Origin: a virus | Virus record (IMG/VR): IMGVR_UViG_3300036770_002122 | Coordinates: 29,198 to 93,197 of that record | Reading direction: 5' to 3' (one strand) | DNA length: 64,000 bases | In this document: positions 1-64,000 of the stretch, piece by piece | Layout of the letters: every line of letters begins with the position of its first letter | Position numbering within the stretch: position 1 is the first letter of the stretch | The notes under the pieces: model-generated | What the model was told of the DNA's origin: nothing | Database searches by the model: none | Seen by the model: the letters and a program-made list of their open reading frames with translations, nothing else | Translations under genes and position numbers: made by a program

Positions 1-1
1 C

Positions 2-478
2 AAATATGTGTCAGAAGAATTACGTAACTTGGCTAAAGAATTGAACGTGTTGTTTGTAACAGCAAGTCAGTTGAATCGTAGCGCAGTTGAAGAAATTGAG
101 TTCGATCATAGTCACATTTCAGGTGGTATCAGTAAGATCAATACCGCTGATAACGTATTTGGTATCTTTACAAGCCGCAGTATGCGTGAGCGTGGATTGT
201 ATCAGATTCAGTTGATGAAAACACGCAGCAGTTCTGGTGTAGGCCAGAAGATCGAATTACAATTTAACGTAGAGACATTAAGAATAACAGATGAAGGTGA
301 ATCTGCCCCAAAACCACAACCTTCAGGAAGTCAATTATTAAGTCAAATTAAGGTTACTAGTGCTATAGGGTCGTCTACAAACACCGAAAATTCTTCTTTA
401 GAAGAAGAAAGTAAGAATGTAAGGGCCAACGTGCAAAGCGCAAAACTACGTAGTTTATTGAATAATTTAAAGAATTAA
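2..478 (+). CDS. 41: Replicative DNA helicase, gp41/DnaB-like (C-terminal part)
   Basis: The reading frame is open to the left edge, so the gene starts outside the window; the GTG at 8 is an internal Val codon, not a start. The visible 159 residues are the end of a RecA-fold replicative helicase: a beta-strand with VLFVTASQLNRS (sensor-like strand), then HISGGISKINTADNV and a basic LMKTRSSSGVGQ segment, which in T4 gp41 relatives lines the nucleotide and DNA sites. The last 55 residues are a Ser/Glu-rich tail. The protein would unwind DNA 5' to 3' at the phage fork with primase. The Walker A part is not visible, so the call rests on the C-terminal motifs and their resemblance to cyanophage gp41. 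Confidence 0.85.
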   Translation, partial: KYVSEELRNLAKELNVLFVTASQLNRSAVEEIEFDHSHISGGISKINTADNVFGIFTSRSMRERGLYQIQLMKTRSSSGVGQKIELQFNVETLRITDEGESAPKPQPSGSQLLSQIKVTSAIGSSTNTENSSLEEESKNVRANVQSAKLRSLLNNLKN

Positions 479-493
479 AACAGCCCGTTTATA

Positions 494-501
494 GATAAAT
501 A
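494..501 (+). promoter_or_regulatory. T4-type late promoter (GATAAATA)
   Basis: GATAAATA is followed by CTATATT and then the ATG at 509, seven bases on. T4 late promoters are TATAAATA read by gp55/gp33-modified RNA polymerase, with transcription starting about six bases after the box, so the mRNA would be leaderless or nearly so. Confidence 0.6.
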
Positions 502-508
502 CTATATT

Positions 509-757
509 ATGCAAAAGCGTACACGTAGTCTGTTGGAAGAACTAGAATCTATAGGTAGTAATAGAGATATTAACCACGTTATTGAAAACAGAGCCAATAA
601 CGTTATCACAAGTGCTATTAATTTAGTAGAATTGATCTATAGAAACTATAGCCCTGAAAAGGCAGAATTATTAGAAAAGAAACTTCTTTCCGCTATTAAG
701 AGTAAAGAGCCTACACGCTTTGCTAAATCGTTGAAGAAGAAACATGAAAATAAATGA
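509..757 (+). CDS. Small conserved-looking helical protein, function unknown
   Basis: 82 residues, charged and predicted mostly helical, with a Lys-rich end (SLKKKHENK). No motif is recognised. It sits directly behind a late promoter box with only seven bases of leader and no SD, and its stop overlaps the next gene by 14 bases, so it is the first gene of a late operon with the genes at 744 and 1532. A virion or assembly role is possible from context only. Confidence 0.6.
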   Translation: MQKRTRSLLEELESIGSNRDINHVIENRANNVITSAINLVELIYRNYSPEKAELLEKKLLSAIKSKEPTRFAKSLKKKHENK

Positions 758-1532
758 AGGCTGGTTTGATAATATAGAAAATCTTTATAAAGGATTTAAA
801 GGAAGTAAAAATACTCCCAAAGGCTTTAGTGCCTTTAAAAACTGGCAAGCAAGACGTAAGAGCGGTTTATCCAAAGAACAGCAATTAGCCTACGATAATT
901 TTGTTAAGAAATTTGTTACTAGCGGTGTTAATGCGATTAACACTGCTGTAAAAGCCGGTCTAGTAGATGTACAATCAGGCAATGTTTCAGGTAGTTATTC
1001 AGTACCTCAAAAGAAACAAAAGGGTACCACAAATCAACAGCAGGCAAAAAAATCATCTGCTAAAACATCAGCCCCTCCCGCTTACAAACCCGTAGTAAGA
1101 AAAGATAAGACAACAGGGGAATGGTTACCTGTTACACTCACATATGACGGTATAAAATATACTAAAACAAATAAAGGTTGGATGGATGATAAAAATCAAC
1201 TTGCAAAGCAGGATTATCAAACACATTTGGATAAAATTTTAGCACAATCTTTAGCAGAAGCCATAGAATATATTAAGATGCAAAGATTATATGAAAATAT
1301 AGTTAGCGAAGCGGTTAAAAGTATATCACAATGGACTAAAGATCACTTTGTTATGCCTTACTTACAAGGCATAGATTTATCTTCAGCATCAGAACAAATC
1401 AATGATATACTTCAAAATTTACCTAACAGTTATGCTAACAATACTTTAGCAGACGATCTTACTAAAATTGCAGATATAGCCTGGGCTATTGAAATGGCTA
1501 CACAAGCAAGAAAAATACCGGGTACATATTAA
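744..1532 (+). CDS. Unknown protein with a possible capsid-targeting N-terminus
   Basis: 262 residues. It begins MKINEGWF, a short basic/hydrophobic start ending in Ile-x-Glu before Gly, which resembles the cleavage context of T4 internal head proteins. The first 90 residues are basic and helical, followed by a low-complexity Gln/Lys/Ser/Pro linker (about residues 90-115), a short WLPVTLTYDGIKYTK beta-rich stretch, and a helical C-terminus. It overlaps the gene before by 14 bases and its stop shares a base with the ATG of the next (TAATG). Family not recognised; a packaged virion protein is inference. Confidence 0.6.
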   Translation: MKINEGWFDNIENLYKGFKGSKNTPKGFSAFKNWQARRKSGLSKEQQLAYDNFVKKFVTSGVNAINTAVKAGLVDVQSGNVSGSYSVPQKKQKGTTNQQQAKKSSAKTSAPPAYKPVVRKDKTTGEWLPVTLTYDGIKYTKTNKGWMDDKNQLAKQDYQTHLDKILAQSLAEAIEYIKMQRLYENIVSEAVKSISQWTKDHFVMPYLQGIDLSSASEQINDILQNLPNSYANNTLADDLTKIADIAWAIEMATQARKIPGTY

Positions 1533-2674
1533 TGTTAGATTTCTTTATAAACACAAGAAAGATTTTAAATGATCTTTTAAGTGAAGCAAAAGGCCATCTA
1601 GATCATCCTGAAGATTTGATTATATTACAGGGTGTGTCGGGTGCAGACAGAGCCATAAATTCTATTATTGCCTGCGCACAATCGCCGCAAGCCATTACTA
1701 TTAAATGGGATGGATATCCGGCGTTGATATTTGGAAGGGGTCCAAATAACAAATTTAGCATTATGGATAAACATATGTTTAACCGTAAAGATGGTATGGG
1801 ACGCCAAATTTATAGCCCGGAAGCATTTGCTGAATATGATAGACAAAGAGGAGTCGACCGTGCAGAACTTACGAATCTCATTAGGAATATCTGGCCCGGC
1901 TTGCAAAAAGCAAGCAAAGGAACAAAAGGCTATTACTGGAGCGACTTACTCTTCAGCCAACCGCTCAAAAGCCAAAAAGGTGTATACAAATTTAAAGCGA
2001 ATCCTAACGGTATAACATATACTGTCGATGTTGATAGTGATGTAGGCCAACTGTTAACTAATAAAATAGCAGGAGTAGCAGTACATCAATTTATTTCTCC
2101 TGATGCAATGTCAACTGATGACGCTCAAAGTTTAGACGGAACATTGGGAGGATTAGTTAATAACAGTGATGTTGCGATAGTTCCTAGTGCGATGCCTATT
2201 GTCCCCAATCTAACAATCGATAAATCTTTAATCGCCGATGCTAAAAAGAAGATATCTAAATATGGGCGAGCAGTTGAAGAATTGCTCAACTCTGCCCCTC
2301 AGGCTCGCAATACGTTCAATCAACTTTTTACAACATACATTAATAAGAAAATTGTATCAAATGATTTGTCTGATTTAAGCAATGACTTTTTGAACTATTT
2401 TGAACAAAGACCCATGACTGCTAGTATGAAGAAAAAATTAGCAGATCATATTAATAACAATAAAGAGGGTATAGTTGGATTATTTACAATTTGGGCAGCA
2501 CTTTACCAACTAAAAATGAATCTAGTAGAACAATTAAATCAGGCTGCAGAACAAAGTCCCGTTAAGGGCTATTTACAGACCGGACAGCAAAGTCAAGAAG
2601 GATTTGTCTGTCAGGGCTTAAAATATGTAGATAGATTAGGATTTAGTCGTCAAAATTTAGCAGCAAAACGCTAG
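1532..2674 (+). CDS. DUF6267-type protein with a ligase-like KWDG motif
   Basis: 380 residues. Residues 55-65 read ITIKWDGYPAL, with Lys58-x-Asp-Gly matching motif I of nucleotidyltransferases and ATP-dependent DNA/RNA ligases, where the Lys carries AMP. A GYYWSDLLF segment and a later TYTVDVDS strand fit the general layout of the conserved phage family I remember as DUF6267. The C-terminal 150 residues are helical. The N-terminus (LLSE before Ala19) could be a prohead-protease site. It closes the 509-2674 operon. Enzymatic activity is not shown; motifs III-V of true ligases are not obvious, so it may be a non-ligase member of the fold. Confidence 0.55.
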   Translation: MLDFFINTRKILNDLLSEAKGHLDHPEDLIILQGVSGADRAINSIIACAQSPQAITIKWDGYPALIFGRGPNNKFSIMDKHMFNRKDGMGRQIYSPEAFAEYDRQRGVDRAELTNLIRNIWPGLQKASKGTKGYYWSDLLFSQPLKSQKGVYKFKANPNGITYTVDVDSDVGQLLTNKIAGVAVHQFISPDAMSTDDAQSLDGTLGGLVNNSDVAIVPSAMPIVPNLTIDKSLIADAKKKISKYGRAVEELLNSAPQARNTFNQLFTTYINKKIVSNDLSDLSNDFLNYFEQRPMTASMKKKLADHINNNKEGIVGLFTIWAALYQLKMNLVEQLNQAAEQSPVKGYLQTGQQSQEGFVCQGLKYVDRLGFSRQNLAAKR

Positions 2675-2700
2675 CCAAACCCATGTTTTTATGCTTCAGG

Positions 2701-2708
2701 CATAAATA
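2701..2708 (+). promoter_or_regulatory. T4-type late promoter (CATAAATA)
   Basis: CATAAATA lies 46 bases before the gene at 2755. The leader carries a GAGCC/GGTTC hairpin (2715-2730, one G-U pair) and an SD-like GGAG before the ATG. Confidence 0.55.
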
Positions 2709-2754
2709 ATAGTATGAGCCTTACGAGGTTCAACACAACACGGAGATTTAAAAA

Positions 2755-3144
2755 ATGGCACAATTTACAAAAGTCAATGGCGACTTTCAACAGGTATTAC
2801 ACTTAGACGCACCAGAATATACAAATGCTGGTCTAAATGCTGTAAATTCAGGTAAGACAGTTCAGCCACAAGGTCCAAAATTGGACTTCGGTACAATCAC
2901 ATTCACAGGCGCAGCATCACCAACTGGTGCAGACCTAGCAATTGCTTTCCAAACAATTCAGCAATTAGCAACAGTTTACTTGTATGAGTACACTGAAGTA
3001 GGTGCAAACACTGATACACTAGCAGTTGCAGTATATCCAGTAGGCGCATGGGATTTCACTAACGGTGGTGATCTAGATGCCGCTTTAACAGCAGCCCTAG
3101 GCTATGCTGTAACTACAGCAGCAACAGCAACTTTCACTAACTAA
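2755..3144 (+). CDS. Small virion structural protein (putative)
   Basis: 129 residues, rich in Ala, Thr, Gly and beta-branched residues, with almost no Lys after residue 45; this composition matches phage capsid-decoration or tail surface proteins. It has its own late promoter, a hairpin leader with GGAG SD, and a strong terminator right after, so it is transcribed as a single, probably abundant message. No domain is recognised; the structural role is inferred from composition and context. Confidence 0.55.
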   Translation: MAQFTKVNGDFQQVLHLDAPEYTNAGLNAVNSGKTVQPQGPKLDFGTITFTGAASPTGADLAIAFQTIQQLATVYLYEYTEVGANTDTLAVAVYPVGAWDFTNGGDLDAALTAALGYAVTTAATATFTN

Positions 3145-3171
3145 TAGTTAGTTTTAGTTGAGAGAAATAAG

Positions 3172-3201
3172 GCCCGAGAAGTAAAATTCTCGGGCTTTTT
3201 T
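3172..3201 (+). terminator. Rho-independent terminator
   Basis: Perfect 9-bp stem GCCCGAGAA / TTCTCGGGC with a GTAAAA loop, followed by six T residues. It ends the 2755 message; the next late promoter starts six bases further on. Confidence 0.9.
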
Positions 3202-3206
3202 ATTGC

Positions 3207-3214
3207 TGTAAATA
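3207..3214 (+). promoter_or_regulatory. T4-type late promoter (TGTAAATA)
   Basis: TGTAAATA followed by CGGC and the ATG at 3219, a four-base gap that predicts a leaderless mRNA. The same TGTAAATA variant occurs at 51110. Confidence 0.55.
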
Positions 3215-3218
3215 CGGC

Positions 3219-3662
3219 ATGGCCCATAGAATTAGTTGTTTAACATTGTTTGATATAACAAGAACCGGCATATTAAACAGAGCGAAACCCGGTGATGATA
3301 TAACTGATATAGATCAATGGCTGCGTAAACGAAATACACAGTGTAATTTTGATACTATATTACAAGTTATTTCATTAAGATCACAGCCTGATATAAGTTC
3401 AGATCCTAAACAAGTTAAACTAAGCAGTTTGTCTGATCATAAATTTGGAAGTAATTACGTTGAAAAACACATTCCTGTATGGACATTTGATTTTGAAGTG
3501 CATCACTCTTCAGTTTTTGAAGATGGCGTAGAAGAATTAGGATACTTATATAAAGATTGTCATGGAGTTCCTATGGTGAAATGCGATACTCAATACTCTC
3601 TTTTAGACAGTAATTTGGATATAACAAATGAGAAAAGAAACATATACTTTGTTAAATACTAA
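3219..3662 (+). CDS. Conserved T4-like phage protein, function unknown
   Basis: 147 residues. The N-terminal half (LFDITRTGILNR ... RNTQCNFDTILQ ... SLRSQP) looks like a protein conserved in T4-like marine phages next to structural genes; I know of no assigned function. No signal peptide or catalytic motif is visible. It is the leaderless first gene after a terminator and overlaps the next gene by 35 bases if that one starts at 3628. Confidence 0.65.
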   Translation: MAHRISCLTLFDITRTGILNRAKPGDDITDIDQWLRKRNTQCNFDTILQVISLRSQPDISSDPKQVKLSSLSDHKFGSNYVEKHIPVWTFDFEVHHSSVFEDGVEELGYLYKDCHGVPMVKCDTQYSLLDSNLDITNEKRNIYFVKY

Positions 3663-4101
3663 CGTGACCAAACACGATTTAAAAAGAAAAATTAAGGATT
3701 TGTTTATAGTCCGTGAGGAAGACGGATCCTACAATCTATTTGGTCGGTATCTAATTGAAAACAAGAACGGCGAATATGTATTACAGGAAAAAGGTGAAAA
3801 TTCACAATATACTTTTTACTTTTTAAAGCATGCGGTAACTTGGTGTGTTTTAAACAATAATAAGAACTACAAATACGTCAAACGTGTATTAGAACTCGAC
3901 AACGAACTAATAAGTTTAGACGCAGCTATAGAAAATCACATGCGTCTTGTACGTCAAAACCCTGAAAATTCTGTCATTTATTATGCTAAATTGCAGGAAG
4001 AAAAACTTAAAAAACGCAAAATGCTGGAAGAAATCAATAATTATACTGCTTTAAGCAAGCATATTCAAAGCAAAAAGTATACCGAAAATCAGGATTTATA
4101 A
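3628..4101 (+). CDS. Conserved unknown protein, coiled-coil C-terminus
   Basis: 157 residues. The start is uncertain: ATG 3628 overlaps the upstream gene by 35 bases, while GTG 3664 lies one base after its stop and would give a protein starting MTKHDLKRK, which looks more natural. The middle reads like a small beta domain (GSYNLFGRYLIENKNGEYVLQ), and residues 85-150 are a charged helical or coiled-coil region. No function is recognised. Confidence 0.6.
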   Translation: MRKETYTLLNTNVTKHDLKRKIKDLFIVREEDGSYNLFGRYLIENKNGEYVLQEKGENSQYTFYFLKHAVTWCVLNNNKNYKYVKRVLELDNELISLDAAIENHMRLVRQNPENSVIYYAKLQEEKLKKRKMLEEINNYTALSKHIQSKKYTENQDL

Positions 4102-4113
4102 TCTAGGATTTGT

Positions 4114-4121
4114 GATAAATA
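4114..4121 (+). promoter_or_regulatory. T4-type late promoter (GATAAATA)
   Basis: GATAAATA followed by TATTATTA, 26 bases before the ATG at 4148. Confidence 0.6.
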
Positions 4122-4147
4122 TATTATTATAACTTGGGATTTATTTT

Positions 4148-4849
4148 ATGAAAATGAACGATCTATCATCTAAAAATGTCGCAGTCAAGGCACTAAAAGC
4201 CAATTTTGACTATAACTTTGACCCTTCTAATTTGTCATATGGTCAAACATTGTCCATGATGACTAGAATTAACGGGCTTATTAAAGAAGCACGAATGATG
4301 CCTGATTATTATACAGCACAAAATGATCCTAGTTATTTAAAGTTAATATTCATGAGCGAAGCATTGCTTGAACATTTTAAAACATTGAAGCCTTCAAGAA
4401 TTCTTGTTGAAAATGCCGAAGTAGAAAAATCACAAGTTATTTTGGCAGCACAAGATATGATTGATCAATTGCAGAAAATGTTAGAAGAAACTAACAACAT
4501 GTTAGTTAAAGAACTACCTGCATTAGTAGACAGCATTCAAAGTGAAATTGGTGCAAATGAAAGTCAAACATTTAATCAAGCAGCAAGTGAGGCATTAACA
4601 TCACTAAATCAATGCTTAAGTCAAAGCAAGCAGTCACTACAAAGTGCTATGAACGCAATGACAGGTCAAGGTGATATGGCAGCACTAGGTGCTCCTGCAG
4701 CCGGCGGAGAAGAAATTGCTGTAACAGATATCGGCGCACAAGCAGAACCAGAAGGTGAAGTTATCGGCGCAGAAACAGTCGCAGCAGAAGTTCCTGCTGA
4801 GGAACCAGAAGCAGCACCAGTAGGTGGAGTTGGTCGCGAAAAGAGGTAA
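4148..4849 (+). CDS. Helical virion or assembly protein (putative)
   Basis: 233 residues, mostly helical with heptad-like spacing between residues 75 and 175 (Leu/Met/Gln-rich), then an acidic Ala/Glu/Pro tail (about residues 180-233). This resembles scaffold-like or internal head proteins in overall shape only. It is preceded by a late promoter and followed four bases later by the GTG-started gene at 4853, so the pair is likely co-expressed. No family is recognised. Confidence 0.5.
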   Translation: MKMNDLSSKNVAVKALKANFDYNFDPSNLSYGQTLSMMTRINGLIKEARMMPDYYTAQNDPSYLKLIFMSEALLEHFKTLKPSRILVENAEVEKSQVILAAQDMIDQLQKMLEETNNMLVKELPALVDSIQSEIGANESQTFNQAASEALTSLNQCLSQSKQSLQSAMNAMTGQGDMAALGAPAAGGEEIAVTDIGAQAEPEGEVIGAETVAAEVPAEEPEAAPVGGVGREKR

Positions 4850-4852
4850 CTA

Positions 4853-5188
4853 GTGTACCTCTTTGAATTCTCAAATCAAGAATTGCTGGTTAACATAATT
4901 TCAGCAACAGACCAACTTAAGCAGGCTATTAAAAAAGGTGAAATTAATAGTAATTGGACATTAGACCAGTTATTAGATTACTTCAATAGTTTTGATGTTG
5001 TATTGTCTAACCGAGACATTTATAACATGATTCAAGTAGATCCATTAAAATCAGTCATATCTGATGTTAAAGGAAAAGAAGTAGTTTTTAAAGGGGTACC
5101 TCAGCAACCTAAATCGCCTGAAATGCAATCTCCAGAACAAAGTAAAGAGATAGTAGCAAAGATGGCGAAAAAAGCATTGGGTAAATAA
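4853..5188 (+). CDS. Unknown small protein, GTG start
   Basis: 111 residues. The GTG start is supported by AAGAGG seven bases upstream, inside the end of the previous gene. The N-terminal 75 residues are helical (ISATDQLKQAIKKGE), followed by a Pro/Gln/Ser linker and a Lys-rich helical end (EIVAKMAKKALGK). No function is recognised; it probably works with its upstream partner. Confidence 0.55.
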   Translation: MYLFEFSNQELLVNIISATDQLKQAIKKGEINSNWTLDQLLDYFNSFDVVLSNRDIYNMIQVDPLKSVISDVKGKEVVFKGVPQQPKSPEMQSPEQSKEIVAKMAKKALGK

Positions 5189-5191
5189 AAT

Positions 5192-5220
5192 TTGTTTTTT
5201 TGCAACAATTAACATATAAT
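5192..5220 (+). promoter_or_regulatory. Sigma70-like early promoter (TTGTTT-17-TATAAT)
   Basis: TTGTTT at 5192-5197, a 17-base spacer, TATAAT at 5215-5220, then eight bases to the ATG at 5229, so the transcript should be leaderless or have only a few bases of leader. Confidence 0.6.
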
Positions 5221-5228
5221 ATATTGTA

Positions 5229-5549
5229 ATGTTAATAACTATAACTGATAAAGCCAAAGAAAGATTCACTGAACAACTAGAACAGCGCGGCAAAGGCATA
5301 GGGATCATTGTAGGCGTGAAGAAAACAGGCTGTTCTGGCTACGCATACACCCTTGAGTTTGCTGATTTACCTATCGAAGGCTTTCATAAGCACTACGATA
5401 AATTCACATTATTTGTAGATCCATTAGCAGAAACATTTTTAGATGGTATTACAATTGACTACGTAAAGCAAGGATTGAATGAACGTTTTGAGTTTATCAA
5501 TCCAAACGAAACAGGACGCTGCGGCTGCGGCGAGAGTTTTACAGTTTGA
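5229..5549 (+). CDS. A-type iron-sulfur carrier (IscA/ErpA/HesB-like)
   Basis: 106 residues, the normal length for A-type carriers. The three conserved cysteines are present: GCSGYAY near residue 36 and the C-terminal CGCGESF pair. These proteins hold and pass on Fe-S clusters or iron. It has its own sigma70-like promoter with almost no leader, so it is likely early. Marine T4-like phages are known to carry such genes; the target, perhaps a phage or host Fe-S enzyme, is not shown. Its end overlaps the TTG start of the next gene. Confidence 0.9.
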   Translation: MLITITDKAKERFTEQLEQRGKGIGIIVGVKKTGCSGYAYTLEFADLPIEGFHKHYDKFTLFVDPLAETFLDGITIDYVKQGLNERFEFINPNETGRCGCGESFTV

Positions 5550-6235
5550 TTTACGTACCTAATAAATTTCCATACAAAGAACTAAAGCGTGAAACAGTAA
5601 ATGGTTCACGAAAATATATGACTCCAGATGGACATGCAGTTCCCAGTGTCACCACAATATTAGATGCTACAAAACCAGAAGAAGCAAAACAAGCCTTACG
5701 TGAATGGCGTAAACGTGTAGGTGAAGAAAAAGCAAAACAGATTACTACTGAGGCTGCCGGTCGCGGAACACGTATGCATAAATGGCTTGAAAACCATATC
5801 AAGACCGGCAGCACAGGACAACCTGGAACTAATCCTTATAGCATACAAAGCCATACTATGGCTAAGACTATCATCGAAAAGGGGTTGAGCAATTGTCAGG
5901 AATTTTGGGGTACAGAAGTCAGTCTATACTTTCCTGAAGTGTACGCAGGAACTACAGACCTTGTTGGAATACATGACAATAGTGAAGCGATCATGGACCA
6001 TAAACAGACCAACAAGCCTAAAAAGCGCGAATGGATTGATGATTATTTCTTACAATTAGCAGCATACGCTACAGCACATAATGAAGTATGGGGTACTAAC
6101 ATACGTAAGGGTGTTATTTTCATGTGTTCAGCAGATAATCAATATCAGGAATTTATCGTAGAAGGTAAAGAATTCGACTATTATAAGGATAAATGGTTTT
6201 CTAGATTAGAAGAATATTACAAGCAATTCATCTAG
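5546..6235 (+). CDS. PD-(D/E)XK exonuclease, RecB/Cas4-like
   Basis: 229 residues. The nuclease core is visible: HKWLENH (residues 77-83), EVSLYFPEVYAGTTDLVG with the metal-binding Asp, the D-x-K equivalent MDHKQTNK, and the following QLAAYATAH helix typical of RecB-type nucleases. The TTG start overlaps the stop of the IscA-like gene, so the two are coupled; the next in-frame ATG lies 26 residues in and would lose the N-terminal strand. It probably acts in phage DNA recombination or host DNA breakdown. Confidence 0.75.
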   Translation: MIYVPNKFPYKELKRETVNGSRKYMTPDGHAVPSVTTILDATKPEEAKQALREWRKRVGEEKAKQITTEAAGRGTRMHKWLENHIKTGSTGQPGTNPYSIQSHTMAKTIIEKGLSNCQEFWGTEVSLYFPEVYAGTTDLVGIHDNSEAIMDHKQTNKPKKREWIDDYFLQLAAYATAHNEVWGTNIRKGVIFMCSADNQYQEFIVEGKEFDYYKDKWFSRLEEYYKQFI

Positions 6236-6243
6236 CCCATTAG

Positions 6244-6251
6244 CATAAATA
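6244..6251 (+). promoter_or_regulatory. T4-type late promoter (CATAAATA)
   Basis: CATAAATA, 26 bases before the ATG at 6278. The whole leader folds as a hairpin (see 6251-6277). Confidence 0.6.
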
Positions 6252-6277
6252 GTTGTAATACCGGTGTAAGTACAACT
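6251..6277 (+). promoter_or_regulatory. Leader hairpin abutting the start codon
   Basis: AGTTGTA (6251-6257) pairs with TACAACT (6271-6277), directly before the ATG. The only SD-like bases (GGTG, 6263-6266) sit in the loop, so folding would bring them closer to the start, as in hairpin-spaced ribosome sites. The effect is inferred. Confidence 0.45.
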
Positions 6278-7615
6278 ATGTCTATTATACAGATTTCTAA
6301 AATTCAGCAACGTTATGGTGAGTTAGTCGATCTCCCACAACTAGATCAAGCAGAGTTTGGTTTTGCAGCAGACGTAAATCGTTTGTTTATTGGCAAAACT
6401 ACAGGCAACACAGAAAATGTTGAAGTTTTAACTGCCTATAGCGATATTGCATTTAGTCAATTAGACGGTGCTGGTAATACCAATTTAAATATCACTGATA
6501 GTACTTTAGCCAATGGTCAAGTATTAGTATACGACGGTGATAATTGGGTTAATCGCGGCGGGGACGCCGGCGGATATATTAATTTAGGTAGTGTAAGCAA
6601 TGTCGCTATTCAAGGTGGCGGCATTAATTATGTGCTTACTACTGATGGTACTGGTAATTTAAGTTGGACTCCTAAAGCGTTTGTTACAGCAAACATTGCT
6701 AATATTACTAATGCCAACCCTGGCGTTGTTACTACAGCAGAAGATATCTTTCTAACTAATGGATCCGAAGTTACAATTACAAGTGTCACTGGTATGACGC
6801 AAGTAAACGGTAATTCATATTTTATAGGAAATTTAACTAGCAATTCTTTCGCTCTATATTCTGATATTACTTTAACAAGTCCGGTTGATACTACGCTATT
6901 TGGGTCATATGTATCCGGTGGTATTATAACTTGTGCTCCGGGAGGTAGTGAAGGTTCGGCAAACGCAGCAGGGGTAACTACCTCTGTTCAATTCAATACC
7001 AATAACTTATTAGATGCTAGCGCAAGTTTTACATTTAATAAAACTACAAACAATTTGACAGTAAGTCCGGGTAATATTATTGTTGGAAATAATATATCAG
7101 TGGGCGGCACTGCAAATATTACAAACTTAAATGTAAGTGGCCCGACAGTCACCACCTCAATCACGACCGGTGACCCATCAACACCAGGTACTATTACTGG
7201 TAATTGGACATTAACATCGGGATCAAGATTAGAATCAACATACGCTGACTTAGCAGAGTACTATTGCGCTGATAAGAATTACCCAGCCGGCACTGTTTTG
7301 GCATTTGGTGGCGAACAAGAAGTTACATTAGCAGGTATTGAAACAAATAAAGTTGCTGGTGTGGTATCAGCCGACCCTGCTTATGTAATGAATGGTATGA
7401 TACAATGTGAACATCCTGTAACTATAGCATTACAAGGTCGCGTACCATGTAAAGTAAAAGGCAAAGTTTATAAAGGTGATATGATGGTAAGTGCCGGTGA
7501 CGGCTTTGCAAAAGCAGCAATTTCAGAACCTAAAATGGGCACAGTTATAGGCAAAGCATTACAAAACTTTGAAGGTGAAGAAGGTATAATCGAAGTAGTC
7601 GTTGGAAGACTATAA
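6278..7615 (+). CDS. Tail-fibre-like protein with a Peptidase_G2-like C-terminus
   Basis: 445 residues. The N-terminal 45 residues (MSIIQISKIQQRYGELVDL ... FGFAADVNRLFIG) resemble the anchor segment found at the start of phage tail and tropism proteins. The middle is Asn/Thr/Gly-rich beta structure. The C-terminal 120 residues (DLAEYYCADKNYPAGTVLAF, VAGVVSADPAYVMN, ALQGRVPCKVKG) look like the autoproteolytic or trimer-forming domain at the end of fibre proteins. It is likely a trimeric receptor-binding or fibre protein. Cleavage activity is not established. Confidence 0.7.
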   Translation: MSIIQISKIQQRYGELVDLPQLDQAEFGFAADVNRLFIGKTTGNTENVEVLTAYSDIAFSQLDGAGNTNLNITDSTLANGQVLVYDGDNWVNRGGDAGGYINLGSVSNVAIQGGGINYVLTTDGTGNLSWTPKAFVTANIANITNANPGVVTTAEDIFLTNGSEVTITSVTGMTQVNGNSYFIGNLTSNSFALYSDITLTSPVDTTLFGSYVSGGIITCAPGGSEGSANAAGVTTSVQFNTNNLLDASASFTFNKTTNNLTVSPGNIIVGNNISVGGTANITNLNVSGPTVTTSITTGDPSTPGTITGNWTLTSGSRLESTYADLAEYYCADKNYPAGTVLAFGGEQEVTLAGIETNKVAGVVSADPAYVMNGMIQCEHPVTIALQGRVPCKVKGKVYKGDMMVSAGDGFAKAAISEPKMGTVIGKALQNFEGEEGIIEVVVGRL

Positions 7616-7623
7616 GATAAATA
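7616..7623 (+). promoter_or_regulatory. T4-type late promoter (GATAAATA)
   Basis: GATAAATA overlaps the stop of the fibre gene and is followed by five bases and the ATG at 7629. This decides the start of the next gene and predicts a leaderless mRNA. Confidence 0.6.
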
Positions 7624-7628
7624 ATATT

Positions 7629-7901
7629 ATGGCAGCAGCAATTTACACACCAAGCGGATCAAGTCAACTTACAGCAGTAGCCACAACTGACAAGGTTCGT
7701 ATTTCGACTACTACTAGCGCAATAGCCGTAGCAGTAGGTAACAGTTCAGTTACAGCAAATTTAACAGCCTGTGAAATTATTCCAGCAAACACAGTAAACA
7801 ATTCATTTATTGTTGGTGAAGGTAATTACATAGCGTTTATTTCAGTTAGTGGTTCAGGCATCTTCTCAGTCACAGAATTAGGCGCACCAGTAGGCGAATA
7901 A
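7629..7901 (+). CDS. Small virion protein (putative)
   Basis: 90 residues from ATG 7629; an upstream in-frame ATG at 7602 would lie inside the fibre gene and add an unlikely N-terminus. Ala/Thr/Val/Ser-rich beta-type sequence with no charged clusters, similar in character to the small structural protein at 2755. It lies between two fibre or surface proteins and is probably part of the tail or head surface. No family is recognised. Confidence 0.55.
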   Translation: MAAAIYTPSGSSQLTAVATTDKVRISTTTSAIAVAVGNSSVTANLTACEIIPANTVNNSFIVGEGNYIAFISVSGSGIFSVTELGAPVGE

Positions 7902-7927
7902 TCTCGCGTAATAAAATAGCATTTTTT

Positions 7928-7935
7928 GATAAATA
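7928..7935 (+). promoter_or_regulatory. T4-type late promoter (GATAAATA)
   Basis: GATAAATA, 86 bases before the ATG at 8022. The leader is unusually long and GC-rich for this genome. Confidence 0.6.
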
Positions 7936-7944
7936 TAACATATT

Positions 7945-8013
7945 CATAACGTTGTTGTTATGAGTTTATGCGGTTCCCGCCGCGTACCGGCTAGAACCCG
8001 GCATTATAGGAGA
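7945..8013 (+). promoter_or_regulatory. Structured 5' leader with SD
   Basis: Three small inverted repeats lie in a row: CATAAC/GTTATG (7945-7962), GCGG/CCGC (7970-7983) and CCGG/CCGG (7987-8001), followed by AGGAG nine to ten bases before the ATG at 8022. This fits a stabilised leader of a highly expressed virion gene. Confidence 0.5.
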
Positions 8014-8021
8014 AACAAACA

Positions 8022-9146
8022 ATGGGTCGTCCACTTAAAATCGCAAAAGCCCAAGCAGTCGTAACTATCACAGATACAACTACAGGCACAAATCTAGTAA
8101 CTACAAATGCTAACTTTACTAACTTAGGTATCATTGCAGGTATGCCATTCATCCCAGCAAGTAATATCGGTAATTTAGTTGCAGGTACTACATACTGGAT
8201 TCTATCAGTTGTGAATGCAGGCAACAATAGCACATTTACTGTTTCAGCAACACAACTTTCAGCCAATCCAACATATACTGAATTTGCACTTGCAACTGCA
8301 TCTGGTACTGTTTCAGCATCAGTTGGTGTTGTTGACGCATATTTTAACAATCCAATTGGCGGCGCAGGTTATCCAGCAACTAACGCAAATACATATGGCG
8401 TAGTTGGTGGTAACACAGCAATCTATGGTAGTCAAGTATTAGTTGGTGTATGCATGGGTATATCAGGTACTGGTACAATCACAGTAGCAGACGACAGTCC
8501 AAACATCGACGGTGTTGGCACAGACTTTGCAAACACATTCGTTGACGGTACAATCGTATATGACGTTGATGGTAACATTCTTGGTACTATCGATGACATC
8601 GCAAACGCAAACGCAGTATTCGCTACATTCGCAGCAAATGCTAGTGCAAACGTATCAGGCGGTGCATATACTTATGGTACACCAGAAGCAGGCTTTATCG
8701 TTCGTCAGAAAGGTAAAACAAAGTATCTAGTAACAGGCACAACATCAGGTCTAACTCAGGCTTGCTATACAGCAAATGTTGCTAACACAGCATTAGGTCC
8801 TAATACATTTAATATCACTGCAACTTATGCCGACACTTCAACAGCATATGTTCAATCATTAAGTGATTACAATAGTGAAGTATTCCCAGCAACTGTGGCT
8901 GCTTCAGCATTGGTAGCAGGTACTGTTTACACTATTGAGTTTGCAGGTGACACGGATTGGACAGCAGTTGGCGCATTTGCTAACATGACTGGTATCACAT
9001 TCGTTGCCACTGGTGCTGGCACAGGTACAGGTACAGCAGTATTGTCAAATGTTGATCCTGATGTAATTGCATCATTCAACAGCGCAGTTGCAGCAAACAC
9101 TGCAAATGGATTGTTGAACCCTGTTGTAACTATTACTAACGCTTAA
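8022..9146 (+). CDS. Virion structural protein, beta-rich, modular
   Basis: 374 residues, very rich in Ala, Thr, Val, Gly and Asn. Residues 10-95 carry a module (GIIAGMPF ... GTTYWILSVVNAGN ... TFTVS) that recurs in the fibre genes at 34143 and 37104. Residues 295-345 carry a second module (YTIEFAGDTDWTAVGA ... TGAGTGTGTAVL) that I recall from other phage structural proteins. The long hairpin leader and strong SD suggest high expression. It could be a decoration, fibre or major surface protein; which one is not clear. Confidence 0.6.
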   Translation: MGRPLKIAKAQAVVTITDTTTGTNLVTTNANFTNLGIIAGMPFIPASNIGNLVAGTTYWILSVVNAGNNSTFTVSATQLSANPTYTEFALATASGTVSASVGVVDAYFNNPIGGAGYPATNANTYGVVGGNTAIYGSQVLVGVCMGISGTGTITVADDSPNIDGVGTDFANTFVDGTIVYDVDGNILGTIDDIANANAVFATFAANASANVSGGAYTYGTPEAGFIVRQKGKTKYLVTGTTSGLTQACYTANVANTALGPNTFNITATYADTSTAYVQSLSDYNSEVFPATVAASALVAGTVYTIEFAGDTDWTAVGAFANMTGITFVATGAGTGTGTAVLSNVDPDVIASFNSAVAANTANGLLNPVVTITNA

Positions 9147-9157
9147 TAGGTGTAATA

Positions 9158-9475
9158 ATGGCTGCTACTGCAAAAAGAATTAAATTTGAACAAACCATTA
9201 CTGATGTGGCAATTCTTCAAACTGAAGTAGAAAACCTACATGAAAAAGTTGATGAATTAAAACTAGATGTAAAAGACCTTCATGAATGTTTAGATAGAAA
9301 TATGGCTGAAACTAAATCACTCCTTAAAGAGTATAGCGATATGTCAACTGAACAACATAAGGAACTTTCAGATAAAGTATCCAGTTTTGAAAAAATTAAA
9401 TGGATGCTAATGGGAGCGGCAGCACTATTGGGTGCTACCGGAATCGAGGCAATTCAAATGTTCTTGTCGCAGTAA
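9158..9475 (+). CDS. Coiled-coil protein with C-terminal membrane segment
   Basis: 105 residues. Residues 10-75 form a clear coiled coil (repeated Leu/Val heptads with Glu/Lys), followed by a hydrophobic segment (WMLMGAAALLGATGIEAIQMF) at residues 82-102. This layout matches XhlA-type or accessory lysis proteins and some virion membrane anchors. It follows the 8022 gene by eleven bases and ends at a bidirectional terminator, so it is in a late operon. The lysis role is inference. Confidence 0.5.
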   Translation: MAATAKRIKFEQTITDVAILQTEVENLHEKVDELKLDVKDLHECLDRNMAETKSLLKEYSDMSTEQHKELSDKVSSFEKIKWMLMGAAALLGATGIEAIQMFLSQ

Positions 9476-9495
9476 AAATAGTCACATGACTAGTA

Positions 9496-9525
9496 AAAAC
9501 GGGGCTTAGGCCCCGTTTTTATTTT
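9496..9525. terminator. Bidirectional rho-independent terminator
   Basis: ACGGGGC / GCCCCGT stem with a TTAG loop; the left arm is preceded by five A and the right arm followed by T-rich sequence, so it can stop both the rightward 9158 operon and the leftward Nudix message. Confidence 0.85.
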
Positions 9526-9920
9526 GTAAGTATTTCTAATTTTTCCTTAACTATATCTATGTTAACAGTACTGAACAAGCCTGGGTGCATTGGTTTAGGG
9601 TGTTGGCTGTCTCCAATCCATGCATACCCTACATGCTCGTAATTCAATTTTGGCACAAATTCTTCATTAACCGCGCAGAAAAAGGTGTGGTATGTAAAAG
9701 TATTATTAACAAATTTTTGAATTGGAACTAATTTTGCGTTCTCAGGAAAATAGCCAATTTCTTCTAAACACTCTCTTTCTAAGCCCTCTAACAGAGTTTC
9801 ATCATTTTCTATTTTACCGCCCGGCACACCCCACGCATAATTGGCATCGCTACGTAACAGATATAAAAATCTTTTGGTAACGGTACTATAAAAAAATATT
9901 CCTGCCGAGGTATTTTTCAT
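9519..9920 (-). CDS. Nudix hydrolase
   Basis: 133 residues. A complete Nudix box is present at about residues 34-57: GGKIENDE, then TLLEGLE, then RECLEEIGY, which fits G-x5-E-x7-R-E-U-x-E-E-x-G-U. It would hydrolyse a nucleoside diphosphate linked to another group; the substrate cannot be read from the sequence. T4 NudE is a functional parallel. It is the last leftward gene, with its own sigma70-like promoter, so it may be expressed early, unlike gp14/gp15 upstream. Confidence 0.9.
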   Translation of the reverse strand: MKNTSAGIFFYSTVTKRFLYLLRSDANYAWGVPGGKIENDETLLEGLERECLEEIGYFPENAKLVPIQKFVNNTFTYHTFFCAVNEEFVPKLNYEHVGYAWIGDSQHPKPMHPGLFSTVNIDIVKEKLEILTK

Positions 9921-9929
9921 GATAATGTC

Positions 9930-9958
9930 AGTATAGCAAATACAGCATCAAATTACAA
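9930..9958 (-). promoter_or_regulatory. Sigma70-like promoter (TTGTAA-17-TATACT)
   Basis: Read leftward: TTGTAA, a 17-base spacer, TATACT, then nine bases to the Nudix ATG at 9920. The -35 lies in the end of the gp15 gene. Confidence 0.5.
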
Positions 9959-11324
9959 TACTATAATCACCCTGATCGTACCAACCTTCATATGACTTCA
10001 TCCATTGACCTTCTTGATCAACATAACGATATTGGATATTAGTAGTTAGATTGGTTACATATTCTACATTAGTGCTTTCGCTAGCATCAAAACTTACAAC
10101 CCATTCTCCTGCGCTAGCATCATATTGTATAATATCATTTGCTTCAGCAACTAAATTACCCCAGGCTAATGTGGTATTACCTTCAGTTCCTATATTTTCG
10201 ACAATTAAATATCTACGACCATTAACTGGGCCCGGTAAACCTGCATTAGGACCACTTAGTTGTGGGTTGATAACACTATCTACTGGTTGAAGTGTATTTT
10301 GTGGTAATGTGTCTGGATCAATATTATAAATTAAAAGTCTATCGTCTACCGGATCAGGTACTATTGTACCAACTATGTCAGTTTCCATATATGGATTTTG
10401 TAACCATATTTGACTGATGCCGGGTTTCCACGCGCCGTATGCGTTTAATAAACTACTCCAATACAAATCAGTATTAGGAGGAGACGGATCATTAAGATCA
10501 GTATTGGGTGGGTAAAATGCTTCATTAGCAGGTAGTAACTGTAATTTATTACCTATCAATAATAACTTGTAACCAAAAGGACTAATTTTCTGTCTAGTAC
10601 CTAACAATAAATCTTCATCTTGTATATCTTGTAGTGCTGTGCCCTTATAAATGCTAGCAATAACTTTGTGAATAACACCCATCTTTTTAAGTTTAGCACT
10701 TGTACTAATCCATATAGGCATATAGAATTTCCAACTCAACACATCAATAGGATTACCTGTTCCAATTGGAATAGTTCTTGAACTAAATGTTAACCCATCT
10801 TGATATACAACTGTTAATGATGTCCAGTCAACAAAATTATCAGTACTTTGAATTTCTAAACTAGGGTTAAACAATGTACCCAATTGTTCAATTAATTCTA
10901 ATTTTTGATTATAATTTGTAGTCCAAAAATCTACTTGAAGTCTTAGTGTATAGGGTACCGGCATTAAACGTTCAATAGTAAATGCTTGCCCTTGTGTATT
11001 TTCATATGCTTCTGTTTCGTTATTATAAGAACGCTGTCTTACTTGTAACTTCTCAACGAAAAAAGGTTCCTGTGTTCGTTTTTGATCATACTCTAAACCT
11101 GTAATAAAGTACGTAATCATAGGCGCGCTGGGCAATGAACTTGGACTATTATTTTGAATAATAGTTTGTACTTGACGACTTTGATCACCGTACATGACAG
11201 GTACACGCACTAATATATCATTACCATTAGGATCCTTGCCTTTGGTTACATACCAATTACTAAAAATTTTCGCAAACTGCAATAAGAATCTGCGTATCTG
11301 GTTGTCATAAAAAAATTGTGCCAT
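9948..11324 (-). CDS. 15: Tail completion and sheath stabiliser, gp15-like
   Basis: 458 residues against 272 in T4. The N-terminus (MAQFFYDNQIRRFLLQFAKI, FSNWYV, VRVPVMYG) aligns by eye with T4 gp15 (FYNSSFRRY ... LFSNIQIKR ... IRVPITY), and the region around residues 120-215 (LRLQVDFWTTNYNQK, IEQLGTLFNPSLEIQ, WKFYMPIWIS) continues the match. T4 gp15 caps the tail tube and sheath and joins the head. The C-terminal 200 residues are extra and beta-rich. Its ATG lies three bases beyond the gp14 stop, so the two are co-translated. Confidence 0.8.
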   Translation of the reverse strand: MAQFFYDNQIRRFLLQFAKIFSNWYVTKGKDPNGNDILVRVPVMYGDQSRQVQTIIQNNSPSSLPSAPMITYFITGLEYDQKRTQEPFFVEKLQVRQRSYNNETEAYENTQGQAFTIERLMPVPYTLRLQVDFWTTNYNQKLELIEQLGTLFNPSLEIQSTDNFVDWTSLTVVYQDGLTFSSRTIPIGTGNPIDVLSWKFYMPIWISTSAKLKKMGVIHKVIASIYKGTALQDIQDEDLLLGTRQKISPFGYKLLLIGNKLQLLPANEAFYPPNTDLNDPSPPNTDLYWSSLLNAYGAWKPGISQIWLQNPYMETDIVGTIVPDPVDDRLLIYNIDPDTLPQNTLQPVDSVINPQLSGPNAGLPGPVNGRRYLIVENIGTEGNTTLAWGNLVAEANDIIQYDASAGEWVVSFDASESTNVEYVTNLTTNIQYRYVDQEGQWMKSYEGWYDQGDYSIVI

Positions 11325-11327
11325 GTG

Positions 11328-13052
11328 TTACTCTATTGGTGGTAAATTATCCGGCGCTATATCTAAAATACTTGATAGTGGCTGTGCAGAAGGTATTACT
11401 TTATTACTATTGTTAAAGTATATATCAGACTCATTGTTAATGAATCCCGAAAGTTGTGACTGATCTGTTGCCGTCATGCCTGTTTCTGTTCTTACATTTG
11501 TTGAAATGCGTACCCAAATTTGTCCGTCCCAGCGATATAATATTTGCGGCATATAATCTATGCGCAAGAAATAATCACCGACTTGAGGATTTTGTGGGAA
11601 TGCAATACCAGCACCGCTTGATAAACCATTTGGTGGAATAGCGTCACCTGTCAAATATCCTGCACTGTATCCAAAACTTCTAGGACTTGCGCGAGTGATA
11701 TATTGGAATGCAGGATCACAATCAGCGCGATAGTCCATTTGTGTGCTTACAGTTCCTGTAAATCCTGACTGTGTTGGATCTTGATCTGCTGTAGCATAGG
11801 TGTTATCTGCTGTACCATATGGTCCGGTAACAGGACCCATTGATTTCACAGTAAGATATTTGTCACCTTGTAATGCTCTAGTACCAGATCCTCCCTTAAG
11901 AACTTCTGGTTTGGTTTCTGCTACTTCTAAACTTGCCTGTATAAATTTATCAAACTTATCTGAAATATCACTATCAGCCGTCATATCCCAAATACTTTTA
12001 ATTGTTTCTTTACTAATTCGTAAACCTACGCTTGGATTTTTATATTTAGGATTGCGCATGTATACAACAGTGGCGTAACTTCCTGTTTGCGGTGCGCCAC
12101 CACTATATGTGACAACATTGATAGGTGGAGCAGGTTGGTCTAATTTGTCTGATAATACTCCATTGCTTTGATAGATGCCGTATGTAGGTACAACGTACAA
12201 GTCATTGTTGTTATAACCTGCTTTAGGTAATATACGTTTTGCTTCTTGTAATTGAGCATCGTTAATTTGTAAATTTTTATTATATGTTGAAAGAATATCT
12301 TTAAGATTTTGTTCGTCACTTAACTTCCAATATTCCTCATTAGGTGGATTGATACCTGCAGGTACTTCCTTGATACTTTCATAATTCTTATCACCGTAAC
12401 TAATAATATAGCCAGGTGGATAAACTTTATCTTTATCCCAATCTCCGAGATAATTGTCTTGGTTGATAGGTTCTTTAAGTATGTTACTAAACTCTTGACT
12501 ATCAACTAATGGTTCACACTTGATACGCCATAGATGTGGATACCAAGTTTGACTGAATCCTTCACTTGCAAAGTTTGCGTCTGTAATTTGATAGAATCTT
12601 TTTAATGCAACTGGTATAGTTTCATTTAATGGATTATAATCAAGCAAGTGCGGTAGTTCAAGAACGTCGCCCACCATCAATTTTCTACCAATAATATCGA
12701 TCATATCATTGTAGTGAACGGTTATGAATATAATGTCATTATTCAAGAATAAGCCAAACTGACTTAGATCGAAATCTAGGTTCTGCACGTTATAATGACC
12801 ACGCAAACGATAAATGTTCGGATCGTACTTGCGATCACGATTTTCTAAAAACAACAAATCTTGTATCTGTAGTGGATCTGGACTAATATATTGTGGCTGT
12901 GTATAATCCGGACTAGGTGTTTGTGCCACCGGACCTATATATTTGTGTATGTATAGATCCGTCCCGCCCACAGTAAATTGCTCTGATATTACTTTATCAA
13001 AGTACTTGTAATCATTTGATTTTGTAGGGTGATATAACGAAAGTTTGGGCAT
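11328..13052 (-). CDS. 14: Neck protein, gp14-like, with a CBM-like insertion
   Basis: 575 residues from the ATG at 13052; a late promoter box five bases upstream supports this start over an in-frame start eight codons earlier. Residues 1-190 resemble the T4 gp14 core (VGDVLELPHL, RFYQITDANFASEGFSQTW, LWRIKCEPL). Residues 205-243 (WDKDKVYPPGYIISYG ... NEEYW) look like a type 5/12 carbohydrate-binding fold. A later GDYFLRIDYMPQILYRWDG segment is a common phage structural module. T4 gp14 forms part of the neck joining head and tail. The extra domains make it more than twice the T4 length. Confidence 0.7.
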   Translation of the reverse strand: MPKLSLYHPTKSNDYKYFDKVISEQFTVGGTDLYIHKYIGPVAQTPSPDYTQPQYISPDPLQIQDLLFLENRDRKYDPNIYRLRGHYNVQNLDFDLSQFGLFLNNDIIFITVHYNDMIDIIGRKLMVGDVLELPHLLDYNPLNETIPVALKRFYQITDANFASEGFSQTWYPHLWRIKCEPLVDSQEFSNILKEPINQDNYLGDWDKDKVYPPGYIISYGDKNYESIKEVPAGINPPNEEYWKLSDEQNLKDILSTYNKNLQINDAQLQEAKRILPKAGYNNNDLYVVPTYGIYQSNGVLSDKLDQPAPPINVVTYSGGAPQTGSYATVVYMRNPKYKNPSVGLRISKETIKSIWDMTADSDISDKFDKFIQASLEVAETKPEVLKGGSGTRALQGDKYLTVKSMGPVTGPYGTADNTYATADQDPTQSGFTGTVSTQMDYRADCDPAFQYITRASPRSFGYSAGYLTGDAIPPNGLSSGAGIAFPQNPQVGDYFLRIDYMPQILYRWDGQIWVRISTNVRTETGMTATDQSQLSGFINNESDIYFNNSNKVIPSAQPLSSILDIAPDNLPPIE

Positions 13053-13057
13053 AGTTG

Positions 13058-13065
13058 TATTTAGT
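13058..13065 (-). promoter_or_regulatory. T4-type late promoter (ACTAAATA)
   Basis: Leftward ACTAAATA, then CAACT and the gp14 ATG at 13052. The five-base gap predicts a leaderless mRNA for the gp14-gp15 operon. Confidence 0.5.
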
Positions 13066-13090
13066 ATAAAAATCAATGACTTACAAAGGA

Positions 13091-13119
13091 TTGACTTTAC
13101 CCTAGTATTTTGCTAGAAT
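13091..13119 (+). promoter_or_regulatory. Sigma70-like early promoter (TTGACT-17-TAGAAT)
   Basis: TTGACT at 13091-13096 and TAGAAT at 13114-13119 with a 17-base spacer. Here a leader of about 25-30 bases remains, with GGAG at 13141-13144 before the ATG at 13152. It is divergent from the late gp14 promoter. Confidence 0.7.
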
Positions 13120-13151
13120 ATATAAATCGATGACAATATCGGAGTCATTTT

Positions 13152-14279
13152 ATGAAGCAGAAATCAGAAATTAAAGAGTTGAAGCCCAAAGACTTTGACT
13201 TAAAGCACATTGGTCCTGAACCCAGTTTCAATAGTGAAACGGTTGTTACAGAATGGGAACTTGCTAGGGCGTTCAATTGGTATAATCACTTTTACGATAA
13301 CAAGGACGCTAAAGAATTCATTGCCCAATATCTAGATGTTGCGGGCAAGCAACAAACTGCCAAAACTATTCGTCGCGTCAATGATCGTCAGGTCAAAACT
13401 ACATATGGTTGGTTAGCACGTTGTATCGTTCGCGGCGGTGTTGTTAGTAATGACACTCTTGCTAAACTTCAGAACGAGATTGGTCGTCTTGTGTCGTTTG
13501 TCACAGTTGATACAAGTGATGATGAAGCCCCGGTAAGCAATCGCCCTAACGTGCAGGAGATCATGCGTGAGCGTACTCAGCAAGTTGGTGGTGAACTTGA
13601 GGGTTTGTGGGACGACTATCTAAAGAATGGTGCCGGTAAGGAAGGCATCAAGGCAATGGATGTGTTGTCTCAACGCAACATTTTGTCGCAGCACGTACCT
13701 ATGTTGGTCAGTGCTTGGCAATCTAAGTTGGATGAGTACAATGAAGTTGCTAGTGGCAAAGATGAACAGTTAAACGAAGCCTATGAGCGTTTCGGTAAGA
13801 TTCAATTGCGTAACATCATTAGTGCTATTGAAACTGTCATTGCCGATTTAAACGCATATATCGGTATGAAGAAATCAGGCAAGAAGCCCCGCGCTAAGAA
13901 GCCTGTACCGGTCGAGAAGGTTGTCAAGCGTCTCAAGTATCTCAAGACATTCAAGTTAGAGAAACTTGAACTTGAAAGTGTCAGCCCCACTAAACTTCAC
14001 GGTTGCAGTGAAGCATGGGTCTACGATACTAAGAAGCGCAAACTTCATCACTATGTTGCCGATGAGTACACTAAGAGCATTGGTGTCAAGGGCAATACTA
14101 TTCTTGGTTTCTGTACTAAGGAATCGCAGATCAAAACATTGCGTAAGCCTGAAGAACAGATCAAGCAGATTATGGGTAGCAAACCTGCTGCACGTAAATT
14201 CTTTGATGGTATCAAAGCAGTTGGTGCAGCACCTAACGGACGATTCAACGCTAACATGATTATACTGAGGGCTTTCTAA
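13152..14279 (+). CDS. Conserved T4-like phage protein, function unknown
   Basis: 375 residues. The N-terminal part (WELARAFNWYNHFYDNKDAKEF, TYGWLARCIVRG) resembles a protein conserved in cyanophages and relatives whose function I do not know. A basic linker (KKSGKKPRAKKPVPVEKVVKR) separates a helical N-terminal region from a C-terminal region with HGCSEAWVYDTKKRKLHHY and IKAVGAAPNGRFN. It heads an early operon with SD and a good sigma70-like promoter. The basic linker hints at nucleic-acid contact, which is inference. Confidence 0.7.
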   Translation: MKQKSEIKELKPKDFDLKHIGPEPSFNSETVVTEWELARAFNWYNHFYDNKDAKEFIAQYLDVAGKQQTAKTIRRVNDRQVKTTYGWLARCIVRGGVVSNDTLAKLQNEIGRLVSFVTVDTSDDEAPVSNRPNVQEIMRERTQQVGGELEGLWDDYLKNGAGKEGIKAMDVLSQRNILSQHVPMLVSAWQSKLDEYNEVASGKDEQLNEAYERFGKIQLRNIISAIETVIADLNAYIGMKKSGKKPRAKKPVPVEKVVKRLKYLKTFKLEKLELESVSPTKLHGCSEAWVYDTKKRKLHHYVADEYTKSIGVKGNTILGFCTKESQIKTLRKPEEQIKQIMGSKPAARKFFDGIKAVGAAPNGRFNANMIILRAF

Positions 14280-14479
14280 TGACTAGTAAATATGAATTCA
14301 ATCCCATTGAAGCAAGAATGGAAACTTTGATGACCATTATTGATACTGCTATTCTTTCAGCAAATGATAGTAATGATCAATTGATGTTAGCATGTGCTAT
14401 GCTTCAAAGAACGAGAGAAATTTTTGATGCTACATTAGGCGAAAATGGTCGCAAAGAAATGTTTAAGGAGTTAGTATGA
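14279..14479 (+). CDS. Small unknown protein
   Basis: 66 residues, helical, acidic N-terminus. Its ATG overlaps the stop of the upstream gene (TAATG) and its stop overlaps the ATG of the MazG gene, so all three are translationally coupled. No family is recognised. Confidence 0.6.
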   Translation: MTSKYEFNPIEARMETLMTIIDTAILSANDSNDQLMLACAMLQRTREIFDATLGENGRKEMFKELV

Positions 14480-14928
14480 GTAACAATGTTGATTTGAATA
14501 AGTATAAGGATTTCGTTGAAGCAGTCACTAGTAAGGAGAGTCAGGACCTTACACTGTTCATGAATCGTCTTGATCGCCTAGATGCTAATTATGAATCATA
14601 TGGTGCAGATGGTGAGTACATGCATGGTCCAGATATCAATGTACCACTATTGCTTTGTGGTGCTATTGGACTAGGCAGTGAGACAGGTGAGTTTCAAGAA
14701 ATCGTAAAGAAGATGGTATTTCAGGGTAAGCCCCTGTCTGAAGAAACACGTTTTCACATGAAGAGGGAACTCGGTGATATCATGTGGTACTGGGTCAACG
14801 CCTGCAGGGCACTTGACCTAGATCCTAATGAAGTCGTTGCTGAGAATGTAAAGAAACTTGAAGCACGATATCCGGGCGGACAGTTTGACGTTTACTATAG
14901 CGAAAATCGTAAAGCAGGTGATTTGTAA
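14476..14928 (+). CDS. mazG: MazG-like nucleotide pyrophosphohydrolase
   Basis: 150 residues. The all-alpha MazG/iMazG metal site is visible: SETGEFQEIVKK (residues 66-77), the E-x-x-E-type helix, and RELGDIMWYWVNACRALDL (about residues 95-113). These enzymes hydrolyse NTPs or dNTPs to the monophosphate. In marine phages MazG is common; proposed roles are nucleotide recycling or lowering ppGpp, neither testable here. It lies in the early operon from 13152. Confidence 0.85.
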   Translation: MSNNVDLNKYKDFVEAVTSKESQDLTLFMNRLDRLDANYESYGADGEYMHGPDINVPLLLCGAIGLGSETGEFQEIVKKMVFQGKPLSEETRFHMKRELGDIMWYWVNACRALDLDPNEVVAENVKKLEARYPGGQFDVYYSENRKAGDL

Positions 14929-15554
14929 TGGCTAACAAAAAGTATCCAAAAATTACAAAAGTTAGAGTAGCAGAACGTAGTTTTGATAAACTTGTAGGAC
15001 ATCAATTTCCTAACCATCTAAATGAAAATGATGACGGTGCATATGGAAAATATATTGATAGTCTTATTAAAGGTGAACTACGAATTATAGATCCAGGTAA
15101 TGGTAATCCTGACCTATCTGACTATGATATTGAATTAAAGTCTAAAAAAGATTCATCCAGTAGTAATTGGACTATTGCAAGTATGACTGCTAATGATATT
15201 ATCAATACCGATTATATTAATAGCCCAGTTTATCGTAAGTTACAAGCCCTGTTGTCAATTTCGCATGACACCACTAAAATTACTGATATCAATTTAACTT
15301 ATTTGGACAATGACGATGCGCAAGAACGTATTGCCGAATACTATGAAAGTGTAAGGGGTCAACTTACGCAATATGTAAATAAGCATGGGTTAAACTTTAG
15401 TGATTCGCAACAATTTAAAGAATTTTTAGGCGTATTAGAATATTCAAATAACGGTACAAATTTCAAATTTAGAATAAGACCCCCTAGATTACAAAATATG
15501 CTAAACATGTCAGCAAACGTTTCTATTAGAGATCAGTTTTTTGAGTTTACATAA
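14928..15554 (+). CDS. Putative PD-(D/E)XK endonuclease-like protein
   Basis: 208 residues. The segment LSDYDIELKSKKDSSSSNW (residues 64-82) has the Asp followed by Glu-x-Lys (ELKSK) spacing of restriction-like nucleases, ahead of a Ser-rich turn, and resembles Sau3AI/MutH-type sites. The C-terminal part (LGVLEYSNNGTNFKFRIRPP) is beta-rich. It starts in the last base of the MazG stop. Nuclease activity is a motif-level guess; it could be an inactive or unrelated fold. Confidence 0.4.
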   Translation: MANKKYPKITKVRVAERSFDKLVGHQFPNHLNENDDGAYGKYIDSLIKGELRIIDPGNGNPDLSDYDIELKSKKDSSSSNWTIASMTANDIINTDYINSPVYRKLQALLSISHDTTKITDINLTYLDNDDAQERIAEYYESVRGQLTQYVNKHGLNFSDSQQFKEFLGVLEYSNNGTNFKFRIRPPRLQNMLNMSANVSIRDQFFEFT

Positions 15555-15565
15555 ATTTATATCCC

Positions 15566-15573
15566 GATAAATA
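15566..15573 (+). promoter_or_regulatory. T4-type late promoter (GATAAATA)
   Basis: GATAAATA, 20 bases before the gp13-like ATG at 15594; CGGAAA serves as a weak SD. Confidence 0.6.
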
Positions 15574-15593
15574 CATAATAATCGGAAATAGAT

Positions 15594-16379
15594 ATGTCAG
15601 CAGACCCATTATCAACACCAACTAATGCGAACTTACAGCAACTAAAAGAAACGATGTTCAACAACCTAAGATTACGCTTAGGTGGCGATATTGTTGATTT
15701 GGAATTAGATCCTCAGCATTATGAGGCTGCATATGATTATGCTATTAAGGTGTATCGTCAAAGGGCACAAAATGCTACTATTGAAAGTTATACTTTGATG
15801 ACAATTATTAAGAATGTTGACACTTATACTCTACCGGCAGAGTATATCAATGTTCGTGCCATTTTTCGCAGAACAGTTGGTCTTGAGACTGGTCCAAGTA
15901 GTACTAGTTTTGATCCATTTAGCAGTGCTATTCTCAATACATATCTATTGAACTATAACTACACAGGTGGCATGGCAACATATGATTTCTATGCCGGCTA
16001 TGTAGAATTGGCTGCTCGTATGTTCGGTGGCTATGTCACATATACATTTAATCCTGTTACTAAGGTATTGCGTGTTGTACGTGACTTCAAGGGCACAGGT
16101 GAGCGTGTACTAATTTGGGCAGATATGACTAGACCTGAAACTGAATTATTACAAGATCCGGGTGCTGGTGTTTGGATTGCTGACTTTATACTAGCACAAT
16201 TAAAAATTATTATCGGTGAAGCCCGTGAAAAATTTGGAACTATTGTGGGTCCAGGCGGCGGCACCACTCTGAATGGTGCTAATATGAAGGCAGAAGGTAA
16301 AGCAGATCAAGAAAGATTGCTAGAAGATTTGCGCCGTTATCAAGATTATAGTCAGCCATTAACTTGGATTCAGGGTTGA
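15594..16379 (+). CDS. 13: Neck protein, gp13-like
   Basis: 261 residues. Residues 20-60 (MFNNLRLRLGGDIVDLELDP ... YEAAYDYAIKVYRQR) are the pattern I know from gp13 neck proteins of T4-like cyanophages, followed by a beta-rich middle (YTLPAEYINVRAIFRR) and a helical C-terminus ending LEDLRRYQDYSQPLTWIQG. With gp14 it would close the head portal and join the tail. It is on the opposite strand from gp14/gp15 here, unlike the T4 order, and has its own late promoter inside an early region. Confidence 0.7.
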   Translation: MSADPLSTPTNANLQQLKETMFNNLRLRLGGDIVDLELDPQHYEAAYDYAIKVYRQRAQNATIESYTLMTIIKNVDTYTLPAEYINVRAIFRRTVGLETGPSSTSFDPFSSAILNTYLLNYNYTGGMATYDFYAGYVELAARMFGGYVTYTFNPVTKVLRVVRDFKGTGERVLIWADMTRPETELLQDPGAGVWIADFILAQLKIIIGEAREKFGTIVGPGGGTTLNGANMKAEGKADQERLLEDLRRYQDYSQPLTWIQG

Positions 16380-16404
16380 TTTTAGTTTAAACATCTATTA
16401 TAAT
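16376..16404 (+). promoter_or_regulatory. Sigma70-like early promoter (TTGATT-17-TATAAT)
   Basis: TTGATT at 16376-16381, a 17-base spacer, TATAAT at 16399-16404, then six bases to the ATG at 16411. The -35 overlaps the gp13 stop. The mRNA should be leaderless. Confidence 0.7.
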
Positions 16405-16410
16405 TACACA

Positions 16411-17028
16411 ATGATCGTAGGAATTGCAGGCTTTATAGGTAGCGGCAAAGATACTATTGCCGATTATCTTATTACATTCAAAGGATTCAAGCGTATGAGT
16501 TACGCCGGTCCATTAAAAGATGCTGTAGCAAGTATCTTTGGTTGGGATCGTGAACTGCTTGAGGGTACAACAAAGTACAGCCGTGAATGGCGTGACATAG
16601 TTGATCCATGGTGGGCAGAACGTCTAGGTATCCCTAATCTCACCCCACGCTGGGTATTACAACAATGGGGTACAGAAGTAGGTCGTCGAGCATTCCATGA
16701 TGATATTTGGATCGCCAGTGTAGAAAATACCTTGCTCACAGCAAAAGACAACATCGTTATTAGCGACTGTCGTTTTCCTAACGAACTAAAGTCTATTAAA
16801 AGAATGGGCGGGCTAACAATCAGAGTAACCAGGGGTGCAAATCCACCCTGGTACGATGCAGCACTTGCCTATAATTTTGGCAATAAAAATAGTTTATCAG
16901 TACTACAGGAGCATAAAGTACATGCTAGTGAATACAGCAGTGTTGGTCTTGATTATGATTACTATGTTGATAACGGCGGCACAGTAGACGAATTACATCG
17001 TAAGATTGACTCAATAATCAACTTGTAA
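16411..17028 (+). CDS. 1: Deoxynucleoside monophosphate kinase (gp1-like)
   Basis: 205 residues. A P-loop (GFIGSGKDT, residues 7-15) is followed by KRMSYAGPLKDAVASIFGW and QQWGTEVGRR, typical of the phage dNMP kinase family, and ISDCRFPNELKSIKRMGG, the Asp/Arg-bearing strand of the same family. It would phosphorylate dNMPs to dNDPs for phage DNA synthesis in the cytoplasm. It has a good sigma70-like promoter with no leader. Its last 18 bases overlap the convergent HNH gene. Confidence 0.85.
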   Translation: MIVGIAGFIGSGKDTIADYLITFKGFKRMSYAGPLKDAVASIFGWDRELLEGTTKYSREWRDIVDPWWAERLGIPNLTPRWVLQQWGTEVGRRAFHDDIWIASVENTLLTAKDNIVISDCRFPNELKSIKRMGGLTIRVTRGANPPWYDAALAYNFGNKNSLSVLQEHKVHASEYSSVGLDYDYYVDNGGTVDELHRKIDSIINL

Positions 17029-17358
17029 GTCCCCTCGTTTCCAAGTCACTTCTTTACGTTTTACAACCTCTACACAGTTTAAACAGATTGTTCTGAGGTT
17101 ACTAAAGTTTGTATTTTTAAGGTTTCCATCAATGTGGAATACCGTCATTTGTGTAGGATACAAACTTTTGAATCCACATATATCACATGTAGGTTTCTTT
17201 TTATAACCTGCTTTTTCCCAATTTGGTTTTGATGGGCGTTTTTTTACTTTTTTACCACCACACTCATTGCATATACTTCTATAATGGGTAACATCGTTTT
17301 TTACATAGTTTATAGCACAAAAATTCTTATTACACTCTTTACATATAGGCCTTATCAT
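17011..17358 (-). CDS. HNH-like zinc-binding nuclease-type protein
   Basis: 115 residues with four Cys pairs (CKEC, CNEC, CDIC and CLNC spacing) and a FHIDGNLKNTNFSNLRTIC stretch that fits an HNH core with a structural zinc. The same basic KPNWEKAGYKKKPTCDICGF pattern is common in T4-like cyanophages. It may nick DNA or only bind it. It converges on the dNMP kinase gene with an 18-base overlap and is read leaderless from a late-type promoter. Confidence 0.65.
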   Translation of the reverse strand: MIRPICKECNKNFCAINYVKNDVTHYRSICNECGGKKVKKRPSKPNWEKAGYKKKPTCDICGFKSLYPTQMTVFHIDGNLKNTNFSNLRTICLNCVEVVKRKEVTWKRGDLQVDY

Positions 17359-17364
17359 AAAAAC

Positions 17365-17372
17365 TATTTACT
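17365..17372 (-). promoter_or_regulatory. T4-type late promoter (AGTAAATA)
   Basis: Leftward AGTAAATA, then GTTTTT and the ATG at 17358; a six-base gap. Confidence 0.45.
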
Positions 17373-17413
17373 GCCTTCGAAGGTATGTTAATCCAATGTT
17401 TTTTATAATTTGC

Positions 17414-17421
17414 TATAAATA
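17414..17421 (+). promoter_or_regulatory. T4-type late promoter (TATAAATA)
   Basis: An exact T4 consensus TATAAATA, 55 bases before the tail sheath ATG at 17477. Confidence 0.75.
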
Positions 17422-17434
17422 ATATTAAGCATTT

Positions 17435-17448
17435 AGGGTTGTTACCCT
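17435..17448 (+). promoter_or_regulatory. 5' leader hairpin of the tail sheath gene
   Basis: AGGGT-TGTT-ACCCT forms a perfect 5-bp hairpin with a four-base loop, about eight bases after the expected start of transcription. It could protect the 5' end; an AGGAAAA SD follows. Confidence 0.5.
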
Positions 17449-17476
17449 CAAAATATAACATATAGGAAAAACGAAC

Positions 17477-20400
17477 ATGGCATTAACATCACCTGGCGTA
17501 GAAGTTACAATCATTGACCAAAGTCAATATCTTCCAGCCCAAATCGGATCAGTTCCGCTAGTTGTATTCGCAACTGCGGCAAATAAAGCAAACGCTACTG
17601 AATCAGGGGTAGCAGTAGGTACAACCGCAGCAAATGCTGGTAAGTTATATCTAGTTACAAGTCAGCGCGACTTGGTATCATTATATGGTAAACCATTCTT
17701 TTATGAATCAACAAATGGTACACCAATTCAAGGCTATGAATTAAACGAATACGGTTTATTAGCAGCATATTCTGCACTAGGTGTAACAAATCGTGTTTAT
17801 TGCTTACGTGCTGATATTGATTTATCAAGCCTCGTAGGACAAGCAGGACGCCCAGTAGGTGAGCCAGAAGATGGCGCGTATTGGTTAGATACTACATTAA
17901 CTAACTGGGGCCTATATGAATTTAATGCAACAACAGGTCAATTTACTTTACAACAACCTTTAGTAATTACTGATCCTGAAAACGTAGTTGCAGGTTATCC
18001 AGCAGGATATCTAGGTGCAGTAGGAACTTATGCAGTAATCGCACTACAAACTACTGAAGTACCAACTGCAACAACAGCACAGCAATTCTTCTATAAGAAT
18101 AGTTATAACACATGGGTAGTAGTAGGTTCATGCGAATGGCATGAAAGCGTTGCTACTATAGTAGGTTCAAATTCTAATCCTACATTAACAGCAGGTCAAA
18201 CATTTACATTAACTATAGCAGATCAATTTACAAATCCTCAAACAGCAACAATTACTGTTCCTGGATTTGGTTCAAATACTGCTACTGGCGTAGCAAATGC
18301 TATCAATGCTTTAGGTTGGCAGAATTTAACTGCTGATGTAAATTCAGCAGGTCGCTTGCAGATTTTCACTCATGCATCTGTTGTAGTAGGTGCAGGAACA
18401 GGAACAGTACTATCTGATCTAGGTATCAGTGCAGGTACATATTATTCTCCAGCATTCTATTATGGAACATCTGCACAACAACCACTATGGCAAACAGGAC
18501 AGACTACTCCAAGACCAAGTGGTTCTGTATGGTTAAAGGTAGGCGCAGCAGGTAACGGCTTTAGCCCTATCATTTCAGAGTATGATGCAAGTGTTAATGC
18601 TTGGATCGCTAAAACTGTTTCATTAGCAACAGGTGATGCTGCAGCCATTGATGCACTAGACGCAACTGGTGGACAGGCTATACCAGCAGGCACAATATAT
18701 GGACAATATTCTTATAATAATGCATTTTCTCCAGATCATCCTGGTCCAATTTATTATTGGAAGCGTCTTGCTACAGGTCCTACAGTAGTTACTGGTACTA
18801 ATACAAGTCCAAACTTTAATGCAGGTCCATATGAAGCAACAGTATATGTAACTATTCCTAATAGCAGTTCATGGCAGGGTCCATACACTGTTTCATTAGC
18901 AGATAATACATTTGCTGAAGAGTTTGTAGAAGCATGGCAGTTAGCAAGTATTCCTTACACAACAGCCGAAGTAACTACAGAAGGTTCAATTCAAATTACA
19001 CATACATTAGGTGGTTCAATTAGTGTCAGTGACATTAATCTTGTAACTGGTTTATCTAATGGTTTACTAGAAGAAGCAGGATTTGTTGCAAATGTAACAG
19101 CAGGTTGCAAGCCAGGACTTCTTCAAGGCGATTTATTTGACGTTGCTCAAAGCAGCACAACTTCAATTGCCGGCGCCGGACTACAAATTCAAGTTTTAGT
19201 ATCACAACTTGATCAATATAGACTTGGACCAATTCTTTCAGGCGGTACAAACTATGTTGTAGGTGACATCGTTACTTTTGCTGGTACTGACATGGGTGGT
19301 ACAACTGATAATAACTTAGAAGTTGTAGTAACTAGTGTAGGTGCTGGCGGTGAAGTACTAGGTATAGTATTAGCAACAAATGGTGGTAATCAACCAGCAT
19401 ACAAATATTCAGTTATGTTAAGTAACTGGGTAGAATTTGATTATACTGCTAACGAAGGTGCACCAACAGAAACACCAGCAAATAATACTAACTGGTACTA
19501 TAGTGTAACAAATGAAGTTGACATTATGGTCAACACACAATCAGGTTGGAAGGGTTATCGCAACGTAAACTTTGATAATAATGCTTTCCCACTACCAAGC
19601 GGTACAAATACAACTGATCCAAACGGTCCAATCGTAAGCGCAAGCATGCCAGAAACACAGAGTGATGGCACAGCACTTGCTTATGGTGATTTATGGGTTG
19701 ATACTAGTGCAGAGGCATTAGAAAACTATCCAGTAATCAGCCGTTGGCAAGAAGTTGATGGTGAAGATCAATGGGTATTAATTGATAATTCAGATCAAAC
19801 TAGTTCATCAGGCATCGTATTTGCCGATGCACGTTGGTCAAGTAATCAAAATACAATTAACCCAGCAAACGATCCTATCCCAACAATCAAGTCATTGTTA
19901 ACAAGCAATAATCTTGACATAGATGCACCAGCATCTAACTTGTATCCAATTGGATGCTTATTGTTTAATACTCGTCGTAGTGGAAATAACGTAAAACAAT
20001 ACAGAACTAATTATTTTAATACTGTATCTTTCCCAGACGAAACAATACCAACAATTCGTAGCACATGGGTAACAGTAAGTGGATTGCAAACAAATGGTGC
20101 TCCTTATATGGGTCGTAAGGCTCAAAGAGCAATGGTTGTTGAAGCACTACGTAGTGTATTAGCAACTAATACAGCAATTCGTGACGAAGATAACTTCTTC
20201 AATTTAATGGCTACACCAAATTATCCTGAGTGTCAGCCTAACATGATTGAAGTTAACGGTGCTCGCGGCGAAACTTGCTACATTCTAGGTGACACTCCAA
20301 TGCGTCTACCAGAAAGTGCAACTGCAATTCAAGCATGGGCAACTAATGCAGCAGGTGCAGCAAGCACAGGTGAAGATGGATTAGTAACTCGTAATACTTA

Positions 20401-21055
20401 TATGGGCTTGTTCTACCCAAGTGGTTTAGCAACAGACCTAGATGGTAACGAAGTTGCTGTTCCAGCAAGTCATATGATGTTACGTACTTTCTTACGTAAT
20501 GACACTATTGCTTATCCTTGGTTCGCAGCAGCAGGTGTTCGTCGTGGTATCATCGACAATGCATTGAGCATTGGATATCTTGACGGCACAACTGGTGAGT
20601 TCATTTCAACTAAGACAAGACTTGGCATACGTGATACATTGTACGAAAACTTCATCAACCCACTAGTATTCTTTACTGGTAACGGTTTGTTGAACTATGG
20701 TAACAAGACATCATTCAATAGTCAAAGCGCATTGGATCGTACAAACGTAGCAAGACTAGTTGCGTACATCCGTCGTCAATTGACACTAGCAGCAAGACCA
20801 TTCGTATTCGAACCAAACGATACTACAACTCGTCAAGAAATTTCAGGTGTTGTAGAAACATTGATGCTTGATTTAATTGCTAAGAGAGGTATCTATGATT
20901 ACTTGGTTGTTTGCGATGAGTCAAATAACACACCAGCAAGAATAGATCGTAATGAGTTGTGGATCGACGTAGCAATTGAGCCTGTCAAGGCTGCTGAGTT
21001 CATCTACATCCCAGTACGTATATTGAACACTGGTGAATTAGGAAATCAGGGATAA
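17477..21055 (+). CDS. 18: Tail sheath protein, gp18-like, enlarged
   Basis: 1192 residues against 659 in T4. The N-terminus (MALTSPGVEVTIIDQSQYLP, LVVFATAANK, GLLAAYSALGVTNRVYCLRAD) and the C-terminal third (GAPYMGRKAQRAMVVEAL, VRRGIIDNALSIGYLD, RTNVARLVAYIRRQL) are typical of T4-like contractile sheaths. Between about residues 120 and 850 is a large beta-rich insertion with several short Gly/Ser/Thr and SVWLKVG or DLWVDT repeats that would project from the sheath surface. The protein polymerises around the tube and contracts on infection. Confidence 0.9.
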   Translation: MALTSPGVEVTIIDQSQYLPAQIGSVPLVVFATAANKANATESGVAVGTTAANAGKLYLVTSQRDLVSLYGKPFFYESTNGTPIQGYELNEYGLLAAYSALGVTNRVYCLRADIDLSSLVGQAGRPVGEPEDGAYWLDTTLTNWGLYEFNATTGQFTLQQPLVITDPENVVAGYPAGYLGAVGTYAVIALQTTEVPTATTAQQFFYKNSYNTWVVVGSCEWHESVATIVGSNSNPTLTAGQTFTLTIADQFTNPQTATITVPGFGSNTATGVANAINALGWQNLTADVNSAGRLQIFTHASVVVGAGTGTVLSDLGISAGTYYSPAFYYGTSAQQPLWQTGQTTPRPSGSVWLKVGAAGNGFSPIISEYDASVNAWIAKTVSLATGDAAAIDALDATGGQAIPAGTIYGQYSYNNAFSPDHPGPIYYWKRLATGPTVVTGTNTSPNFNAGPYEATVYVTIPNSSSWQGPYTVSLADNTFAEEFVEAWQLASIPYTTAEVTTEGSIQITHTLGGSISVSDINLVTGLSNGLLEEAGFVANVTAGCKPGLLQGDLFDVAQSSTTSIAGAGLQIQVLVSQLDQYRLGPILSGGTNYVVGDIVTFAGTDMGGTTDNNLEVVVTSVGAGGEVLGIVLATNGGNQPAYKYSVMLSNWVEFDYTANEGAPTETPANNTNWYYSVTNEVDIMVNTQSGWKGYRNVNFDNNAFPLPSGTNTTDPNGPIVSASMPETQSDGTALAYGDLWVDTSAEALENYPVISRWQEVDGEDQWVLIDNSDQTSSSGIVFADARWSSNQNTINPANDPIPTIKSLLTSNNLDIDAPASNLYPIGCLLFNTRRSGNNVKQYRTNYFNTVSFPDETIPTIRSTWVTVSGLQTNGAPYMGRKAQRAMVVEALRSVLATNTAIRDEDNFFNLMATPNYPECQPNMIEVNGARGETCYILGDTPMRLPESATAIQAWATNAAGAASTGEDGLVTRNTYMGLFYPSGLATDLDGNEVAVPASHMMLRTFLRNDTIAYPWFAAAGVRRGIIDNALSIGYLDGTTGEFISTKTRLGIRDTLYENFINPLVFFTGNGLLNYGNKTSFNSQSALDRTNVARLVAYIRRQLTLAARPFVFEPNDTTTRQEISGVVETLMLDLIAKRGIYDYLVVCDESNNTPARIDRNELWIDVAIEPVKAAEFIYIPVRILNTGELGNQG

Positions 21056-21061
21056 TTAATT

Positions 21062-21069
21062 AATAAATA
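21062..21069 (+). promoter_or_regulatory. T4-type late promoter (AATAAATA)
   Basis: AATAAATA, 21 bases before the tube gene; TGGAG gives an SD in the short leader. Confidence 0.45.
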
Positions 21070-21090
21070 AGATTATGGAGAAATACTAAA

Positions 21091-21732
21091 ATGGCTGCAA
21101 TATCATTAAACAGAATGTCAGTTGCTGGTAGTGACGGAGGTTCTGGTAACCAAGGCTTGTTAATGCCAAAACTACAATATCGCTTTAGAGTTAAATTTCT
21201 AAACTTTGGAGTAGACACACTAGCAGGTTTGGCTCTTACTAGACAAATCGTTGACATAGCAAGACCAACTGTACAGTTTGATCAGGTAACACTACCTGTT
21301 TATAACAGCACAGTTAAATTAGCAGGCAAGCATCAGTGGACAGATATCACTTGCACAATTCGTGATGAGGCTACTGGTGAAGTTGCTAAGGCTGTAGGTC
21401 AACAGTTACAGAAGCAATTAGACTTCATGGAACAGGCTTCAGCAGCAGCAGGTCAAGATTATAAGTTCCAAACTAACATCGAAATATTAGATGGTGGTAA
21501 CGGAACTTCAGCACCAGTAGTACTTGAAACATGGGAACTATATGGTTGCTGGTTGCGCGGTGCAAATTATCAAACACTAAATTACGGTCAAAGTGATGCT
21601 GTTACTATTCAGTTAACTATTTGTTACGATAACGCATTGCAAACACCACTAGGTAGTGGAGTTGGTACTGCTGTAGGCAGAACACTTGGCACAAGCGCAA
21701 TTGGTATAGGTAATAACAATAACAACCTTTAA
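21091..21732 (+). CDS. 19: Tail tube protein, gp19-like
   Basis: 213 residues. The start (MPKLQYRFRVKFLNFGV at residues 25-41) and the strands PTVQFDQVTLPVYNSTVKLAG and WELYGCWLRGANYQTLNYGQ match the tail tube fold shared by phage tubes and type VI Hcp. It forms the inner tube inside the sheath. The C-terminal Asn/Gly run (GIGNNNNNL) is unusual. It follows the sheath as in T4 and has an SD. A TTG/ATG pair just after it starts the next gene. Confidence 0.9.
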   Translation: MAAISLNRMSVAGSDGGSGNQGLLMPKLQYRFRVKFLNFGVDTLAGLALTRQIVDIARPTVQFDQVTLPVYNSTVKLAGKHQWTDITCTIRDEATGEVAKAVGQQLQKQLDFMEQASAAAGQDYKFQTNIEILDGGNGTSAPVVLETWELYGCWLRGANYQTLNYGQSDAVTIQLTICYDNALQTPLGSGVGTAVGRTLGTSAIGIGNNNNNL

Positions 21733-21744
21733 TAAGGTGAATTG

Positions 21745-22977
21745 ATGTCTGGAATTTACCAGAATTTGCAGAATGCCCTCGGTGCTTTTTTAGGAACACC
21801 GGGGGCTCCTAGTGGGGCCTACTTAAGAGATTTTCGTCACGCAAGTAAGACTTTTGTAAGTGATAGTTACGCTCTTGCCCCTAAATTTAAATTTCTTTTT
21901 CATACATATTTTAATATTAATCCTGCAGCATTAGATTCAACAATGACTGCAAATTTTAACAATTACGGTTTATTGGTAAAAGATATTAGATTGCCTAGTT
22001 ATCGTTTTGCTACTCACACATTAAATCAATATAATCGTAAAAGAATTGTACAAACAAAGATTAATTATGATCCAGTAGAAATTACTTTTCATGATGATAA
22101 CAGCAATGTCATTAATAAATTATGGTATGCATACTATACATATTACTACAAAGACGCAAGTAAATTAACTAAAAATCCAACTAGTAATACAACACAAAGT
22201 ACTCAGGCTGATTTTAATGTAAGAAATACATACACCGATGATGCTCAAGGAAGTTTTGATTGGGGATACATTGGTGAAATTAGTACAAATGCATCAGGTG
22301 ATAATACTAAAAAACCTTTCTTTAATAGCGTGACAGTATATGGATTTAATCAACATCAATATATTGCTTATCAATTAATTAATCCTATTATTGCAAACTT
22401 TCAACATGATTCATATGATTATGATCAAGGCAACGGTGTCATGCAAAATCGTATGACTTTAGAATACGAAACTGTGCAATATTATGAAGGTGCATTTAAT
22501 GGTGAAACATTACCTGATATTGAAACTGGCAACTTTGCTGATGCAGCCAATTATGACAGAGAATTAAGTCCAATTACCATACCCGGTGCTAACGGTAAAA
22601 TTTTAGGGCCGAGTGGATTTCTTGATGGTGTAGGCGGATTTGTAAAGGCACTAGGTGAAGGAAATATTTTAGGTGCTATAAAAGTAGCAGGTGCTACTTA
22701 CAATAATTATAAATCGTATAATGCTAAAACAGCATTAAAACAAGAAGCAGAAAATTTATTATTAGGCGCACTGGGACAATTAAAAGTTGGACCAACAATT
22801 AGAAATCAACAAACTCAAACTCCGATAAAACAAGAAACACCCACAAATAATGGAGCAGGTTCACCGACAATAGCAAACGGTTCACAACCCGGTGTTGTTG
22901 GTGGAGATCCAACTGCAGGATCTCAAGTACCATCAACAACTTCTCCGCCTCAACCTAGAGTAAGAGGACCAATTTAA
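21745..22977 (+). CDS. Tube-fold baseplate/tail protein (gp54-like, probable)
   Basis: 410 residues from ATG 21745, chosen over a TTG one codon earlier because AAGGTG lies ten bases upstream. Residues 40-250 have the tube-fold order (APKFKFLFHTYFNIN, LLVKDIRLPSYRFATHTL, KINYDPVEITFHDDNSN, MTLEYETVQYYEGAF) as in T4 gp54 and gp48, which start and anchor the tail tube on the baseplate. The C-terminal 130 residues are a Gln/Thr/Pro-rich tail. The exact gp number is inferred from fold pattern and position after gp19. Confidence 0.55.
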   Translation: MSGIYQNLQNALGAFLGTPGAPSGAYLRDFRHASKTFVSDSYALAPKFKFLFHTYFNINPAALDSTMTANFNNYGLLVKDIRLPSYRFATHTLNQYNRKRIVQTKINYDPVEITFHDDNSNVINKLWYAYYTYYYKDASKLTKNPTSNTTQSTQADFNVRNTYTDDAQGSFDWGYIGEISTNASGDNTKKPFFNSVTVYGFNQHQYIAYQLINPIIANFQHDSYDYDQGNGVMQNRMTLEYETVQYYEGAFNGETLPDIETGNFADAANYDRELSPITIPGANGKILGPSGFLDGVGGFVKALGEGNILGAIKVAGATYNNYKSYNAKTALKQEAENLLLGALGQLKVGPTIRNQQTQTPIKQETPTNNGAGSPTIANGSQPGVVGGDPTAGSQVPSTTSPPQPRVRGPI

Positions 22978-23339
22978 TGTTATATGATATTCAAAGACAA
23001 TCACAAGAAAATACAGTAAAAATTTTCGATGCTTTTTATAAAACTAATTCCGTAATTCCTACCAACCAGTGGGATTTAGTTAAAAGTTATTTTGATAGTG
23101 TATGCGACACCAAACAAATTGCAGCAAATTTTACTGCTGTATTTTTTAGAATGGCGCAAGAAAATGGTATAGATGCTATGGTATTGCTTGAAGAACTGCA
23201 AGGCAGAGCAAGAACTAAAGTTGATCTAAGTCAAGTGATGGCATATTATTTCAATAGTTTTAAGTCCAAAACAAGTTTATATGGATTAGCAGTTATACCG
23301 GTACCTAATCAGGCAGTTGCTAGAAACGTTGTAATTTAA
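22977..23339 (+). CDS. Structural or assembly protein, function unknown
   Basis: 120 residues, largely helical, with a conserved-looking end (KVDLSQVMAYYFNSFKSKTS). Its ATG overlaps the stop of the tube-fold gene (TAATG), and gp4 follows one base after its stop, so it belongs to the tail/head-completion operon. I recall similar proteins in cyanophages as virion proteins of unknown role. Confidence 0.6.
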   Translation: MLYDIQRQSQENTVKIFDAFYKTNSVIPTNQWDLVKSYFDSVCDTKQIAANFTAVFFRMAQENGIDAMVLLEELQGRARTKVDLSQVMAYYFNSFKSKTSLYGLAVIPVPNQAVARNVVI

Positions 23340-23340
23340 T

Positions 23341-23778
23341 ATGGCAAATTTTGCTCAAGGCAAATATCAATGTAAGAATAAAGGTAAGTATATAGGCACA
23401 CATGTACCTAGATATCGTAGTGGTTGGGAATTAACATTTATGATGTTTTGTGATAACCACGATAGCGTGATATCCTGGGCTAGTGAATCTATACAAATAC
23501 CCTACAGAAATCCACTAACAGGCAAATCAACAATTTATGTACCTGACTTTTTTGTTCAATATCAGGATAAATATGGCAGACAACGTGCAGAACTTGTTGA
23601 AATAAAACCTAAAAAACAAAGTCTAATTGAAAGTAGAACCGCTAGCGCAAGAGACAAGGCTGCAGTGGCAGTCAATCATGCAAAATGGGCAGCAGCAACA
23701 GCATACTGTAAAAAAGCAGGATTAACTTTTAGAGTCATTACAGAGGATGATTTGTTCAGGAACGGAAGGAATAAATAG
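23341..23778 (+). CDS. 4: Head completion protein, gp4-like nuclease fold
   Basis: 145 residues, as in T4 gp4. Matching landmarks are YRSGWELTFM, ISWASESIQIPYRNPLTGK, VPDFFVQYQDKYGRQ, LVEIKPKKQ and a final FRVITEDDL. The PD-F ... E-x-K order is that of a PD-(D/E)XK or Tn7 TnsA-like nuclease fold. In T4, gp4 acts after packaging to finish the head. It sits between tail genes and a homing endonuclease. Confidence 0.85.
   Translation: MANFAQGKYQCKNKGKYIGTHVPRYRSGWELTFMMFCDNHDSVISWASESIQIPYRNPLTGKSTIYVPDFFVQYQDKYGRQRAELVEIKPKKQSLIESRTASARDKAAVAVNHAKWAAATAYCKKAGLTFRVITEDDLFRNGRNK
23770..23777 (+). promoter_or_regulatory. T4-type late promoter-like box (AATAAATA)
   Basis: AATAAATA overlaps the gp4 stop and lies 16 bases before the HNH gene, with AGGAG between them. 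Confidence 0.35.
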
Positions 23779-23793
23779 TATATAGGAGATCGT

Positions 23794-24525
23794 ATGCTAT
23801 TTCTTCAAAATAAATACACATCTTGGTACTTTGCTATTATCAACAAAGCAAAAAAAAGAATAACTGAAGGGTATACTGAAAAACACCACATCATTCCGAA
23901 AACACTAGGTGGTAAAAATGATAAATCTAATATTGTAAAATTAACTGCTAGAGAACATTTTATTTGTCATTTACTGTTGACTAAAATGTTAGTTGATGAT
24001 AACAGACATAAGATGATATACGCATTACACATGTTGTCTAATGCATCTAACAAATTACATCAACGTTATGCACCCTCAAGCAAACTATACGAATATGAAA
24101 GAAAAATATTTGCAGAAACTCATTCGTTTAAGATGAAACAAAATCATCCATTAAAAAATCCATTACATAAACAATCGCATCAGTTGGGTATAGATAAAAG
24201 AGGTCCTACTTCTATCAAAGGTATCAAAAGATCAGAGTCGATGAAAGAAAAGATGCGTAACAGAGAATGGACTCAAAAAGCCCTTGATAATCGTCTTGCA
24301 AATTGCCTTAAATCAGCAGAAGCAAGAAAAGGAAGCAAGTGGTCTTCCGACATGCATAAACGTAGATTCCAGCAATACGTCGAAAAGAACAAGCACCTAT
24401 TTTCTCAAGTATTTTCATTAGAAGATCAAGGTTACAGCACCAGGCAAATAGCATTGAAAATGAATATATCCTGGGATAGAATAAATTACATCTTAACAAA
24501 TAAATACCGACTAAATACCCTATGA
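23794..24525 (+). CDS. HNH homing endonuclease with NUMOD3 and HTH
   Basis: 243 residues. The N-terminus has an HNH core (TEKHHIIPKTLGG, residues 30-42, and REHFICHLLL), the middle contains short NUMOD3-like basic repeats (IKGIKRSESMKEKMRNREW), and the C-terminus is a helix-turn-helix (EDQGYSTRQIALKMNISWDR). The set is typical of free-standing phage homing enzymes that nick DNA and spread to relatives. AGGAG precedes the ATG. It has inserted between gp4 and gp16, both conserved packaging genes, and its end overlaps the gp16 start. Confidence 0.85.
   Translation: MLFLQNKYTSWYFAIINKAKKRITEGYTEKHHIIPKTLGGKNDKSNIVKLTAREHFICHLLLTKMLVDDNRHKMIYALHMLSNASNKLHQRYAPSSKLYEYERKIFAETHSFKMKQNHPLKNPLHKQSHQLGIDKRGPTSIKGIKRSESMKEKMRNREWTQKALDNRLANCLKSAEARKGSKWSSDMHKRRFQQYVEKNKHLFSQVFSLEDQGYSTRQIALKMNISWDRINYILTNKYRLNTL
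24510..24517 (+). promoter_or_regulatory. T4-type late promoter (ACTAAATA)
   Basis: ACTAAATA, then CCCT and the gp16 ATG at 24522; a four-base gap. A second AATAAATA lies just upstream at 24499. Both are inside the end of the HNH gene. Confidence 0.45.
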
Positions 24526-25001
24526 CACGTAAACTTGAAGAACTATTCAATCTCTCGCAAAGCGAAGAGACATCTGAACAACTTGAATTACCTCCCGAAA
24601 CTCAGGAAGTAACTGAAACGGCTCTTGATAACCTTGAAAAGATAGAAAACGCATTACCTCAAGTGCGTGGATTAGAAACTGCGGATCATGAAATGGACGA
24701 TCTAGCGGATTTAGCCAAAAATAGTTATAAAGATTTAATGGATTTGGGTATGCAAGTTGATAGTCGTTATAGCAGCGAAATTTTTAATGTAGCAGGTACT
24801 ATGCTAGGTCATGCTATCACTGCAAAAACAGCAAAAGTGCAAAAAAAGTTAAAGATGATTGAATTGCAACTAAAGAAAGCGGGATTAGATCAGAAATTAG
24901 CAAGTAAAGAAGAAAAGATTGAGGCTACCCCATTAGGTGAGGGTAAAGTACTTGATCGTAATGAACTACTCAAATCCCTGACAACTAAAAACATAAATTA
25001 G
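24522..25001 (+). CDS. 16: Small terminase subunit, gp16-like
   Basis: 159 residues, close to T4 gp16 (164). The acidic N-terminal region (about 70 residues) is followed by a helical core (LADLAKNSYKDLMDLGMQ, FNVAGTMLGHAITAKTAK, VQKKLKMIELQLKKAG) with the same two-helix layout as the ring-forming central domain of gp16. It would recognise DNA and regulate the packaging motor. The large terminase is not next to it here, unlike T4, perhaps because of the homing endonuclease and other rearrangements. Confidence 0.65.
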   Translation: MTRKLEELFNLSQSEETSEQLELPPETQEVTETALDNLEKIENALPQVRGLETADHEMDDLADLAKNSYKDLMDLGMQVDSRYSSEIFNVAGTMLGHAITAKTAKVQKKLKMIELQLKKAGLDQKLASKEEKIEATPLGEGKVLDRNELLKSLTTKNIN

Positions 25002-25002
25002 T

Positions 25003-25010
25003 GATAAATA
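25003..25010 (+). promoter_or_regulatory. T4-type late promoter (GATAAATA)
   Basis: GATAAATA, 19 bases before the ATG at 25030; CAGGATA gives a weak SD. Confidence 0.6.
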
Positions 25011-25029
25011 TTAGATACAGGATATACGT

Positions 25030-25662
25030 ATGAAAAGCCTAAAACAATACATTGCAGAAAGTGTACATTTATATGATGTAACTATTAAAATTGCCGGAGA
25101 AGTTGATAAAAACTTCCTAGATTTGTTCATTCATAATCTTAAGAAGTTTGATCCAGCAACTCCAATCACACCTAAAACACTTCCTATTGCAAAAGATGCA
25201 TATGGTTTTCCGGGTATGAGCAATGAACCAGTAACAGTGTTGCGTTGCAAATTCCGTTATCCTGCTACAGAACCAATGGTACAACAGTTAGCACAATTAT
25301 TAGGCTATAATGTCAATTATGTACGTTTGGTCAATAGCGAATACGATGATAGCATCAACCGTGAAAGCGAAGAATATGCTAATCAAATGGAGCACAGTCC
25401 TGTATTAACTCACACTGAAATGGAAGATGCGGGTGATGCTGCTAAAAAAGCAAGTAAGGATTATGGTAATTCATATTTAGATAGTATCAAAGCACAAAGT
25501 AAAGACGGTTTTCAAGGCAAAGATTTACAGTTTGATGGAAAGAGAACCCCAGACAGTTTTGATCCATTCAAGCCATACTTAGATGACAAATCAAAGGGTA
25601 ATAAGAGTCCAATGACTAATATTACACGTCCTGCCAAGCCTAAAACAGGCGCAATGGCGTAA
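25030..25662 (+). CDS. Likely internal head protein with capsid-targeting sequence
   Basis: 210 residues. The N-terminus MKSLKQYIAE followed by Ser closely matches the T4 internal-protein targeting peptide MKTYQEFIAE followed by Ala, which directs IPI-IPIII into the prohead and is cut by the gp21 protease. Residues 15-110 form a conserved-looking beta/alpha domain (TIKIAGEVDKNFLDLFIHNL, AYGFPGMSNEPVTVLRC, LAQLLGYNVNYVRLV); the C-terminus is a charged linker. Packaging into the head is inferred from the peptide. It is followed closely by the giant gene at 25674. Confidence 0.65.
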   Translation: MKSLKQYIAESVHLYDVTIKIAGEVDKNFLDLFIHNLKKFDPATPITPKTLPIAKDAYGFPGMSNEPVTVLRCKFRYPATEPMVQQLAQLLGYNVNYVRLVNSEYDDSINRESEEYANQMEHSPVLTHTEMEDAGDAAKKASKDYGNSYLDSIKAQSKDGFQGKDLQFDGKRTPDSFDPFKPYLDDKSKGNKSPMTNITRPAKPKTGAMA

Positions 25663-25673
25663 GAGGTTTTATC

Positions 25674-28600
25674 ATGGAATTTAAGAAATTTTTAGAATTA
25701 GTAAATGAGGCTGAGTCAACAGCCGAAAAAGATGATAAAGCCAAAAAAGCAGGCGAAGAAGTCACTAAAGATATTGAATATGATGAAGGTCATAAAGGTA
25801 GTGATGACGAACGTGCTGAAAAAGCAGGCAAAAAAGTTGCCGCTGATATCAGATACGATGATAAGAAAGATAAAAAGAAATCATTAAAAGAATATTTTGA
25901 AGAAACTGAACAAGAAATTATTAATGAAGGTCAGTTTCCTATTCCAGTAGTTGGTCCAGACAATAAACCAATTGCTGGCCAATCAGGCTTTTTAAACGTA
26001 AGTGTTCCAGGACAAGCAGGCGTAGCAGTCAATGACATGCTGCGTAGATTAGGTGCAAGAGGTTTAAGTATAATTCTTCCACCAAATAGAATTCAACAGC
26101 AGCAACAGCAACAAGCATTGGCTGCTGCTAAAAGAGCATCTGTACAAACTTCAGGCAAACAAGTTGCTGAAGAAACTGTAGATGAAGGCATTGATGATGT
26201 TGTCAAATTAGGTACAAAGTACGGCGACGATATTGCTAAACAATTTAGTAACTTTGCTAGCGGATTTAAAAATCCACAAGGTGCAATGAATTTACCAAAT
26301 CAATCATTAGCATCAAAAGCAGGTGCAGCAACATCAAGAGGCGGTCCTGCAATAGGGGCAGGCGCCGGTGCAGCAGGCATGGCTGCATTAGGTGGTGACG
26401 ATAAACCTGCAGCAGATAATAAACCGGCAGCCGTCGCAGCAGACAATAAACCAGCAGCAGCGGCACCCGCTGCACCAGAGGCTCCTGCTGCTCCAGCAGA
26501 GCCTGTCGCTCCAGAGGCACCTGCTGTAGATACAGCACCTCCTGCTCCACCATCTGACGAAATTGATAGAATTCAACAATTGGCTGGTATGAGCGATGAA
26601 GAAAAATATGGTAAGGTAGGAGCAGAGATTCGTAAATTAGATCCTGAAGCCTATAAAAATAGACCAAGAGATTATCAAGGTAATATTGATTTATTAAACA
26701 AGTTAAGAGCGCAAAAAGCAGATGACACCACTGCACCACCTGCAGCAGATACTAAAGCAGATGATAAGCCAGCAGACGCAAAGGCTGATGAAAAACCAGC
26801 AGATGCAGCAGACGCAAGTGATGAATTAGAACCTGTAACTGTTACCGGTAAGAGAACACAACCTGCTGATCAAGATAAAGAAGGTGACGCTGAATTAGGT
26901 CGTTTACTAAATTTATCTGGCGCAAATACCTATGATGAATTAGGTAATTGGTTAAAGAATAGAGATAAGCCTGCAGGAAGCACTGAAGAACCAAAAGCAG
27001 CAGAGCCGGCAAAAGAACCAGAATCAAAACCTGAAGAACCAGCCGTTGACGCAGCAGGGGAAGAACCAGCCGTTGACGCCGCCGGCGAAGAACCAGCACC
27101 CGCTGCTGCAATTGAACCTAAAACTTCTTATAGAGTTGTTGATCCGTCGACCGGCAGAGCAAGAAATGTTTCAAAAGAAAAATATGATCAAATGGTTGCA
27201 AGAGGCCAAATTGATAAAGATAAAGGTTTAGACTATCAATTTAAAGTCAGAGACCCAGATGGTTCAATTAGAACAGTAAAACAAGGTGATCCAGATTGGC
27301 AGAAGTATGCTGATCAGGCAGAAAAAACTGTAGCATCAAATTACAATCAATTACAAGGCGAACCAGAAGGCGAAGAAGGCGAAGAAGGCGAAGAGAAATC
27401 AGGTAGACCAAGTTTGTTTAGAAGATTATTCAACATCGGCAAAGACGATGAAGGTTATTATCTAGGTAAAAAGCGCGGTCGTGATAATGCTCCAGATGAT
27501 ACTGAAGAAAAGTCAGAACTATCTGAAGGTAAACTTGCTGAAAAGTGGGAAGGCGATGTTAAAGTTGAACCAACTGGCGAGTATAAAAATAAAACAAAAG
27601 CACAATTACAGGCAATGTTGGCACGACTACATAAAACTGGTCCTCATAAGAAGGGCAGCAAAGAAGCCAAACAGCAAAGTCAAATTAATTTTGCATTACG
27701 TGCCAAAGGTGGTTGGAAGAAAGGTGAAGGCGCAGCAATGAAATCTGTAGAAGAAGATGCTACAGCAGCACAGCCAAGCAAACTACAGCAAAGACATCAA
27801 GATAACTTTGCTGCTAAACAACAAGCAGCACATAGTAAACAAGATAGTCAAGCAAAAGATTATCTAGCATCAAAAGGTGTAAGCGATCAAAATGCAGCAA
27901 AACTAATGGCTAAACCAATGAGAGAAGAAAAAGTCGATGAAAAGTTTGCAAGCCAACAGCAAGCAAAATTAATGTACGCAGCAGCAGGCGATAAAAAAGT
28001 CGCAAAGAAAACTGGCGTAAGTCAAGACGTAGCAAAAGAATTTATTAAAAAGAGTCATGGGCAGAAAGTAAGCAAACTACCCAAGAAAGTAAAAGAAGCA
28101 GAAATTCCAAAGTCAGGCCCAGATTATGGTGCAGGATTAGGCGCTGGTCGCAGCGACAACGTATTGGAGGCAAAGCCGGATTTCATCGATCTTGATAAAG
28201 ACGGTGATAAGAAAGAATCAATGAAGAAGGCAGCAGCCGACAAAAAGAAAAAGAAGGTAAATGAATCTATGAGCAATCTATTAAAAGCAGCATATAGCGA
28301 AGGCTATGTACACGGTCTACGTGAGCAACCATGCCGCGTAAAACACTACCAAGATATGGAAGAAGCAAAGCATTACTTTGAAGGTTACAAATGTGGCCTA
28401 GAAGAATGCTATGGACTCGTTCCAGGTCGCGGCTATGTTGACGAAGAATCATCACAAGATGTTGTAGACAACATGGCAAGTTTCGGTGCAGTAGGTGTTG
28501 AAGAAAATACTAATCAAAACATGGCAGCAGTTCCCGTGCAGAAGGCACAGGCTGGTCAAGTAAACACTTCAGCAACCAATCCTGCTCCGCAACAAAATGT

Positions 28601-30617
28601 ACCAGTAAAGCCAACTCCAACTGCAATGCCACAGCAGCCACAAATTAATGTCGGCGGTGTACCTGCAACTAAACAAGATGGCTCATCAAACATGGGTGCT
28701 GTAATGCAAAGCCGCGCAAACTTAAGCAATATTGGCCAGCAAGCAGCACAACAAATGCAAGAAGATGATTTAGATGAAATGGATAAAGGTGATTGGTTGA
28801 AGCACAAAGCAAAAACTACACCAGGTGACACATTTAAGGCATTTGGTCAAACATTCAAAGATAAAGACGTTTCAGAAACATATGCATTTGAAGATTTAGA
28901 ACAACAATTAAACGCTTTATTAGAAAATAAAGTTGTTAATGAAGGTCTTTCGGTATCGATGTCAACTGGGCAACAAGGTAGCCCAGACAGCGTAAGCGTA
29001 ACTGCTACAGACGGTGATAGTGAAAAACTATTATCATTCATTAAGCAAGTAGGTTTGGGCGGTTTATCAGATGCAGAACCAATTAATACTCCTGCTGAAC
29101 CAGCAGTTGTTGCAACAGTAAGTGATTACGGCGCGCCTAAATTCAGCGGTCATGAAATGCCAAGCATGGATGATTTGCTATCAAAATTAACAGGCATCGA
29201 ATCACATGACGATCATGGTCATGATCATGGGCATGGTGATGAAGAATCAACATGTAACGAATGCGGCATGATGGAAAGTTCATGCGGCTGCGAAAAAAAA
29301 ACTGAAGAAGTTTTAGAAACTACAGTTGAAGCGCAGGTAAAATCAGATCAACTTGACGAAGCAGCACCTGCATTAGCAGCACTAGGTAGATTAGCAGGTC
29401 TTGCAGGACGCGCAGCATTAGCAAATCCTGGTAAGGCTGCTATGCTTGCAAAGCGTGCCGCAAGCGCATTCAAAAAAGATAAAGAAGAAGTAGACGAAAC
29501 CGAAACATTAGATCAACGCGAATTTATGGTCGCTGAAGATGACGGTGAAGGCTATGAACAAAGTCAAGCAGATGCAGGCAAGATTGATAGCGCATTAGCA
29601 TTAAGCGGCGCATCAAAGGGCGGCGCAACTAACGAAGATGCCATGGATCTAGGCTTAGGCGGATCAATGAAAGATATGATGTCAAAATTAGGAGACATTG
29701 AAAATAAATCAATGTCAACTAATACTTCAAATGACACATCATCATATACTGTAGATGGCAAACCAGCAACTAAAGATGAATATGATAATGCTATGAAGAA
29801 TTTCAAGATGCCAACAATGCCAACAATGCCGACTATGCCAAAAATGCCTAACATGCCAGCAGGTATGGAACTTCCTGAATTGCCAGAACTTCCTGATTTA
29901 TCTGATTTAGGCATGGGCGCTGCTGGCGGTGATGACAATGTAAGCATGTCAAGACAAGAATATAATGATCTTATCAATGCAGCATTACCTGGCGTAACTG
30001 TTACAGGCAAAAGAGTAGGTGGCGACGATGAGTTGCAACCAGTAACTATTGCTAGCAAAAAGAGAGAATTGCCTGGAAGTGATGATGAGTTACAACCAGT
30101 AACTATTCAATCAAAGAAGCGTGAAATGCCTGCAGGTGATGACACATTTGTAGCAAAAGCAGATGATGCTGAAATTGCAAATATTAAAAAGTCACTAGAC
30201 GACATGATGAAAGATATCATGCCTAGAATGGCAGGTCGTGACCAAGATTGGTTAGACGCTCAACAAGATCAACAACTAGCAACACAAGGTGCTGCAGGAG
30301 ATTGGTTCAGAAGTGCATTAGGTAGAGGGGCAAATTTAAATGATCCTAATACTAGAGCAAAACTTGATCGTCTTGCTAAGAAAGCACAAACTAATGAGCA
30401 AGAAAAGTTAGATGAATGGGCAAATGATGCAGGTCAAAAAGGCACAGATGCAGCATTCACCCGTGATACAGACTTTATGACTCAAACTATCAGCGGTGGA
30501 TTGAACAAGCCTAAGTCAACAGGTCAAACTACAATCCCTGTTATTGCTGGTCAAGAAGCAAGAGAAGGCGACGAAGATGTGCAAGCCTGGAAGAAATTAG
30601 CAGGTCTAGCGAAGTAA
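25674..30617 (+). CDS. Giant multi-segment protein, possible prohead polyprotein
   Basis: 1647 residues. It begins MEFKKFLELVNE before Ala, a possible targeting peptide, then a duplicated KAG-x-x-V-x-x-DI-x-YD unit (residues 26-62), and a second internal copy of the peptide (KSLKEYFEE, residues 69-77). Long Ala/Pro/Glu-rich linkers, a poly-Gln run, DLDKDGDKK (EF-hand-like), a paired-Cys YGLVPGRGYV segment, a His/Asp and Cys-rich metal-site-like stretch near residue 1180, and three VTITGKR-like or DELQPVTI repeats follow. Many hydrophobic-x-Glu sites could be protease cuts. It may be a scaffold, internal protein or polyprotein; no enzyme domain is seen. Confidence 0.6.
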   Translation: MEFKKFLELVNEAESTAEKDDKAKKAGEEVTKDIEYDEGHKGSDDERAEKAGKKVAADIRYDDKKDKKKSLKEYFEETEQEIINEGQFPIPVVGPDNKPIAGQSGFLNVSVPGQAGVAVNDMLRRLGARGLSIILPPNRIQQQQQQQALAAAKRASVQTSGKQVAEETVDEGIDDVVKLGTKYGDDIAKQFSNFASGFKNPQGAMNLPNQSLASKAGAATSRGGPAIGAGAGAAGMAALGGDDKPAADNKPAAVAADNKPAAAAPAAPEAPAAPAEPVAPEAPAVDTAPPAPPSDEIDRIQQLAGMSDEEKYGKVGAEIRKLDPEAYKNRPRDYQGNIDLLNKLRAQKADDTTAPPAADTKADDKPADAKADEKPADAADASDELEPVTVTGKRTQPADQDKEGDAELGRLLNLSGANTYDELGNWLKNRDKPAGSTEEPKAAEPAKEPESKPEEPAVDAAGEEPAVDAAGEEPAPAAAIEPKTSYRVVDPSTGRARNVSKEKYDQMVARGQIDKDKGLDYQFKVRDPDGSIRTVKQGDPDWQKYADQAEKTVASNYNQLQGEPEGEEGEEGEEKSGRPSLFRRLFNIGKDDEGYYLGKKRGRDNAPDDTEEKSELSEGKLAEKWEGDVKVEPTGEYKNKTKAQLQAMLARLHKTGPHKKGSKEAKQQSQINFALRAKGGWKKGEGAAMKSVEEDATAAQPSKLQQRHQDNFAAKQQAAHSKQDSQAKDYLASKGVSDQNAAKLMAKPMREEKVDEKFASQQQAKLMYAAAGDKKVAKKTGVSQDVAKEFIKKSHGQKVSKLPKKVKEAEIPKSGPDYGAGLGAGRSDNVLEAKPDFIDLDKDGDKKESMKKAAADKKKKKVNESMSNLLKAAYSEGYVHGLREQPCRVKHYQDMEEAKHYFEGYKCGLEECYGLVPGRGYVDEESSQDVVDNMASFGAVGVEENTNQNMAAVPVQKAQAGQVNTSATNPAPQQNVPVKPTPTAMPQQPQINVGGVPATKQDGSSNMGAVMQSRANLSNIGQQAAQQMQEDDLDEMDKGDWLKHKAKTTPGDTFKAFGQTFKDKDVSETYAFEDLEQQLNALLENKVVNEGLSVSMSTGQQGSPDSVSVTATDGDSEKLLSFIKQVGLGGLSDAEPINTPAEPAVVATVSDYGAPKFSGHEMPSMDDLLSKLTGIESHDDHGHDHGHGDEESTCNECGMMESSCGCEKKTEEVLETTVEAQVKSDQLDEAAPALAALGRLAGLAGRAALANPGKAAMLAKRAASAFKKDKEEVDETETLDQREFMVAEDDGEGYEQSQADAGKIDSALALSGASKGGATNEDAMDLGLGGSMKDMMSKLGDIENKSMSTNTSNDTSSYTVDGKPATKDEYDNAMKNFKMPTMPTMPTMPKMPNMPAGMELPELPELPDLSDLGMGAAGGDDNVSMSRQEYNDLINAALPGVTVTGKRVGGDDELQPVTIASKKRELPGSDDELQPVTIQSKKREMPAGDDTFVAKADDAEIANIKKSLDDMMKDIMPRMAGRDQDWLDAQQDQQLATQGAAGDWFRSALGRGANLNDPNTRAKLDRLAKKAQTNEQEKLDEWANDAGQKGTDAAFTRDTDFMTQTISGGLNKPKSTGQTTIPVIAGQEAREGDEDVQAWKKLAGLAK
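29206..29300 (+). other. His/Cys-rich metal-site-like segment in the giant protein
   Basis: Within about 30 residues near 1178-1209 the protein has alternating His/Asp/Gly (HDHGHDHGHGDE-like) and then CNECGMMESSCGC, a layout often seen in metal-binding stretches. The metal is unknown. Confidence 0.45.
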
Positions 30618-30637
30618 TTTGTCGTTAATATAGTTAA

Positions 30638-30668
30638 AAATACCCGGCTAATCACCGGGTATTTTTTT
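30638..30668 (+). terminator. Rho-independent terminator
   Basis: Stem AAATACCCGG / CCGGGTATTT with a CTAATCA loop, followed by T residues; it ends the giant gene's message. Confidence 0.9.
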
Positions 30669-30691
30669 GGCAATTGCTTTGCTATAAAAAC

Positions 30692-30699
30692 GATAAATA
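30692..30699 (+). promoter_or_regulatory. T4-type late promoter (GATAAATA)
   Basis: GATAAATACTATATTA, the longest shared form in this window; the fibre ATG at 30723 follows with AAAGGATA as SD. Confidence 0.65.
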
Positions 30700-30722
30700 C
30701 TATATTAAAGGATATTGGATAG

Positions 30723-34133
<3,411 letters not shown>

Positions 34134-34142
34134 GGATAACAA

Positions 34143-37064
34143 ATGAGTAATCCAATTACATGGGTTACAGCGTCAGGTATAATAGGTGTATATCCTGCTG
34201 AAGTACCTATGATATATCGTCTTGCTGCGATGGCACAAGACCCATACACTATCACCAAATTTGAAATAATTAGTGGTACATTACCTATAGGATTATCATT
34301 TAGAAGTGATGGTAAAATTTCAGGAACTCCGGACGTTATAACTAATGATATTAGTAGTGAGTTTGTTGTTCGTGTAACTGCCAGTGACGGAATAAACACT
34401 GCTTTTAAAGACAGAACTTTTAGTATTACTATTACAGGTGAAGCCACTCCTCAATTTACTACTACTGAAGGATTATTGTTTACAACTGAAGATAGTAATT
34501 GGATAGAATTTCCTATACAATATTCAAATCCTATTGAAACAAATCAAGTTTTAATACGTGTGCTTCAGGGTCAATTACCTCCAGGATTAGAAATAAATGA
34601 ATTTGGTTTAATAAGAGGATATCCAGAACCACCAATTTCTCAAACTAATTTACAAGAAGTTACTACAACAGCCATAGCCTCAGATAATACAAATAATTCA
34701 GTTACAGTTTTAAGCACTACAGATTTTTTTATTAATAGACCCATAGTATTTACGGGAGTAAGTTTTGGTGGCATAGAGTCAGACCAAGTATATTATATAA
34801 AAAGTATTATTAATGCTACTCAAATTACAATATCAATAGCACCGGGCTCTGACACTTTAATTGTAGATACTGCTGCAGGTTTTATGGATGTAACATTACC
34901 TGCAACAACAATAGGTCAACCTACAAAACGTCAATTTAATTTTACATTAGATTTATTGAGCGAAAAGGGTAATGATAGAGCAACTTATGCTATTACTGTA
35001 GTCAATCAAAATTTAGGCACTAGTCAAGGTGGACCAGGCAAAGCAATAGGTACACGAATACCAACAATTTTAAATACTAGACCTGCTACATATAACATAG
35101 AGTCAAATGAAATTGATTATGGTTACTATGTGTTACCTCCTGCAGGATCAGTAAATCCTCCGGGAATTACTTATGAACCTACACAACAGGCCTATATAGG
35201 TGAATTTCAAAGTGATAACTTTTTTAGTTTTCATCTATTAGGTTTTGATTTTGATGGTGACCAACTAACTTATATTTTAGATGGACAACCTGCATGGTTA
35301 AACTATGATAGTAATACTGGCTGGTTATACGGAACACCAAATTATCCGGCTGACACAATACAAGAATTTTCATTTTTAGCAAGAGCATTTAAAACTGTAG
35401 GATCCGCAGTTTATAATAGTGTTGATTTTAATTTTAATTTTAAAATAAGCAATGGAATTTCAGGTACGGTAACATGGAATACTGATAGTAATTTAGGTAA
35501 TATAAACAATGCATCTATAAGTTATTTCAATGTTAAAGCAACATCAGATGTTGAATTAGAATACGTATTAGAATCAGGTTCGTTGCCACCAAACTTAACG
35601 TTATTACCTGACGGAGAAATAATAGGAATTGTAGCATATCAACCAAGTGATAATTATCAACTTGAAAACGAAAGTGCTACCTTTACATTTAGTGTGACTG
35701 CAAGGGCGGTAGACAGTTCATTGACATCTTTCATTAATAGTACTAAGACATTTACAATCACGGTACTACAAGAATATAGTGAACCAACTGATAATTTGTA
35801 TATTAAATGTACACCTATACAAAAAGACAGAGATATTATTGCATCTTTATTAACTAATACTAATTTAATACCTGAAGAATATTTGTATAGACCTGTAGAT
35901 CCAAATTTTGGTAAAGCAAAAAATATTACATACGCACATGCTTACGGCATTAATTCAAGTAATCTTGCAGAGTATTTGGAAGCAGTTAAGAAAAATCATT
36001 ATTGGAGAGACATTACATTAGGAGAGTTGAGTACTGCTGTAGCAAGAGATGAAAATAATAACATTTTATATGAAGTAATATACAGTAATGTTATTGATAA
36101 TTTAACTGTTTATGATCCTAAATTCGGTATTGATTATAGATATAGTACAAGTATACCAGAAGAAATATTTTGGCCTAGATTTATTGATTTAAATTTGGGA
36201 CCATGGTATACAACAAACACAGAAATATATACTTCTTTTATCTTTAACCAAGAAGCAGAAATTATAACTAATTTTCGTGAATATACATTATTAACACAAG
36301 ACGGTATTCCTCTTTTATTAAACGGTGGTATCCCTACATTCTATACAAGTTTAACGCCGGGCTATGCTAGAATATTATATCCTAATAGTTTAGATAATAT
36401 GCGTTTGCGTGTTGAGCAAGAATTAGGAGCAAATAATAGTTTTAGACTACTGCCATTATGGATGACTAGTCAACAGCGCGATGGCGACACATTGGGATTT
36501 ACTCCTGCTTGGGTTATAGCCTATACTAAACCAGCACAACTTGTGAATGTAACATCTACACAAACTATAGGTATTGATGCCATTCAATTGTATGCAGTAA
36601 TAGTTGATGATGTAAGTGATTTAGTAGTGGGCAAACCAATAGTATTTTCAGGAAACACTTTCGGAAATATAGTTAGTGGTGCAACTTATTATATTAAACA
36701 AATAGGCGCTACAGGTTATCCAAATGCTATTATTTTAAGTACATCTGTTGATGGTCTAACATATAAAGTAGTAACTGAGACAGGAAGTATGTCAGGAGTA
36801 TTTGATCCTATCAGTTACGCAGAAATCATTAAAGAAAGAATTGAAAATGAATGGCCCTTCACACTTAATGAAATTGATTTTGAAATAGATAGATTTGCGG
36901 TCAATAAGCAAATTACATATAATTATGATACATTGTTATCAACTCCTGCGTGGTCTGAATATCCTAGTGCGACACCGCCGCCGGTACCATTAGACTCTAG
37001 TGATTTTTATGTAATTTTCCCAAACAAAACAATATTGCCCAAAAAGACCCAATATAATTTATAG
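34143..37064 (+). CDS. Large Ig-like fibre/adhesin protein
   Basis: 973 residues. It has repeated putative-Ig motifs of the He_PIG type (LPIGLSFRSDGKISGTP, LPPGLEINEFGLIRGYP, LPPNLTLLPDGEIIG). Two copies of a module ending in YYIK-I ... ITIS are inserted (about residues 174-255 and 800-885); the same module occurs in other tail genes here. The last 100 residues (EIDRFAVNKQITYNYDTLL) look like a conserved ending of marine phage fibre-associated proteins. No signal peptide. It lies between two fibre genes and is likely a long side fibre or tail adhesin. Confidence 0.65.
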   Translation: MSNPITWVTASGIIGVYPAEVPMIYRLAAMAQDPYTITKFEIISGTLPIGLSFRSDGKISGTPDVITNDISSEFVVRVTASDGINTAFKDRTFSITITGEATPQFTTTEGLLFTTEDSNWIEFPIQYSNPIETNQVLIRVLQGQLPPGLEINEFGLIRGYPEPPISQTNLQEVTTTAIASDNTNNSVTVLSTTDFFINRPIVFTGVSFGGIESDQVYYIKSIINATQITISIAPGSDTLIVDTAAGFMDVTLPATTIGQPTKRQFNFTLDLLSEKGNDRATYAITVVNQNLGTSQGGPGKAIGTRIPTILNTRPATYNIESNEIDYGYYVLPPAGSVNPPGITYEPTQQAYIGEFQSDNFFSFHLLGFDFDGDQLTYILDGQPAWLNYDSNTGWLYGTPNYPADTIQEFSFLARAFKTVGSAVYNSVDFNFNFKISNGISGTVTWNTDSNLGNINNASISYFNVKATSDVELEYVLESGSLPPNLTLLPDGEIIGIVAYQPSDNYQLENESATFTFSVTARAVDSSLTSFINSTKTFTITVLQEYSEPTDNLYIKCTPIQKDRDIIASLLTNTNLIPEEYLYRPVDPNFGKAKNITYAHAYGINSSNLAEYLEAVKKNHYWRDITLGELSTAVARDENNNILYEVIYSNVIDNLTVYDPKFGIDYRYSTSIPEEIFWPRFIDLNLGPWYTTNTEIYTSFIFNQEAEIITNFREYTLLTQDGIPLLLNGGIPTFYTSLTPGYARILYPNSLDNMRLRVEQELGANNSFRLLPLWMTSQQRDGDTLGFTPAWVIAYTKPAQLVNVTSTQTIGIDAIQLYAVIVDDVSDLVVGKPIVFSGNTFGNIVSGATYYIKQIGATGYPNAIILSTSVDGLTYKVVTETGSMSGVFDPISYAEIIKERIENEWPFTLNEIDFEIDRFAVNKQITYNYDTLLSTPAWSEYPSATPPPVPLDSSDFYVIFPNKTILPKKTQYNL

Positions 37065-37077
37065 TAGGAATAGCGTA

Positions 37078-37085
37078 TATAAATA
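37078..37085 (+). promoter_or_regulatory. T4-type late promoter (TATAAATA)
   Basis: Consensus TATAAATA, then CAGT and an ATG at 37090 that opens a five-codon ORF ending at the start of the 37104 gene. Confidence 0.65.
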
Positions 37086-37089
37086 CAGT

Positions 37090-37107
37090 ATGGAATTTAA
37101 TACATGA
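37090..37107 (+). CDS. Possible five-residue leader ORF (MEFNT)
   Basis: ATG GAA TTT AAT ACA TGA lies four bases after the late promoter, as in other leaderless genes here. Its TGA overlaps the ATG at 37104 (ATGA), so it could deliver ribosomes to the fibre gene by coupled re-initiation. It may also be chance. Confidence 0.35.
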   Translation: MEFNT

Positions 37108-38399
37108 GTAGCATTAACACAAACAGCCTAGATGTCAATTATCCAATTCCTGGACAAAATAATAGTACTCAGGGATTTCGTAATAACTTTACCAATATCA
37201 AACAGAATTTAGATATTGCAGGAAGTGAAATCAGTGATTTACAAAATAAGGCTGTGTTAAAGTCAGCATTGGCTAATAGCGTAGTTAATAACGATATGGC
37301 AAACACATTAATTGCCAATGCATCTACATTACAATTCAGAGCAACAACTTATAATTTGGGCAATGCGTTAGTAGGTAATGTATTAATAGACTGTAGTTTA
37401 GGCGATGTTCAATATGGTACGCTTGCCGGAAATATCACTTTAAATTTTGGTAGTTGGGCTCCTACAAATACAGAAGGACATGTATCATTAAATTTAGCAA
37501 GAGCAAATGCTAATATTGATGTGTACATTTTCTTCCCTAGCGACACACCATTTAGAAGTATTGAATTACTAGAAAATTATGTATTGGCAAATAATACTCC
37601 CGCACTAACTTTCCCATATGGTAGTACAAAAATTAATCTACTACTAACAAGTACAGATTGCGGAAACACAGTAGATATTAGTCCAACTAATAGACCATTT
37701 AAGAGTACATCAATACAGTTCGGTGTTCCACCTAGCACAGGTAGATTAGGTGACACAAACGGCACAATCTACATGCCTGAAAGTGTCAACCAACTTAAAG
37801 TAACTGATACTATAACAGGCACCGACCTTTTAACTGTAAGCGATACTTCATCATTATATACAGGCATGCCATTAATGTTTACAGGTTCTGTATTTGGCGG
37901 AGTTAATACAGCAAATACTTATTATGTACGAAATGTGATCTCAAACACAACTTTTACTATATCTGATACTACATCAGTTGCTAGTAATGTAACATTATCA
38001 TCAGCAAGCGGTAATATGTACGCTAACCCTATTAGTTACATTTATGTTGCGGTTGATGATTGCAGTGCTAATGCTGTGAACAGAAGTATTGCTAATACCG
38101 CTGCACCAAACATCATCACAGTATCAGGCACAACAGCAAATCTCGTTGTAAATTATCCAATACAATTTACAGCAACAGCAAATGCAAATGCTAATACTTG
38201 CGGCTTAACTGTGGGTAGTGTTTATTACATTAAATCAATAGCAGGAAATGATATTACAGTCAGCACAACACGCTATAATGGTGTTGCAGGCCCCGAATAT
38301 CAAGGTGTAACAACAGTAGGTGCCGGCGACGTTGATATAGACTATACAGTATACGATGGTCCAGACATTTTCCGTAGAATCCCATTGCAACCATTTTAA
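37104..38399 (+). CDS. Tail-fibre-like protein
   Basis: 431 residues. The N-terminus (INTNSLDVNYPIPGQNNSTQ, GFRNNFTNIKQNLD) is the attachment segment of marine T4-like fibres and is related in layout to the start of the 30723 fibre. Residues 60-200 are a beta domain; residues 230-310 and 330-410 carry two copies of the G-x-P-x-x-F-T ... YYIK ... ITVS module found in the 34143 and 8022 genes. It likely assembles with the neighbouring fibres. Confidence 0.65.
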   Translation: MSSINTNSLDVNYPIPGQNNSTQGFRNNFTNIKQNLDIAGSEISDLQNKAVLKSALANSVVNNDMANTLIANASTLQFRATTYNLGNALVGNVLIDCSLGDVQYGTLAGNITLNFGSWAPTNTEGHVSLNLARANANIDVYIFFPSDTPFRSIELLENYVLANNTPALTFPYGSTKINLLLTSTDCGNTVDISPTNRPFKSTSIQFGVPPSTGRLGDTNGTIYMPESVNQLKVTDTITGTDLLTVSDTSSLYTGMPLMFTGSVFGGVNTANTYYVRNVISNTTFTISDTTSVASNVTLSSASGNMYANPISYIYVAVDDCSANAVNRSIANTAAPNIITVSGTTANLVVNYPIQFTATANANANTCGLTVGSVYYIKSIAGNDITVSTTRYNGVAGPEYQGVTTVGAGDVDIDYTVYDGPDIFRRIPLQPF

Positions 38400-38402
38400 T
38401 AT

Positions 38403-38639
38403 ATGGAACATCCCTTCATAAACGATTTATCCAAAAAAAGTTTAGAAGAGTTACAAACAGATATAAGTAATTTAACATCTAAATTAAACTTTGCATATAG
38501 ATCCAACCACGGTCCATTAATTAACCAAATACAAATGGCTTTGGAAAGTTATAGAAATGCATATACTAAAAAAATGGATGAGTTGATTAAAAAGCAGAAT
38601 ATACAAACTCAAGTGGTTATTGATAAAAAAAGCAAATGA
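38403..38639 (+). CDS. Small helical protein, conserved in T4-like phages
   Basis: 78 residues. The pattern PFINDLSKKSLEELQTDI ... INQIQMALESYR resembles a small protein I have seen in cyanophage genomes without a function. Charged, helical, no membrane segment. It starts three bases after the fibre stop and overlaps the next ATG, so it is co-translated with both. Confidence 0.6.
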   Translation: MEHPFINDLSKKSLEELQTDISNLTSKLNFAYRSNHGPLINQIQMALESYRNAYTKKMDELIKKQNIQTQVVIDKKSK

Positions 38640-39166
38640 ACATACAAATAGAAAAAGACTTTACATTTATGACAGCCATACACTTTGAAAAAAAGTATAT
38701 GGTAAATTTATATGAATTACATGCAAAAATGGAAGTAATGACAGAAGATGTTAGAGAACAAAATATTGCTGTTGAACGCATGAATTATTTTCTTTCTAAC
38801 CATATAGAAGATATTATATTTGTACAAAATACAGAAAAAGAAGCAATACAAAATTATACTAATGCTGGAATGAAAGTGTGTATAATTCCTGAAGAACCAT
38901 ATGATCAAATTATAGGCATGCTTTTGATAAACAAATGCAATGCTATAATGGAAGGTAGAATAGTAGTAAATGAAATAGTATTTGGAAGTAAATTAAGCAA
39001 CCTGATAAAATTTAATATAAGTGGTGAATTAGCCAAACTTGAATACTCAGAAGATAATTGGTATAACAAAAGTTCCTTATCATTTACTGATAAAAATAAA
39101 AAAGAAAAAATAGTAACACTTTTTGATAAAAATAATTGGGCACAATTAGAGTTGACTTGGAAGTAA
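38636..39166 (+). CDS. Unknown protein
   Basis: 176 residues, mixed alpha/beta, Lys/Glu/Asn-rich, with a central segment (MKVCIIPEEPYDQIIGMLL, INKCNAIMEGRIVVNEI) suggesting a small enzyme-like or binding domain, but no motif is recognised. It overlaps the gene before by four bases. The sigma70-like promoter of the next gene lies inside its last codons. Confidence 0.55.
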   Translation: MNIQIEKDFTFMTAIHFEKKYMVNLYELHAKMEVMTEDVREQNIAVERMNYFLSNHIEDIIFVQNTEKEAIQNYTNAGMKVCIIPEEPYDQIIGMLLINKCNAIMEGRIVVNEIVFGSKLSNLIKFNISGELAKLEYSEDNWYNKSSLSFTDKNKKEKIVTLFDKNNWAQLELTWK

Positions 39167-39180
39167 AATTACTTTATAGT
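39152..39180 (+). promoter_or_regulatory. Sigma70-like early promoter (TTGACT-17-TATAGT)
   Basis: TTGACT at 39152-39157, a 17-base spacer, TATAGT at 39175-39180, six bases before the ATG at 39187; leaderless mRNA expected. Confidence 0.7.
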
Positions 39181-39186
39181 AGTTAG

Positions 39187-39693
39187 ATGCATACTGACAA
39201 ATATGGTCAAATTATCTTAAACGAAGATGATATTTGTAATCTTTATTTGACTGATCCAACTCGTTATTTTAAAATAATAACAACAGATACGGAAATAGTT
39301 ATACCTAAACTATTAGAATTAGAAAATATTCCGTTATTGAAAAAATCATCAGAATTAGAAATTTCTATTGAAGAATTTGATAAGTTAAATCAACATAACT
39401 GGCACATGCCCGATAGTTATAAAAATATGGATATCGCCAAATACGTATTAGAGCAGTGTACAAATGATGAAGAATTACAACGTGCAGGTATGGAACTGTT
39501 GTTATTCCAAGAACGAGATATGTTTGATCTGTTGAAGTATCTAAAATATCTAGTTGACACCATGCGTAACAATAATATAGTATGGGGTGTTGGAAGAGGT
39601 AGTAGTGTTAGTAGTTTTGTTTTGTATCTATTAGGAGTCCACAAAATAAATAGTCTTTATTATGATTTGTCTATTGACGAATTTTTAAAGTGA
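39187..39693 (+). CDS. DNA polymerase III alpha-like fragment protein
   Basis: 168 residues. The C-terminal part (VWGVGRGSSVSSFVLYLLG, HKINSLYYDLSIDEFL) closely matches the GRGSA ... YLLGI ... FERFL segment of bacterial replicative polymerases (DnaE/PolC), but the catalytic Asp residues and the rest of the palm, which lie downstream in DnaE, are absent; the gene simply ends there. The N-terminal 100 residues are helical and unrelated to DnaE as far as I can see. It has a leaderless early promoter and lies near the clamp loader. It may bind a polymerase partner or DNA ends, which is inference. Confidence 0.6.
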   Translation: MHTDKYGQIILNEDDICNLYLTDPTRYFKIITTDTEIVIPKLLELENIPLLKKSSELEISIEEFDKLNQHNWHMPDSYKNMDIAKYVLEQCTNDEELQRAGMELLLFQERDMFDLLKYLKYLVDTMRNNNIVWGVGRGSSVSSFVLYLLGVHKINSLYYDLSIDEFLK

Positions 39694-39702
39694 GGGAATA
39701 GT

Positions 39703-40020
39703 ATGGCACAATATAGATCAGCGCAGGGTAAAATGATTGATATGAATGCACTGGCTGCAAAAAATGAAAAAGTTAGGGCAGTAGGCAATATGAAAGTCAA
39801 TGCTAGGGGAGACACCATCGATGCGCACGGTAAAATTATCATACCGGTCACCCAAAAGGTTGGTGCAGCATATGAAGCAACCGTAGGTAATAAAAATGCA
39901 CAATCTAAAAAGTCTAAGCCTACTAATACGAAATTAACCAAAGAAGAAATAGAATTACAAGAATTTGATGAATTTAGCAAGGAAATTGAATCGATTAAGT
40001 CAAAGGAGAATAAGAAATAA
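39703..40020 (+). CDS. Conserved T4-like phage protein, function unknown
   Basis: 105 residues. The N-terminal half (YRSAQGKMIDMNALAAKNEK, VRAVGNMKVNARGD) is a pattern I recall in many T4-like cyanophages with no known function. The C-terminus is Lys/Glu-rich and probably disordered. Short gaps join it to the genes on both sides. Confidence 0.65.
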   Translation: MAQYRSAQGKMIDMNALAAKNEKVRAVGNMKVNARGDTIDAHGKIIIPVTQKVGAAYEATVGNKNAQSKKSKPTNTKLTKEEIELQEFDEFSKEIESIKSKENKK

Positions 40021-40022
40021 TT

Positions 40023-40379
40023 ATGGCAAACATTAACCCTTACAAAGTAGGCAAACTAAAAGCACTAGGTGATACAATTATTGTATCTGAAATGGAATTT
40101 AGTGAGCGTATCAGCGCAGGTGGTATCATTCTACGTAATGATGATACAAAGAGTGCAGGGATTCGTCCACGTTGGGGTAAGGTTTATGCTGTAGGTCCTG
40201 AAGCCAAAGGTGTAAAGGTCGGACAGTATATTTGTATTAGTCATGGTCGTTGGACACGCGGTATTAAGATTGAAGATGAAAATGGTGAGCAGACCATTCG
40301 TAAGGTTGATCCGAAAGATATATTATTGGTAAGTGATGAGCCTGTAAATGATGCGACACTTAGCGATAAGGAAATCTAA
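40023..40379 (+). CDS. GroES/gp31-like co-chaperonin
   Basis: 118 residues. It has the cpn10 layout: KLKALGDTIIVSEMEF (first strand), ERISAGGIILRNDD (mobile loop region, carrying the hydrophobic I-I-L contact for GroEL), WGKVYAVGPEAKGVKVGQYI, and a late VDPKDILLVSD strand. Like T4 gp31 it would cap the host GroEL to fold a phage protein, typically the major capsid protein. It follows the 39703 gene by two bases. Confidence 0.8.
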   Translation: MANINPYKVGKLKALGDTIIVSEMEFSERISAGGIILRNDDTKSAGIRPRWGKVYAVGPEAKGVKVGQYICISHGRWTRGIKIEDENGEQTIRKVDPKDILLVSDEPVNDATLSDKEI

Positions 40380-40383
40380 ACTG

Positions 40384-40412
40384 TTGACATCAACTAACTT
40401 TTCTTATAAACT
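40384..40412 (+). promoter_or_regulatory. Sigma70-like early promoter (TTGACA-17-TAAACT)
   Basis: TTGACA at 40384-40389 with TAAACT at 40407-40412 (17-base spacer), six bases before the ATG at 40419. An overlapping TATAAA (40405) gives a 15-base spacer instead. Leaderless or nearly so in either case. Confidence 0.6.
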
Positions 40413-40418
40413 GCTTGT

Positions 40419-41342
40419 ATGAAAAATAATCTCTGGGTCGAAGCGTACAGACCTAAAACAGTTGCCGAATATGTTTTTGTCGATCAACGACAAAAAGACA
40501 TGGTTACAAATTGGATCAAAGATGAAAGTATACCTCATTTACTTTTAAGTGGTGATCCAGGTACAGGCAAGACGACATTGGCAAAAGTTCTTATTCAAGA
40601 ACTTGGAATTGAAGATTTTGACGTATTTGAAATCAACGCATCACGTACAAGAGGTATTGATGTAATACGTGATCAAATTAATAGTTTCGTGCAGACTATG
40701 CCATTCGGCAAGTTCAAGGTAGTGCTGTTAGACGAAGCGGACTATCTCACACCTCCGGCGCAAGCCGCCTTGAGAAATGATATGGAATCGTACCATCAAA
40801 CGGTACGCTATATCCTAACTTGTAATTATGCATACAAGATCATTCCTGCACTCAAGAGCCGCTGTCATGAAATGCATATTGCTAATACAGATATTACTGA
40901 ATTTACTGCCAGAGCCGCAACAGTACTTGTTAATGAGAATGTAACTTTTGATTTAGATGTATTGGATACTTATGTACGTGCGACATATCCAGATTTGCGC
41001 AAATGTTTAAATCAATTGCAAGTCAATAGTCAGACTGGAACTCTTTTGCCCCCAGACAACTCTTCATTTAATGAAGATGCACTATTGGTTAAGGCAACAG
41101 AATGTTTTAAGTCAGGCAACATTGTTGATGGTAGACAGTCACTACAAGAATATATTAAAACTTATCCTACTAGGGCAGAAGATATCTATTCGTGGATGTA
41201 CGAGAACCTAGATTTATGGGGTAAAGATAATCAAAGTAAAGATAACGCTATTATTACAATTCGTAATGGTCTTGCTAATCTTACTTTAGTTGGTATACCC
41301 GAAATTGCTATTGCAGCAACTATGATTGAACTTACATCATAA
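40419..41342 (+). CDS. 44: Sliding clamp loader subunit, gp44-like
   Basis: 307 residues (T4 gp44 is 319). AAA+ motifs are clear: EAYRPKTVAEYVF at the start, Walker A GDPGTGKTT (residues 46-54), Walker B LLDEADYL, sensor 1 YILTCNYAY, and the arginine-finger SRCHEMHI. Together with gp62 it loads the phage sliding clamp (gp45) on DNA. It has an early promoter with essentially no leader. A gp62 gene is not recognised next to it. Confidence 0.92.
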   Translation: MKNNLWVEAYRPKTVAEYVFVDQRQKDMVTNWIKDESIPHLLLSGDPGTGKTTLAKVLIQELGIEDFDVFEINASRTRGIDVIRDQINSFVQTMPFGKFKVVLLDEADYLTPPAQAALRNDMESYHQTVRYILTCNYAYKIIPALKSRCHEMHIANTDITEFTARAATVLVNENVTFDLDVLDTYVRATYPDLRKCLNQLQVNSQTGTLLPPDNSSFNEDALLVKATECFKSGNIVDGRQSLQEYIKTYPTRAEDIYSWMYENLDLWGKDNQSKDNAIITIRNGLANLTLVGIPEIAIAATMIELTS

Positions 41343-41350
41343 ATAAACCT

Positions 41351-41629
41351 ATGAGATATTTACTAATTACATTTTATAGAAAGCCCGGCGGTCAAATTGA
41401 CGAACAAGCACGTTTTGTCAAACGTGTTCGTAATAGCGATATATCCATGAGCAATATAATTATGGATTATGGTGTACGCAAAGTTGATAAATGCGTAGTT
41501 GAAGGAAACAAACTAAACAAATCTTTTGATGAGTTGAATGCTTACTATAAAAAGATTTACCCTCAAATTGTTGAACAACTTGAAAAAGAAGGTCCAGAAT
41601 TAGCAAGACGTAAGGAAACGGGGAAATAA
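41351..41629 (+). CDS. Conserved T4-like phage protein, function unknown
   Basis: 92 residues. The sequence (MRYLLITFYRKPGGQIDEQA, FVKRVRNSDI, IIMDYGVRKVDKCVVEG) resembles a small protein found next to the clamp loader in cyanophages. It may replace gp62 by position, but the length is too short for gp62 and I see no motif. It ends at a bidirectional terminator. Confidence 0.65.
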   Translation: MRYLLITFYRKPGGQIDEQARFVKRVRNSDISMSNIIMDYGVRKVDKCVVEGNKLNKSFDELNAYYKKIYPQIVEQLEKEGPELARRKETGK

Positions 41630-41641
41630 TTCCCCGTTTTT
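41616..41641. terminator. Bidirectional rho-independent terminator
   Basis: AAACGGGGA / TCCCCGTTT with an AATAAT loop; A residues left and T residues right serve the convergent 41351 and PhoH messages. Confidence 0.85.
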
Positions 41642-41642
41642 A

Positions 41643-42410
41643 TTATCGATACAATTCTAGAACGTGTTCAATCATTCTATGTCGTCTTATATCTCTAGTC
41701 TCAAATTCGCAAACACCGATACCGTATACAGGGTTCTCTTGTAATCTACTAGTCAAATCTAATAGACCATTGTCAGCGGTTCGTCTGTCGGTTTGTTCGA
41801 TGTCACCTGTTACAACGATCTTGCTGCCTTCAGCAATACGTGTCAATAGCATTTTAATTTGACTCGGTGTAGCATTTTGTGCCTCATCAAGTATGATCCA
41901 ACTGTTCTTGAAGTTTCGACCACGGCAGAATGCCAGTGGAGTTATCTCAATGATCTGCTCATTTAACATGTGGACTAATTCTTTCATACTATAATATTCT
42001 TTCAATACATCTAGCAATGGACGAACCCAAGGTTCCATTTTACTATTCAAGTCACCAGGTAAAAACCCATGCTTTTCATCATCGACCGCTACCGCAGGTC
42101 TAGTCAATATGATTCTATCGCAGTCGCCGTTTCTTAGGGACTTGATCGCGGCTAGCATCGCCAAGTATGTCTTGCCGGTGCCAGCTGGACCGGATACAAC
42201 TACGATGTCTAAGTCTCTGTCGATGAGTGATAGTATATATTTTTCTTGATTGACTGACTGCGGTAGCAGTTCTATTGGTTTACGATTGCGCTTATAATTT
42301 TCTTGATTAAAATCTATTGTTTCTGTTACATAAAAGGGACTTTTTTGATAATTTTTCATTTGGTGATTCTGCTGTTCTTTTCTTAATGCGCCCGTTTTTC
42401 TCTTGCTCAA
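41643..42410 (-). CDS. phoH: PhoH-like P-loop ATPase
   Basis: 255 residues. Walker A is GPAGTGKTY (residues 78-86), Walker B ILDEAQNATP, and the family segment MLLTRIAEGSKIVVTGDIEQTD are all present, followed by a VCEFETRDIRRH end. PhoH proteins are common in marine phages; the biochemical role (RNA helicase-like ATPase in some bacteria) is not established for phages. The start is TTG at 42410, decided by a strong AGGAG seven bases upstream; no ATG fits. Confidence 0.88.
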   Translation of the reverse strand: MSKRKTGALRKEQQNHQMKNYQKSPFYVTETIDFNQENYKRNRKPIELLPQSVNQEKYILSLIDRDLDIVVVSGPAGTGKTYLAMLAAIKSLRNGDCDRIILTRPAVAVDDEKHGFLPGDLNSKMEPWVRPLLDVLKEYYSMKELVHMLNEQIIEITPLAFCRGRNFKNSWIILDEAQNATPSQIKMLLTRIAEGSKIVVTGDIEQTDRRTADNGLLDLTSRLQENPVYGIGVCEFETRDIRRHRMIEHVLELYR

Positions 42411-42417
42411 GTTATAT

Positions 42418-42444
42418 CTCCTGTATAGTTGAGATGTTATCTCA
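42418..42444 (-). promoter_or_regulatory. SD and palindrome upstream of PhoH
   Basis: AGGAG (42418-42422) sits seven bases before the TTG start. Next to it TGAGAT-AAC-ATCTCA (42430-42444) is a perfect 6-bp inverted repeat with a three-base centre, a possible operator or leader hairpin. Confidence 0.5.
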
Positions 42445-42556
42445 TAAAATATTTAAAGCGCATTTTAACGCAATATTGATGTAGTAATTTGGGACAACTA
42501 CAGCATAAATATAACACTGTCGCCCAGTATCTTCCTTATTAATATCCCTAAATTCT

Positions 42557-42564
42557 GATAAATA
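42557..42564 (+). promoter_or_regulatory. T4-type late promoter (GATAAATA)
   Basis: GATAAATA, then CTTC and the ATG at 42569, predicting a leaderless mRNA. The 42445-42556 stretch, apart from an isolated CATAAATA at 42504, shows nothing else. Confidence 0.6.
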
Positions 42565-42568
42565 CTTC

Positions 42569-43156
42569 ATGACTAAAATTGCGGACAAATGGTTTGACGG
42601 AATAGATTTCGTAAGTATAGTTGACACTATTAAAGGTGTTATGACTAGTGACGGAACTATGTCAACTTTACTTGATTTTGAAAGAGTGTTGGATCAATGT
42701 GATTTATATGCGTTCAGAAATTGGATTAATGGAGAATTAGTTCAAGGTCCTGACGTAGGACGTTATAATGTAAGTTGCATATTCATGTGGCCATATAAAC
42801 TGATGCCAGATCCAAAAGCAGTCAAGCGTTTACTTAAAATGGGATGCGATGTAAAGTGGGACAAAACAGAAATAGAAGTTCCAGTAAAAGTCACTAATCC
42901 TGACGATTTTATACAAGGTACTAATTATCCTAAAAGTGCTAAACGTAAAGTTTGGTTAGTACAAATAACTATTCCATTAGAAATAATGGATGATATTAAA
43001 GAAGGGTCTGTAGACCTAGCAGGATCAACTGTAGATTTAGAAGAAATTGATGATGCTTACGATGAAGATTTAGATAAGGACGGTGTAGAGACCGATGATG
43101 AAGAGACTTCTCAAGAGCCTGCTATGCAACAACCAATGGCTGCTCCTGCACAATAA
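42569..43156 (+). CDS. Conserved structural-type protein, function unknown
   Basis: 195 residues. Residues 1-145 look like a compact alpha/beta domain with Trp and Gly spread through it (FMWPYKLMPDPKAVKRLLK, KRKVWLVQITIPLEI), then an acidic Asp/Glu tail with Gln/Pro/Ala end. It is paired with the 43168 gene; I recall such pairs near head genes of cyanophages. Function unknown. Confidence 0.6.
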   Translation: MTKIADKWFDGIDFVSIVDTIKGVMTSDGTMSTLLDFERVLDQCDLYAFRNWINGELVQGPDVGRYNVSCIFMWPYKLMPDPKAVKRLLKMGCDVKWDKTEIEVPVKVTNPDDFIQGTNYPKSAKRKVWLVQITIPLEIMDDIKEGSVDLAGSTVDLEEIDDAYDEDLDKDGVETDDEETSQEPAMQQPMAAPAQ

Positions 43157-43167
43157 GGGCGAACAAC

Positions 43168-43710
43168 ATGACTAAGCAATTAAATGAAGGACTGGACTAT
43201 CATGATATGAAAGGCATGATAGACCCTACTGTATCAGTAGATGAATATGCTGCTAGAATGGGCGAAGATAGCGATGTTGTTACACTTAGTTTTATTGTTA
43301 ACAGTCATCTTGCTGCTGACGATCTAGTAAGTTGGTTAGAATTAGGTTATGATTTTATATTAGATGCTAGTGTTAGTGAAGGCGAATTAGAACCAAACAA
43401 ATGGTTAGTATTCGTAGAAATGAAACGTAGATCAAACGTACCAAATAAAATTTTAGAAATATTAAAAGATTTAGAAACATTAACTGATATAGGATTAAAA
43501 GATTGGGAAATTAAAGTTGACGACAGCACACATGATGCTAATTTAGATGTATTAAAACAAGTTATAATAACTAACCCTAACCAATATAAAATAGAAAAGG
43601 GAAATGAAGAAGAATTAAATGAAATGCGTCAAATAGCAGGATTAGAAAATAAAAAAGTTTACGAGATTGATGACGAAATTAGAAAGTTTATAACTAACGC
43701 AGGTTTGTAA
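43168..43710 (+). CDS. Conserved virion-type protein, possible capsid-targeting start
   Basis: 180 residues. It starts MTKQLNE before Gly, a possible short targeting peptide. The core (TLSFIVNSHLAADDLVSWLE, YDFILDASVSEGELEPNKWL, VFVEMKRRSN) is a conserved pattern in T4-like marine phages, often near head genes. It starts eleven bases after the 42569 gene and ends one base before the repeat adhesin gene, so the three are one operon. Confidence 0.6.
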   Translation: MTKQLNEGLDYHDMKGMIDPTVSVDEYAARMGEDSDVVTLSFIVNSHLAADDLVSWLELGYDFILDASVSEGELEPNKWLVFVEMKRRSNVPNKILEILKDLETLTDIGLKDWEIKVDDSTHDANLDVLKQVIITNPNQYKIEKGNEEELNEMRQIAGLENKKVYEIDDEIRKFITNAGL

Positions 43711-43711
43711 G

Positions 43712-44656
43712 ATGGGATTTACAATTACAGGCGGAATGAATTTTAGTGGCGGGTTTCAGATGGCTACCCCCTCCTCCCCCTCTTCATCAGGTACACAAAA
43801 AGCAATTTTTGGATACGGTCTTATCAGCCCAATCACAAACATAACTAACCTGGTATCAAATACAGGGGTTGTTGCTAATGATACAGCAGGTGTCGGTACT
43901 GCAAGATCAGCGTTGGCGGCGGCAGGCTATGGTACTGATAAAGCAATATTTGGATATGGATTTACAAGTGTTAGAGTATCGATGACGAACTTAGTGTCAA
44001 ACACTGGTGTAGTTGCTAGTGATACAACCGGAGTAGGAACTGCAAGAAACTCATTGGCTGCAGCCGGATATGGTACTGACAAAGCAATATTTGGATATGG
44101 CGATGCCGGCGGCAGTTCGAACCTCACCAACCTGGTATCAAATACTGGTGTTGTTGCTAATGATACAACTGGAGTTGGTACTGCTAGACGATTATTAGCC
44201 GCAGCCGGATATGGTACTGACAAAGCAATATTTGGATATGGGGATAAAGTTGATGATACTACTAGATTATCGATGACTAACCTAGTATCAAATACTGGTG
44301 TTGTTGCTAATGATACAACTGGAGTTGGTACTGCTAGACGATCATTAGCCGCAGCCGGATATGGTACTGACAAAGCAATATTTGGATATGGAGATAGTGG
44401 TTCTGTAACAGCAATAACCAACCTCGTATCAAATACAGGAGTTGTTGCTAGTGATACAACTGGAGTTGGTACTGCAAGAAGCAGCCTAGCAGCAGCAATT
44501 TATGGCGGTGATAAAGCAATTTTTGGGTATGGACTTGCAGGTTCTAGAGTGTCAATTACTAACCTGGTATCAAATACAGGGGTTGTTGCTAATGATACAA
44601 CTGGAGTAGGTACTGCAAGAAACGGTCTAGCAGCAGCAGGTTATTCTTTGACATAA
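43712..44656 (+). CDS. Tandem-repeat adhesin, beta-propeller-like
   Basis: 314 residues made almost wholly of six copies of a roughly 45-residue repeat. Each copy starts KAIFGYG, has a short variable loop of 5-13 residues, then TNLVSNTGVV-A-[NS]-DT-x-GVGTAR and LAAA-GYGTD. This is the blade pattern of Kelch-like beta-propellers and matches repeats I recall in marine phage and bacterial surface proteins. Variation is confined to the loop after KAIFGYG, as expected for a binding surface. Likely a tail-tip receptor protein. Confidence 0.7.
   Translation: MGFTITGGMNFSGGFQMATPSSPSSSGTQKAIFGYGLISPITNITNLVSNTGVVANDTAGVGTARSALAAAGYGTDKAIFGYGFTSVRVSMTNLVSNTGVVASDTTGVGTARNSLAAAGYGTDKAIFGYGDAGGSSNLTNLVSNTGVVANDTTGVGTARRLLAAAGYGTDKAIFGYGDKVDDTTRLSMTNLVSNTGVVANDTTGVGTARRSLAAAGYGTDKAIFGYGDSGSVTAITNLVSNTGVVASDTTGVGTARSSLAAAIYGGDKAIFGYGLAGSRVSITNLVSNTGVVANDTTGVGTARNGLAAAGYSLT
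43793..44640 (+). repeat. Six near-identical ~140-base repeats in the adhesin gene
   Basis: Copies begin at KAIFGYG codons near 43798, 43939, 44080, 44224, 44377 and 44512. The framework regions are highly similar at DNA level, for example ACTGGTGTTGTTGCTAATGA recurs, while the loops differ. Such repeats can recombine and change copy number. Confidence 0.8.
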
Positions 44657-44667
44657 TATATTAGACA

Positions 44668-44675
44668 TATAAATA
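44668..44675 (+). promoter_or_regulatory. T4-type late promoter (TATAAATA)
   Basis: Consensus TATAAATA, 25 bases before the ATG at 44701; AGAGGATA is a good SD. Confidence 0.65.
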
Positions 44676-44700
44676 AAAATATACTTTTGCAGAGGATAGA

Positions 44701-45354
44701 ATGGCTAGCAAACTAAATTCAGAATTTAATTATAGATATCAGGTAATAGGACACACGATCTGGGAAAAAATCAAAACACTTAAAGGATTTTTAGAAGGCC
44801 GTGTTCGTGCAGCAGCACTAGAAGAAGTTTCAGCATTACAATTAGAGGCTAAAGTAGCCGAAGTAGAATATTTAAAAGATCACGGTAAAAAACACGAATA
44901 TCTAAAAGCAAAAGGTGAATTGATTGAATTAGAGTCTCACCAACCCTCATTAAAGGAAGGATTTGAACTAAACAGTGAAGAAATTGCTATGCTAGAAAGA
45001 TTGCTCAAAGAAGCATACGAAATCGCTGAACCAACTCGTATACCTGGATATACTGATGAGCAAATGTTTGAAGCAAACGCAGCAAATGAGTTTACTGCTA
45101 TGATAGCCCGTGAAATACAAGCAGAAATTATTGCCAATGGTAGACCAAGTCCGGCAAAACTTGCCAATGCTATGAGTAATCCTTATACATTTGAAGCACT
45201 GAAAAAAGCCGGCTTGATTCCAGAAGAAACAATGTTAATAGGTTCAAACAACAACCCACTACAAATTGAACTAATACCTATTAATTCAACGTCATTAATT
45301 AATACCCTAGTACCAGCAATAACCGTAGTTGCTGACGACACTACATTTAAATAG
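44701..45354 (+). CDS. Helical protein next to the adhesin, function unknown
   Basis: 217 residues, mainly helical and charged, with a coiled-coil-like centre (residues 25-105: ALQLEAKVAEVEYLKDHGKK) and a hydrophobic beta-like C-terminus. The start (LNSEFNYRYQVIGHTIWEKI) looks conserved; I recall similar proteins in marine phages. Placed between the adhesin and a holin-like gene, it could be a fibre assembly factor, but nothing in the sequence proves that. Confidence 0.5.
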   Translation: MASKLNSEFNYRYQVIGHTIWEKIKTLKGFLEGRVRAAALEEVSALQLEAKVAEVEYLKDHGKKHEYLKAKGELIELESHQPSLKEGFELNSEEIAMLERLLKEAYEIAEPTRIPGYTDEQMFEANAANEFTAMIAREIQAEIIANGRPSPAKLANAMSNPYTFEALKKAGLIPEETMLIGSNNNPLQIELIPINSTSLINTLVPAITVVADDTTFK

Positions 45355-45362
45355 GTGAACTT

Positions 45363-45629
45363 ATGGGCTTCATGCATAATCTAAAAACAATGTTAGCAGA
45401 TAGTGACGATATCAGCGCACTATCCTCAAAAAGAGTTATAGCCTTACTTGCGTTTATTTGCTGTATGGTTGGATTCTTTGTAGACTTATTCAGCGATTAT
45501 CAAATTTCACAACAAATATATGACAGCATGATGTGGATCGTTATTTCGGGATTAGGATTTACTGGCTTAGAAAAATTTGCTGGTAAATTTCAAGTAACAC
45601 CTAAAACTGAAAATACTAATATAGGTTGA
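45363..45629 (+). CDS. Two-segment membrane protein, holin-like
   Basis: 88 residues. Two hydrophobic segments (about residues 27-44: ALLAFICCMVGFFVDLF; and 56-72: MMWIVISGLGFTGL) with a polar loop and a charged C-terminus fit a class II holin, which forms membrane holes for lysis. AGGTGA gives an SD. No endolysin is adjacent, so the call is based on topology only. Confidence 0.45.
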   Translation: MGFMHNLKTMLADSDDISALSSKRVIALLAFICCMVGFFVDLFSDYQISQQIYDSMMWIVISGLGFTGLEKFAGKFQVTPKTENTNIG

Positions 45630-45654
45630 CATCATATACATTATATTTTAAAAT
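45626..45654 (+). promoter_or_regulatory. Sigma70-like early promoter (TTGACA-17-TAAAAT)
   Basis: TTGACA at 45626-45631, a 17-base spacer, TAAAAT at 45649-45654, then five bases to the DnaJ ATG at 45660; leaderless mRNA expected. Confidence 0.7.
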
Positions 45655-45659
45655 AAAGC

Positions 45660-46445
45660 ATGGATTACTATGCTGTGTTAGGCGTAACAAAAACTGCAAC
45701 GCCTGATGAAATAAAAAAAGCCTATCGTAAGTTAGCAAGTCAACATCATCCTGACAAGGGCGGTGATACCACTAAGTTCCAAGAAATACAAACTGCATAC
45801 GACACATTAAGCGACTCGCAAAAACGTGCCATGTACGATAATCCTCAACCGCAGGGTTTTCCTGGAGGATTTAGTTTTAATATGGGCCCGGGTATGGATA
45901 TCAATGAGATATTTGGGCAGATGTTTAATCAACAGTTTGGACATAGACCACAAAGACAGGTATATCGCACACAAGTAATAGTTTCATTGGTAGAAGCATA
46001 TAATGGAACAAATAAAATCTTAGAGTTAAACACCAACAGTGAAAAGAAGGTTATTGACATTAAAGTTCCTAAAGGTGTTAATTCCGGCGATCAATTGCGT
46101 TATGATAATGTATTAGATGGTGCATCACTATTAATAGAATTTAACGTCATGCCCGATCTACGATTTGAACGTAGAGGATCCGATTTATTTTGCAACTATA
46201 GTATAGATATACTAGACTTAATTGTGGGTACAAATATAGAATTTACAACTATATCTAATAAAAAATTGAACGTGACTATCAAACCCAAAACACAACCATA
46301 TATGCAAGTAAAACTAGCCGGTCAAGGTATGCCAGTTGCCAATAGCAACTTGTACGGAGACCAATACATATTGCTAAAACCCTATATTCCTGATAATATA
46401 GATCAAGAAATAATTGATAGTATTTTACGCAATCGTACAAAATAA
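45660..46445 (+). CDS. DnaJ-like co-chaperone, class B (CbpA type)
   Basis: 261 residues. The J-domain (residues 2-62) has YYAVLGVTKTATPDEIKKAY and the essential HPD motif (QHHPDKGG). A Gly/Phe-rich linker (residues 62-90) follows, then two C-terminal beta domains (VIVSLVEAYNG, IDIKVPKGVNSGD, VKLAGQGMPV). The zinc-finger region of class A DnaJ is absent. It should recruit substrate to and stimulate host DnaK. It has its own leaderless early promoter, directly before the ClpA gene. Confidence 0.92.
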   Translation: MDYYAVLGVTKTATPDEIKKAYRKLASQHHPDKGGDTTKFQEIQTAYDTLSDSQKRAMYDNPQPQGFPGGFSFNMGPGMDINEIFGQMFNQQFGHRPQRQVYRTQVIVSLVEAYNGTNKILELNTNSEKKVIDIKVPKGVNSGDQLRYDNVLDGASLLIEFNVMPDLRFERRGSDLFCNYSIDILDLIVGTNIEFTTISNKKLNVTIKPKTQPYMQVKLAGQGMPVANSNLYGDQYILLKPYIPDNIDQEIIDSILRNRTK

Positions 46446-46448
46446 ATA
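46441..46448 (+). promoter_or_regulatory. Late promoter-like box (AATAAATA)
   Basis: AATAAATA overlaps the DnaJ stop, 15 bases before the ClpA ATG; GAGAGGATT is the SD. It may be chance. Confidence 0.35.
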
Positions 46449-46463
46449 TTTTTAGAGAGGATT

Positions 46464-48725
46464 ATGAATAACTCACCTGAAATTGAAAACATTATCGAAC
46501 AATCTATTGCTTATGCTAAAGAATATAAGCATGAGTATGTGACCATAGAACATTTATTGCTTGGTTTAATTACCTTTGCCCCATTTAAAAAATGCCTTAA
46601 TAATTTCGGCTGTGAAACTGACTTGATGATTGATGAGATTAGGTCATATTTACAAAGTTTAACTAATATTGAACGTGGAGACAATGTTACTCCTAGAAAA
46701 ACTAACGCGCTAGAAAGGGTAATGAACCGTAGCGTGACGCAGGTACTTTTTACTGGCCGTCGTCAAGTAACCACTATTGATTTATACTTGAGTATCATCA
46801 GCGAAGGTAACACTCATGCACATTATTTTTTGCTAAAATATGGCATAACCAAGCAAGAGTTTTTGGCATATTGGCAAAAGCACTACAAGGGTGGAGAATT
46901 CAGTAACCTAACTGATACTCAAGCGGATGAAATTCTTGAACAATTTACTACTAACCTTACTGACTTAGCCAGACAAGATAAACTCGAACCAGTTATTGGT
47001 CGACACAAAGAAATCAATGACATTATCAATGTTCTTGCAAAACGTTTCAAATCAAACGTATTGATGGTTGGTGACCCGGGCGTTGGTAAAACTGCAATCG
47101 CTGAAGGCATTGCAAGAGCAATTATCAATGAAGAAGTTCCTGAATTTCTAAATGAGCATGAACTGTATAGTCTTGAAATTGGTAGTTTGCTTGCAGGATC
47201 ACGTTATCGCGGTGACTTTGAAGAAAAGGTAAAATCTGTTATTGAAGCATTAAACACCAAAAAGAAGGCTATTCTGTTCATTGACGAAGCACATACTATG
47301 AGCGGTGCTGGTAGCAGCAATAACGGTAGCGTTGACTTTGCTAACATGATCAAGCCTGCAATCACTAAGGGCACACTTAAGGTTATTGCTTCAACTACTT
47401 GGGAAGAATTCTACGAGAGTTTTGAAAAGGATCGTGCTTTGATGCGCCGATTCTTTAAAGTCGCTGTTGATGAACCAAGTCATGATACTACTATTCGTAT
47501 TTTAAGTGGGTTGCGCGAACGTCTGAATGATTTTCATAGTGTCAATATTACTGACGAGGCGATCAAAGCAGCAGTAGAAAATGCAGATCGTTATATTCAT
47601 GATCGTAAGAATCCTGACAAGAGTATTGACTTGCTTGACGCAGCATGTGCCAAACAGCGCGTTCTTGAAAATAAGAATATAGAAATTACAAAAGAGTTAA
47701 TTTACGAACAGGTTGAAAAGTACACTGGCGTTCCTGCTGATAAACTTAACGGCGATAACTTTGACAGAATTAATAATTTAGAAAGCAATGTCAAAGATAA
47801 GTTGTATGGACAAGACGAAGCAGTTAAGGAAGTACTTGATAGAGTTTATGTAAGTTTTGCCGGAATCAACAACGAAACAAAACCCATAGCAAGTTTCTTG
47901 TTCCTTGGTCCAACGGGTACTGGCAAGACCGAACTAGCAAAACTGTTGAGTAAAAATCTCGACATGCCTTTGCTCAAGTATGACATGAGTGAATACAGCG
48001 AAAAGCACTCTGTAAGTTCATTGATCGGTCCCCCTCCCGGTTATGTTGGTTTCGGCGACAGTCAAGTACAGGGCGGTCGTTTGATTAGTGACTTGAGTAA
48101 GAACCCACACGCTATCTTGTTGTTTGACGAAGTTGAGAAGGCGCATCCAGATATCTTCAATATCTTCTTGCAGATTCTTGATGAAGGTCGTATTACTGGT
48201 AGCAATGGTAAGGAAGTCAGTTGTAAGAACACATTGATCATTCTTACTAGCAATCTCGGCAGCGCAGATAGTGAAAAGAACAATATCGGTTTCGGTGATT
48301 TACAAAAGACCGGCGAAGATGATCGCGCATTGAAGGACTTCTTCAAGCCCGAATTTAGAAATCGTCTTGATAAGGTCTGTAAGTTCAAGAAACTTGATAT
48401 GTTGTCAATCAAAAAGATCGTTGTCAAGTTTATGGAAGATGTCAAGAAGTTGTTGCTTGAAAAGCATAATATTACACTAAACTTGACTGAGCCTGTAATC
48501 GAATATCTTGCCGAAAAGGGCTATGATAGCAAGATGGGCGCACGTCCACTGGCACGTAAAATTGACGAACTGATTCGCGTACCATTGAGTAAAAAGGTAT
48601 TGTTTGAACAAATCAAAAATGCAAACATCATGGCAAATCTTGTTGATGGAAAAATTGAATTTGCAGTAACAAACAAGAGTACTGCTAAGGTAGGAGAAGA
48701 TGGAATTATCCAACTTGAGGGCTAA
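46464..48725 (+). CDS. clpA: ClpA-like AAA+ unfoldase
   Basis: 753 residues, as in bacterial ClpA. An N domain (residues 1-140: IEHLLLGLI) is followed by two AAA+ modules. D1 has Walker A GDPGVGKTA near residue 199 and FIDEAHTMSGAG; D2 has GPTGTGKTE near 483, LLFDEVEKAHPD and FRNRLDKV. The loop NIGFGDL (Ile608-Gly-Phe) is in the position of the ClpP-docking IGL loop of ClpA, so it may feed proteins to host ClpP. The gene overlaps 48700 at its 3' end. A substrate-selective unfoldase alone is the alternative. Confidence 0.9.
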   Translation: MNNSPEIENIIEQSIAYAKEYKHEYVTIEHLLLGLITFAPFKKCLNNFGCETDLMIDEIRSYLQSLTNIERGDNVTPRKTNALERVMNRSVTQVLFTGRRQVTTIDLYLSIISEGNTHAHYFLLKYGITKQEFLAYWQKHYKGGEFSNLTDTQADEILEQFTTNLTDLARQDKLEPVIGRHKEINDIINVLAKRFKSNVLMVGDPGVGKTAIAEGIARAIINEEVPEFLNEHELYSLEIGSLLAGSRYRGDFEEKVKSVIEALNTKKKAILFIDEAHTMSGAGSSNNGSVDFANMIKPAITKGTLKVIASTTWEEFYESFEKDRALMRRFFKVAVDEPSHDTTIRILSGLRERLNDFHSVNITDEAIKAAVENADRYIHDRKNPDKSIDLLDAACAKQRVLENKNIEITKELIYEQVEKYTGVPADKLNGDNFDRINNLESNVKDKLYGQDEAVKEVLDRVYVSFAGINNETKPIASFLFLGPTGTGKTELAKLLSKNLDMPLLKYDMSEYSEKHSVSSLIGPPPGYVGFGDSQVQGGRLISDLSKNPHAILLFDEVEKAHPDIFNIFLQILDEGRITGSNGKEVSCKNTLIILTSNLGSADSEKNNIGFGDLQKTGEDDRALKDFFKPEFRNRLDKVCKFKKLDMLSIKKIVVKFMEDVKKLLLEKHNITLNLTEPVIEYLAEKGYDSKMGARPLARKIDELIRVPLSKKVLFEQIKNANIMANLVDGKIEFAVTNKSTAKVGEDGIIQLEG

Positions 48726-49443
48726 TTTATCTTTTGCTAATGGTTTGTTTCATATGACTGCACCTATAAAAATTGAAGTAAAGAACAAACTTTATTTTAA
48801 TAAGTTTGAATATAAGGCTGTATGTACCATAAGAGGTGCATCATATACATACTATACCACTGACATTCAAACATTTGTTGCTAGAATGGAAAAACTCAGA
48901 GATGTTTCTAGAAACAAATACGGTGTACGTGTAATTGATGAACACTGGCGTGAATATTGGGATGAAGTTAGTATTGATCAAATTAGTCAGTTTTTGACAT
49001 GGAGAGATACAGTCAAAAAAGAAAAATGTATGATCAGAATACAGGGCGATACCGTGAGTTTTTTTAGTAATGAACTAAACTTATTAGAAACACTAGTATC
49101 TATAGATCATAAACTATCCTTTTATCAGGTAAAGGTATTAGCATCCGACACATTATATTTTACTAAAACGCCTAAACATAAACATAGAACCTTTTTTAAA
49201 GGAAAACGGTGTTCTGAAGATTTTCTAAAGAACGTTATAGAATTCGCACAAAGGTACCCTGCATCTAAAGTAAGCGGGGGCTTATTAAATTTTGCATCTA
49301 GACGCAGAAATTCATATACCAATTTTATGTATATGCACGGAAGTTACTATGTAGACTATGATGACCCTAGTATGTTATCCATACTACATATGCTATTTCC
49401 CGGAATGATAGCCAAAACATATAGTTTAGAGAAACGCCCTTAA
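48700..49443 (+). CDS. Unknown protein
   Basis: 247 residues from ATG 48700, overlapping ClpA by 26 bases, with GGAG only three bases before that ATG. An internal ATG at 48754 gives a start (MTAPIKIEVKNKLYFNKFEY) that reads more like a natural N-terminus; the choice is open. The first half is beta-rich with a Tyr/Thr stretch (RGASYTYYTTDI), the second half mixed. No motif is recognised. It is read with ClpA but need not share its function. Confidence 0.55.
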   Translation: MELSNLRANLSFANGLFHMTAPIKIEVKNKLYFNKFEYKAVCTIRGASYTYYTTDIQTFVARMEKLRDVSRNKYGVRVIDEHWREYWDEVSIDQISQFLTWRDTVKKEKCMIRIQGDTVSFFSNELNLLETLVSIDHKLSFYQVKVLASDTLYFTKTPKHKHRTFFKGKRCSEDFLKNVIEFAQRYPASKVSGGLLNFASRRRNSYTNFMYMHGSYYVDYDDPSMLSILHMLFPGMIAKTYSLEKRP

Positions 49444-49447
49444 ATCA

Positions 49448-49455
49448 GATAAATA
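49448..49455 (+). promoter_or_regulatory. T4-type late promoter (GATAAATA)
   Basis: GATAAATACTCTAAC, 21 bases before the small gene at 49477; TGGAG lies between. Confidence 0.6.
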
Positions 49456-49476
49456 CTCTAACAAATTGGAGTATTT

Positions 49477-49644
49477 ATGGCTAAAATTGTAGAAGATGTT
49501 GTCATCATCAAGTTTAGTAAGATTGTCAAAGACAACGAAAAAGACGGTACCCAGATCGCAAATGCAGAAACCTTAGCCGCACTTGAGCAAGTTGCTCAGG
49601 AATTAGTAGGCGAAGGTGTAATCGTTGAGGCTACGAAAGCCTAA
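49477..49644 (+). CDS. Small unknown protein (55 residues)
   Basis: A short ORF: MAKIVEDVVIIKFSKIVKD to a final EGVIVEATKA. It is a compact alpha/beta sequence with a good late promoter and SD-like GGAG upstream, and its TAA overlaps the ATG of the 49644 gene (TAATG), so it is very likely translated. Function unknown. Confidence 0.65.
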   Translation: MAKIVEDVVIIKFSKIVKDNEKDGTQIANAETLAALEQVAQELVGEGVIVEATKA

Positions 49645-50030
49645 TGAGTCAGGTTACTATATTAGAATTATTACCCCAAACGTCCTATAATGGTGGTGGT
49701 ACAGGTAACATTTATACTGTGACAGGAAACGCACAACCTGCCGCAGCATACTATTTGGGTAATCAAGACCTACAAACTGTTAACATGAAACTAACAAATT
49801 GCACCGGCAATATTGTTATTGAAGCAAGTTTAAACAGCAATAGTTCTAATGCAGAATGGTTTAAAGTTTATGAATTAGTTGCTAATGCTAATGCAGGTTC
49901 AGGAAGTGAGCCGTATGACAGTAGCAATGCCAGCATTTATACCAACATTGAGGGCAACTTTGTTTATTTACGTGCAAAGATTGTTGACTTTGCTGGTGGT
50001 GTTGTAAATTTTGTAAAATTGAGTTACTAA
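49644..50030 (+). CDS. Small virion protein (putative)
   Basis: 128 residues, Asn/Ser/Gly/Thr-rich beta sequence (NIYTVTGNAQPAAAYYLG, NIVIEASLNSNSSNAEWFK, GNFVYLRAKIVDFAGG), typical of a jelly-roll or fibre-tip domain in phage structural proteins. It is coupled to the small gene before it. No specific family is recognised. Confidence 0.55.
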   Translation: MSQVTILELLPQTSYNGGGTGNIYTVTGNAQPAAAYYLGNQDLQTVNMKLTNCTGNIVIEASLNSNSSNAEWFKVYELVANANAGSGSEPYDSSNASIYTNIEGNFVYLRAKIVDFAGGVVNFVKLSY

Positions 50031-50031
50031 T

Positions 50032-51090
50032 ATGAAGCAGATTGTTATAATGCCAGGCGGATTTCATCCTTTTCATGCCGGACATTATAGCCTTTATCAG
50101 GCTGCACAAGAACAATTTCCTGATGCAGAAATATTTGTAGCAGCAACAAACGATCAAAAGGAAAGACCCTTTCCTTTTAGCATAAAAGAAAAACTAGCAA
50201 GAGTGGCTGGAGTTGATCCTAGTCATTTTGTACAAGTTAAAAGTCCTTTTATGCCTAAAGAAATTACACAGCATTTCAATCCCGAAGAAGATGTATTAAT
50301 ATTTGTACGTAGTGAAAAAGATAGGAATGAAAATCCTAAACCGGGTGGTACTAAAAAAGATGGCACACCTAGTTATTTTCAACCATATACCGGCAAAAAT
50401 TTATTACCATTTGGTAAACAAGCATATATCACATACTTACCAACTATAACTTTTGGTCCCGGAATTAAAAGCGCAACAGAAATACGCAACACATGGCCAG
50501 AACTTAATGACAAACAAAAGACTGCTATGGTTATGAGCCTATATCCTACTACACAAAAGAATAAAAAACTAGCAACAAACGTTGTTAAATTATTAGATGC
50601 TGGTATGGGAAATAGTGTCGCAGAAACAATAAGCGAAGATGTATCAAACAAACTCACTCAGACAGTTTTTGACTTTTATAAACCTTTCATTAACCATGTT
50701 GAAAAAGAAAAAGTTGACGATTATGTAGACAAAGCCAGAAGTCTAATGAATAAGGCTGATGATATTAGCATAAAGAAAAAATTATTAGATGTTTTCAAAC
50801 AAGGAAAAGAAAATCCATATCTTCAAGGTGGAATAATTACTACAGTAGCAGCACTACTAGCCGGCGGAGTTTTGAACTCAGCACAAACTATGGGACTAAA
50901 TCCTCAGCAAACTAATATGCTATTACAAGGTGTACTGAATACTATTGTCCCTACACTAGTAAGTAGAATAAACGGAAGAAATTGGAAAGATACTATAAAG
51001 TATACATTAGCAAGTGCCGGTGTTGGTATGGGTATTGCCGGACTTACTGAAAATAAAAACAAAACACCTGATTATCTACCAGAAAAATAA
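50032..51090 (+). CDS. Nucleotidyltransferase-fold protein with helical tail
   Basis: 352 residues. The N-terminal 150 residues are a HIGH-type cytidylyltransferase fold: GGFHPFHAGHYSLYQAA (HxGH, residues 9-25) and the late KSATEIRNTW (ISxTxIR-like). This superfamily moves a nucleotide onto substrates such as NMN or phosphopantetheine; the substrate here is unknown. Residues 190-352 are a helical region with hydrophobic stretches (TTVAALLAGGVLNS, TLASAGVGMGIAGL) and a TISE-Asp site. A similar architecture is common in marine phages. Packaging into the head is possible but unproved. Confidence 0.65.
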   Translation: MKQIVIMPGGFHPFHAGHYSLYQAAQEQFPDAEIFVAATNDQKERPFPFSIKEKLARVAGVDPSHFVQVKSPFMPKEITQHFNPEEDVLIFVRSEKDRNENPKPGGTKKDGTPSYFQPYTGKNLLPFGKQAYITYLPTITFGPGIKSATEIRNTWPELNDKQKTAMVMSLYPTTQKNKKLATNVVKLLDAGMGNSVAETISEDVSNKLTQTVFDFYKPFINHVEKEKVDDYVDKARSLMNKADDISIKKKLLDVFKQGKENPYLQGGIITTVAALLAGGVLNSAQTMGLNPQQTNMLLQGVLNTIVPTLVSRINGRNWKDTIKYTLASAGVGMGIAGLTENKNKTPDYLPEK

Positions 51091-51099
51091 TTTCACACA

Positions 51100-51136
51100 C
51101 CTCTCACGATGTAAATATCTTTACATTTTCGAGAGG
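51100..51136 (+). promoter_or_regulatory. SD-sequestering hairpin containing a late promoter
   Basis: CCTCTC (51100-51105) pairs with GAGAGG (51131-51136), and ATGTAAA (51109-51115) pairs with TTTACAT (51120-51126) around a TATC loop. GAGAGG is the SD of the gene at 51141. The late promoter TGTAAATA (51110-51117) is inside the hairpin, so a late transcript starts near 51123, lacks the left arm, and leaves the SD free. T4 genes e, soc and 49 are regulated this way. Confidence 0.7.
51110..51117 (+). promoter_or_regulatory. T4-type late promoter (TGTAAATA)
   Basis: TGTAAATA, 23 bases before the ATG at 51141, within the hairpin at 51100-51136; predicted start of transcription near 51123. Confidence 0.6.
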
Positions 51137-51140
51137 ATAT

Positions 51141-51989
51141 ATGGCCACTAAAAAACAAAAGAATGAAGAGAAGACAGTACCAGTAGAGAAGGTGCAAGAG
51201 ATTGTTGAGCAACAAAATGCTGCACCACCTGCTACAGGTCAAAATCAAGTGCAGGTAAACGTAGATTTTCTACGTACTACTCGCGTACATATTGCTATGC
51301 CTTGTTATGGCGGAATGTTGACAGAATCAACATTCATGTCATTTATTAAATGGGCAAATACTGCCCGTCAACTTGGTATTGACTGGACATTAGAAACTAT
51401 GGTCAACGAAAGTTTGATCAGCCGCGCACGTAATACTCTTACTGCTAAGTTTCTAGATATGCCAGATGCTACACATCTATTTTTCGTAGATGCTGATATT
51501 GGCTGGGAACCATGGCACTTGCTAGTTTTATTGAACAGAGATGTAGACGTAATTGGTGGTCTGTACCCAATGAAGACTATGCCTATCAAATGGGTAGTAA
51601 ACGGATTTGACGGTGCAGAAGAAGGCCCAGATGGTCTACAAGAAGTTAGCAAGGCAGGTACAGGCTTCTTATTGATGAAGAAGCACGTATTTGAAAAGAT
51701 GAAGAGTCACCCTGCAGTAAAACAATATAAGAATGATATAGGTCTTGATCCTAAATACGATCAACACTTAAAGACATATTTTGATACAGCAGTTCGTCAG
51801 AATCGTTACTATTCTGAAGATTGGACTTTCTGTGAGAACTGGCGCGATCTTGGTGGCCGTATCTGGGTTGACAAGCGAGTTCTATTGCGTCATAGCGGTT
51901 CTTATGTATTCTGCATGGAGAATCAGCAGTACTTGATGGATAACATTGGCCCAATGTACGTCAAGGAACAAGAAGCAAAGAAAGCCTAA
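51141..51989 (+). CDS. GT-A-type glycosyltransferase
   Basis: 282 residues. After a charged N-terminal 40 residues comes a GT-A fold: RVHIAMPCYGGMLTEST, a conserved SLISRARNTLTAKFL, the metal-binding FVDADIGWEP (D-x-D, about residues 114-123) and GTGFLLMKKHVFEKM. Similar proteins are common in cyanophages. The acceptor (phage DNA, virion protein or host surface) is unknown. Its SD is hidden in the upstream hairpin, pointing to late-only translation, and it is followed by a terminator. Confidence 0.75.
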   Translation: MATKKQKNEEKTVPVEKVQEIVEQQNAAPPATGQNQVQVNVDFLRTTRVHIAMPCYGGMLTESTFMSFIKWANTARQLGIDWTLETMVNESLISRARNTLTAKFLDMPDATHLFFVDADIGWEPWHLLVLLNRDVDVIGGLYPMKTMPIKWVVNGFDGAEEGPDGLQEVSKAGTGFLLMKKHVFEKMKSHPAVKQYKNDIGLDPKYDQHLKTYFDTAVRQNRYYSEDWTFCENWRDLGGRIWVDKRVLLRHSGSYVFCMENQQYLMDNIGPMYVKEQEAKKA

Positions 51990-52008
51990 TAGGGCAAGTA
52001 ACAGAAAT

Positions 52009-52034
52009 AGCCCCGAAAGGGGCTTTTTCTTTTG
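52009..52034 (+). terminator. Rho-independent terminator
   Basis: AGCCCC-GAAA-GGGGCT with a GNRA tetraloop, followed by TTTTCTTTT; it ends the glycosyltransferase message. Confidence 0.9.
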
Positions 52035-52056
52035 TGTAGCGGATATCCGAAATATA

Positions 52057-52064
52057 GATAAATA
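52057..52064 (+). promoter_or_regulatory. T4-type late promoter (GATAAATA)
   Basis: GATAAATACTATATTA, identical over 16 bases to the box at 30692. The box is flanked by ATATAG and CTATAT, a small inverted repeat. It heads the 52088-57275 cluster. Confidence 0.7.
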
Positions 52065-52087
52065 CTATATTATTGCGGATTACTTAT

Positions 52088-53269
52088 ATGAAATTTAATG
52101 AAATATTTGAAAGTACAGTCGCAGGTTCAGTAGCGTCAGTAGCAAAACCATTAGGCGAACTTCAAACAAGAAGCGAAACTCCACCTAAAAGTCCTAAAGT
52201 TATAAAAAACAAAAAGAAGTACGCTAATCAAATCAGCGAAAGTAAAATGAAAGATTTGGCCTATGATATTCAGCATTTAGATGCAGGAAACTTCATGAAA
52301 AAGTATGGTCAACCTAAAGATTATTTTACTAAAAAGTTAGGTAAACCTCCTGTAAGTGAAGCAGAGTTACAAGAAGATGATTTAATTGTGTTACCTGGCA
52401 TGCGCCGCATGAAAGATACTAGTTTTATTCCGCATGATAAAGATCGTCGTGACCATGAAGTAGAAATGGCACGTAGCGAACTATATGCTGCTGCTAAAGA
52501 TGCAATGCGTATCTATAAGATTATAGAAAATCGTACAGAAGATGAAGGTCTAATGGGTTGGCAGCAATCATATATCACACTCGCTAGTGATTATCTAAAC
52601 AGTGTAGCAGATAGTTTAGAACATCATGCAGCCACAGAAGGTGCAGGTGTTATTGCAGGTGGACAAGTTCAAGAGATTAGTGACTTCAAGCGTAGAGAAA
52701 TTGAGCAAGAGTTACGTCACGAAAAAAATAATTATGCTGTAGCAATAGACGGCAAAGTATGGAAAATTTTTCCTGATCAACAGCAAGCAAATAATATAGC
52801 ACGCTCACTGCAAAGAAAGGGTAAGAAGGCAACAGTACATTTAGCCGAGGCAAGAAGAGACCATTATACAACTAGAGTTGATGACGAAGGAAACGTAGTC
52901 AAAGTATATCCACCTAGCGGTCCAAAAACACAAAAGGCTTATGTCAAATCATTAGTCAAAAATTTAGGTTCATCACATATTGGTAAACGCGGTGAAAGCC
53001 CAAGAGGCGATAAAGTAGGCAAAGGTGCTAACCTAAAAGGAAGTGCAGTTGCTAAACTAAGTGGCGGAATGTCTAAAGTTGCTGAAGAAAAATGCCCACA
53101 CTGTGGCGGCGAATTAGTAGATGAATCATTGATGAATGAAAAGAAAGATGCTTGTTATAGCAAAGTAAAGAGCCGTTATAAAGTTTGGCCCTCAGCATAC
53201 GCAAGCGGCGCATTAGTCAAGTGCCGTAAAGTTGGTGCAAGTAACTGGGGCAACAAGAGTAAAAAATGA
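52088..53269 (+). CDS. Likely packaged protein with Cys modules
   Basis: 393 residues from ATG 52088; a TTG five codons upstream would spoil the N-terminus. It starts MKFNEIFE before Ser, a T4-like targeting peptide. Helical regions follow (residues 60-190), then a zinc ribbon-like CPHCGGEL and a conserved-looking DACYSKVKSRYKVWPS ... ASGALVKCRKVGASNWG module at the C-terminus, a paired-Cys unit I recall from several marine phage proteins. No enzyme signature. It heads a late operon; packaging is inferred from the N-terminus and its neighbours. Confidence 0.6.
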   Translation: MKFNEIFESTVAGSVASVAKPLGELQTRSETPPKSPKVIKNKKKYANQISESKMKDLAYDIQHLDAGNFMKKYGQPKDYFTKKLGKPPVSEAELQEDDLIVLPGMRRMKDTSFIPHDKDRRDHEVEMARSELYAAAKDAMRIYKIIENRTEDEGLMGWQQSYITLASDYLNSVADSLEHHAATEGAGVIAGGQVQEISDFKRREIEQELRHEKNNYAVAIDGKVWKIFPDQQQANNIARSLQRKGKKATVHLAEARRDHYTTRVDDEGNVVKVYPPSGPKTQKAYVKSLVKNLGSSHIGKRGESPRGDKVGKGANLKGSAVAKLSGGMSKVAEEKCPHCGGELVDESLMNEKKDACYSKVKSRYKVWPSAYASGALVKCRKVGASNWGNKSKK

Positions 53270-53631
53270 GATATCGTCAAATACTAGAAGCATGTTGGAA
53301 AGGATACACACAGAAAGGCATGAAGTCTAAAGGTGGTCGTATGGTTCCAAACTGTGTTCCAGTAAGTGAACAAGAATTAGAAGAAGATTTACGCAAATGG
53401 TTCAAAGAAAAGTGGGTTCGTTTTGGACCAGACGGAAAGATTCGAGGTGATTGTGCTAGAGGCAGTAGTAGCGAGGGCAAGCCAAAGTGTTTGCCACAGA
53501 GTAAGGCACATAGTTTAGGAAAGAAAGGTCGAGCAAGCGCAGCAGCACGAAAGCGCAGAGAAGATCCTAATCCAGAACGTAGTGGCAAAGCAAAGAATGT
53601 GGCAACTAAAAGTAGCAGAGATAAAAAATGA
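53266..53631 (+). CDS. Small basic protein with Cys modules, likely packaged
   Basis: 121 residues. It begins MRYRQILE before Ala, another possible cleavage peptide, then CWKGYTQKGMKSKGGRMVPN with a second Cys, a KWVRFGPDGKIRGDCARGSS module, and a very basic end (KKGRASAAARKRREDPNPE). Strong positive charge fits binding to DNA in the head. It overlaps the 52088 gene by four bases (ATGA) and the next gene by four. Confidence 0.6.
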   Translation: MRYRQILEACWKGYTQKGMKSKGGRMVPNCVPVSEQELEEDLRKWFKEKWVRFGPDGKIRGDCARGSSSEGKPKCLPQSKAHSLGKKGRASAAARKRREDPNPERSGKAKNVATKSSRDKK

Positions 53632-56600
53632 GTAAAATTTTTGAAGGTCTAGACAAAGCAGCATCACGCCAAATACAAAATATTGTGCGTCAAAACCCTA
53701 AAGGTAGTGCTGACGAAAAAATGCTATTACAGCGTTATATAAAGACACCAATAGTTCAAGATTTTAACTTATCTCCTGAAGAATGGATAGGTCAGGCAAC
53801 AAAGTGGTTAGCAAGTAATCAAAATGATATTAAGAAAAACTATCCTGATGTTGATACAAGCGATCTAATTGATTTAGCAACTAAAATGTATGAAGATTTT
53901 CTTGCAATGCAAGGACAATTAGAAGAAGCACGCTGGAAAGGCAAAGTTATTGGCGGAATTACAGGTGGTCCGTTAGGAGCATTGGCAGCAGATCAAATTG
54001 AAAAATATATGAATGACCCTGAATATGCAGCGCAGGTTAATAAAAAATTTAGCGATTTAGTCAATGCAGCGAAGGGTAAGGCTCCAGATACGGCAGCACC
54101 TACTGCCTCACAAGCAGCAGAAAAACCAGCTGCAATACCTACAAAAGATAAACCAAGAGCAAGAGTTAATCCAGAAACAGGTGCGTTAGAACCTGTTAAA
54201 ACAACTCAGCCGGCATCAACAAAAACAACTAAACCAAAAGCAACTAAACCAAAAGCAACTAAAAAACCTACACCGTCTGTTGAACCACCACAAACTTTAG
54301 GACAGCAGATAGGTAAAAAAGGTTATGAACCTGATGTTCGTACTTGGAGAAACGTAGGTGACAAGGCTAGTGATGTAGCAAAGGTTGCTAGCAAGACACC
54401 AATTGGTAGAAAACTAGCAGGTTTAGGCGCAGCAGCAGGTATAGTTGGCGGAATCGGTTCACAAATGTATGCGGGTATAGAAGATAAGTTTAAAGAATTA
54501 ATCGGTAAAGATGCCGATAAACCAAAACCTGCACAAGCAGAAATTCCTCCTAACAAACCAGCCGCAAGTGCGCCAAATAAAGTTGAGACACCTCCTCCCC
54601 CACCACAATCATCTCAACCAGCAGTTGAACCTGAAAGTGATATTTTAGGTGCACCGGGAGCCGACACAGCAGAACGCACTACGCCTTTAGACGGACCAAC
54701 CGGTGGCACACCTCCAATAGGTACATCGTCAGAACCAGATATTTTAGGCGCGCCAGGTGCAGATGTTTCTGAACCAAATAGTCCTATCGATAGAGATAGA
54801 TCAAGAGATAGATCAACAGACGCAGTAATACCACAAAGACCAAAAAAGATTGAATACGATCAGCCCGAAATGCCATTTGAAAATACAGATGCAGTCGCAG
54901 TTCCCCAACCAACAGGCGGTGCTGTTAAGAAAGTAGCAAAAACTGTAGGTAAGGGAATTTTACCTGCTGCAACAGCATTAACTGTTGGCGATGATTACAA
55001 AGATTTACAAAAACGATTAGGTAGTAAAGATTATACAGGGGCAGCATTAAGAGGTGTTGCAACTACTACTGGTCTTATACCTCATTTGGGCGCACAAGCA
55101 GTATCAGCAGGTGCAGAAGGATTACTGGCTATGAAAGATAATCCTGAATATTTTAAAAATTATAAGCCAACTAGTTCAATTGGTAGAGGCATTAAAGAAG
55201 GCTACAGCGCAGGTGCAGTTGGTGGTACTGGATTAGGCGAGGGGGATAAACCACCTAAAGCAGGCTTCAATAAAAACCCGCACAAAGTAGGTCCAGGAAC
55301 TAGTAAAGACGATTACGAATATAAAAACTTTATTCCACGTGATAGAAAAGAAAAAGGCGAAGAGTGGGCAATTGCTAGAGATATCAAAAACGTAAACAGT
55401 AGATTAGGAAAGAAAAAGCCAAAAGAATTGAACACAGGTTTTTATAAAAACTATCTAGGCAATCGCCCAATACGAGAAGAAGAAATTGACGAGGCAGGTG
55501 GTCGTTTAGGTGCAATCAATACTGTAGCACAATTGTTTAAATCAATTGCTAAAGGTGGTGACCCTGTTGATATGGATATTCAACAGAGACAAATGAATGC
55601 ATTAATGCGCAAATATAATATTGATTATAAAGACATAGGTATTAAAAAACCTGCTGCTCAAACACCAAAACAAACAGCAAGTCCTGACATGAAGCCGGGT
55701 CAATATAAAACATGGGATCAAACACTTCCATCATTTGACGATGTACCTGCTGCAGGACAATATAAAACATGGATGCCAGATCCTTTAGAAGAAGTTAGTA
55801 ACTTTTTAGCATTGAAACAAAGAGACAACGAATTCAAAAAAATATTTGGTACTACTCCATTATACAAAGAAGGTGATAAAATAATCACAAAATTTAGTGA
55901 CACAACACCTAACTTTAAAGGTACAGTTGTGAATTTTGATGAAAAAACAAGAAAAACTACTATTAAAGGAGAAGATGGTACATTGTATTTTGTACATGCT
56001 CAAAACTTACAAAAAGTAAAAGAAACTATTAATACCCCGGGTGGTATGGGTCAAGCATATCGTAAACTAAAATTAAAACCTGATGAAATGGATGAAGGTA
56101 TTGCCGGCGCAGTTAAAAGTGGCACAAAGCGTATTGCTACTATGCGTAAATATTTTGCCGGTGACGAAACTGCGAAAGATCCAACAGATACAAGTATTCA
56201 ACGTGCTTGGTTCGCTGATCCTAAAAATCAATCACAGTTACAACCTAAGACAAATCAACAACCACAACCAGTAAAGGAATATGATGCAAATTTGATTAGT
56301 CAAATTGCAGCAGCAAATCAAATTAAAAATCCTGATTTAATTTATCCAGGACAAAAAATTACATTGCCATCTGGGGACAGTTATACTGTACAAAAAGGTG
56401 ATACATTAGGTGATATCGTTTATAATCGTAATAGGCCAGCAGTACAAGAGCCGGTCATCGCTCAACCTAAAATTGAAGTGCCTAAAGAAGTTCCTGTTAT
56501 AGAACCTAAGGCAGAACCACGTATCAGCAACAGATATCCTGATAGCGGTGTAAGTTCTGATAGTAAGTTTGTTGATGTTAGAAACAATCCAGGAAACTTA

Positions 56601-57275
56601 CGAGGTACAGATGCATTACGCAAACCAGGATATGTATTAGATAAAGCAGTTGGGTTTGATAAGAATGGATTTGCTATATTTAATAGTCCTGAAGATGGTA
56701 AAGAAGCAATGCGTAGACAACTAGAATTAGATGCATTGAAAAGGGGTATGACTGGTAGACAATTGATCAATAAATATGCCCCACCAAGTGACAACAATGA
56801 CACTGACGCATATATAAAAAATACTTTTGGTGAATTAGGATTAGATCCTGATAGTAAGATCAGTCCAGAAGATTTAGAAAAAATTCAACGTTTGATGGTT
56901 AGACAAGAGCATGGCAAAGAAGGCATGAATTTTTACTATCCACAACGTAGACAAATGGTAGCAAAGGTGAACGAAATGGAAATATTACAAAAATTTTTAG
57001 ATAAGAATATTGAAAAGGGTGCAGAAAAATTAGCACAAAAAGAAAAAGAAAAGGCTGCTAAAGAAAGACCAATACCAAATCCTAATGCAGAATATCAAGG
57101 TCCTAAATCAGCAGCATATGATATCAGTTTGCGTAAGCAAAGTGTTGATCCTGTTGATGTTGCAATGGCAGCACTTCCTAAAGATATTGAAGATGCTAAA
57201 AAGTTAAAGCAACAAGCAGGACAGGCACCAAAAGAAAGTTCAATATTAAAAGGAATTAAAGGACACAAATTTTGA
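53628..57275 (+). CDS. Large virion peptidoglycan hydrolase-like protein
   Basis: 1215 residues, starting MSKIFE before Gly. Residues 1-110 are helical; 150-560 are Pro/Ala/Lys linkers with repeated ILGAPGAD units. A beta domain like KOW/SH3 (KGTVVNFDEKTRKTTIKGED) is near 760-805. Residues 885-935 contain a C-terminal LysM half (NQIKNPDLIYPGQKITLP) followed by an N-terminal LysM half (YTVQKGDTLGDIVYNRN). About 983-1110 is a lysozyme-like domain I recall from phage virions (NNPGNLRG, GFAIFNSPEDGKEAMRRQL, NKYAPPSDNNDTDAY). It could locally open the wall during DNA entry. Confidence 0.6.
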   Translation: MSKIFEGLDKAASRQIQNIVRQNPKGSADEKMLLQRYIKTPIVQDFNLSPEEWIGQATKWLASNQNDIKKNYPDVDTSDLIDLATKMYEDFLAMQGQLEEARWKGKVIGGITGGPLGALAADQIEKYMNDPEYAAQVNKKFSDLVNAAKGKAPDTAAPTASQAAEKPAAIPTKDKPRARVNPETGALEPVKTTQPASTKTTKPKATKPKATKKPTPSVEPPQTLGQQIGKKGYEPDVRTWRNVGDKASDVAKVASKTPIGRKLAGLGAAAGIVGGIGSQMYAGIEDKFKELIGKDADKPKPAQAEIPPNKPAASAPNKVETPPPPPQSSQPAVEPESDILGAPGADTAERTTPLDGPTGGTPPIGTSSEPDILGAPGADVSEPNSPIDRDRSRDRSTDAVIPQRPKKIEYDQPEMPFENTDAVAVPQPTGGAVKKVAKTVGKGILPAATALTVGDDYKDLQKRLGSKDYTGAALRGVATTTGLIPHLGAQAVSAGAEGLLAMKDNPEYFKNYKPTSSIGRGIKEGYSAGAVGGTGLGEGDKPPKAGFNKNPHKVGPGTSKDDYEYKNFIPRDRKEKGEEWAIARDIKNVNSRLGKKKPKELNTGFYKNYLGNRPIREEEIDEAGGRLGAINTVAQLFKSIAKGGDPVDMDIQQRQMNALMRKYNIDYKDIGIKKPAAQTPKQTASPDMKPGQYKTWDQTLPSFDDVPAAGQYKTWMPDPLEEVSNFLALKQRDNEFKKIFGTTPLYKEGDKIITKFSDTTPNFKGTVVNFDEKTRKTTIKGEDGTLYFVHAQNLQKVKETINTPGGMGQAYRKLKLKPDEMDEGIAGAVKSGTKRIATMRKYFAGDETAKDPTDTSIQRAWFADPKNQSQLQPKTNQQPQPVKEYDANLISQIAAANQIKNPDLIYPGQKITLPSGDSYTVQKGDTLGDIVYNRNRPAVQEPVIAQPKIEVPKEVPVIEPKAEPRISNRYPDSGVSSDSKFVDVRNNPGNLRGTDALRKPGYVLDKAVGFDKNGFAIFNSPEDGKEAMRRQLELDALKRGMTGRQLINKYAPPSDNNDTDAYIKNTFGELGLDPDSKISPEDLEKIQRLMVRQEHGKEGMNFYYPQRRQMVAKVNEMEILQKFLDKNIEKGAEKLAQKEKEKAAKERPIPNPNAEYQGPKSAAYDISLRKQSVDPVDVAMAALPKDIEDAKKLKQQAGQAPKESSILKGIKGHKF

Positions 57276-57430
57276 CACACTTAAGTGAAAATAATATAAG
57301 TTATTTTGCTCATTTAAAAAGAGCATGGCGTTGGGCATTTATATTATTAGTACATGGAATATTTCCAGAAATTTGGAAAACAAAAGTAAGTGATGAAATT
57401 TGTAAAAAAGATCAGGGGAATAACAAATGA
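57272..57430 (+). CDS. Small membrane protein, DUF6356-like (TTG start)
   Basis: 52 residues starting at TTG 57272, overlapping the stop of the previous gene. The pattern HLKRAWRWAFILLVHGIFPEIW followed by KVSDEIC is that of a short phage membrane protein (one hydrophobic helix and a PEIW-type end) that I associate with DUF6356. Its TGA overlaps the ATG of the next ORF. The function is unknown. Confidence 0.6.
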   Translation: MTHLSENNISYFAHLKRAWRWAFILLVHGIFPEIWKTKVSDEICKKDQGNNK

Positions 57431-57546
57431 GACATTATAAATTTGAAGTACAATGCAAAAGTGGTCAAATTAAAGTATTTGAATGCGATGCAATAAATTT
57501 CCGTGAAGCAAGAAAATTGATGGACGCATTTATACAGGTAAACTGA
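57427..57546 (+). CDS. Small unknown protein (39 residues)
   Basis: Short ORF from ATG 57427, coupled to the previous one (ATGA) and one base before the Dps gene. Sequence MRHYKFEVQCKSGQIKVFEC ends FIQVN: a small beta/alpha unit with two Cys. Translation is likely from its tight position. No function is recognised. Confidence 0.55.
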   Translation: MRHYKFEVQCKSGQIKVFECDAINFREARKLMDAFIQVN

Positions 57547-57547
57547 C

Positions 57548-57988
57548 ATGTTAGCAGACAAATTAAAAGTATTATTAGCAAGTTCATATGCTTTTGTTAT
57601 TAAGGCACAGTATTTTCATTGGAATGTTGAAGGTCCAAACTTCCCGCAATACCATAAATTTTTCGGTAAATTATACGAAGAAGTTTATGCAAGTTTAGAT
57701 CAAACAGCAGAATACATTCGTATACTTGATAGTTATACACCGGGTAGTTTTGAGCGTTACAAAGAATTATCAATACTTCCCGATCAAACTATGGTACCAC
57801 GTGCTGAACTTATGTTTGCTGAATTGCAGAGCGACAACGAATTATTATTAAGTTTATTACAAGAATGCTTTGTCATAGCCGGTGAAGAGAATCAAAGAGG
57901 CATTGAAAATTATCTAGCAGAACGAATTGATGCTCATGGCAAACATGGTTGGATGATTAAGAGCGTTCTTAAAAAAGATAGACAGTAA
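57548..57988 (+). CDS. dps: Dps-like ferritin-family protein
   Basis: 146 residues, normal Dps length. The ferritin-like four-helix bundle is visible; residues 20-50 read AQYFHWNVEGPNFPQYHKFF ... YEEVYASLDQTAE, with the HWNV and the downstream Asp/Glu that form the interface iron site. Dps binds iron, guards DNA from peroxide, and sometimes condenses DNA. It could protect phage DNA or handle iron with the IscA-like protein; both are inference. It sits inside the cluster of possible packaged proteins. Confidence 0.85.
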   Translation: MLADKLKVLLASSYAFVIKAQYFHWNVEGPNFPQYHKFFGKLYEEVYASLDQTAEYIRILDSYTPGSFERYKELSILPDQTMVPRAELMFAELQSDNELLLSLLQECFVIAGEENQRGIENYLAERIDAHGKHGWMIKSVLKKDRQ

Positions 57989-57992
57989 TGAA

Positions 57993-58565
57993 ATGCGCAT
58001 ACGTGATCTTACTAATGAGGCAAGTCCAAATACACTAGAAGGAAGTTTAACAGACGATCTAGTGACTAGTAAGCAATGGTTGGCAAATAAGTTAAAAGAA
58101 GGTTTAGGTAATAAATGCGCAAGAACTATCTATGTATTAGGTAGTTGGTATGGTAATCTAGCATATATCTTACAAAAAGCCGGCATCGTCTTTGATCATA
58201 TCGTATTGATAGATATTGACGATAAAGTATTAAAGACCAGCGAACGTTTATTAAGACCATTATTTAATAATGGTCAATTAATATTTTTACATACAGATGC
58301 CAAAGATGTAGTTTATGATAAACCCGGTATAGTAATCAACACAAGCATCAATGATATGAGTACAGATTGGTACGATGCTGTGCCAGAAGGTATGCCGGTC
58401 GTTGTCCAAGGTCGTGATAGTGTCAGTGGTAGTAAAACTAAAATTGCTGATATGGAACAGTTTGATGATATGTTTCCAATGACTAGCATAAACTATCTAG
58501 GTAAAAAAGAACTGGAAGATCCAGAAACAGATTACACTCGCTATATGAAGATTGGTAGAAAATAA
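57993..58565 (+). CDS. Methyltransferase-fold protein, likely packaged
   Basis: 190 residues. It begins MRIRDLTNE before Ala, matching the targeting-peptide pattern. The core is a SAM-type Rossmann fold: TIYVLGSWYGNLAYILQ (motif I), HIVLIDIDDKVL (motif II, acidic end) and GIVINTSINDMSTDW (motif IV-like). The substrate is unknown. It starts four bases after the Dps gene and overlaps the kinase-like gene by one base. Methyl transfer to a host or phage molecule after injection is an inference from the N-terminus. Confidence 0.6.
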   Translation: MRIRDLTNEASPNTLEGSLTDDLVTSKQWLANKLKEGLGNKCARTIYVLGSWYGNLAYILQKAGIVFDHIVLIDIDDKVLKTSERLLRPLFNNGQLIFLHTDAKDVVYDKPGIVINTSINDMSTDWYDAVPEGMPVVVQGRDSVSGSKTKIADMEQFDDMFPMTSINYLGKKELEDPETDYTRYMKIGRK

Positions 58566-59290
58566 TGCGTAGTAATGAATTCATATCAGAAAAATGGTCT
58601 GCGAAGTACAAGCGCAGTATCAACTGTAACAATCCAAAAGGATTCAGTCAACGTGCCCATTGTCAAGGACGTAAGAAAACTAATGAAGAATCAGTTGACG
58701 AAGTACGCAGGGATAAATTGGGTAAAGATGTCAATGCTAGATTTCGTGATGCAGGCTATAAAAAAGTAGGATCGGGCATAGATGCAAACGTATGGATGAA
58801 AGATTTGGGTACCGTAGTAAAAGTAATTATGCCCGAACTTGACCCAGATATGAGCATCAATCGTATGCAGACGTTTTATCAGTTTGCTAAACAACATCCA
58901 GAAATAGAAAATTTGCCCAGATTTAAAAAAGTAAACGGACGAGAGTTTTTAAAGTTTAATTTGGGTGGCGTTCCATTTATACAGTTTAATATGGAACAAC
59001 TTTATCCCATTAAAAAGGGCTCATTGGATGAATATGTTGTATGGTTTTTGTCGGGAGAGATTGACAAAAGTTGGAATACAGCATATAATAACTTAATTAA
59101 TTTTCCAGATTTTCGTAAAAAATTCAAAAACATCGACCTTGATAGTTTACAGACATACAAGAAGTTTTTTCAAGTGTTTAGTTTGCTTTACAAATTAGGT
59201 AGAAAAAACAAGTGGGGTTGGGATGCACATACTGAAAACGTGATGAAACGCGGTGACGGCACATTAGTCGTTACTGATCCCTGGGCATAA
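58565..59290 (+). CDS. Kinase-like protein with capsid-targeting-type start
   Basis: 241 residues. It starts MRSNEFISE before Lys, the T4 internal-protein pattern, then a Cys module (INCNNPKGFSQRAHCQGRKK, residues 19-38). From residue 65 it has a kinase-like layout: GSGIDANVW (Gly loop), VVKVIMP (beta-3 Lys), then near the end WDAHTENV (catalytic Asp220 and Asn225) and VVTDPW (Asp238, DFG-like). The protein stops three residues after Asp238, so a C-lobe is missing. It could phosphorylate a protein or small molecule, or be a non-catalytic relative. Confidence 0.6.
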   Translation: MRSNEFISEKWSAKYKRSINCNNPKGFSQRAHCQGRKKTNEESVDEVRRDKLGKDVNARFRDAGYKKVGSGIDANVWMKDLGTVVKVIMPELDPDMSINRMQTFYQFAKQHPEIENLPRFKKVNGREFLKFNLGGVPFIQFNMEQLYPIKKGSLDEYVVWFLSGEIDKSWNTAYNNLINFPDFRKKFKNIDLDSLQTYKKFFQVFSLLYKLGRKNKWGWDAHTENVMKRGDGTLVVTDPWA

Positions 59291-59293
59291 ATA
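59286..59293 (+). promoter_or_regulatory. T4-type late promoter (CATAAATA)
   Basis: CATAAATA overlaps the kinase-like stop, 24 bases before the ATG at 59318; TTGAGGAA is the SD. Confidence 0.55.
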
Positions 59294-59317
59294 TATACAT
59301 ATAGTTGAGGAATTATT

Positions 59318-59707
59318 ATGAAGATTTTTGAAGTTATTGAAGCAAAGAAACTTGCAGGAAGTCAGGATGATCTTGACGATGTTATGGATAAGCCAGAAGA
59401 TCCAGATGCTGATAAAGTTCCTCACATTTTAATGCAATTGCGTAAAGCATTGGATGTTGACGGTAATTATCCTATTACTTTTAAAGATGGTAAGAAAGCA
59501 AAGTTGGGTATGCCTGAAATTGTTATGTTTGTCAAAAAGTATATGGGTCTAAATCCACAAGACAAAGAAGCATTACAAACACAAGCAAGTAATAGTCTAG
59601 AAGGCTTCATGGCTGCACTAAAGCAAGATTTCAAGAAACCAGAACTACCAAAAATCAAGGGTAGTCGTTATATGACTGGCTTTGCAGGAGACTTAGACGA
59701 CAAATGA
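59318..59707 (+). CDS. Unknown protein with capsid-targeting-type start
   Basis: 129 residues. It begins MKIFEVIE before Ala, then a highly acidic stretch (DDLDDVMDKPEDPDADK), followed by a helical domain (PHILMQLRKALDVDGNYPI, EIVMFVKKYMGLNPQDKEAL). This is a common phage layout that I recall without a function. It is coupled to the secreted nuclease gene by a four-base overlap. Confidence 0.6.
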   Translation: MKIFEVIEAKKLAGSQDDLDDVMDKPEDPDADKVPHILMQLRKALDVDGNYPITFKDGKKAKLGMPEIVMFVKKYMGLNPQDKEALQTQASNSLEGFMAALKQDFKKPELPKIKGSRYMTGFAGDLDDK

Positions 59708-60132
59708 AAAAGTTACTAATTTTGGCATTAGCCGCATTATCAGCGAGTGTATCAGCACAAACTCTATACAACTATAAAGTTGTCAAGGTAAGTGACGGTG
59801 ACACAATACAGTTTGAAGCACCATTTATGCAACAATATCTAGGTCTAAAGCCAGTATTGGCATTGCGTGTATTGGGTGTTGACACACCAGAGAAAGGTGG
59901 TCGCGCACAATGTCCTAGTGAAAATGAACTAGCACAAAAGGCTAGCGCATTCACTAAAGATGCGGTAGCAAAAGCAAAGACAATTCAATTTGAAATCAAA
60001 GACCACGATAAGTTTGGTGGTCGTGTATTGGGCGATGTATTTGTAGACGGCCAACGTTTATCAGAACTATTGATCAAAAATGGTTATGCCCGTGCTTACT
60101 TTGGTGAAAAGAAGCAGAGTTGGTGTAACTAA
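59704..60132 (+). CDS. Secreted staphylococcal nuclease-like protein
   Basis: 142 residues. A clear signal peptide (MKKLLILALAALSASVSAQ, cut after SVSA) leads an SNase fold: YKVVKVSDGDTIQFEAP, LRVLGVDTPEKGG (catalytic Arg and Asp), DHDKFGGRVLGDVFVDGQ and LIKNGYARAYFG. It would be exported and cut nucleic acid in the periplasm or outside. Two Cys, one of them two residues from the C-terminus, could form a disulfide. Possible jobs: recycle host DNA, or destroy competing incoming DNA. Confidence 0.85.
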   Translation: MKKLLILALAALSASVSAQTLYNYKVVKVSDGDTIQFEAPFMQQYLGLKPVLALRVLGVDTPEKGGRAQCPSENELAQKASAFTKDAVAKAKTIQFEIKDHDKFGGRVLGDVFVDGQRLSELLIKNGYARAYFGEKKQSWCN

Positions 60133-60146
60133 TAGGAGATTCTATT

Positions 60147-60290
60147 ATGTTAGAAACACTATTTTGGATACTAGTCGGTGCATTCATTGGTTGGAACTTC
60201 CCTCAACCTAGTTTTGCAAAATCATTTCAAGAAAAATATTTGCAAAAACATATTGATAAAGTAAAAGCATTTTTACCTTTCTTCAAATAA
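60147..60290 (+). CDS. Small membrane protein (47 residues)
   Basis: Starts at ATG 60147 with AGGAGA ten bases before. The N-terminal 18 residues (MLETLFWILVGAFIGWNF) form one hydrophobic segment, followed by a Lys-rich amphipathic end (LQKHIDKVKAFLPFFK). A single-helix membrane protein, possibly lysis-related or a small inhibitor. No family is recognised. Confidence 0.55.
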   Translation: MLETLFWILVGAFIGWNFPQPSFAKSFQEKYLQKHIDKVKAFLPFFK

Positions 60291-60294
60291 GTTA

Positions 60295-60323
60295 TTGACT
60301 TTATAATAGTGTGATCATATAAT
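60295..60323 (+). promoter_or_regulatory. Sigma70 early promoter (TTGACT-17-TATAAT)
   Basis: TTGACT at 60295-60300, a 17-base spacer and a perfect TATAAT at 60318-60323, then six bases to the ATG at 60330; one of the clearest promoters here, with a predicted leaderless mRNA. Confidence 0.8.
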
Positions 60324-60329
60324 AACTAT

Positions 60330-60548
60330 ATGAATCACAAACCTAAACAACTCACTAAAAAAGTTTATGAAATTGCCCTCAATGCAGGGGGCAGTTTTTA
60401 CCCCGAAGTCAATACTGACACACTACAAAGATTTGCCGAAGGCATTATAGAAGAATGCGCTAAAGTTGCTGCTAGCGACCATCACTATCCTTACAAAGAT
60501 TTCGGTGACAAGATTCGCGCACATTTTGGACTAAAGGATTACGTATGA
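60330..60548 (+). CDS. Small phage protein of a common type, unknown function
   Basis: 72 residues. The pattern LQRFAEGIIEECAKVAASD ... KIRAHFGL is widespread in small phage and prophage proteins with unknown role. It is the first gene of an early operon with 60545, 60745 and 60833, which overlap one another. Confidence 0.6.
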   Translation: MNHKPKQLTKKVYEIALNAGGSFYPEVNTDTLQRFAEGIIEECAKVAASDHHYPYKDFGDKIRAHFGLKDYV

Positions 60549-60748
60549 CAACTATTATTGCTGAACCAGAATTCAAATTCAAAGTAGGCGACTTTGTTCG
60601 CAAAGTTGGCGGCAGTTATCAAGCCGATGGCTTTATTGTAGGCATCGCTGTGACTACAATGGGTCAGGTACGATATGTATTTGAGTTTGAAACATTTCCG
60701 GGCATGTTACATATCTTCAACGAGAGTCAGTTAGAAAAGAAATTATGA
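60545..60748 (+). CDS. Small SH3-like protein, unknown function
   Basis: 67 residues, beta-rich (FKVGDFVRKVGGSYQADGFI, VRYVFEF, MLHIFNESQL), resembling small SH3-barrel phage proteins. It overlaps the previous stop and the next ATG (ATGA) by four bases each. Confidence 0.55.
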   Translation: MTTIIAEPEFKFKVGDFVRKVGGSYQADGFIVGIAVTTMGQVRYVFEFETFPGMLHIFNESQLEKKL

Positions 60749-60849
60749 AAAATTTGCTTCAATATAAAGTAAAATATAAAACTTTTGTAGTAATTATCTT
60801 ATCAATAACCTTGCTATTAGGACTATTAGTGTATGTTAGTCAGGCCTAA
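60745..60849 (+). CDS. Tiny membrane protein (34 residues)
   Basis: ATG 60745 overlaps the stop of the previous gene. MKNLLQYKVKYKTFVVI, then a hydrophobic helix (ILSITLLLGLLVYV), then SQA. A basic N-terminus before one transmembrane helix. Coupled on both sides, so likely real. Function unknown. Confidence 0.5.
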   Translation: MKNLLQYKVKYKTFVVIILSITLLLGLLVYVSQA

Positions 60850-61003
60850 GCCAGAGTGGGACGATCTTGATATCTATGATCGTGAGGCTGCTGAAATACG
60901 CAGGGCTTTGCGTCAAATTGATTTAGAACAATGGGTACAAGATTTATCTACACTTGACCCTGAATTGTTTAGTCAACTAAAACATAAACTAAACAAATAC
61001 TGA
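60833..61003 (+). CDS. Small acidic helical protein (56 residues)
   Basis: ATG 60833 lies inside the end of the 60745 ORF, in another frame. Sequence starts MLVRPKPEWDDLDIYDREAA and is helical and acidic throughout, ending KHKLNKY. Likely the last gene of the early operon. Function unknown. Confidence 0.5.
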   Translation: MLVRPKPEWDDLDIYDREAAEIRRALRQIDLEQWVQDLSTLDPELFSQLKHKLNKY

Positions 61004-61024
61004 TATATTTCATATCCATATTAT

Positions 61025-61032
61025 CATAAATA
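61025..61032 (+). promoter_or_regulatory. T4-type late promoter (CATAAATA)
   Basis: CATAAATATTACTATA, 105 bases before the 61138 gene. The leader carries a hairpin and a short ORF. Confidence 0.55.
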
Positions 61033-61047
61033 TTACTATATAAAAGT

Positions 61048-61079
61048 CTATCCTAACTAATAAAAATAATAAGGGATAG
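61048..61079 (+). promoter_or_regulatory. Leader hairpin covering an SD
   Basis: CTATCC (61048-61053) pairs with GGATAG (61074-61079); the right arm contains the SD-like AAGGGATAG for the leader ORF at 61082. The pairing would hide that SD. Confidence 0.4.
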
Positions 61080-61081
61080 CA

Positions 61082-61141
61082 TTGAGTCGTTGCTGGATCC
61101 ATAACTGGGCGAAGCGAAGGCGTATAGGAATATTACAATGA
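61082..61141 (+). CDS. Possible 19-residue leader peptide ORF (TTG start)
   Basis: TTG 61082 with AAGGGA upstream opens a reading frame MSRCWIHNWAKRRRIGILQ whose TGA overlaps the ATG at 61138 (ATGA), so translation could be coupled to the Asn/Thr-rich protein. Cys/Trp and Arg-rich content is striking, but chance cannot be excluded. Confidence 0.35.
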   Translation: MSRCWIHNWAKRRRIGILQ

Positions 61142-62685
61142 ATCTATCCAAGAAGTTCGTTGTCTGGGCTATGATAAGCCTCGGCACAATTTCCGTTGCC
61201 TATGGTCAGGCTACAGAAACTATTAGTACAGTAACAACTACTAATACAACTACCACAACCAACACAAATAACAATACAAATACCACAACGGAAACAACAA
61301 ACAATACCAATACAAATACAAATGTGAATACTACCACTAGTACAACAACTAGTGATAATACCAACACAAATTTCAATACAAATACTAGTACTAATACCAA
61401 TACTAACACTAATACGAATGTGAATACCAACACAACTACTAGTGATAACACAAATACTAATTTCAATACAAATACTAGTACCAACACAAACACTAATACT
61501 AATGTGAACACAAACACAAGTACTAGTGACAATACTAATACTAACTTCAATACTAGTACTAGTACCAATACTAACACCAATGTGAATACAAATAACACTA
61601 CTAGTGATAATACTAATACTAATTTCAATACGAATAATACTACTAGTACAAACACTAATAATAATACAAACAACACAACGGTCAATAGTACAAATACTAA
61701 TACTAACAATAACAACAATGTGAATACTAGTACCAGTACTAATACTAACAATAACACAAACAACAACACAAATACCAACTATAATATCAATAGTGGTACA
61801 CAGACATTCAACAATAATAACAATACAACTAGTAACAATACCAATACCAATTTGAACACAAACAATACTACAATCAATAGTAATAATGTGAACACAAATA
61901 ACAATACTAGTACAGTTACTAGCAACAATACCAACACAAATAACAGCACGATCAATAGCAACAACACAAATAATAACAACAATGTGTCGGTATCAACAAA
62001 CACTAATAATAACAATAGTGTAAGCACAAATACAAACAATAATAACAATGTCAATACCACTACTAGCAACAACACTAATGTCAATAAAAATGAAAGTGTT
62101 TCAACTAGTAACAATAATAATGTCAATGTCAGCACAAGCACAGCAGTGAACAAAAACGAGAATGTGAACAAGAGCGAAAGCACTAGTCAAAGCAATGTAA
62201 AGACAGAAAACACAAACACAAACATCAACCGTAATGAAAACATCACAAAGGTAGAGCAAGAAATCAAGGCTCCACCAGCAAGTGCTATCGCTCCAATGAT
62301 CAGCACATATAGCCAAGATGTTTGCGTGAGTGGTGTCAGCGGTGCTGTTCAGACACAAGTTATTGGTATGAGCGCAGGTAAGGCTGTGCGTGACATGAAC
62401 TGCGAACGCTTGAAGTTATCCAAAACTCTTTACGATATGGGTATGAAAGTAGCAGCAGTTTCACTAATGTGCCAAGATGAGCGTGTATTCAAGGCTATGG
62501 AAATGGCAGGTACACCTTGCCCATATATGGGTAAAATTGGTAAGGACGCCACACAACAGTGGACTGAAAATAAACAAGAACGTCCAGATCAAAAGAAAGG
62601 TTGGTTCCGTAGTATTTTCGGCAGTAATGACGAGACTAAAGCAGAAAATACAGAAGAGATGCCACTAGCGGATCCAGTAGGATGA
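61138..62685 (+). CDS. Secreted Asn/Thr-rich repeat protein with C-terminal domain
   Basis: 515 residues. A signal peptide (KKFVVWAMISLGTISVAYGQ) is followed by about 340 residues of almost only Asn, Thr, Ser and Val (TNTNTNVNTNT-type units), then a conserved-looking 140-residue domain with four Cys (YSQDVCVSGVSGAVQTQVIG, RDMNCERLKLSKTLYDMGMK, AAVSLMCQDERVF, GTPCPYMGKIG) and an acidic tail. I recall the C-terminal domain from T4-like marine phages. The repeat could form a flexible or amyloid-like stalk on the host surface. Coupled to the nidogen-like gene by ATGA. Confidence 0.75.
   Translation: MNLSKKFVVWAMISLGTISVAYGQATETISTVTTTNTTTTTNTNNNTNTTTETTNNTNTNTNVNTTTSTTTSDNTNTNFNTNTSTNTNTNTNTNVNTNTTTSDNTNTNFNTNTSTNTNTNTNVNTNTSTSDNTNTNFNTSTSTNTNTNVNTNNTTSDNTNTNFNTNNTTSTNTNNNTNNTTVNSTNTNTNNNNNVNTSTSTNTNNNTNNNTNTNYNINSGTQTFNNNNNTTSNNTNTNLNTNNTTINSNNVNTNNNTSTVTSNNTNTNNSTINSNNTNNNNNVSVSTNTNNNNSVSTNTNNNNNVNTTTSNNTNVNKNESVSTSNNNNVNVSTSTAVNKNENVNKSESTSQSNVKTENTNTNINRNENITKVEQEIKAPPASAIAPMISTYSQDVCVSGVSGAVQTQVIGMSAGKAVRDMNCERLKLSKTLYDMGMKVAAVSLMCQDERVFKAMEMAGTPCPYMGKIGKDATQQWTENKQERPDQKKGWFRSIFGSNDETKAENTEEMPLADPVG
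61230..62230 (+). repeat. 1-kb low-complexity Asn/Thr coding repeat
   Basis: Codons AAT/AAC and ACA/ACT/ACC alternate for about a kilobase, with larger units such as AATACTAATTTCAATACAAA recurring about every 70-100 bases. Codon choice varies within units, so selection appears to act on the protein rather than on exact DNA copies. Confidence 0.85.
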
Positions 62686-64000
62686 AAAAACTACTAGCAA
62701 CTTTATTATTGCTAGTAGTATATCCTGCATACAGCCAGGACTATACCGTCACACCTGTCGAGGTCAAGCCACCATTACAAAACTTATACGAGACTGGTGG
62801 CACTAACCTAAATCTTGCTGATGACGGTATTGCCACAAACATCAATATAGGCTTTGATTTTGAGTTTTATGGTACTAAGTTCAATGATCTCAATATCAGT
62901 AATAATGGGTTCATCACATTTGATGGATTGAATAGTATGTGCTGCCAGGGTAATCAATTGCCATCGTTTGGTATGGACAATAGTATAAGCGCATTATGGA
63001 CTGATCTCATTAGTGTAGATGGTAAAAACCCATATTACAAGTCATATATTTTAGATGGTCAAAATGTATTTACAGTTGGTTGGTATAACACACTTGAGTT
63101 TTATGATACTAATGCACTAAACACTTTTGAGATTACATTGTTTGAAGGTACCAATAACATATTATTCAACTATGGTGATGTGAATGTATTTGCTCATACA
63201 TTTACTATAGGCATACAAGGTACAGAAGGACAGTTTGAGCAAATTTACACAGGAACAAATAGCAATCAGTTTGATAATACAGCATATTTGTTTACATATA
63301 CACCTCCTGAACCTGAAGTATTAGCACCTGATTGTACTGTAAACCCAAGTAATACAAGTTGTATCATACAAAGTATCACTACTACACCAACAGAAACATA
63401 TGTAGCAGAAACTAACAATACAATAGAGCAACCAACGTTTACAGAAGAACAACAAACACAAACAGAACCAACTGTTGTTGCCGATACTGGACCAACTGTG
63501 ATAGGTGGCGAAGCATTATCATTAGAAGAGTTATTATCTATTGCTGATAGTGCTACTGCTGATGAAGAAAAAGAAGAAAAAGAAAAAGAATTGGCAGATA
63601 GCATCACAGCGAATATATTAGAACAAGTATTGGCTACCAACACAACTGAAACAGAACAGCGTAGAGATAGAGATAATAATTCTAGTGTTGAAGAAGAAAC
63701 ATTAGCAATAGTTAGCAATACAACTACAATAGTTGAAGAAACTATAGAAAATACTACTGATGTGGATAATACAACAGAAACAACAAGTAGTGAAAATATA
63801 TTGGTTGATAATGATACAAACACAGAAGTATTAGGTGAAACAGTGTTTGAAACTGTAGTAGTTGAAAATACTATTGAAACAGTTGAACCTGTAGAAAGTC
63901 AAAACATAGAAATTGAAAATAATACAGATGATAATGAAACATTAGTAGCAGAAATGTTACCAACTACTACAAATGAAATAGAAATTGAACAAACTATTGA
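62682..64000 (+). CDS. Secreted nidogen-like (NIDO) protein, partial
   Basis: The frame is open from ATG 62682 to the right edge (439 full codons, no stop). A signal peptide (MKKLLATLLLLVVYPAYSQ) is followed by a NIDO-type domain at about residues 45-210: FDFEFYGTKFNDLNISNNGF, ISALWTDLISVDG, VFTVGWYNTLEFYD, LNTFEITLFEGTNNILFNYG. The rest (from residue 215) is a Thr/Glu/Asn-rich acidic stalk. NIDO domains act in adhesion. Together with 61138 it forms a secreted pair, perhaps changing the infected cell surface, or a phage-coded adhesin; that role is inference. Confidence 0.75.
   Translation, partial: MKKLLATLLLLVVYPAYSQDYTVTPVEVKPPLQNLYETGGTNLNLADDGIATNINIGFDFEFYGTKFNDLNISNNGFITFDGLNSMCCQGNQLPSFGMDNSISALWTDLISVDGKNPYYKSYILDGQNVFTVGWYNTLEFYDTNALNTFEITLFEGTNNILFNYGDVNVFAHTFTIGIQGTEGQFEQIYTGTNSNQFDNTAYLFTYTPPEPEVLAPDCTVNPSNTSCIIQSITTTPTETYVAETNNTIEQPTFTEEQQTQTEPTVVADTGPTVIGGEALSLEELLSIADSATADEEKEEKEKELADSITANILEQVLATNTTETEQRRDRDNNSSVEEETLAIVSNTTTIVEETIENTTDVDNTTETTSSENILVDNDTNTEVLGETVFETVVVENTIETVEPVESQNIEIENNTDDNETLVAEMLPTTTNEIEIEQTI

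What the first reader, a model, noticed from the sequence alone, without database searches (positions are those of the whole stretch)
52088..59707. A cluster of proteins with T4-like capsid-targeting N-termini
T4 internal proteins start MKTYQEFIAE and are cut after Glu by the prohead protease. Here MKSLKQYIAE (25030), MKFNEIFE (52088), MRYRQILE (53266), MSKIFE (53628), MRIRDLTNE (57993), MRSNEFISE (58565), MKIFEVIE (59318), and possibly 744, 25674 and 43168, show the same basic, hydrophobic, x-Glu pattern before Ala, Ser, Gly or Lys. The bodies differ entirely (hydrolase, methyltransferase-like, kinase-like), so the shared start implies shared delivery: a packaged and ejected effector set.
Basis: partly seen in the sequence, partly recalled or inferred. 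Interest (0 to 1): 0.85.

Follow-up and report, generated by a model that had tools for sequence, protein, structure and literature searches.

The report
Head-delivery tags on phage effector proteins
Several otherwise unrelated genes of this uncultured giant phage start with the same kind of short cut-off 'shipping label' that phage T4 uses to load proteins into its head, which suggests that the phage carries a kit of ready-made enzymes into the host with its DNA; related labels occur on many enzymes across uncultured phages.

Summary
Six of eight genes in 52088-59707, plus 744, 1532, 25030, 25674 and 43168, begin with a short basic/hydrophobic stretch ending in Glu. Genome-wide the motif is 2-3 fold over internal positions (p 0.0003-0.003), and its Glu is kept in relatives down to 37-41% identity. 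(1) The DNA pattern for MRxxEFIxEA hits 102 viral stretches against 4 for a permuted control, on 28 unrelated bodies; MKxFxxFIxEA gives at least 112 against 11. (2) In PA5oct, a cultured relative with a virion proteome, 9/13 tagged proteins are in particles against 84/369 untagged (p=6e-4). (3) In cyanophage S-CREM2, the virion-borne SAM hydrolase, kinase and cytidylyltransferase start MKxFxxFLxE, T4's template. In the window, 57993 has a methyltransferase fold whose first 10 residues are disordered, and 58565 resembles the T7 gp0.7 kinase. Short basic Cys modules sit between further x-x-E joints and are shuffled among proteins. Best reading: T4-like capsid-targeting, protease-removed tags on packaged and probably injected effectors. 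The 93-kb contig lacks capsid and protease genes, no proteome exists for this phage, and injection is inferred. A new variant of a known kind.

The parts
52088..52111 (+). tag MKFNEIFE| of a 393-aa modular protein (gene 52088-53269)
   Evidence: Glu kept as MKVNDIFE and MKIKDIYE in L003/L004/L005
53141..53266 (+). basic Cys module KKDACYSKVKSRYKVWPSAYASGALVKCRK..., preceded by SLMNE|, at the C-terminus of 52088
   Evidence: 90-93% identical modules in cyanophages; x-x-E within 4 residues upstream in 9 of 13 occurrences
53266..53289 (+). tag MRYRQILE| of a 121-aa protein (gene 53266-53631)
   Evidence: L004 MRHRQLLE and L005 MRYRHLLE carry a different module behind the same tag
53290..53364 (+). 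basic Cys module ACWKGYTQKGMKSKGGRMVPNCVPV directly after the tag
   Evidence: PHROG matches to internal parts of other phage proteins
53628..53645 (+). tag MSKIFE| of a 1215-aa LysM/endolysin-like protein (gene 53628-57275)
   Evidence: LysM 1.6e-7; phrog_873 'head and packaging, endolysin' 1.9e-18; conserved in L003/L004
57993..58019 (+). tag MRIRDLTNE| of a 190-aa class I SAM-methyltransferase fold (gene 57993-58565)
   Evidence: Glu9 invariant in 8 homologues; AF2 pLDDT 88.6 with residues 1-10 below 50; Foldseek to SAM methyltransferases E~1e-8
58565..58591 (+). tag MRSNEFISE| of a 241-aa kinase (gene 58565-59290)
   Evidence: phrog_15752 T7 gp0.7-like kinase 9e-7, homologues 1e-9 and 2e-10; kinase residues invariant
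58592..58687 (+). basic Cys module KWSAKYKRSINCNNPKGFSQRAHCQGRKKTNE|, with x-x-E joints on both sides, between tag and kinase
   Evidence: same module fused behind a P-loop enzyme in L006 and at the end of a separate gene in L005; 17 cyanophage records
59318..59341 (+). tag MKIFEVIE| of a 129-aa protein of unknown function (gene 59318-59707)
   Evidence: tag identical in L003-L006 while the body falls to 54% identity
25030..25059 (+). tag MKSLKQYIAE|, the one exact match to the T4 template, on a 210-aa protein
25674..25709 (+). tag MEFKKFLELVNE| of a 1647-aa A/E/P-rich protein
   Evidence: matches 'virion structural, head and packaging' PHROG 1.9e-6; MEFKKFLQIVNE in the sister contig
43168..43188 (+). 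probable tag MTKQLNE| of a 180-aa protein
   Evidence: phrog_13138 head and packaging 3e-20; QLSE|G in a 37% identical homologue
   Evidence: PF19782 1.3e-37; DUF6267 also carries MKSFKSFITE|A (L188), and a DUF6267-like protein MRSEEFIVE|A (L097; by eye)
744..758 (+). possible short tag MKINE|
   Evidence: MKISE|G in the sister contig; weakest case

Best explanation
The shared N-termini are capsid-targeting propeptides of the T4 internal-protein kind. In the infected cell each tagged protein is drawn by its tag into the assembling prohead core. A gp21-type prohead protease then cuts after the x-x-Glu, and often at further x-x-Glu joints inside the protein, freeing the cargo inside the head. 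The mature enzymes and small basic Cys peptides leave with the DNA at infection. In this window the cargo includes a SAM-methyltransferase-fold protein, a T7 gp0.7-like protein kinase, a LysM/endolysin-like protein, DUF6267 and head-associated proteins. Shown by computation: the motif excess, its conservation, exchange of bodies behind the tag, fold or family of two enzymes, and association of such tags with virion proteomes in cultured phages. Inferred: targeting, cleavage and ejection in this phage.
For: DNA pattern MRxxEFIxEA gives 102 viral stretches against 4 for a permuted control, with 28 body clusters. MKxFxxFIxEA gives at least 112 exclusive hits against 11. PA5oct: 9/13 tagged against 84/369 untagged proteins MS-detected, OR 7.6, p=6e-4. 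S-CREM2: strict T4 template hits 6 genes, 5 in the virion proteome, p=0.002, including SAM hydrolase, kinase and cytidylyltransferase. Kinase homologues in S-CRM01, S-N03, MA01 and S-B68 keep a Glu-ended tag. T4 control: in a 50-kb stretch the template finds IPII, IPIII and gp24 only, all gp21 substrates. T4 genetics: residues 4 and 7 target, 8 and 10 process (PMC9026906). S77 protease present in 7 of 21 large tagged contigs. Protease in PA5oct and in relatives with 55% identical terminase. Tag residues disordered in the 57993 model. Joints before Cys modules 16/27, 10/12 and 9/13 against a background of 0.14-0.17.
Against: No capsid or protease gene was found on this contig or its sister, so the cutting enzyme of this very phage is unseen. 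The pattern had to be varied between phages: the strict T4 template is not enriched in PA5oct (0 of 1 in the virion), the Phi-Phi-x-E form fails there (p=0.79), and Phi-x-E-[AGS] is not significant in S-CREM2 (2/5, p=0.30). Most window tags are shorter than T4's 10 residues. Proteome association does not show cleavage. Some tagged proteins may be scaffold or tail parts.
Confidence: 0.72

Rival explanations
1. The tags are prohead-core docking and cleavage signals, but the cargo is structural or scaffold material (core proteins, DNA-condensing peptides) that stays in or leaves the head without acting on the host.
For: 43168, 25674, 53628 and the 896-aa L001:5949 protein match 'head and packaging' PHROGs. 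The Cys modules are small and basic like T4 internal peptides. T4's vertex protein carries such a site too.
Against: Enzymes carry the tag: kinase with invariant catalytic residues, methyltransferase fold, and elsewhere ADP-ribosyltransferase, adenylate kinase, GNAT and M23 domains.
Confidence: 0.17
2. Some or all of the short x-x-Glu starts are chance or translational-start preference in a Lys/Glu-rich proteome.
For: Expected 4-5 hits in 111 genes by chance, so several listed members, 744 above all, could be accidental.
Against: Large excess over permuted controls in public contigs, conserved Glu in diverged orthologues, and proteome association.
Confidence: 0.07
3. The tag recruits proteins to another assembly site, such as the tail or baseplate, and is not cut.
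For: The genes lie among tail and late genes, and 53628 matches tape-measure/endolysin PHROGs.
Against: Identity of the relatives' tags with the T4 IP core EFIxE|A and Glu as the invariant position, as the T4 protease requires.
Confidence: 0.04

Closest known systems
T4 capsid targeting sequence (IPI, IPII, IPIII; gp21 protease)
   Same: N-terminal, basic-hydrophobic, ends in x-Glu before a small residue; EFI-x-E-A core identical in many relatives; 25030 fits all four functional T4 positions.
   Different: Most window tags are 6-9 residues; cargo is far more diverse; many proteins have further internal joints.
S-CREM2 / S-CRM01 virion-associated kinases and cytidylyltransferase (PMC10665884)
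   Same: Phage-encoded enzymes found in virions; S-CREM2 N-termini fit the T4 template.
   Different: The passages read report no tag and leave contamination open; the kinase family differs from 58565.
P1 DarB capsid targeting and polyvalent proteins (PMC9024508, PMC5512222)
   Same: Effector domains (ART and others) packaged in the head and delivered; ART-PolyVal occurs behind these tags (L160, L105).
   Different: Polyvalent proteins rely on internal peptidase domains or unknown signals; no consensus N-terminus was found for Dar proteins.
phiKZ-like phages such as SPN3US (PMC5694885)
   Same: Several head proteins cut after Glu (A/S-x-E) by a prohead protease; many ejected proteins.
   Different: Propeptides there are mostly long (over 100 residues); here 5-18.

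Membership tests
T4-type capsid targeting sequence | short N-terminal propeptide ending in x-x-Glu | tested here: met
   (sequence only)
T4-type capsid targeting sequence | hydrophobic residues 4, 7 and 8 and Glu 10 (positions from T4 IPIII genetics) | tested here: inconclusive
   only 25030 fits exactly; the others are shifted or shorter
T4-type capsid targeting sequence | S77 (gp21) protease in the same genome | tested here: inconclusive
   not found on the 93-kb fragment or its sister; present in related contigs and PA5oct
T4-type capsid targeting sequence | cargo found in virions | not testable with these tools
   no proteome of this phage; association holds in PA5oct and S-CREM2
T4-type capsid targeting sequence | cleavage after the Glu | not testable with these tools
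   needs N-terminal proteomics
T7 gp0.7-like protein kinase (58565) | profile match and conserved kinase residues | tested here: met
   phrog_15752 E 9e-7 to 2e-10; K86, D220, N225 and D238 invariant in five sequences
T7 gp0.7-like protein kinase (58565) | kinase fold | tested here: inconclusive
   AF2 model too poor, pLDDT 52
class I SAM methyltransferase (57993) | Rossmann-type SAM methyltransferase fold | tested here: met
   activity and substrate not tested
polyvalent proteins | multi-domain effector with its own peptidase domain | tested here: not met
   no peptidase domain found in the tagged window proteins scanned with Pfam

The most novel reading that the evidence does not exclude
Uncultured T4-related and jumbo phages share a plug-in delivery code. 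A 6-18 residue head tag plus x-x-Glu joints lets any late gene become head cargo, and cargo includes polyproteins cut into several enzymes and small Cys-bearing basic peptides. If so, the injected effector repertoire of uncultured phages can be listed from sequence alone.
Probability: 0.5. Interest if true: 0.82.

Novelty: new variant of a known kind. Interest (0 to 1): 0.66.

Why it matters
What phages inject besides DNA is mostly unknown outside a few models. A readable tag would turn that into a sequence search, would explain why kinases and nucleotidyltransferases turn up in cyanophage virions, and would point to many unstudied proteins that act in the first minutes of infection, with likely roles in counter-defence and host take-over.

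Tried and rejected
Search for the S77 protease and gp23 by Pfam and by PA5oct proteins in the own contig and sister records: nothing; the contigs are fragments, so this shows no absence. A Phi-Phi-x-E pattern as a general detector: fails in PA5oct. AF2 model of the kinase: unusable. Near-identical DNA in named phages: none. Excess of joints in the giant proteins by shuffling: only the 896-aa L001 protein (p~0.003), 744 and 52088 stood out; 25674 did not (p=0.07). A literature search for capsid targeting together with cyanophages found only the T4 review; the library holds open-licence papers only.
Full report
What the window is. The window is the last 64 kb of a 93,197-base IMG/VR record. Its large terminase is of T4 type, 50% identical to Pseudomonas jumbo phage PA5oct and related to Atu_ph07 and GAP32. 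No protease or major capsid gene was found on the record, so it is taken to be a fragment.

The observation. The listed N-termini exist. Six of eight genes in 52088-59707 carry them. The exceptions are a 52-aa frame and a Dps-like protein at 57548. Genome-wide the motif is 2-3 times more frequent at N-termini than inside the same proteins. Because the alphabet came from these genes, I looked for tests on independent sequences.

Conservation. Seven related loci were found with the 57993 protein. In the orthologues that reach the N-terminus the Glu is kept while its neighbours change within hydrophobic classes. Bodies are exchanged behind tags. At the slot of 58565, L005 and L006 have MRADEFIQE or MRANEFIQE in front of a P-loop/zeta-like kinase (PF13671 2e-12 in L006). 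L004 inserts an additional tagged gene, MRNYINIIE. L007 has tagged genes of other content.

Control scans. Exact DNA patterns were run over 2.9 million viral contigs. MRxxEFIxEA gave 102 stretches; the same codons with Glu moved one place gave 4. The 92 proteins of at least 60 residues form 28 unrelated clusters, among them (Pfam) SLT and M23 lytic enzymes, a cytidylyltransferase, GNAT and ART-PolyVal, and by eye DUF6267. The SLT, GNAT and ART matches are near or below Pfam's cut-offs. The largest cluster, 37 members, is a small protein of unknown function. The T4-like template MKxFxxFIxEA gave at least 112 exclusive hits against 11, on 35 clusters, including adenylate kinase (1e-40), GNAT, AAA_33 and DUF6267. 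An ART-PolyVal protein in a 328-kb contig begins MFNFKEFLTE (2.5e-15).

Proteomes. PA5oct's record flags proteins seen by ESI-MS/MS. With Phi-x-E-[AGS], chosen before PA5oct was looked at (position range widened to 5-14), 9 of 13 tagged proteins were seen against 84 of 369 (p=6e-4). In cyanophage S-CREM2, the authors found SAM hydrolase, an APH-like kinase and a cytidylyltransferase in virions and could not exclude contamination (PMC10665884). These start MKDFDSFLEE, MKRFDAFLTE and MKNFSSFLTE. The template built from the T4 positions known to matter (4, 7, 8, 10; PMC9026906) hits six of 198 S-CREM2 genes, five of them in the proteome (p=0.002). In a 50-kb stretch of T4 it hits only IPII, IPIII and gp24. 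The homologous kinases of S-CRM01, S-N03, MA01 and S-B68 keep a tag. The S-CREM2 template was applied after I had seen these N-termini, although its positions come from T4. The different phages need somewhat different patterns, and the strict template is not informative in PA5oct.

Enzymes in the window. 57993: confident model (pLDDT 88.6), SAM-methyltransferase fold, first ten residues disordered. 58565: T7 gp0.7-like kinase by PHROG, catalytic residues invariant, no usable model. 53628: LysM plus endolysin-like matches. 1532: DUF6267 with a long tag.

Modules. 52088, 53266 and 58565 contain short basic Cys modules that recur, up to 93% identical, in cyanophages. In Syn19 gene 101, shortly after gp16, modules follow one another, several preceded by x-N-E. 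Over the loci held, joints precede modules in 16/27, 10/12 and 9/13 cases against about 0.15 background. I infer that these are cut apart in the prohead, as T4's internal peptides are.

Protease. 7 of 21 large tagged contigs contain an S77 protease; the base rate in viral contigs was not measured. Contigs with terminases 55% identical to the window's carry PA5oct-type protease. In PA5oct the protease block lies about 40 kb from the terminase, which would explain its absence here.

Judgement. Tagging for head entry and cleavage is the best explanation (0.72). Ejection into the host is by analogy with T4 and P1. Membership in the T4 family is exact in sequence only for 25030. For the rest I claim that they work like it.

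Noticed in passing
S-CREM2 L177:7704-10313 (minus): The virion-detected 'Cas9' annotation carries LRFASFMAE|A near residue 25 behind MTSRWSNW; neighbouring-gene homologues in four cyanophages keep SRW..W...SF[IL]xE|A. The Cas9 label itself was not checked.
   Followed up: partly
window 57548-57988: Untagged Dps-like protein ('DNA binding protein' PHROG, 1.8e-28) in the middle of the tagged cluster, conserved in position in the close relatives.
   Followed up: partly
L173:5449-6612 (Syn19 gene 101): Cyanophage protein made of repeated basic Cys modules, several separated by x-N-E; looks like a polyprotein of small head peptides.
   Followed up: partly
window 45660-48725: DnaJ-like and ClpA-like chaperone genes side by side, in the same order as in PA5oct.
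   Followed up: no
window 59704-62685 and 62682-64000: Nuclease-like protein with a signal-peptide-like start, then N/T-rich and long low-complexity proteins with similar starts at the contig end.
   Followed up: no
window 43712-44656: Protein of near-identical tandem repeats (KAIFGYG...TNLVSNTGVV).
   Followed up: no
L003:17605, L004:18040, L005:19211, L006:10895: Further tagged gene MR..EFITE|RKKKR, very basic, in all four relatives, at a place beyond the window's end.
   Followed up: no
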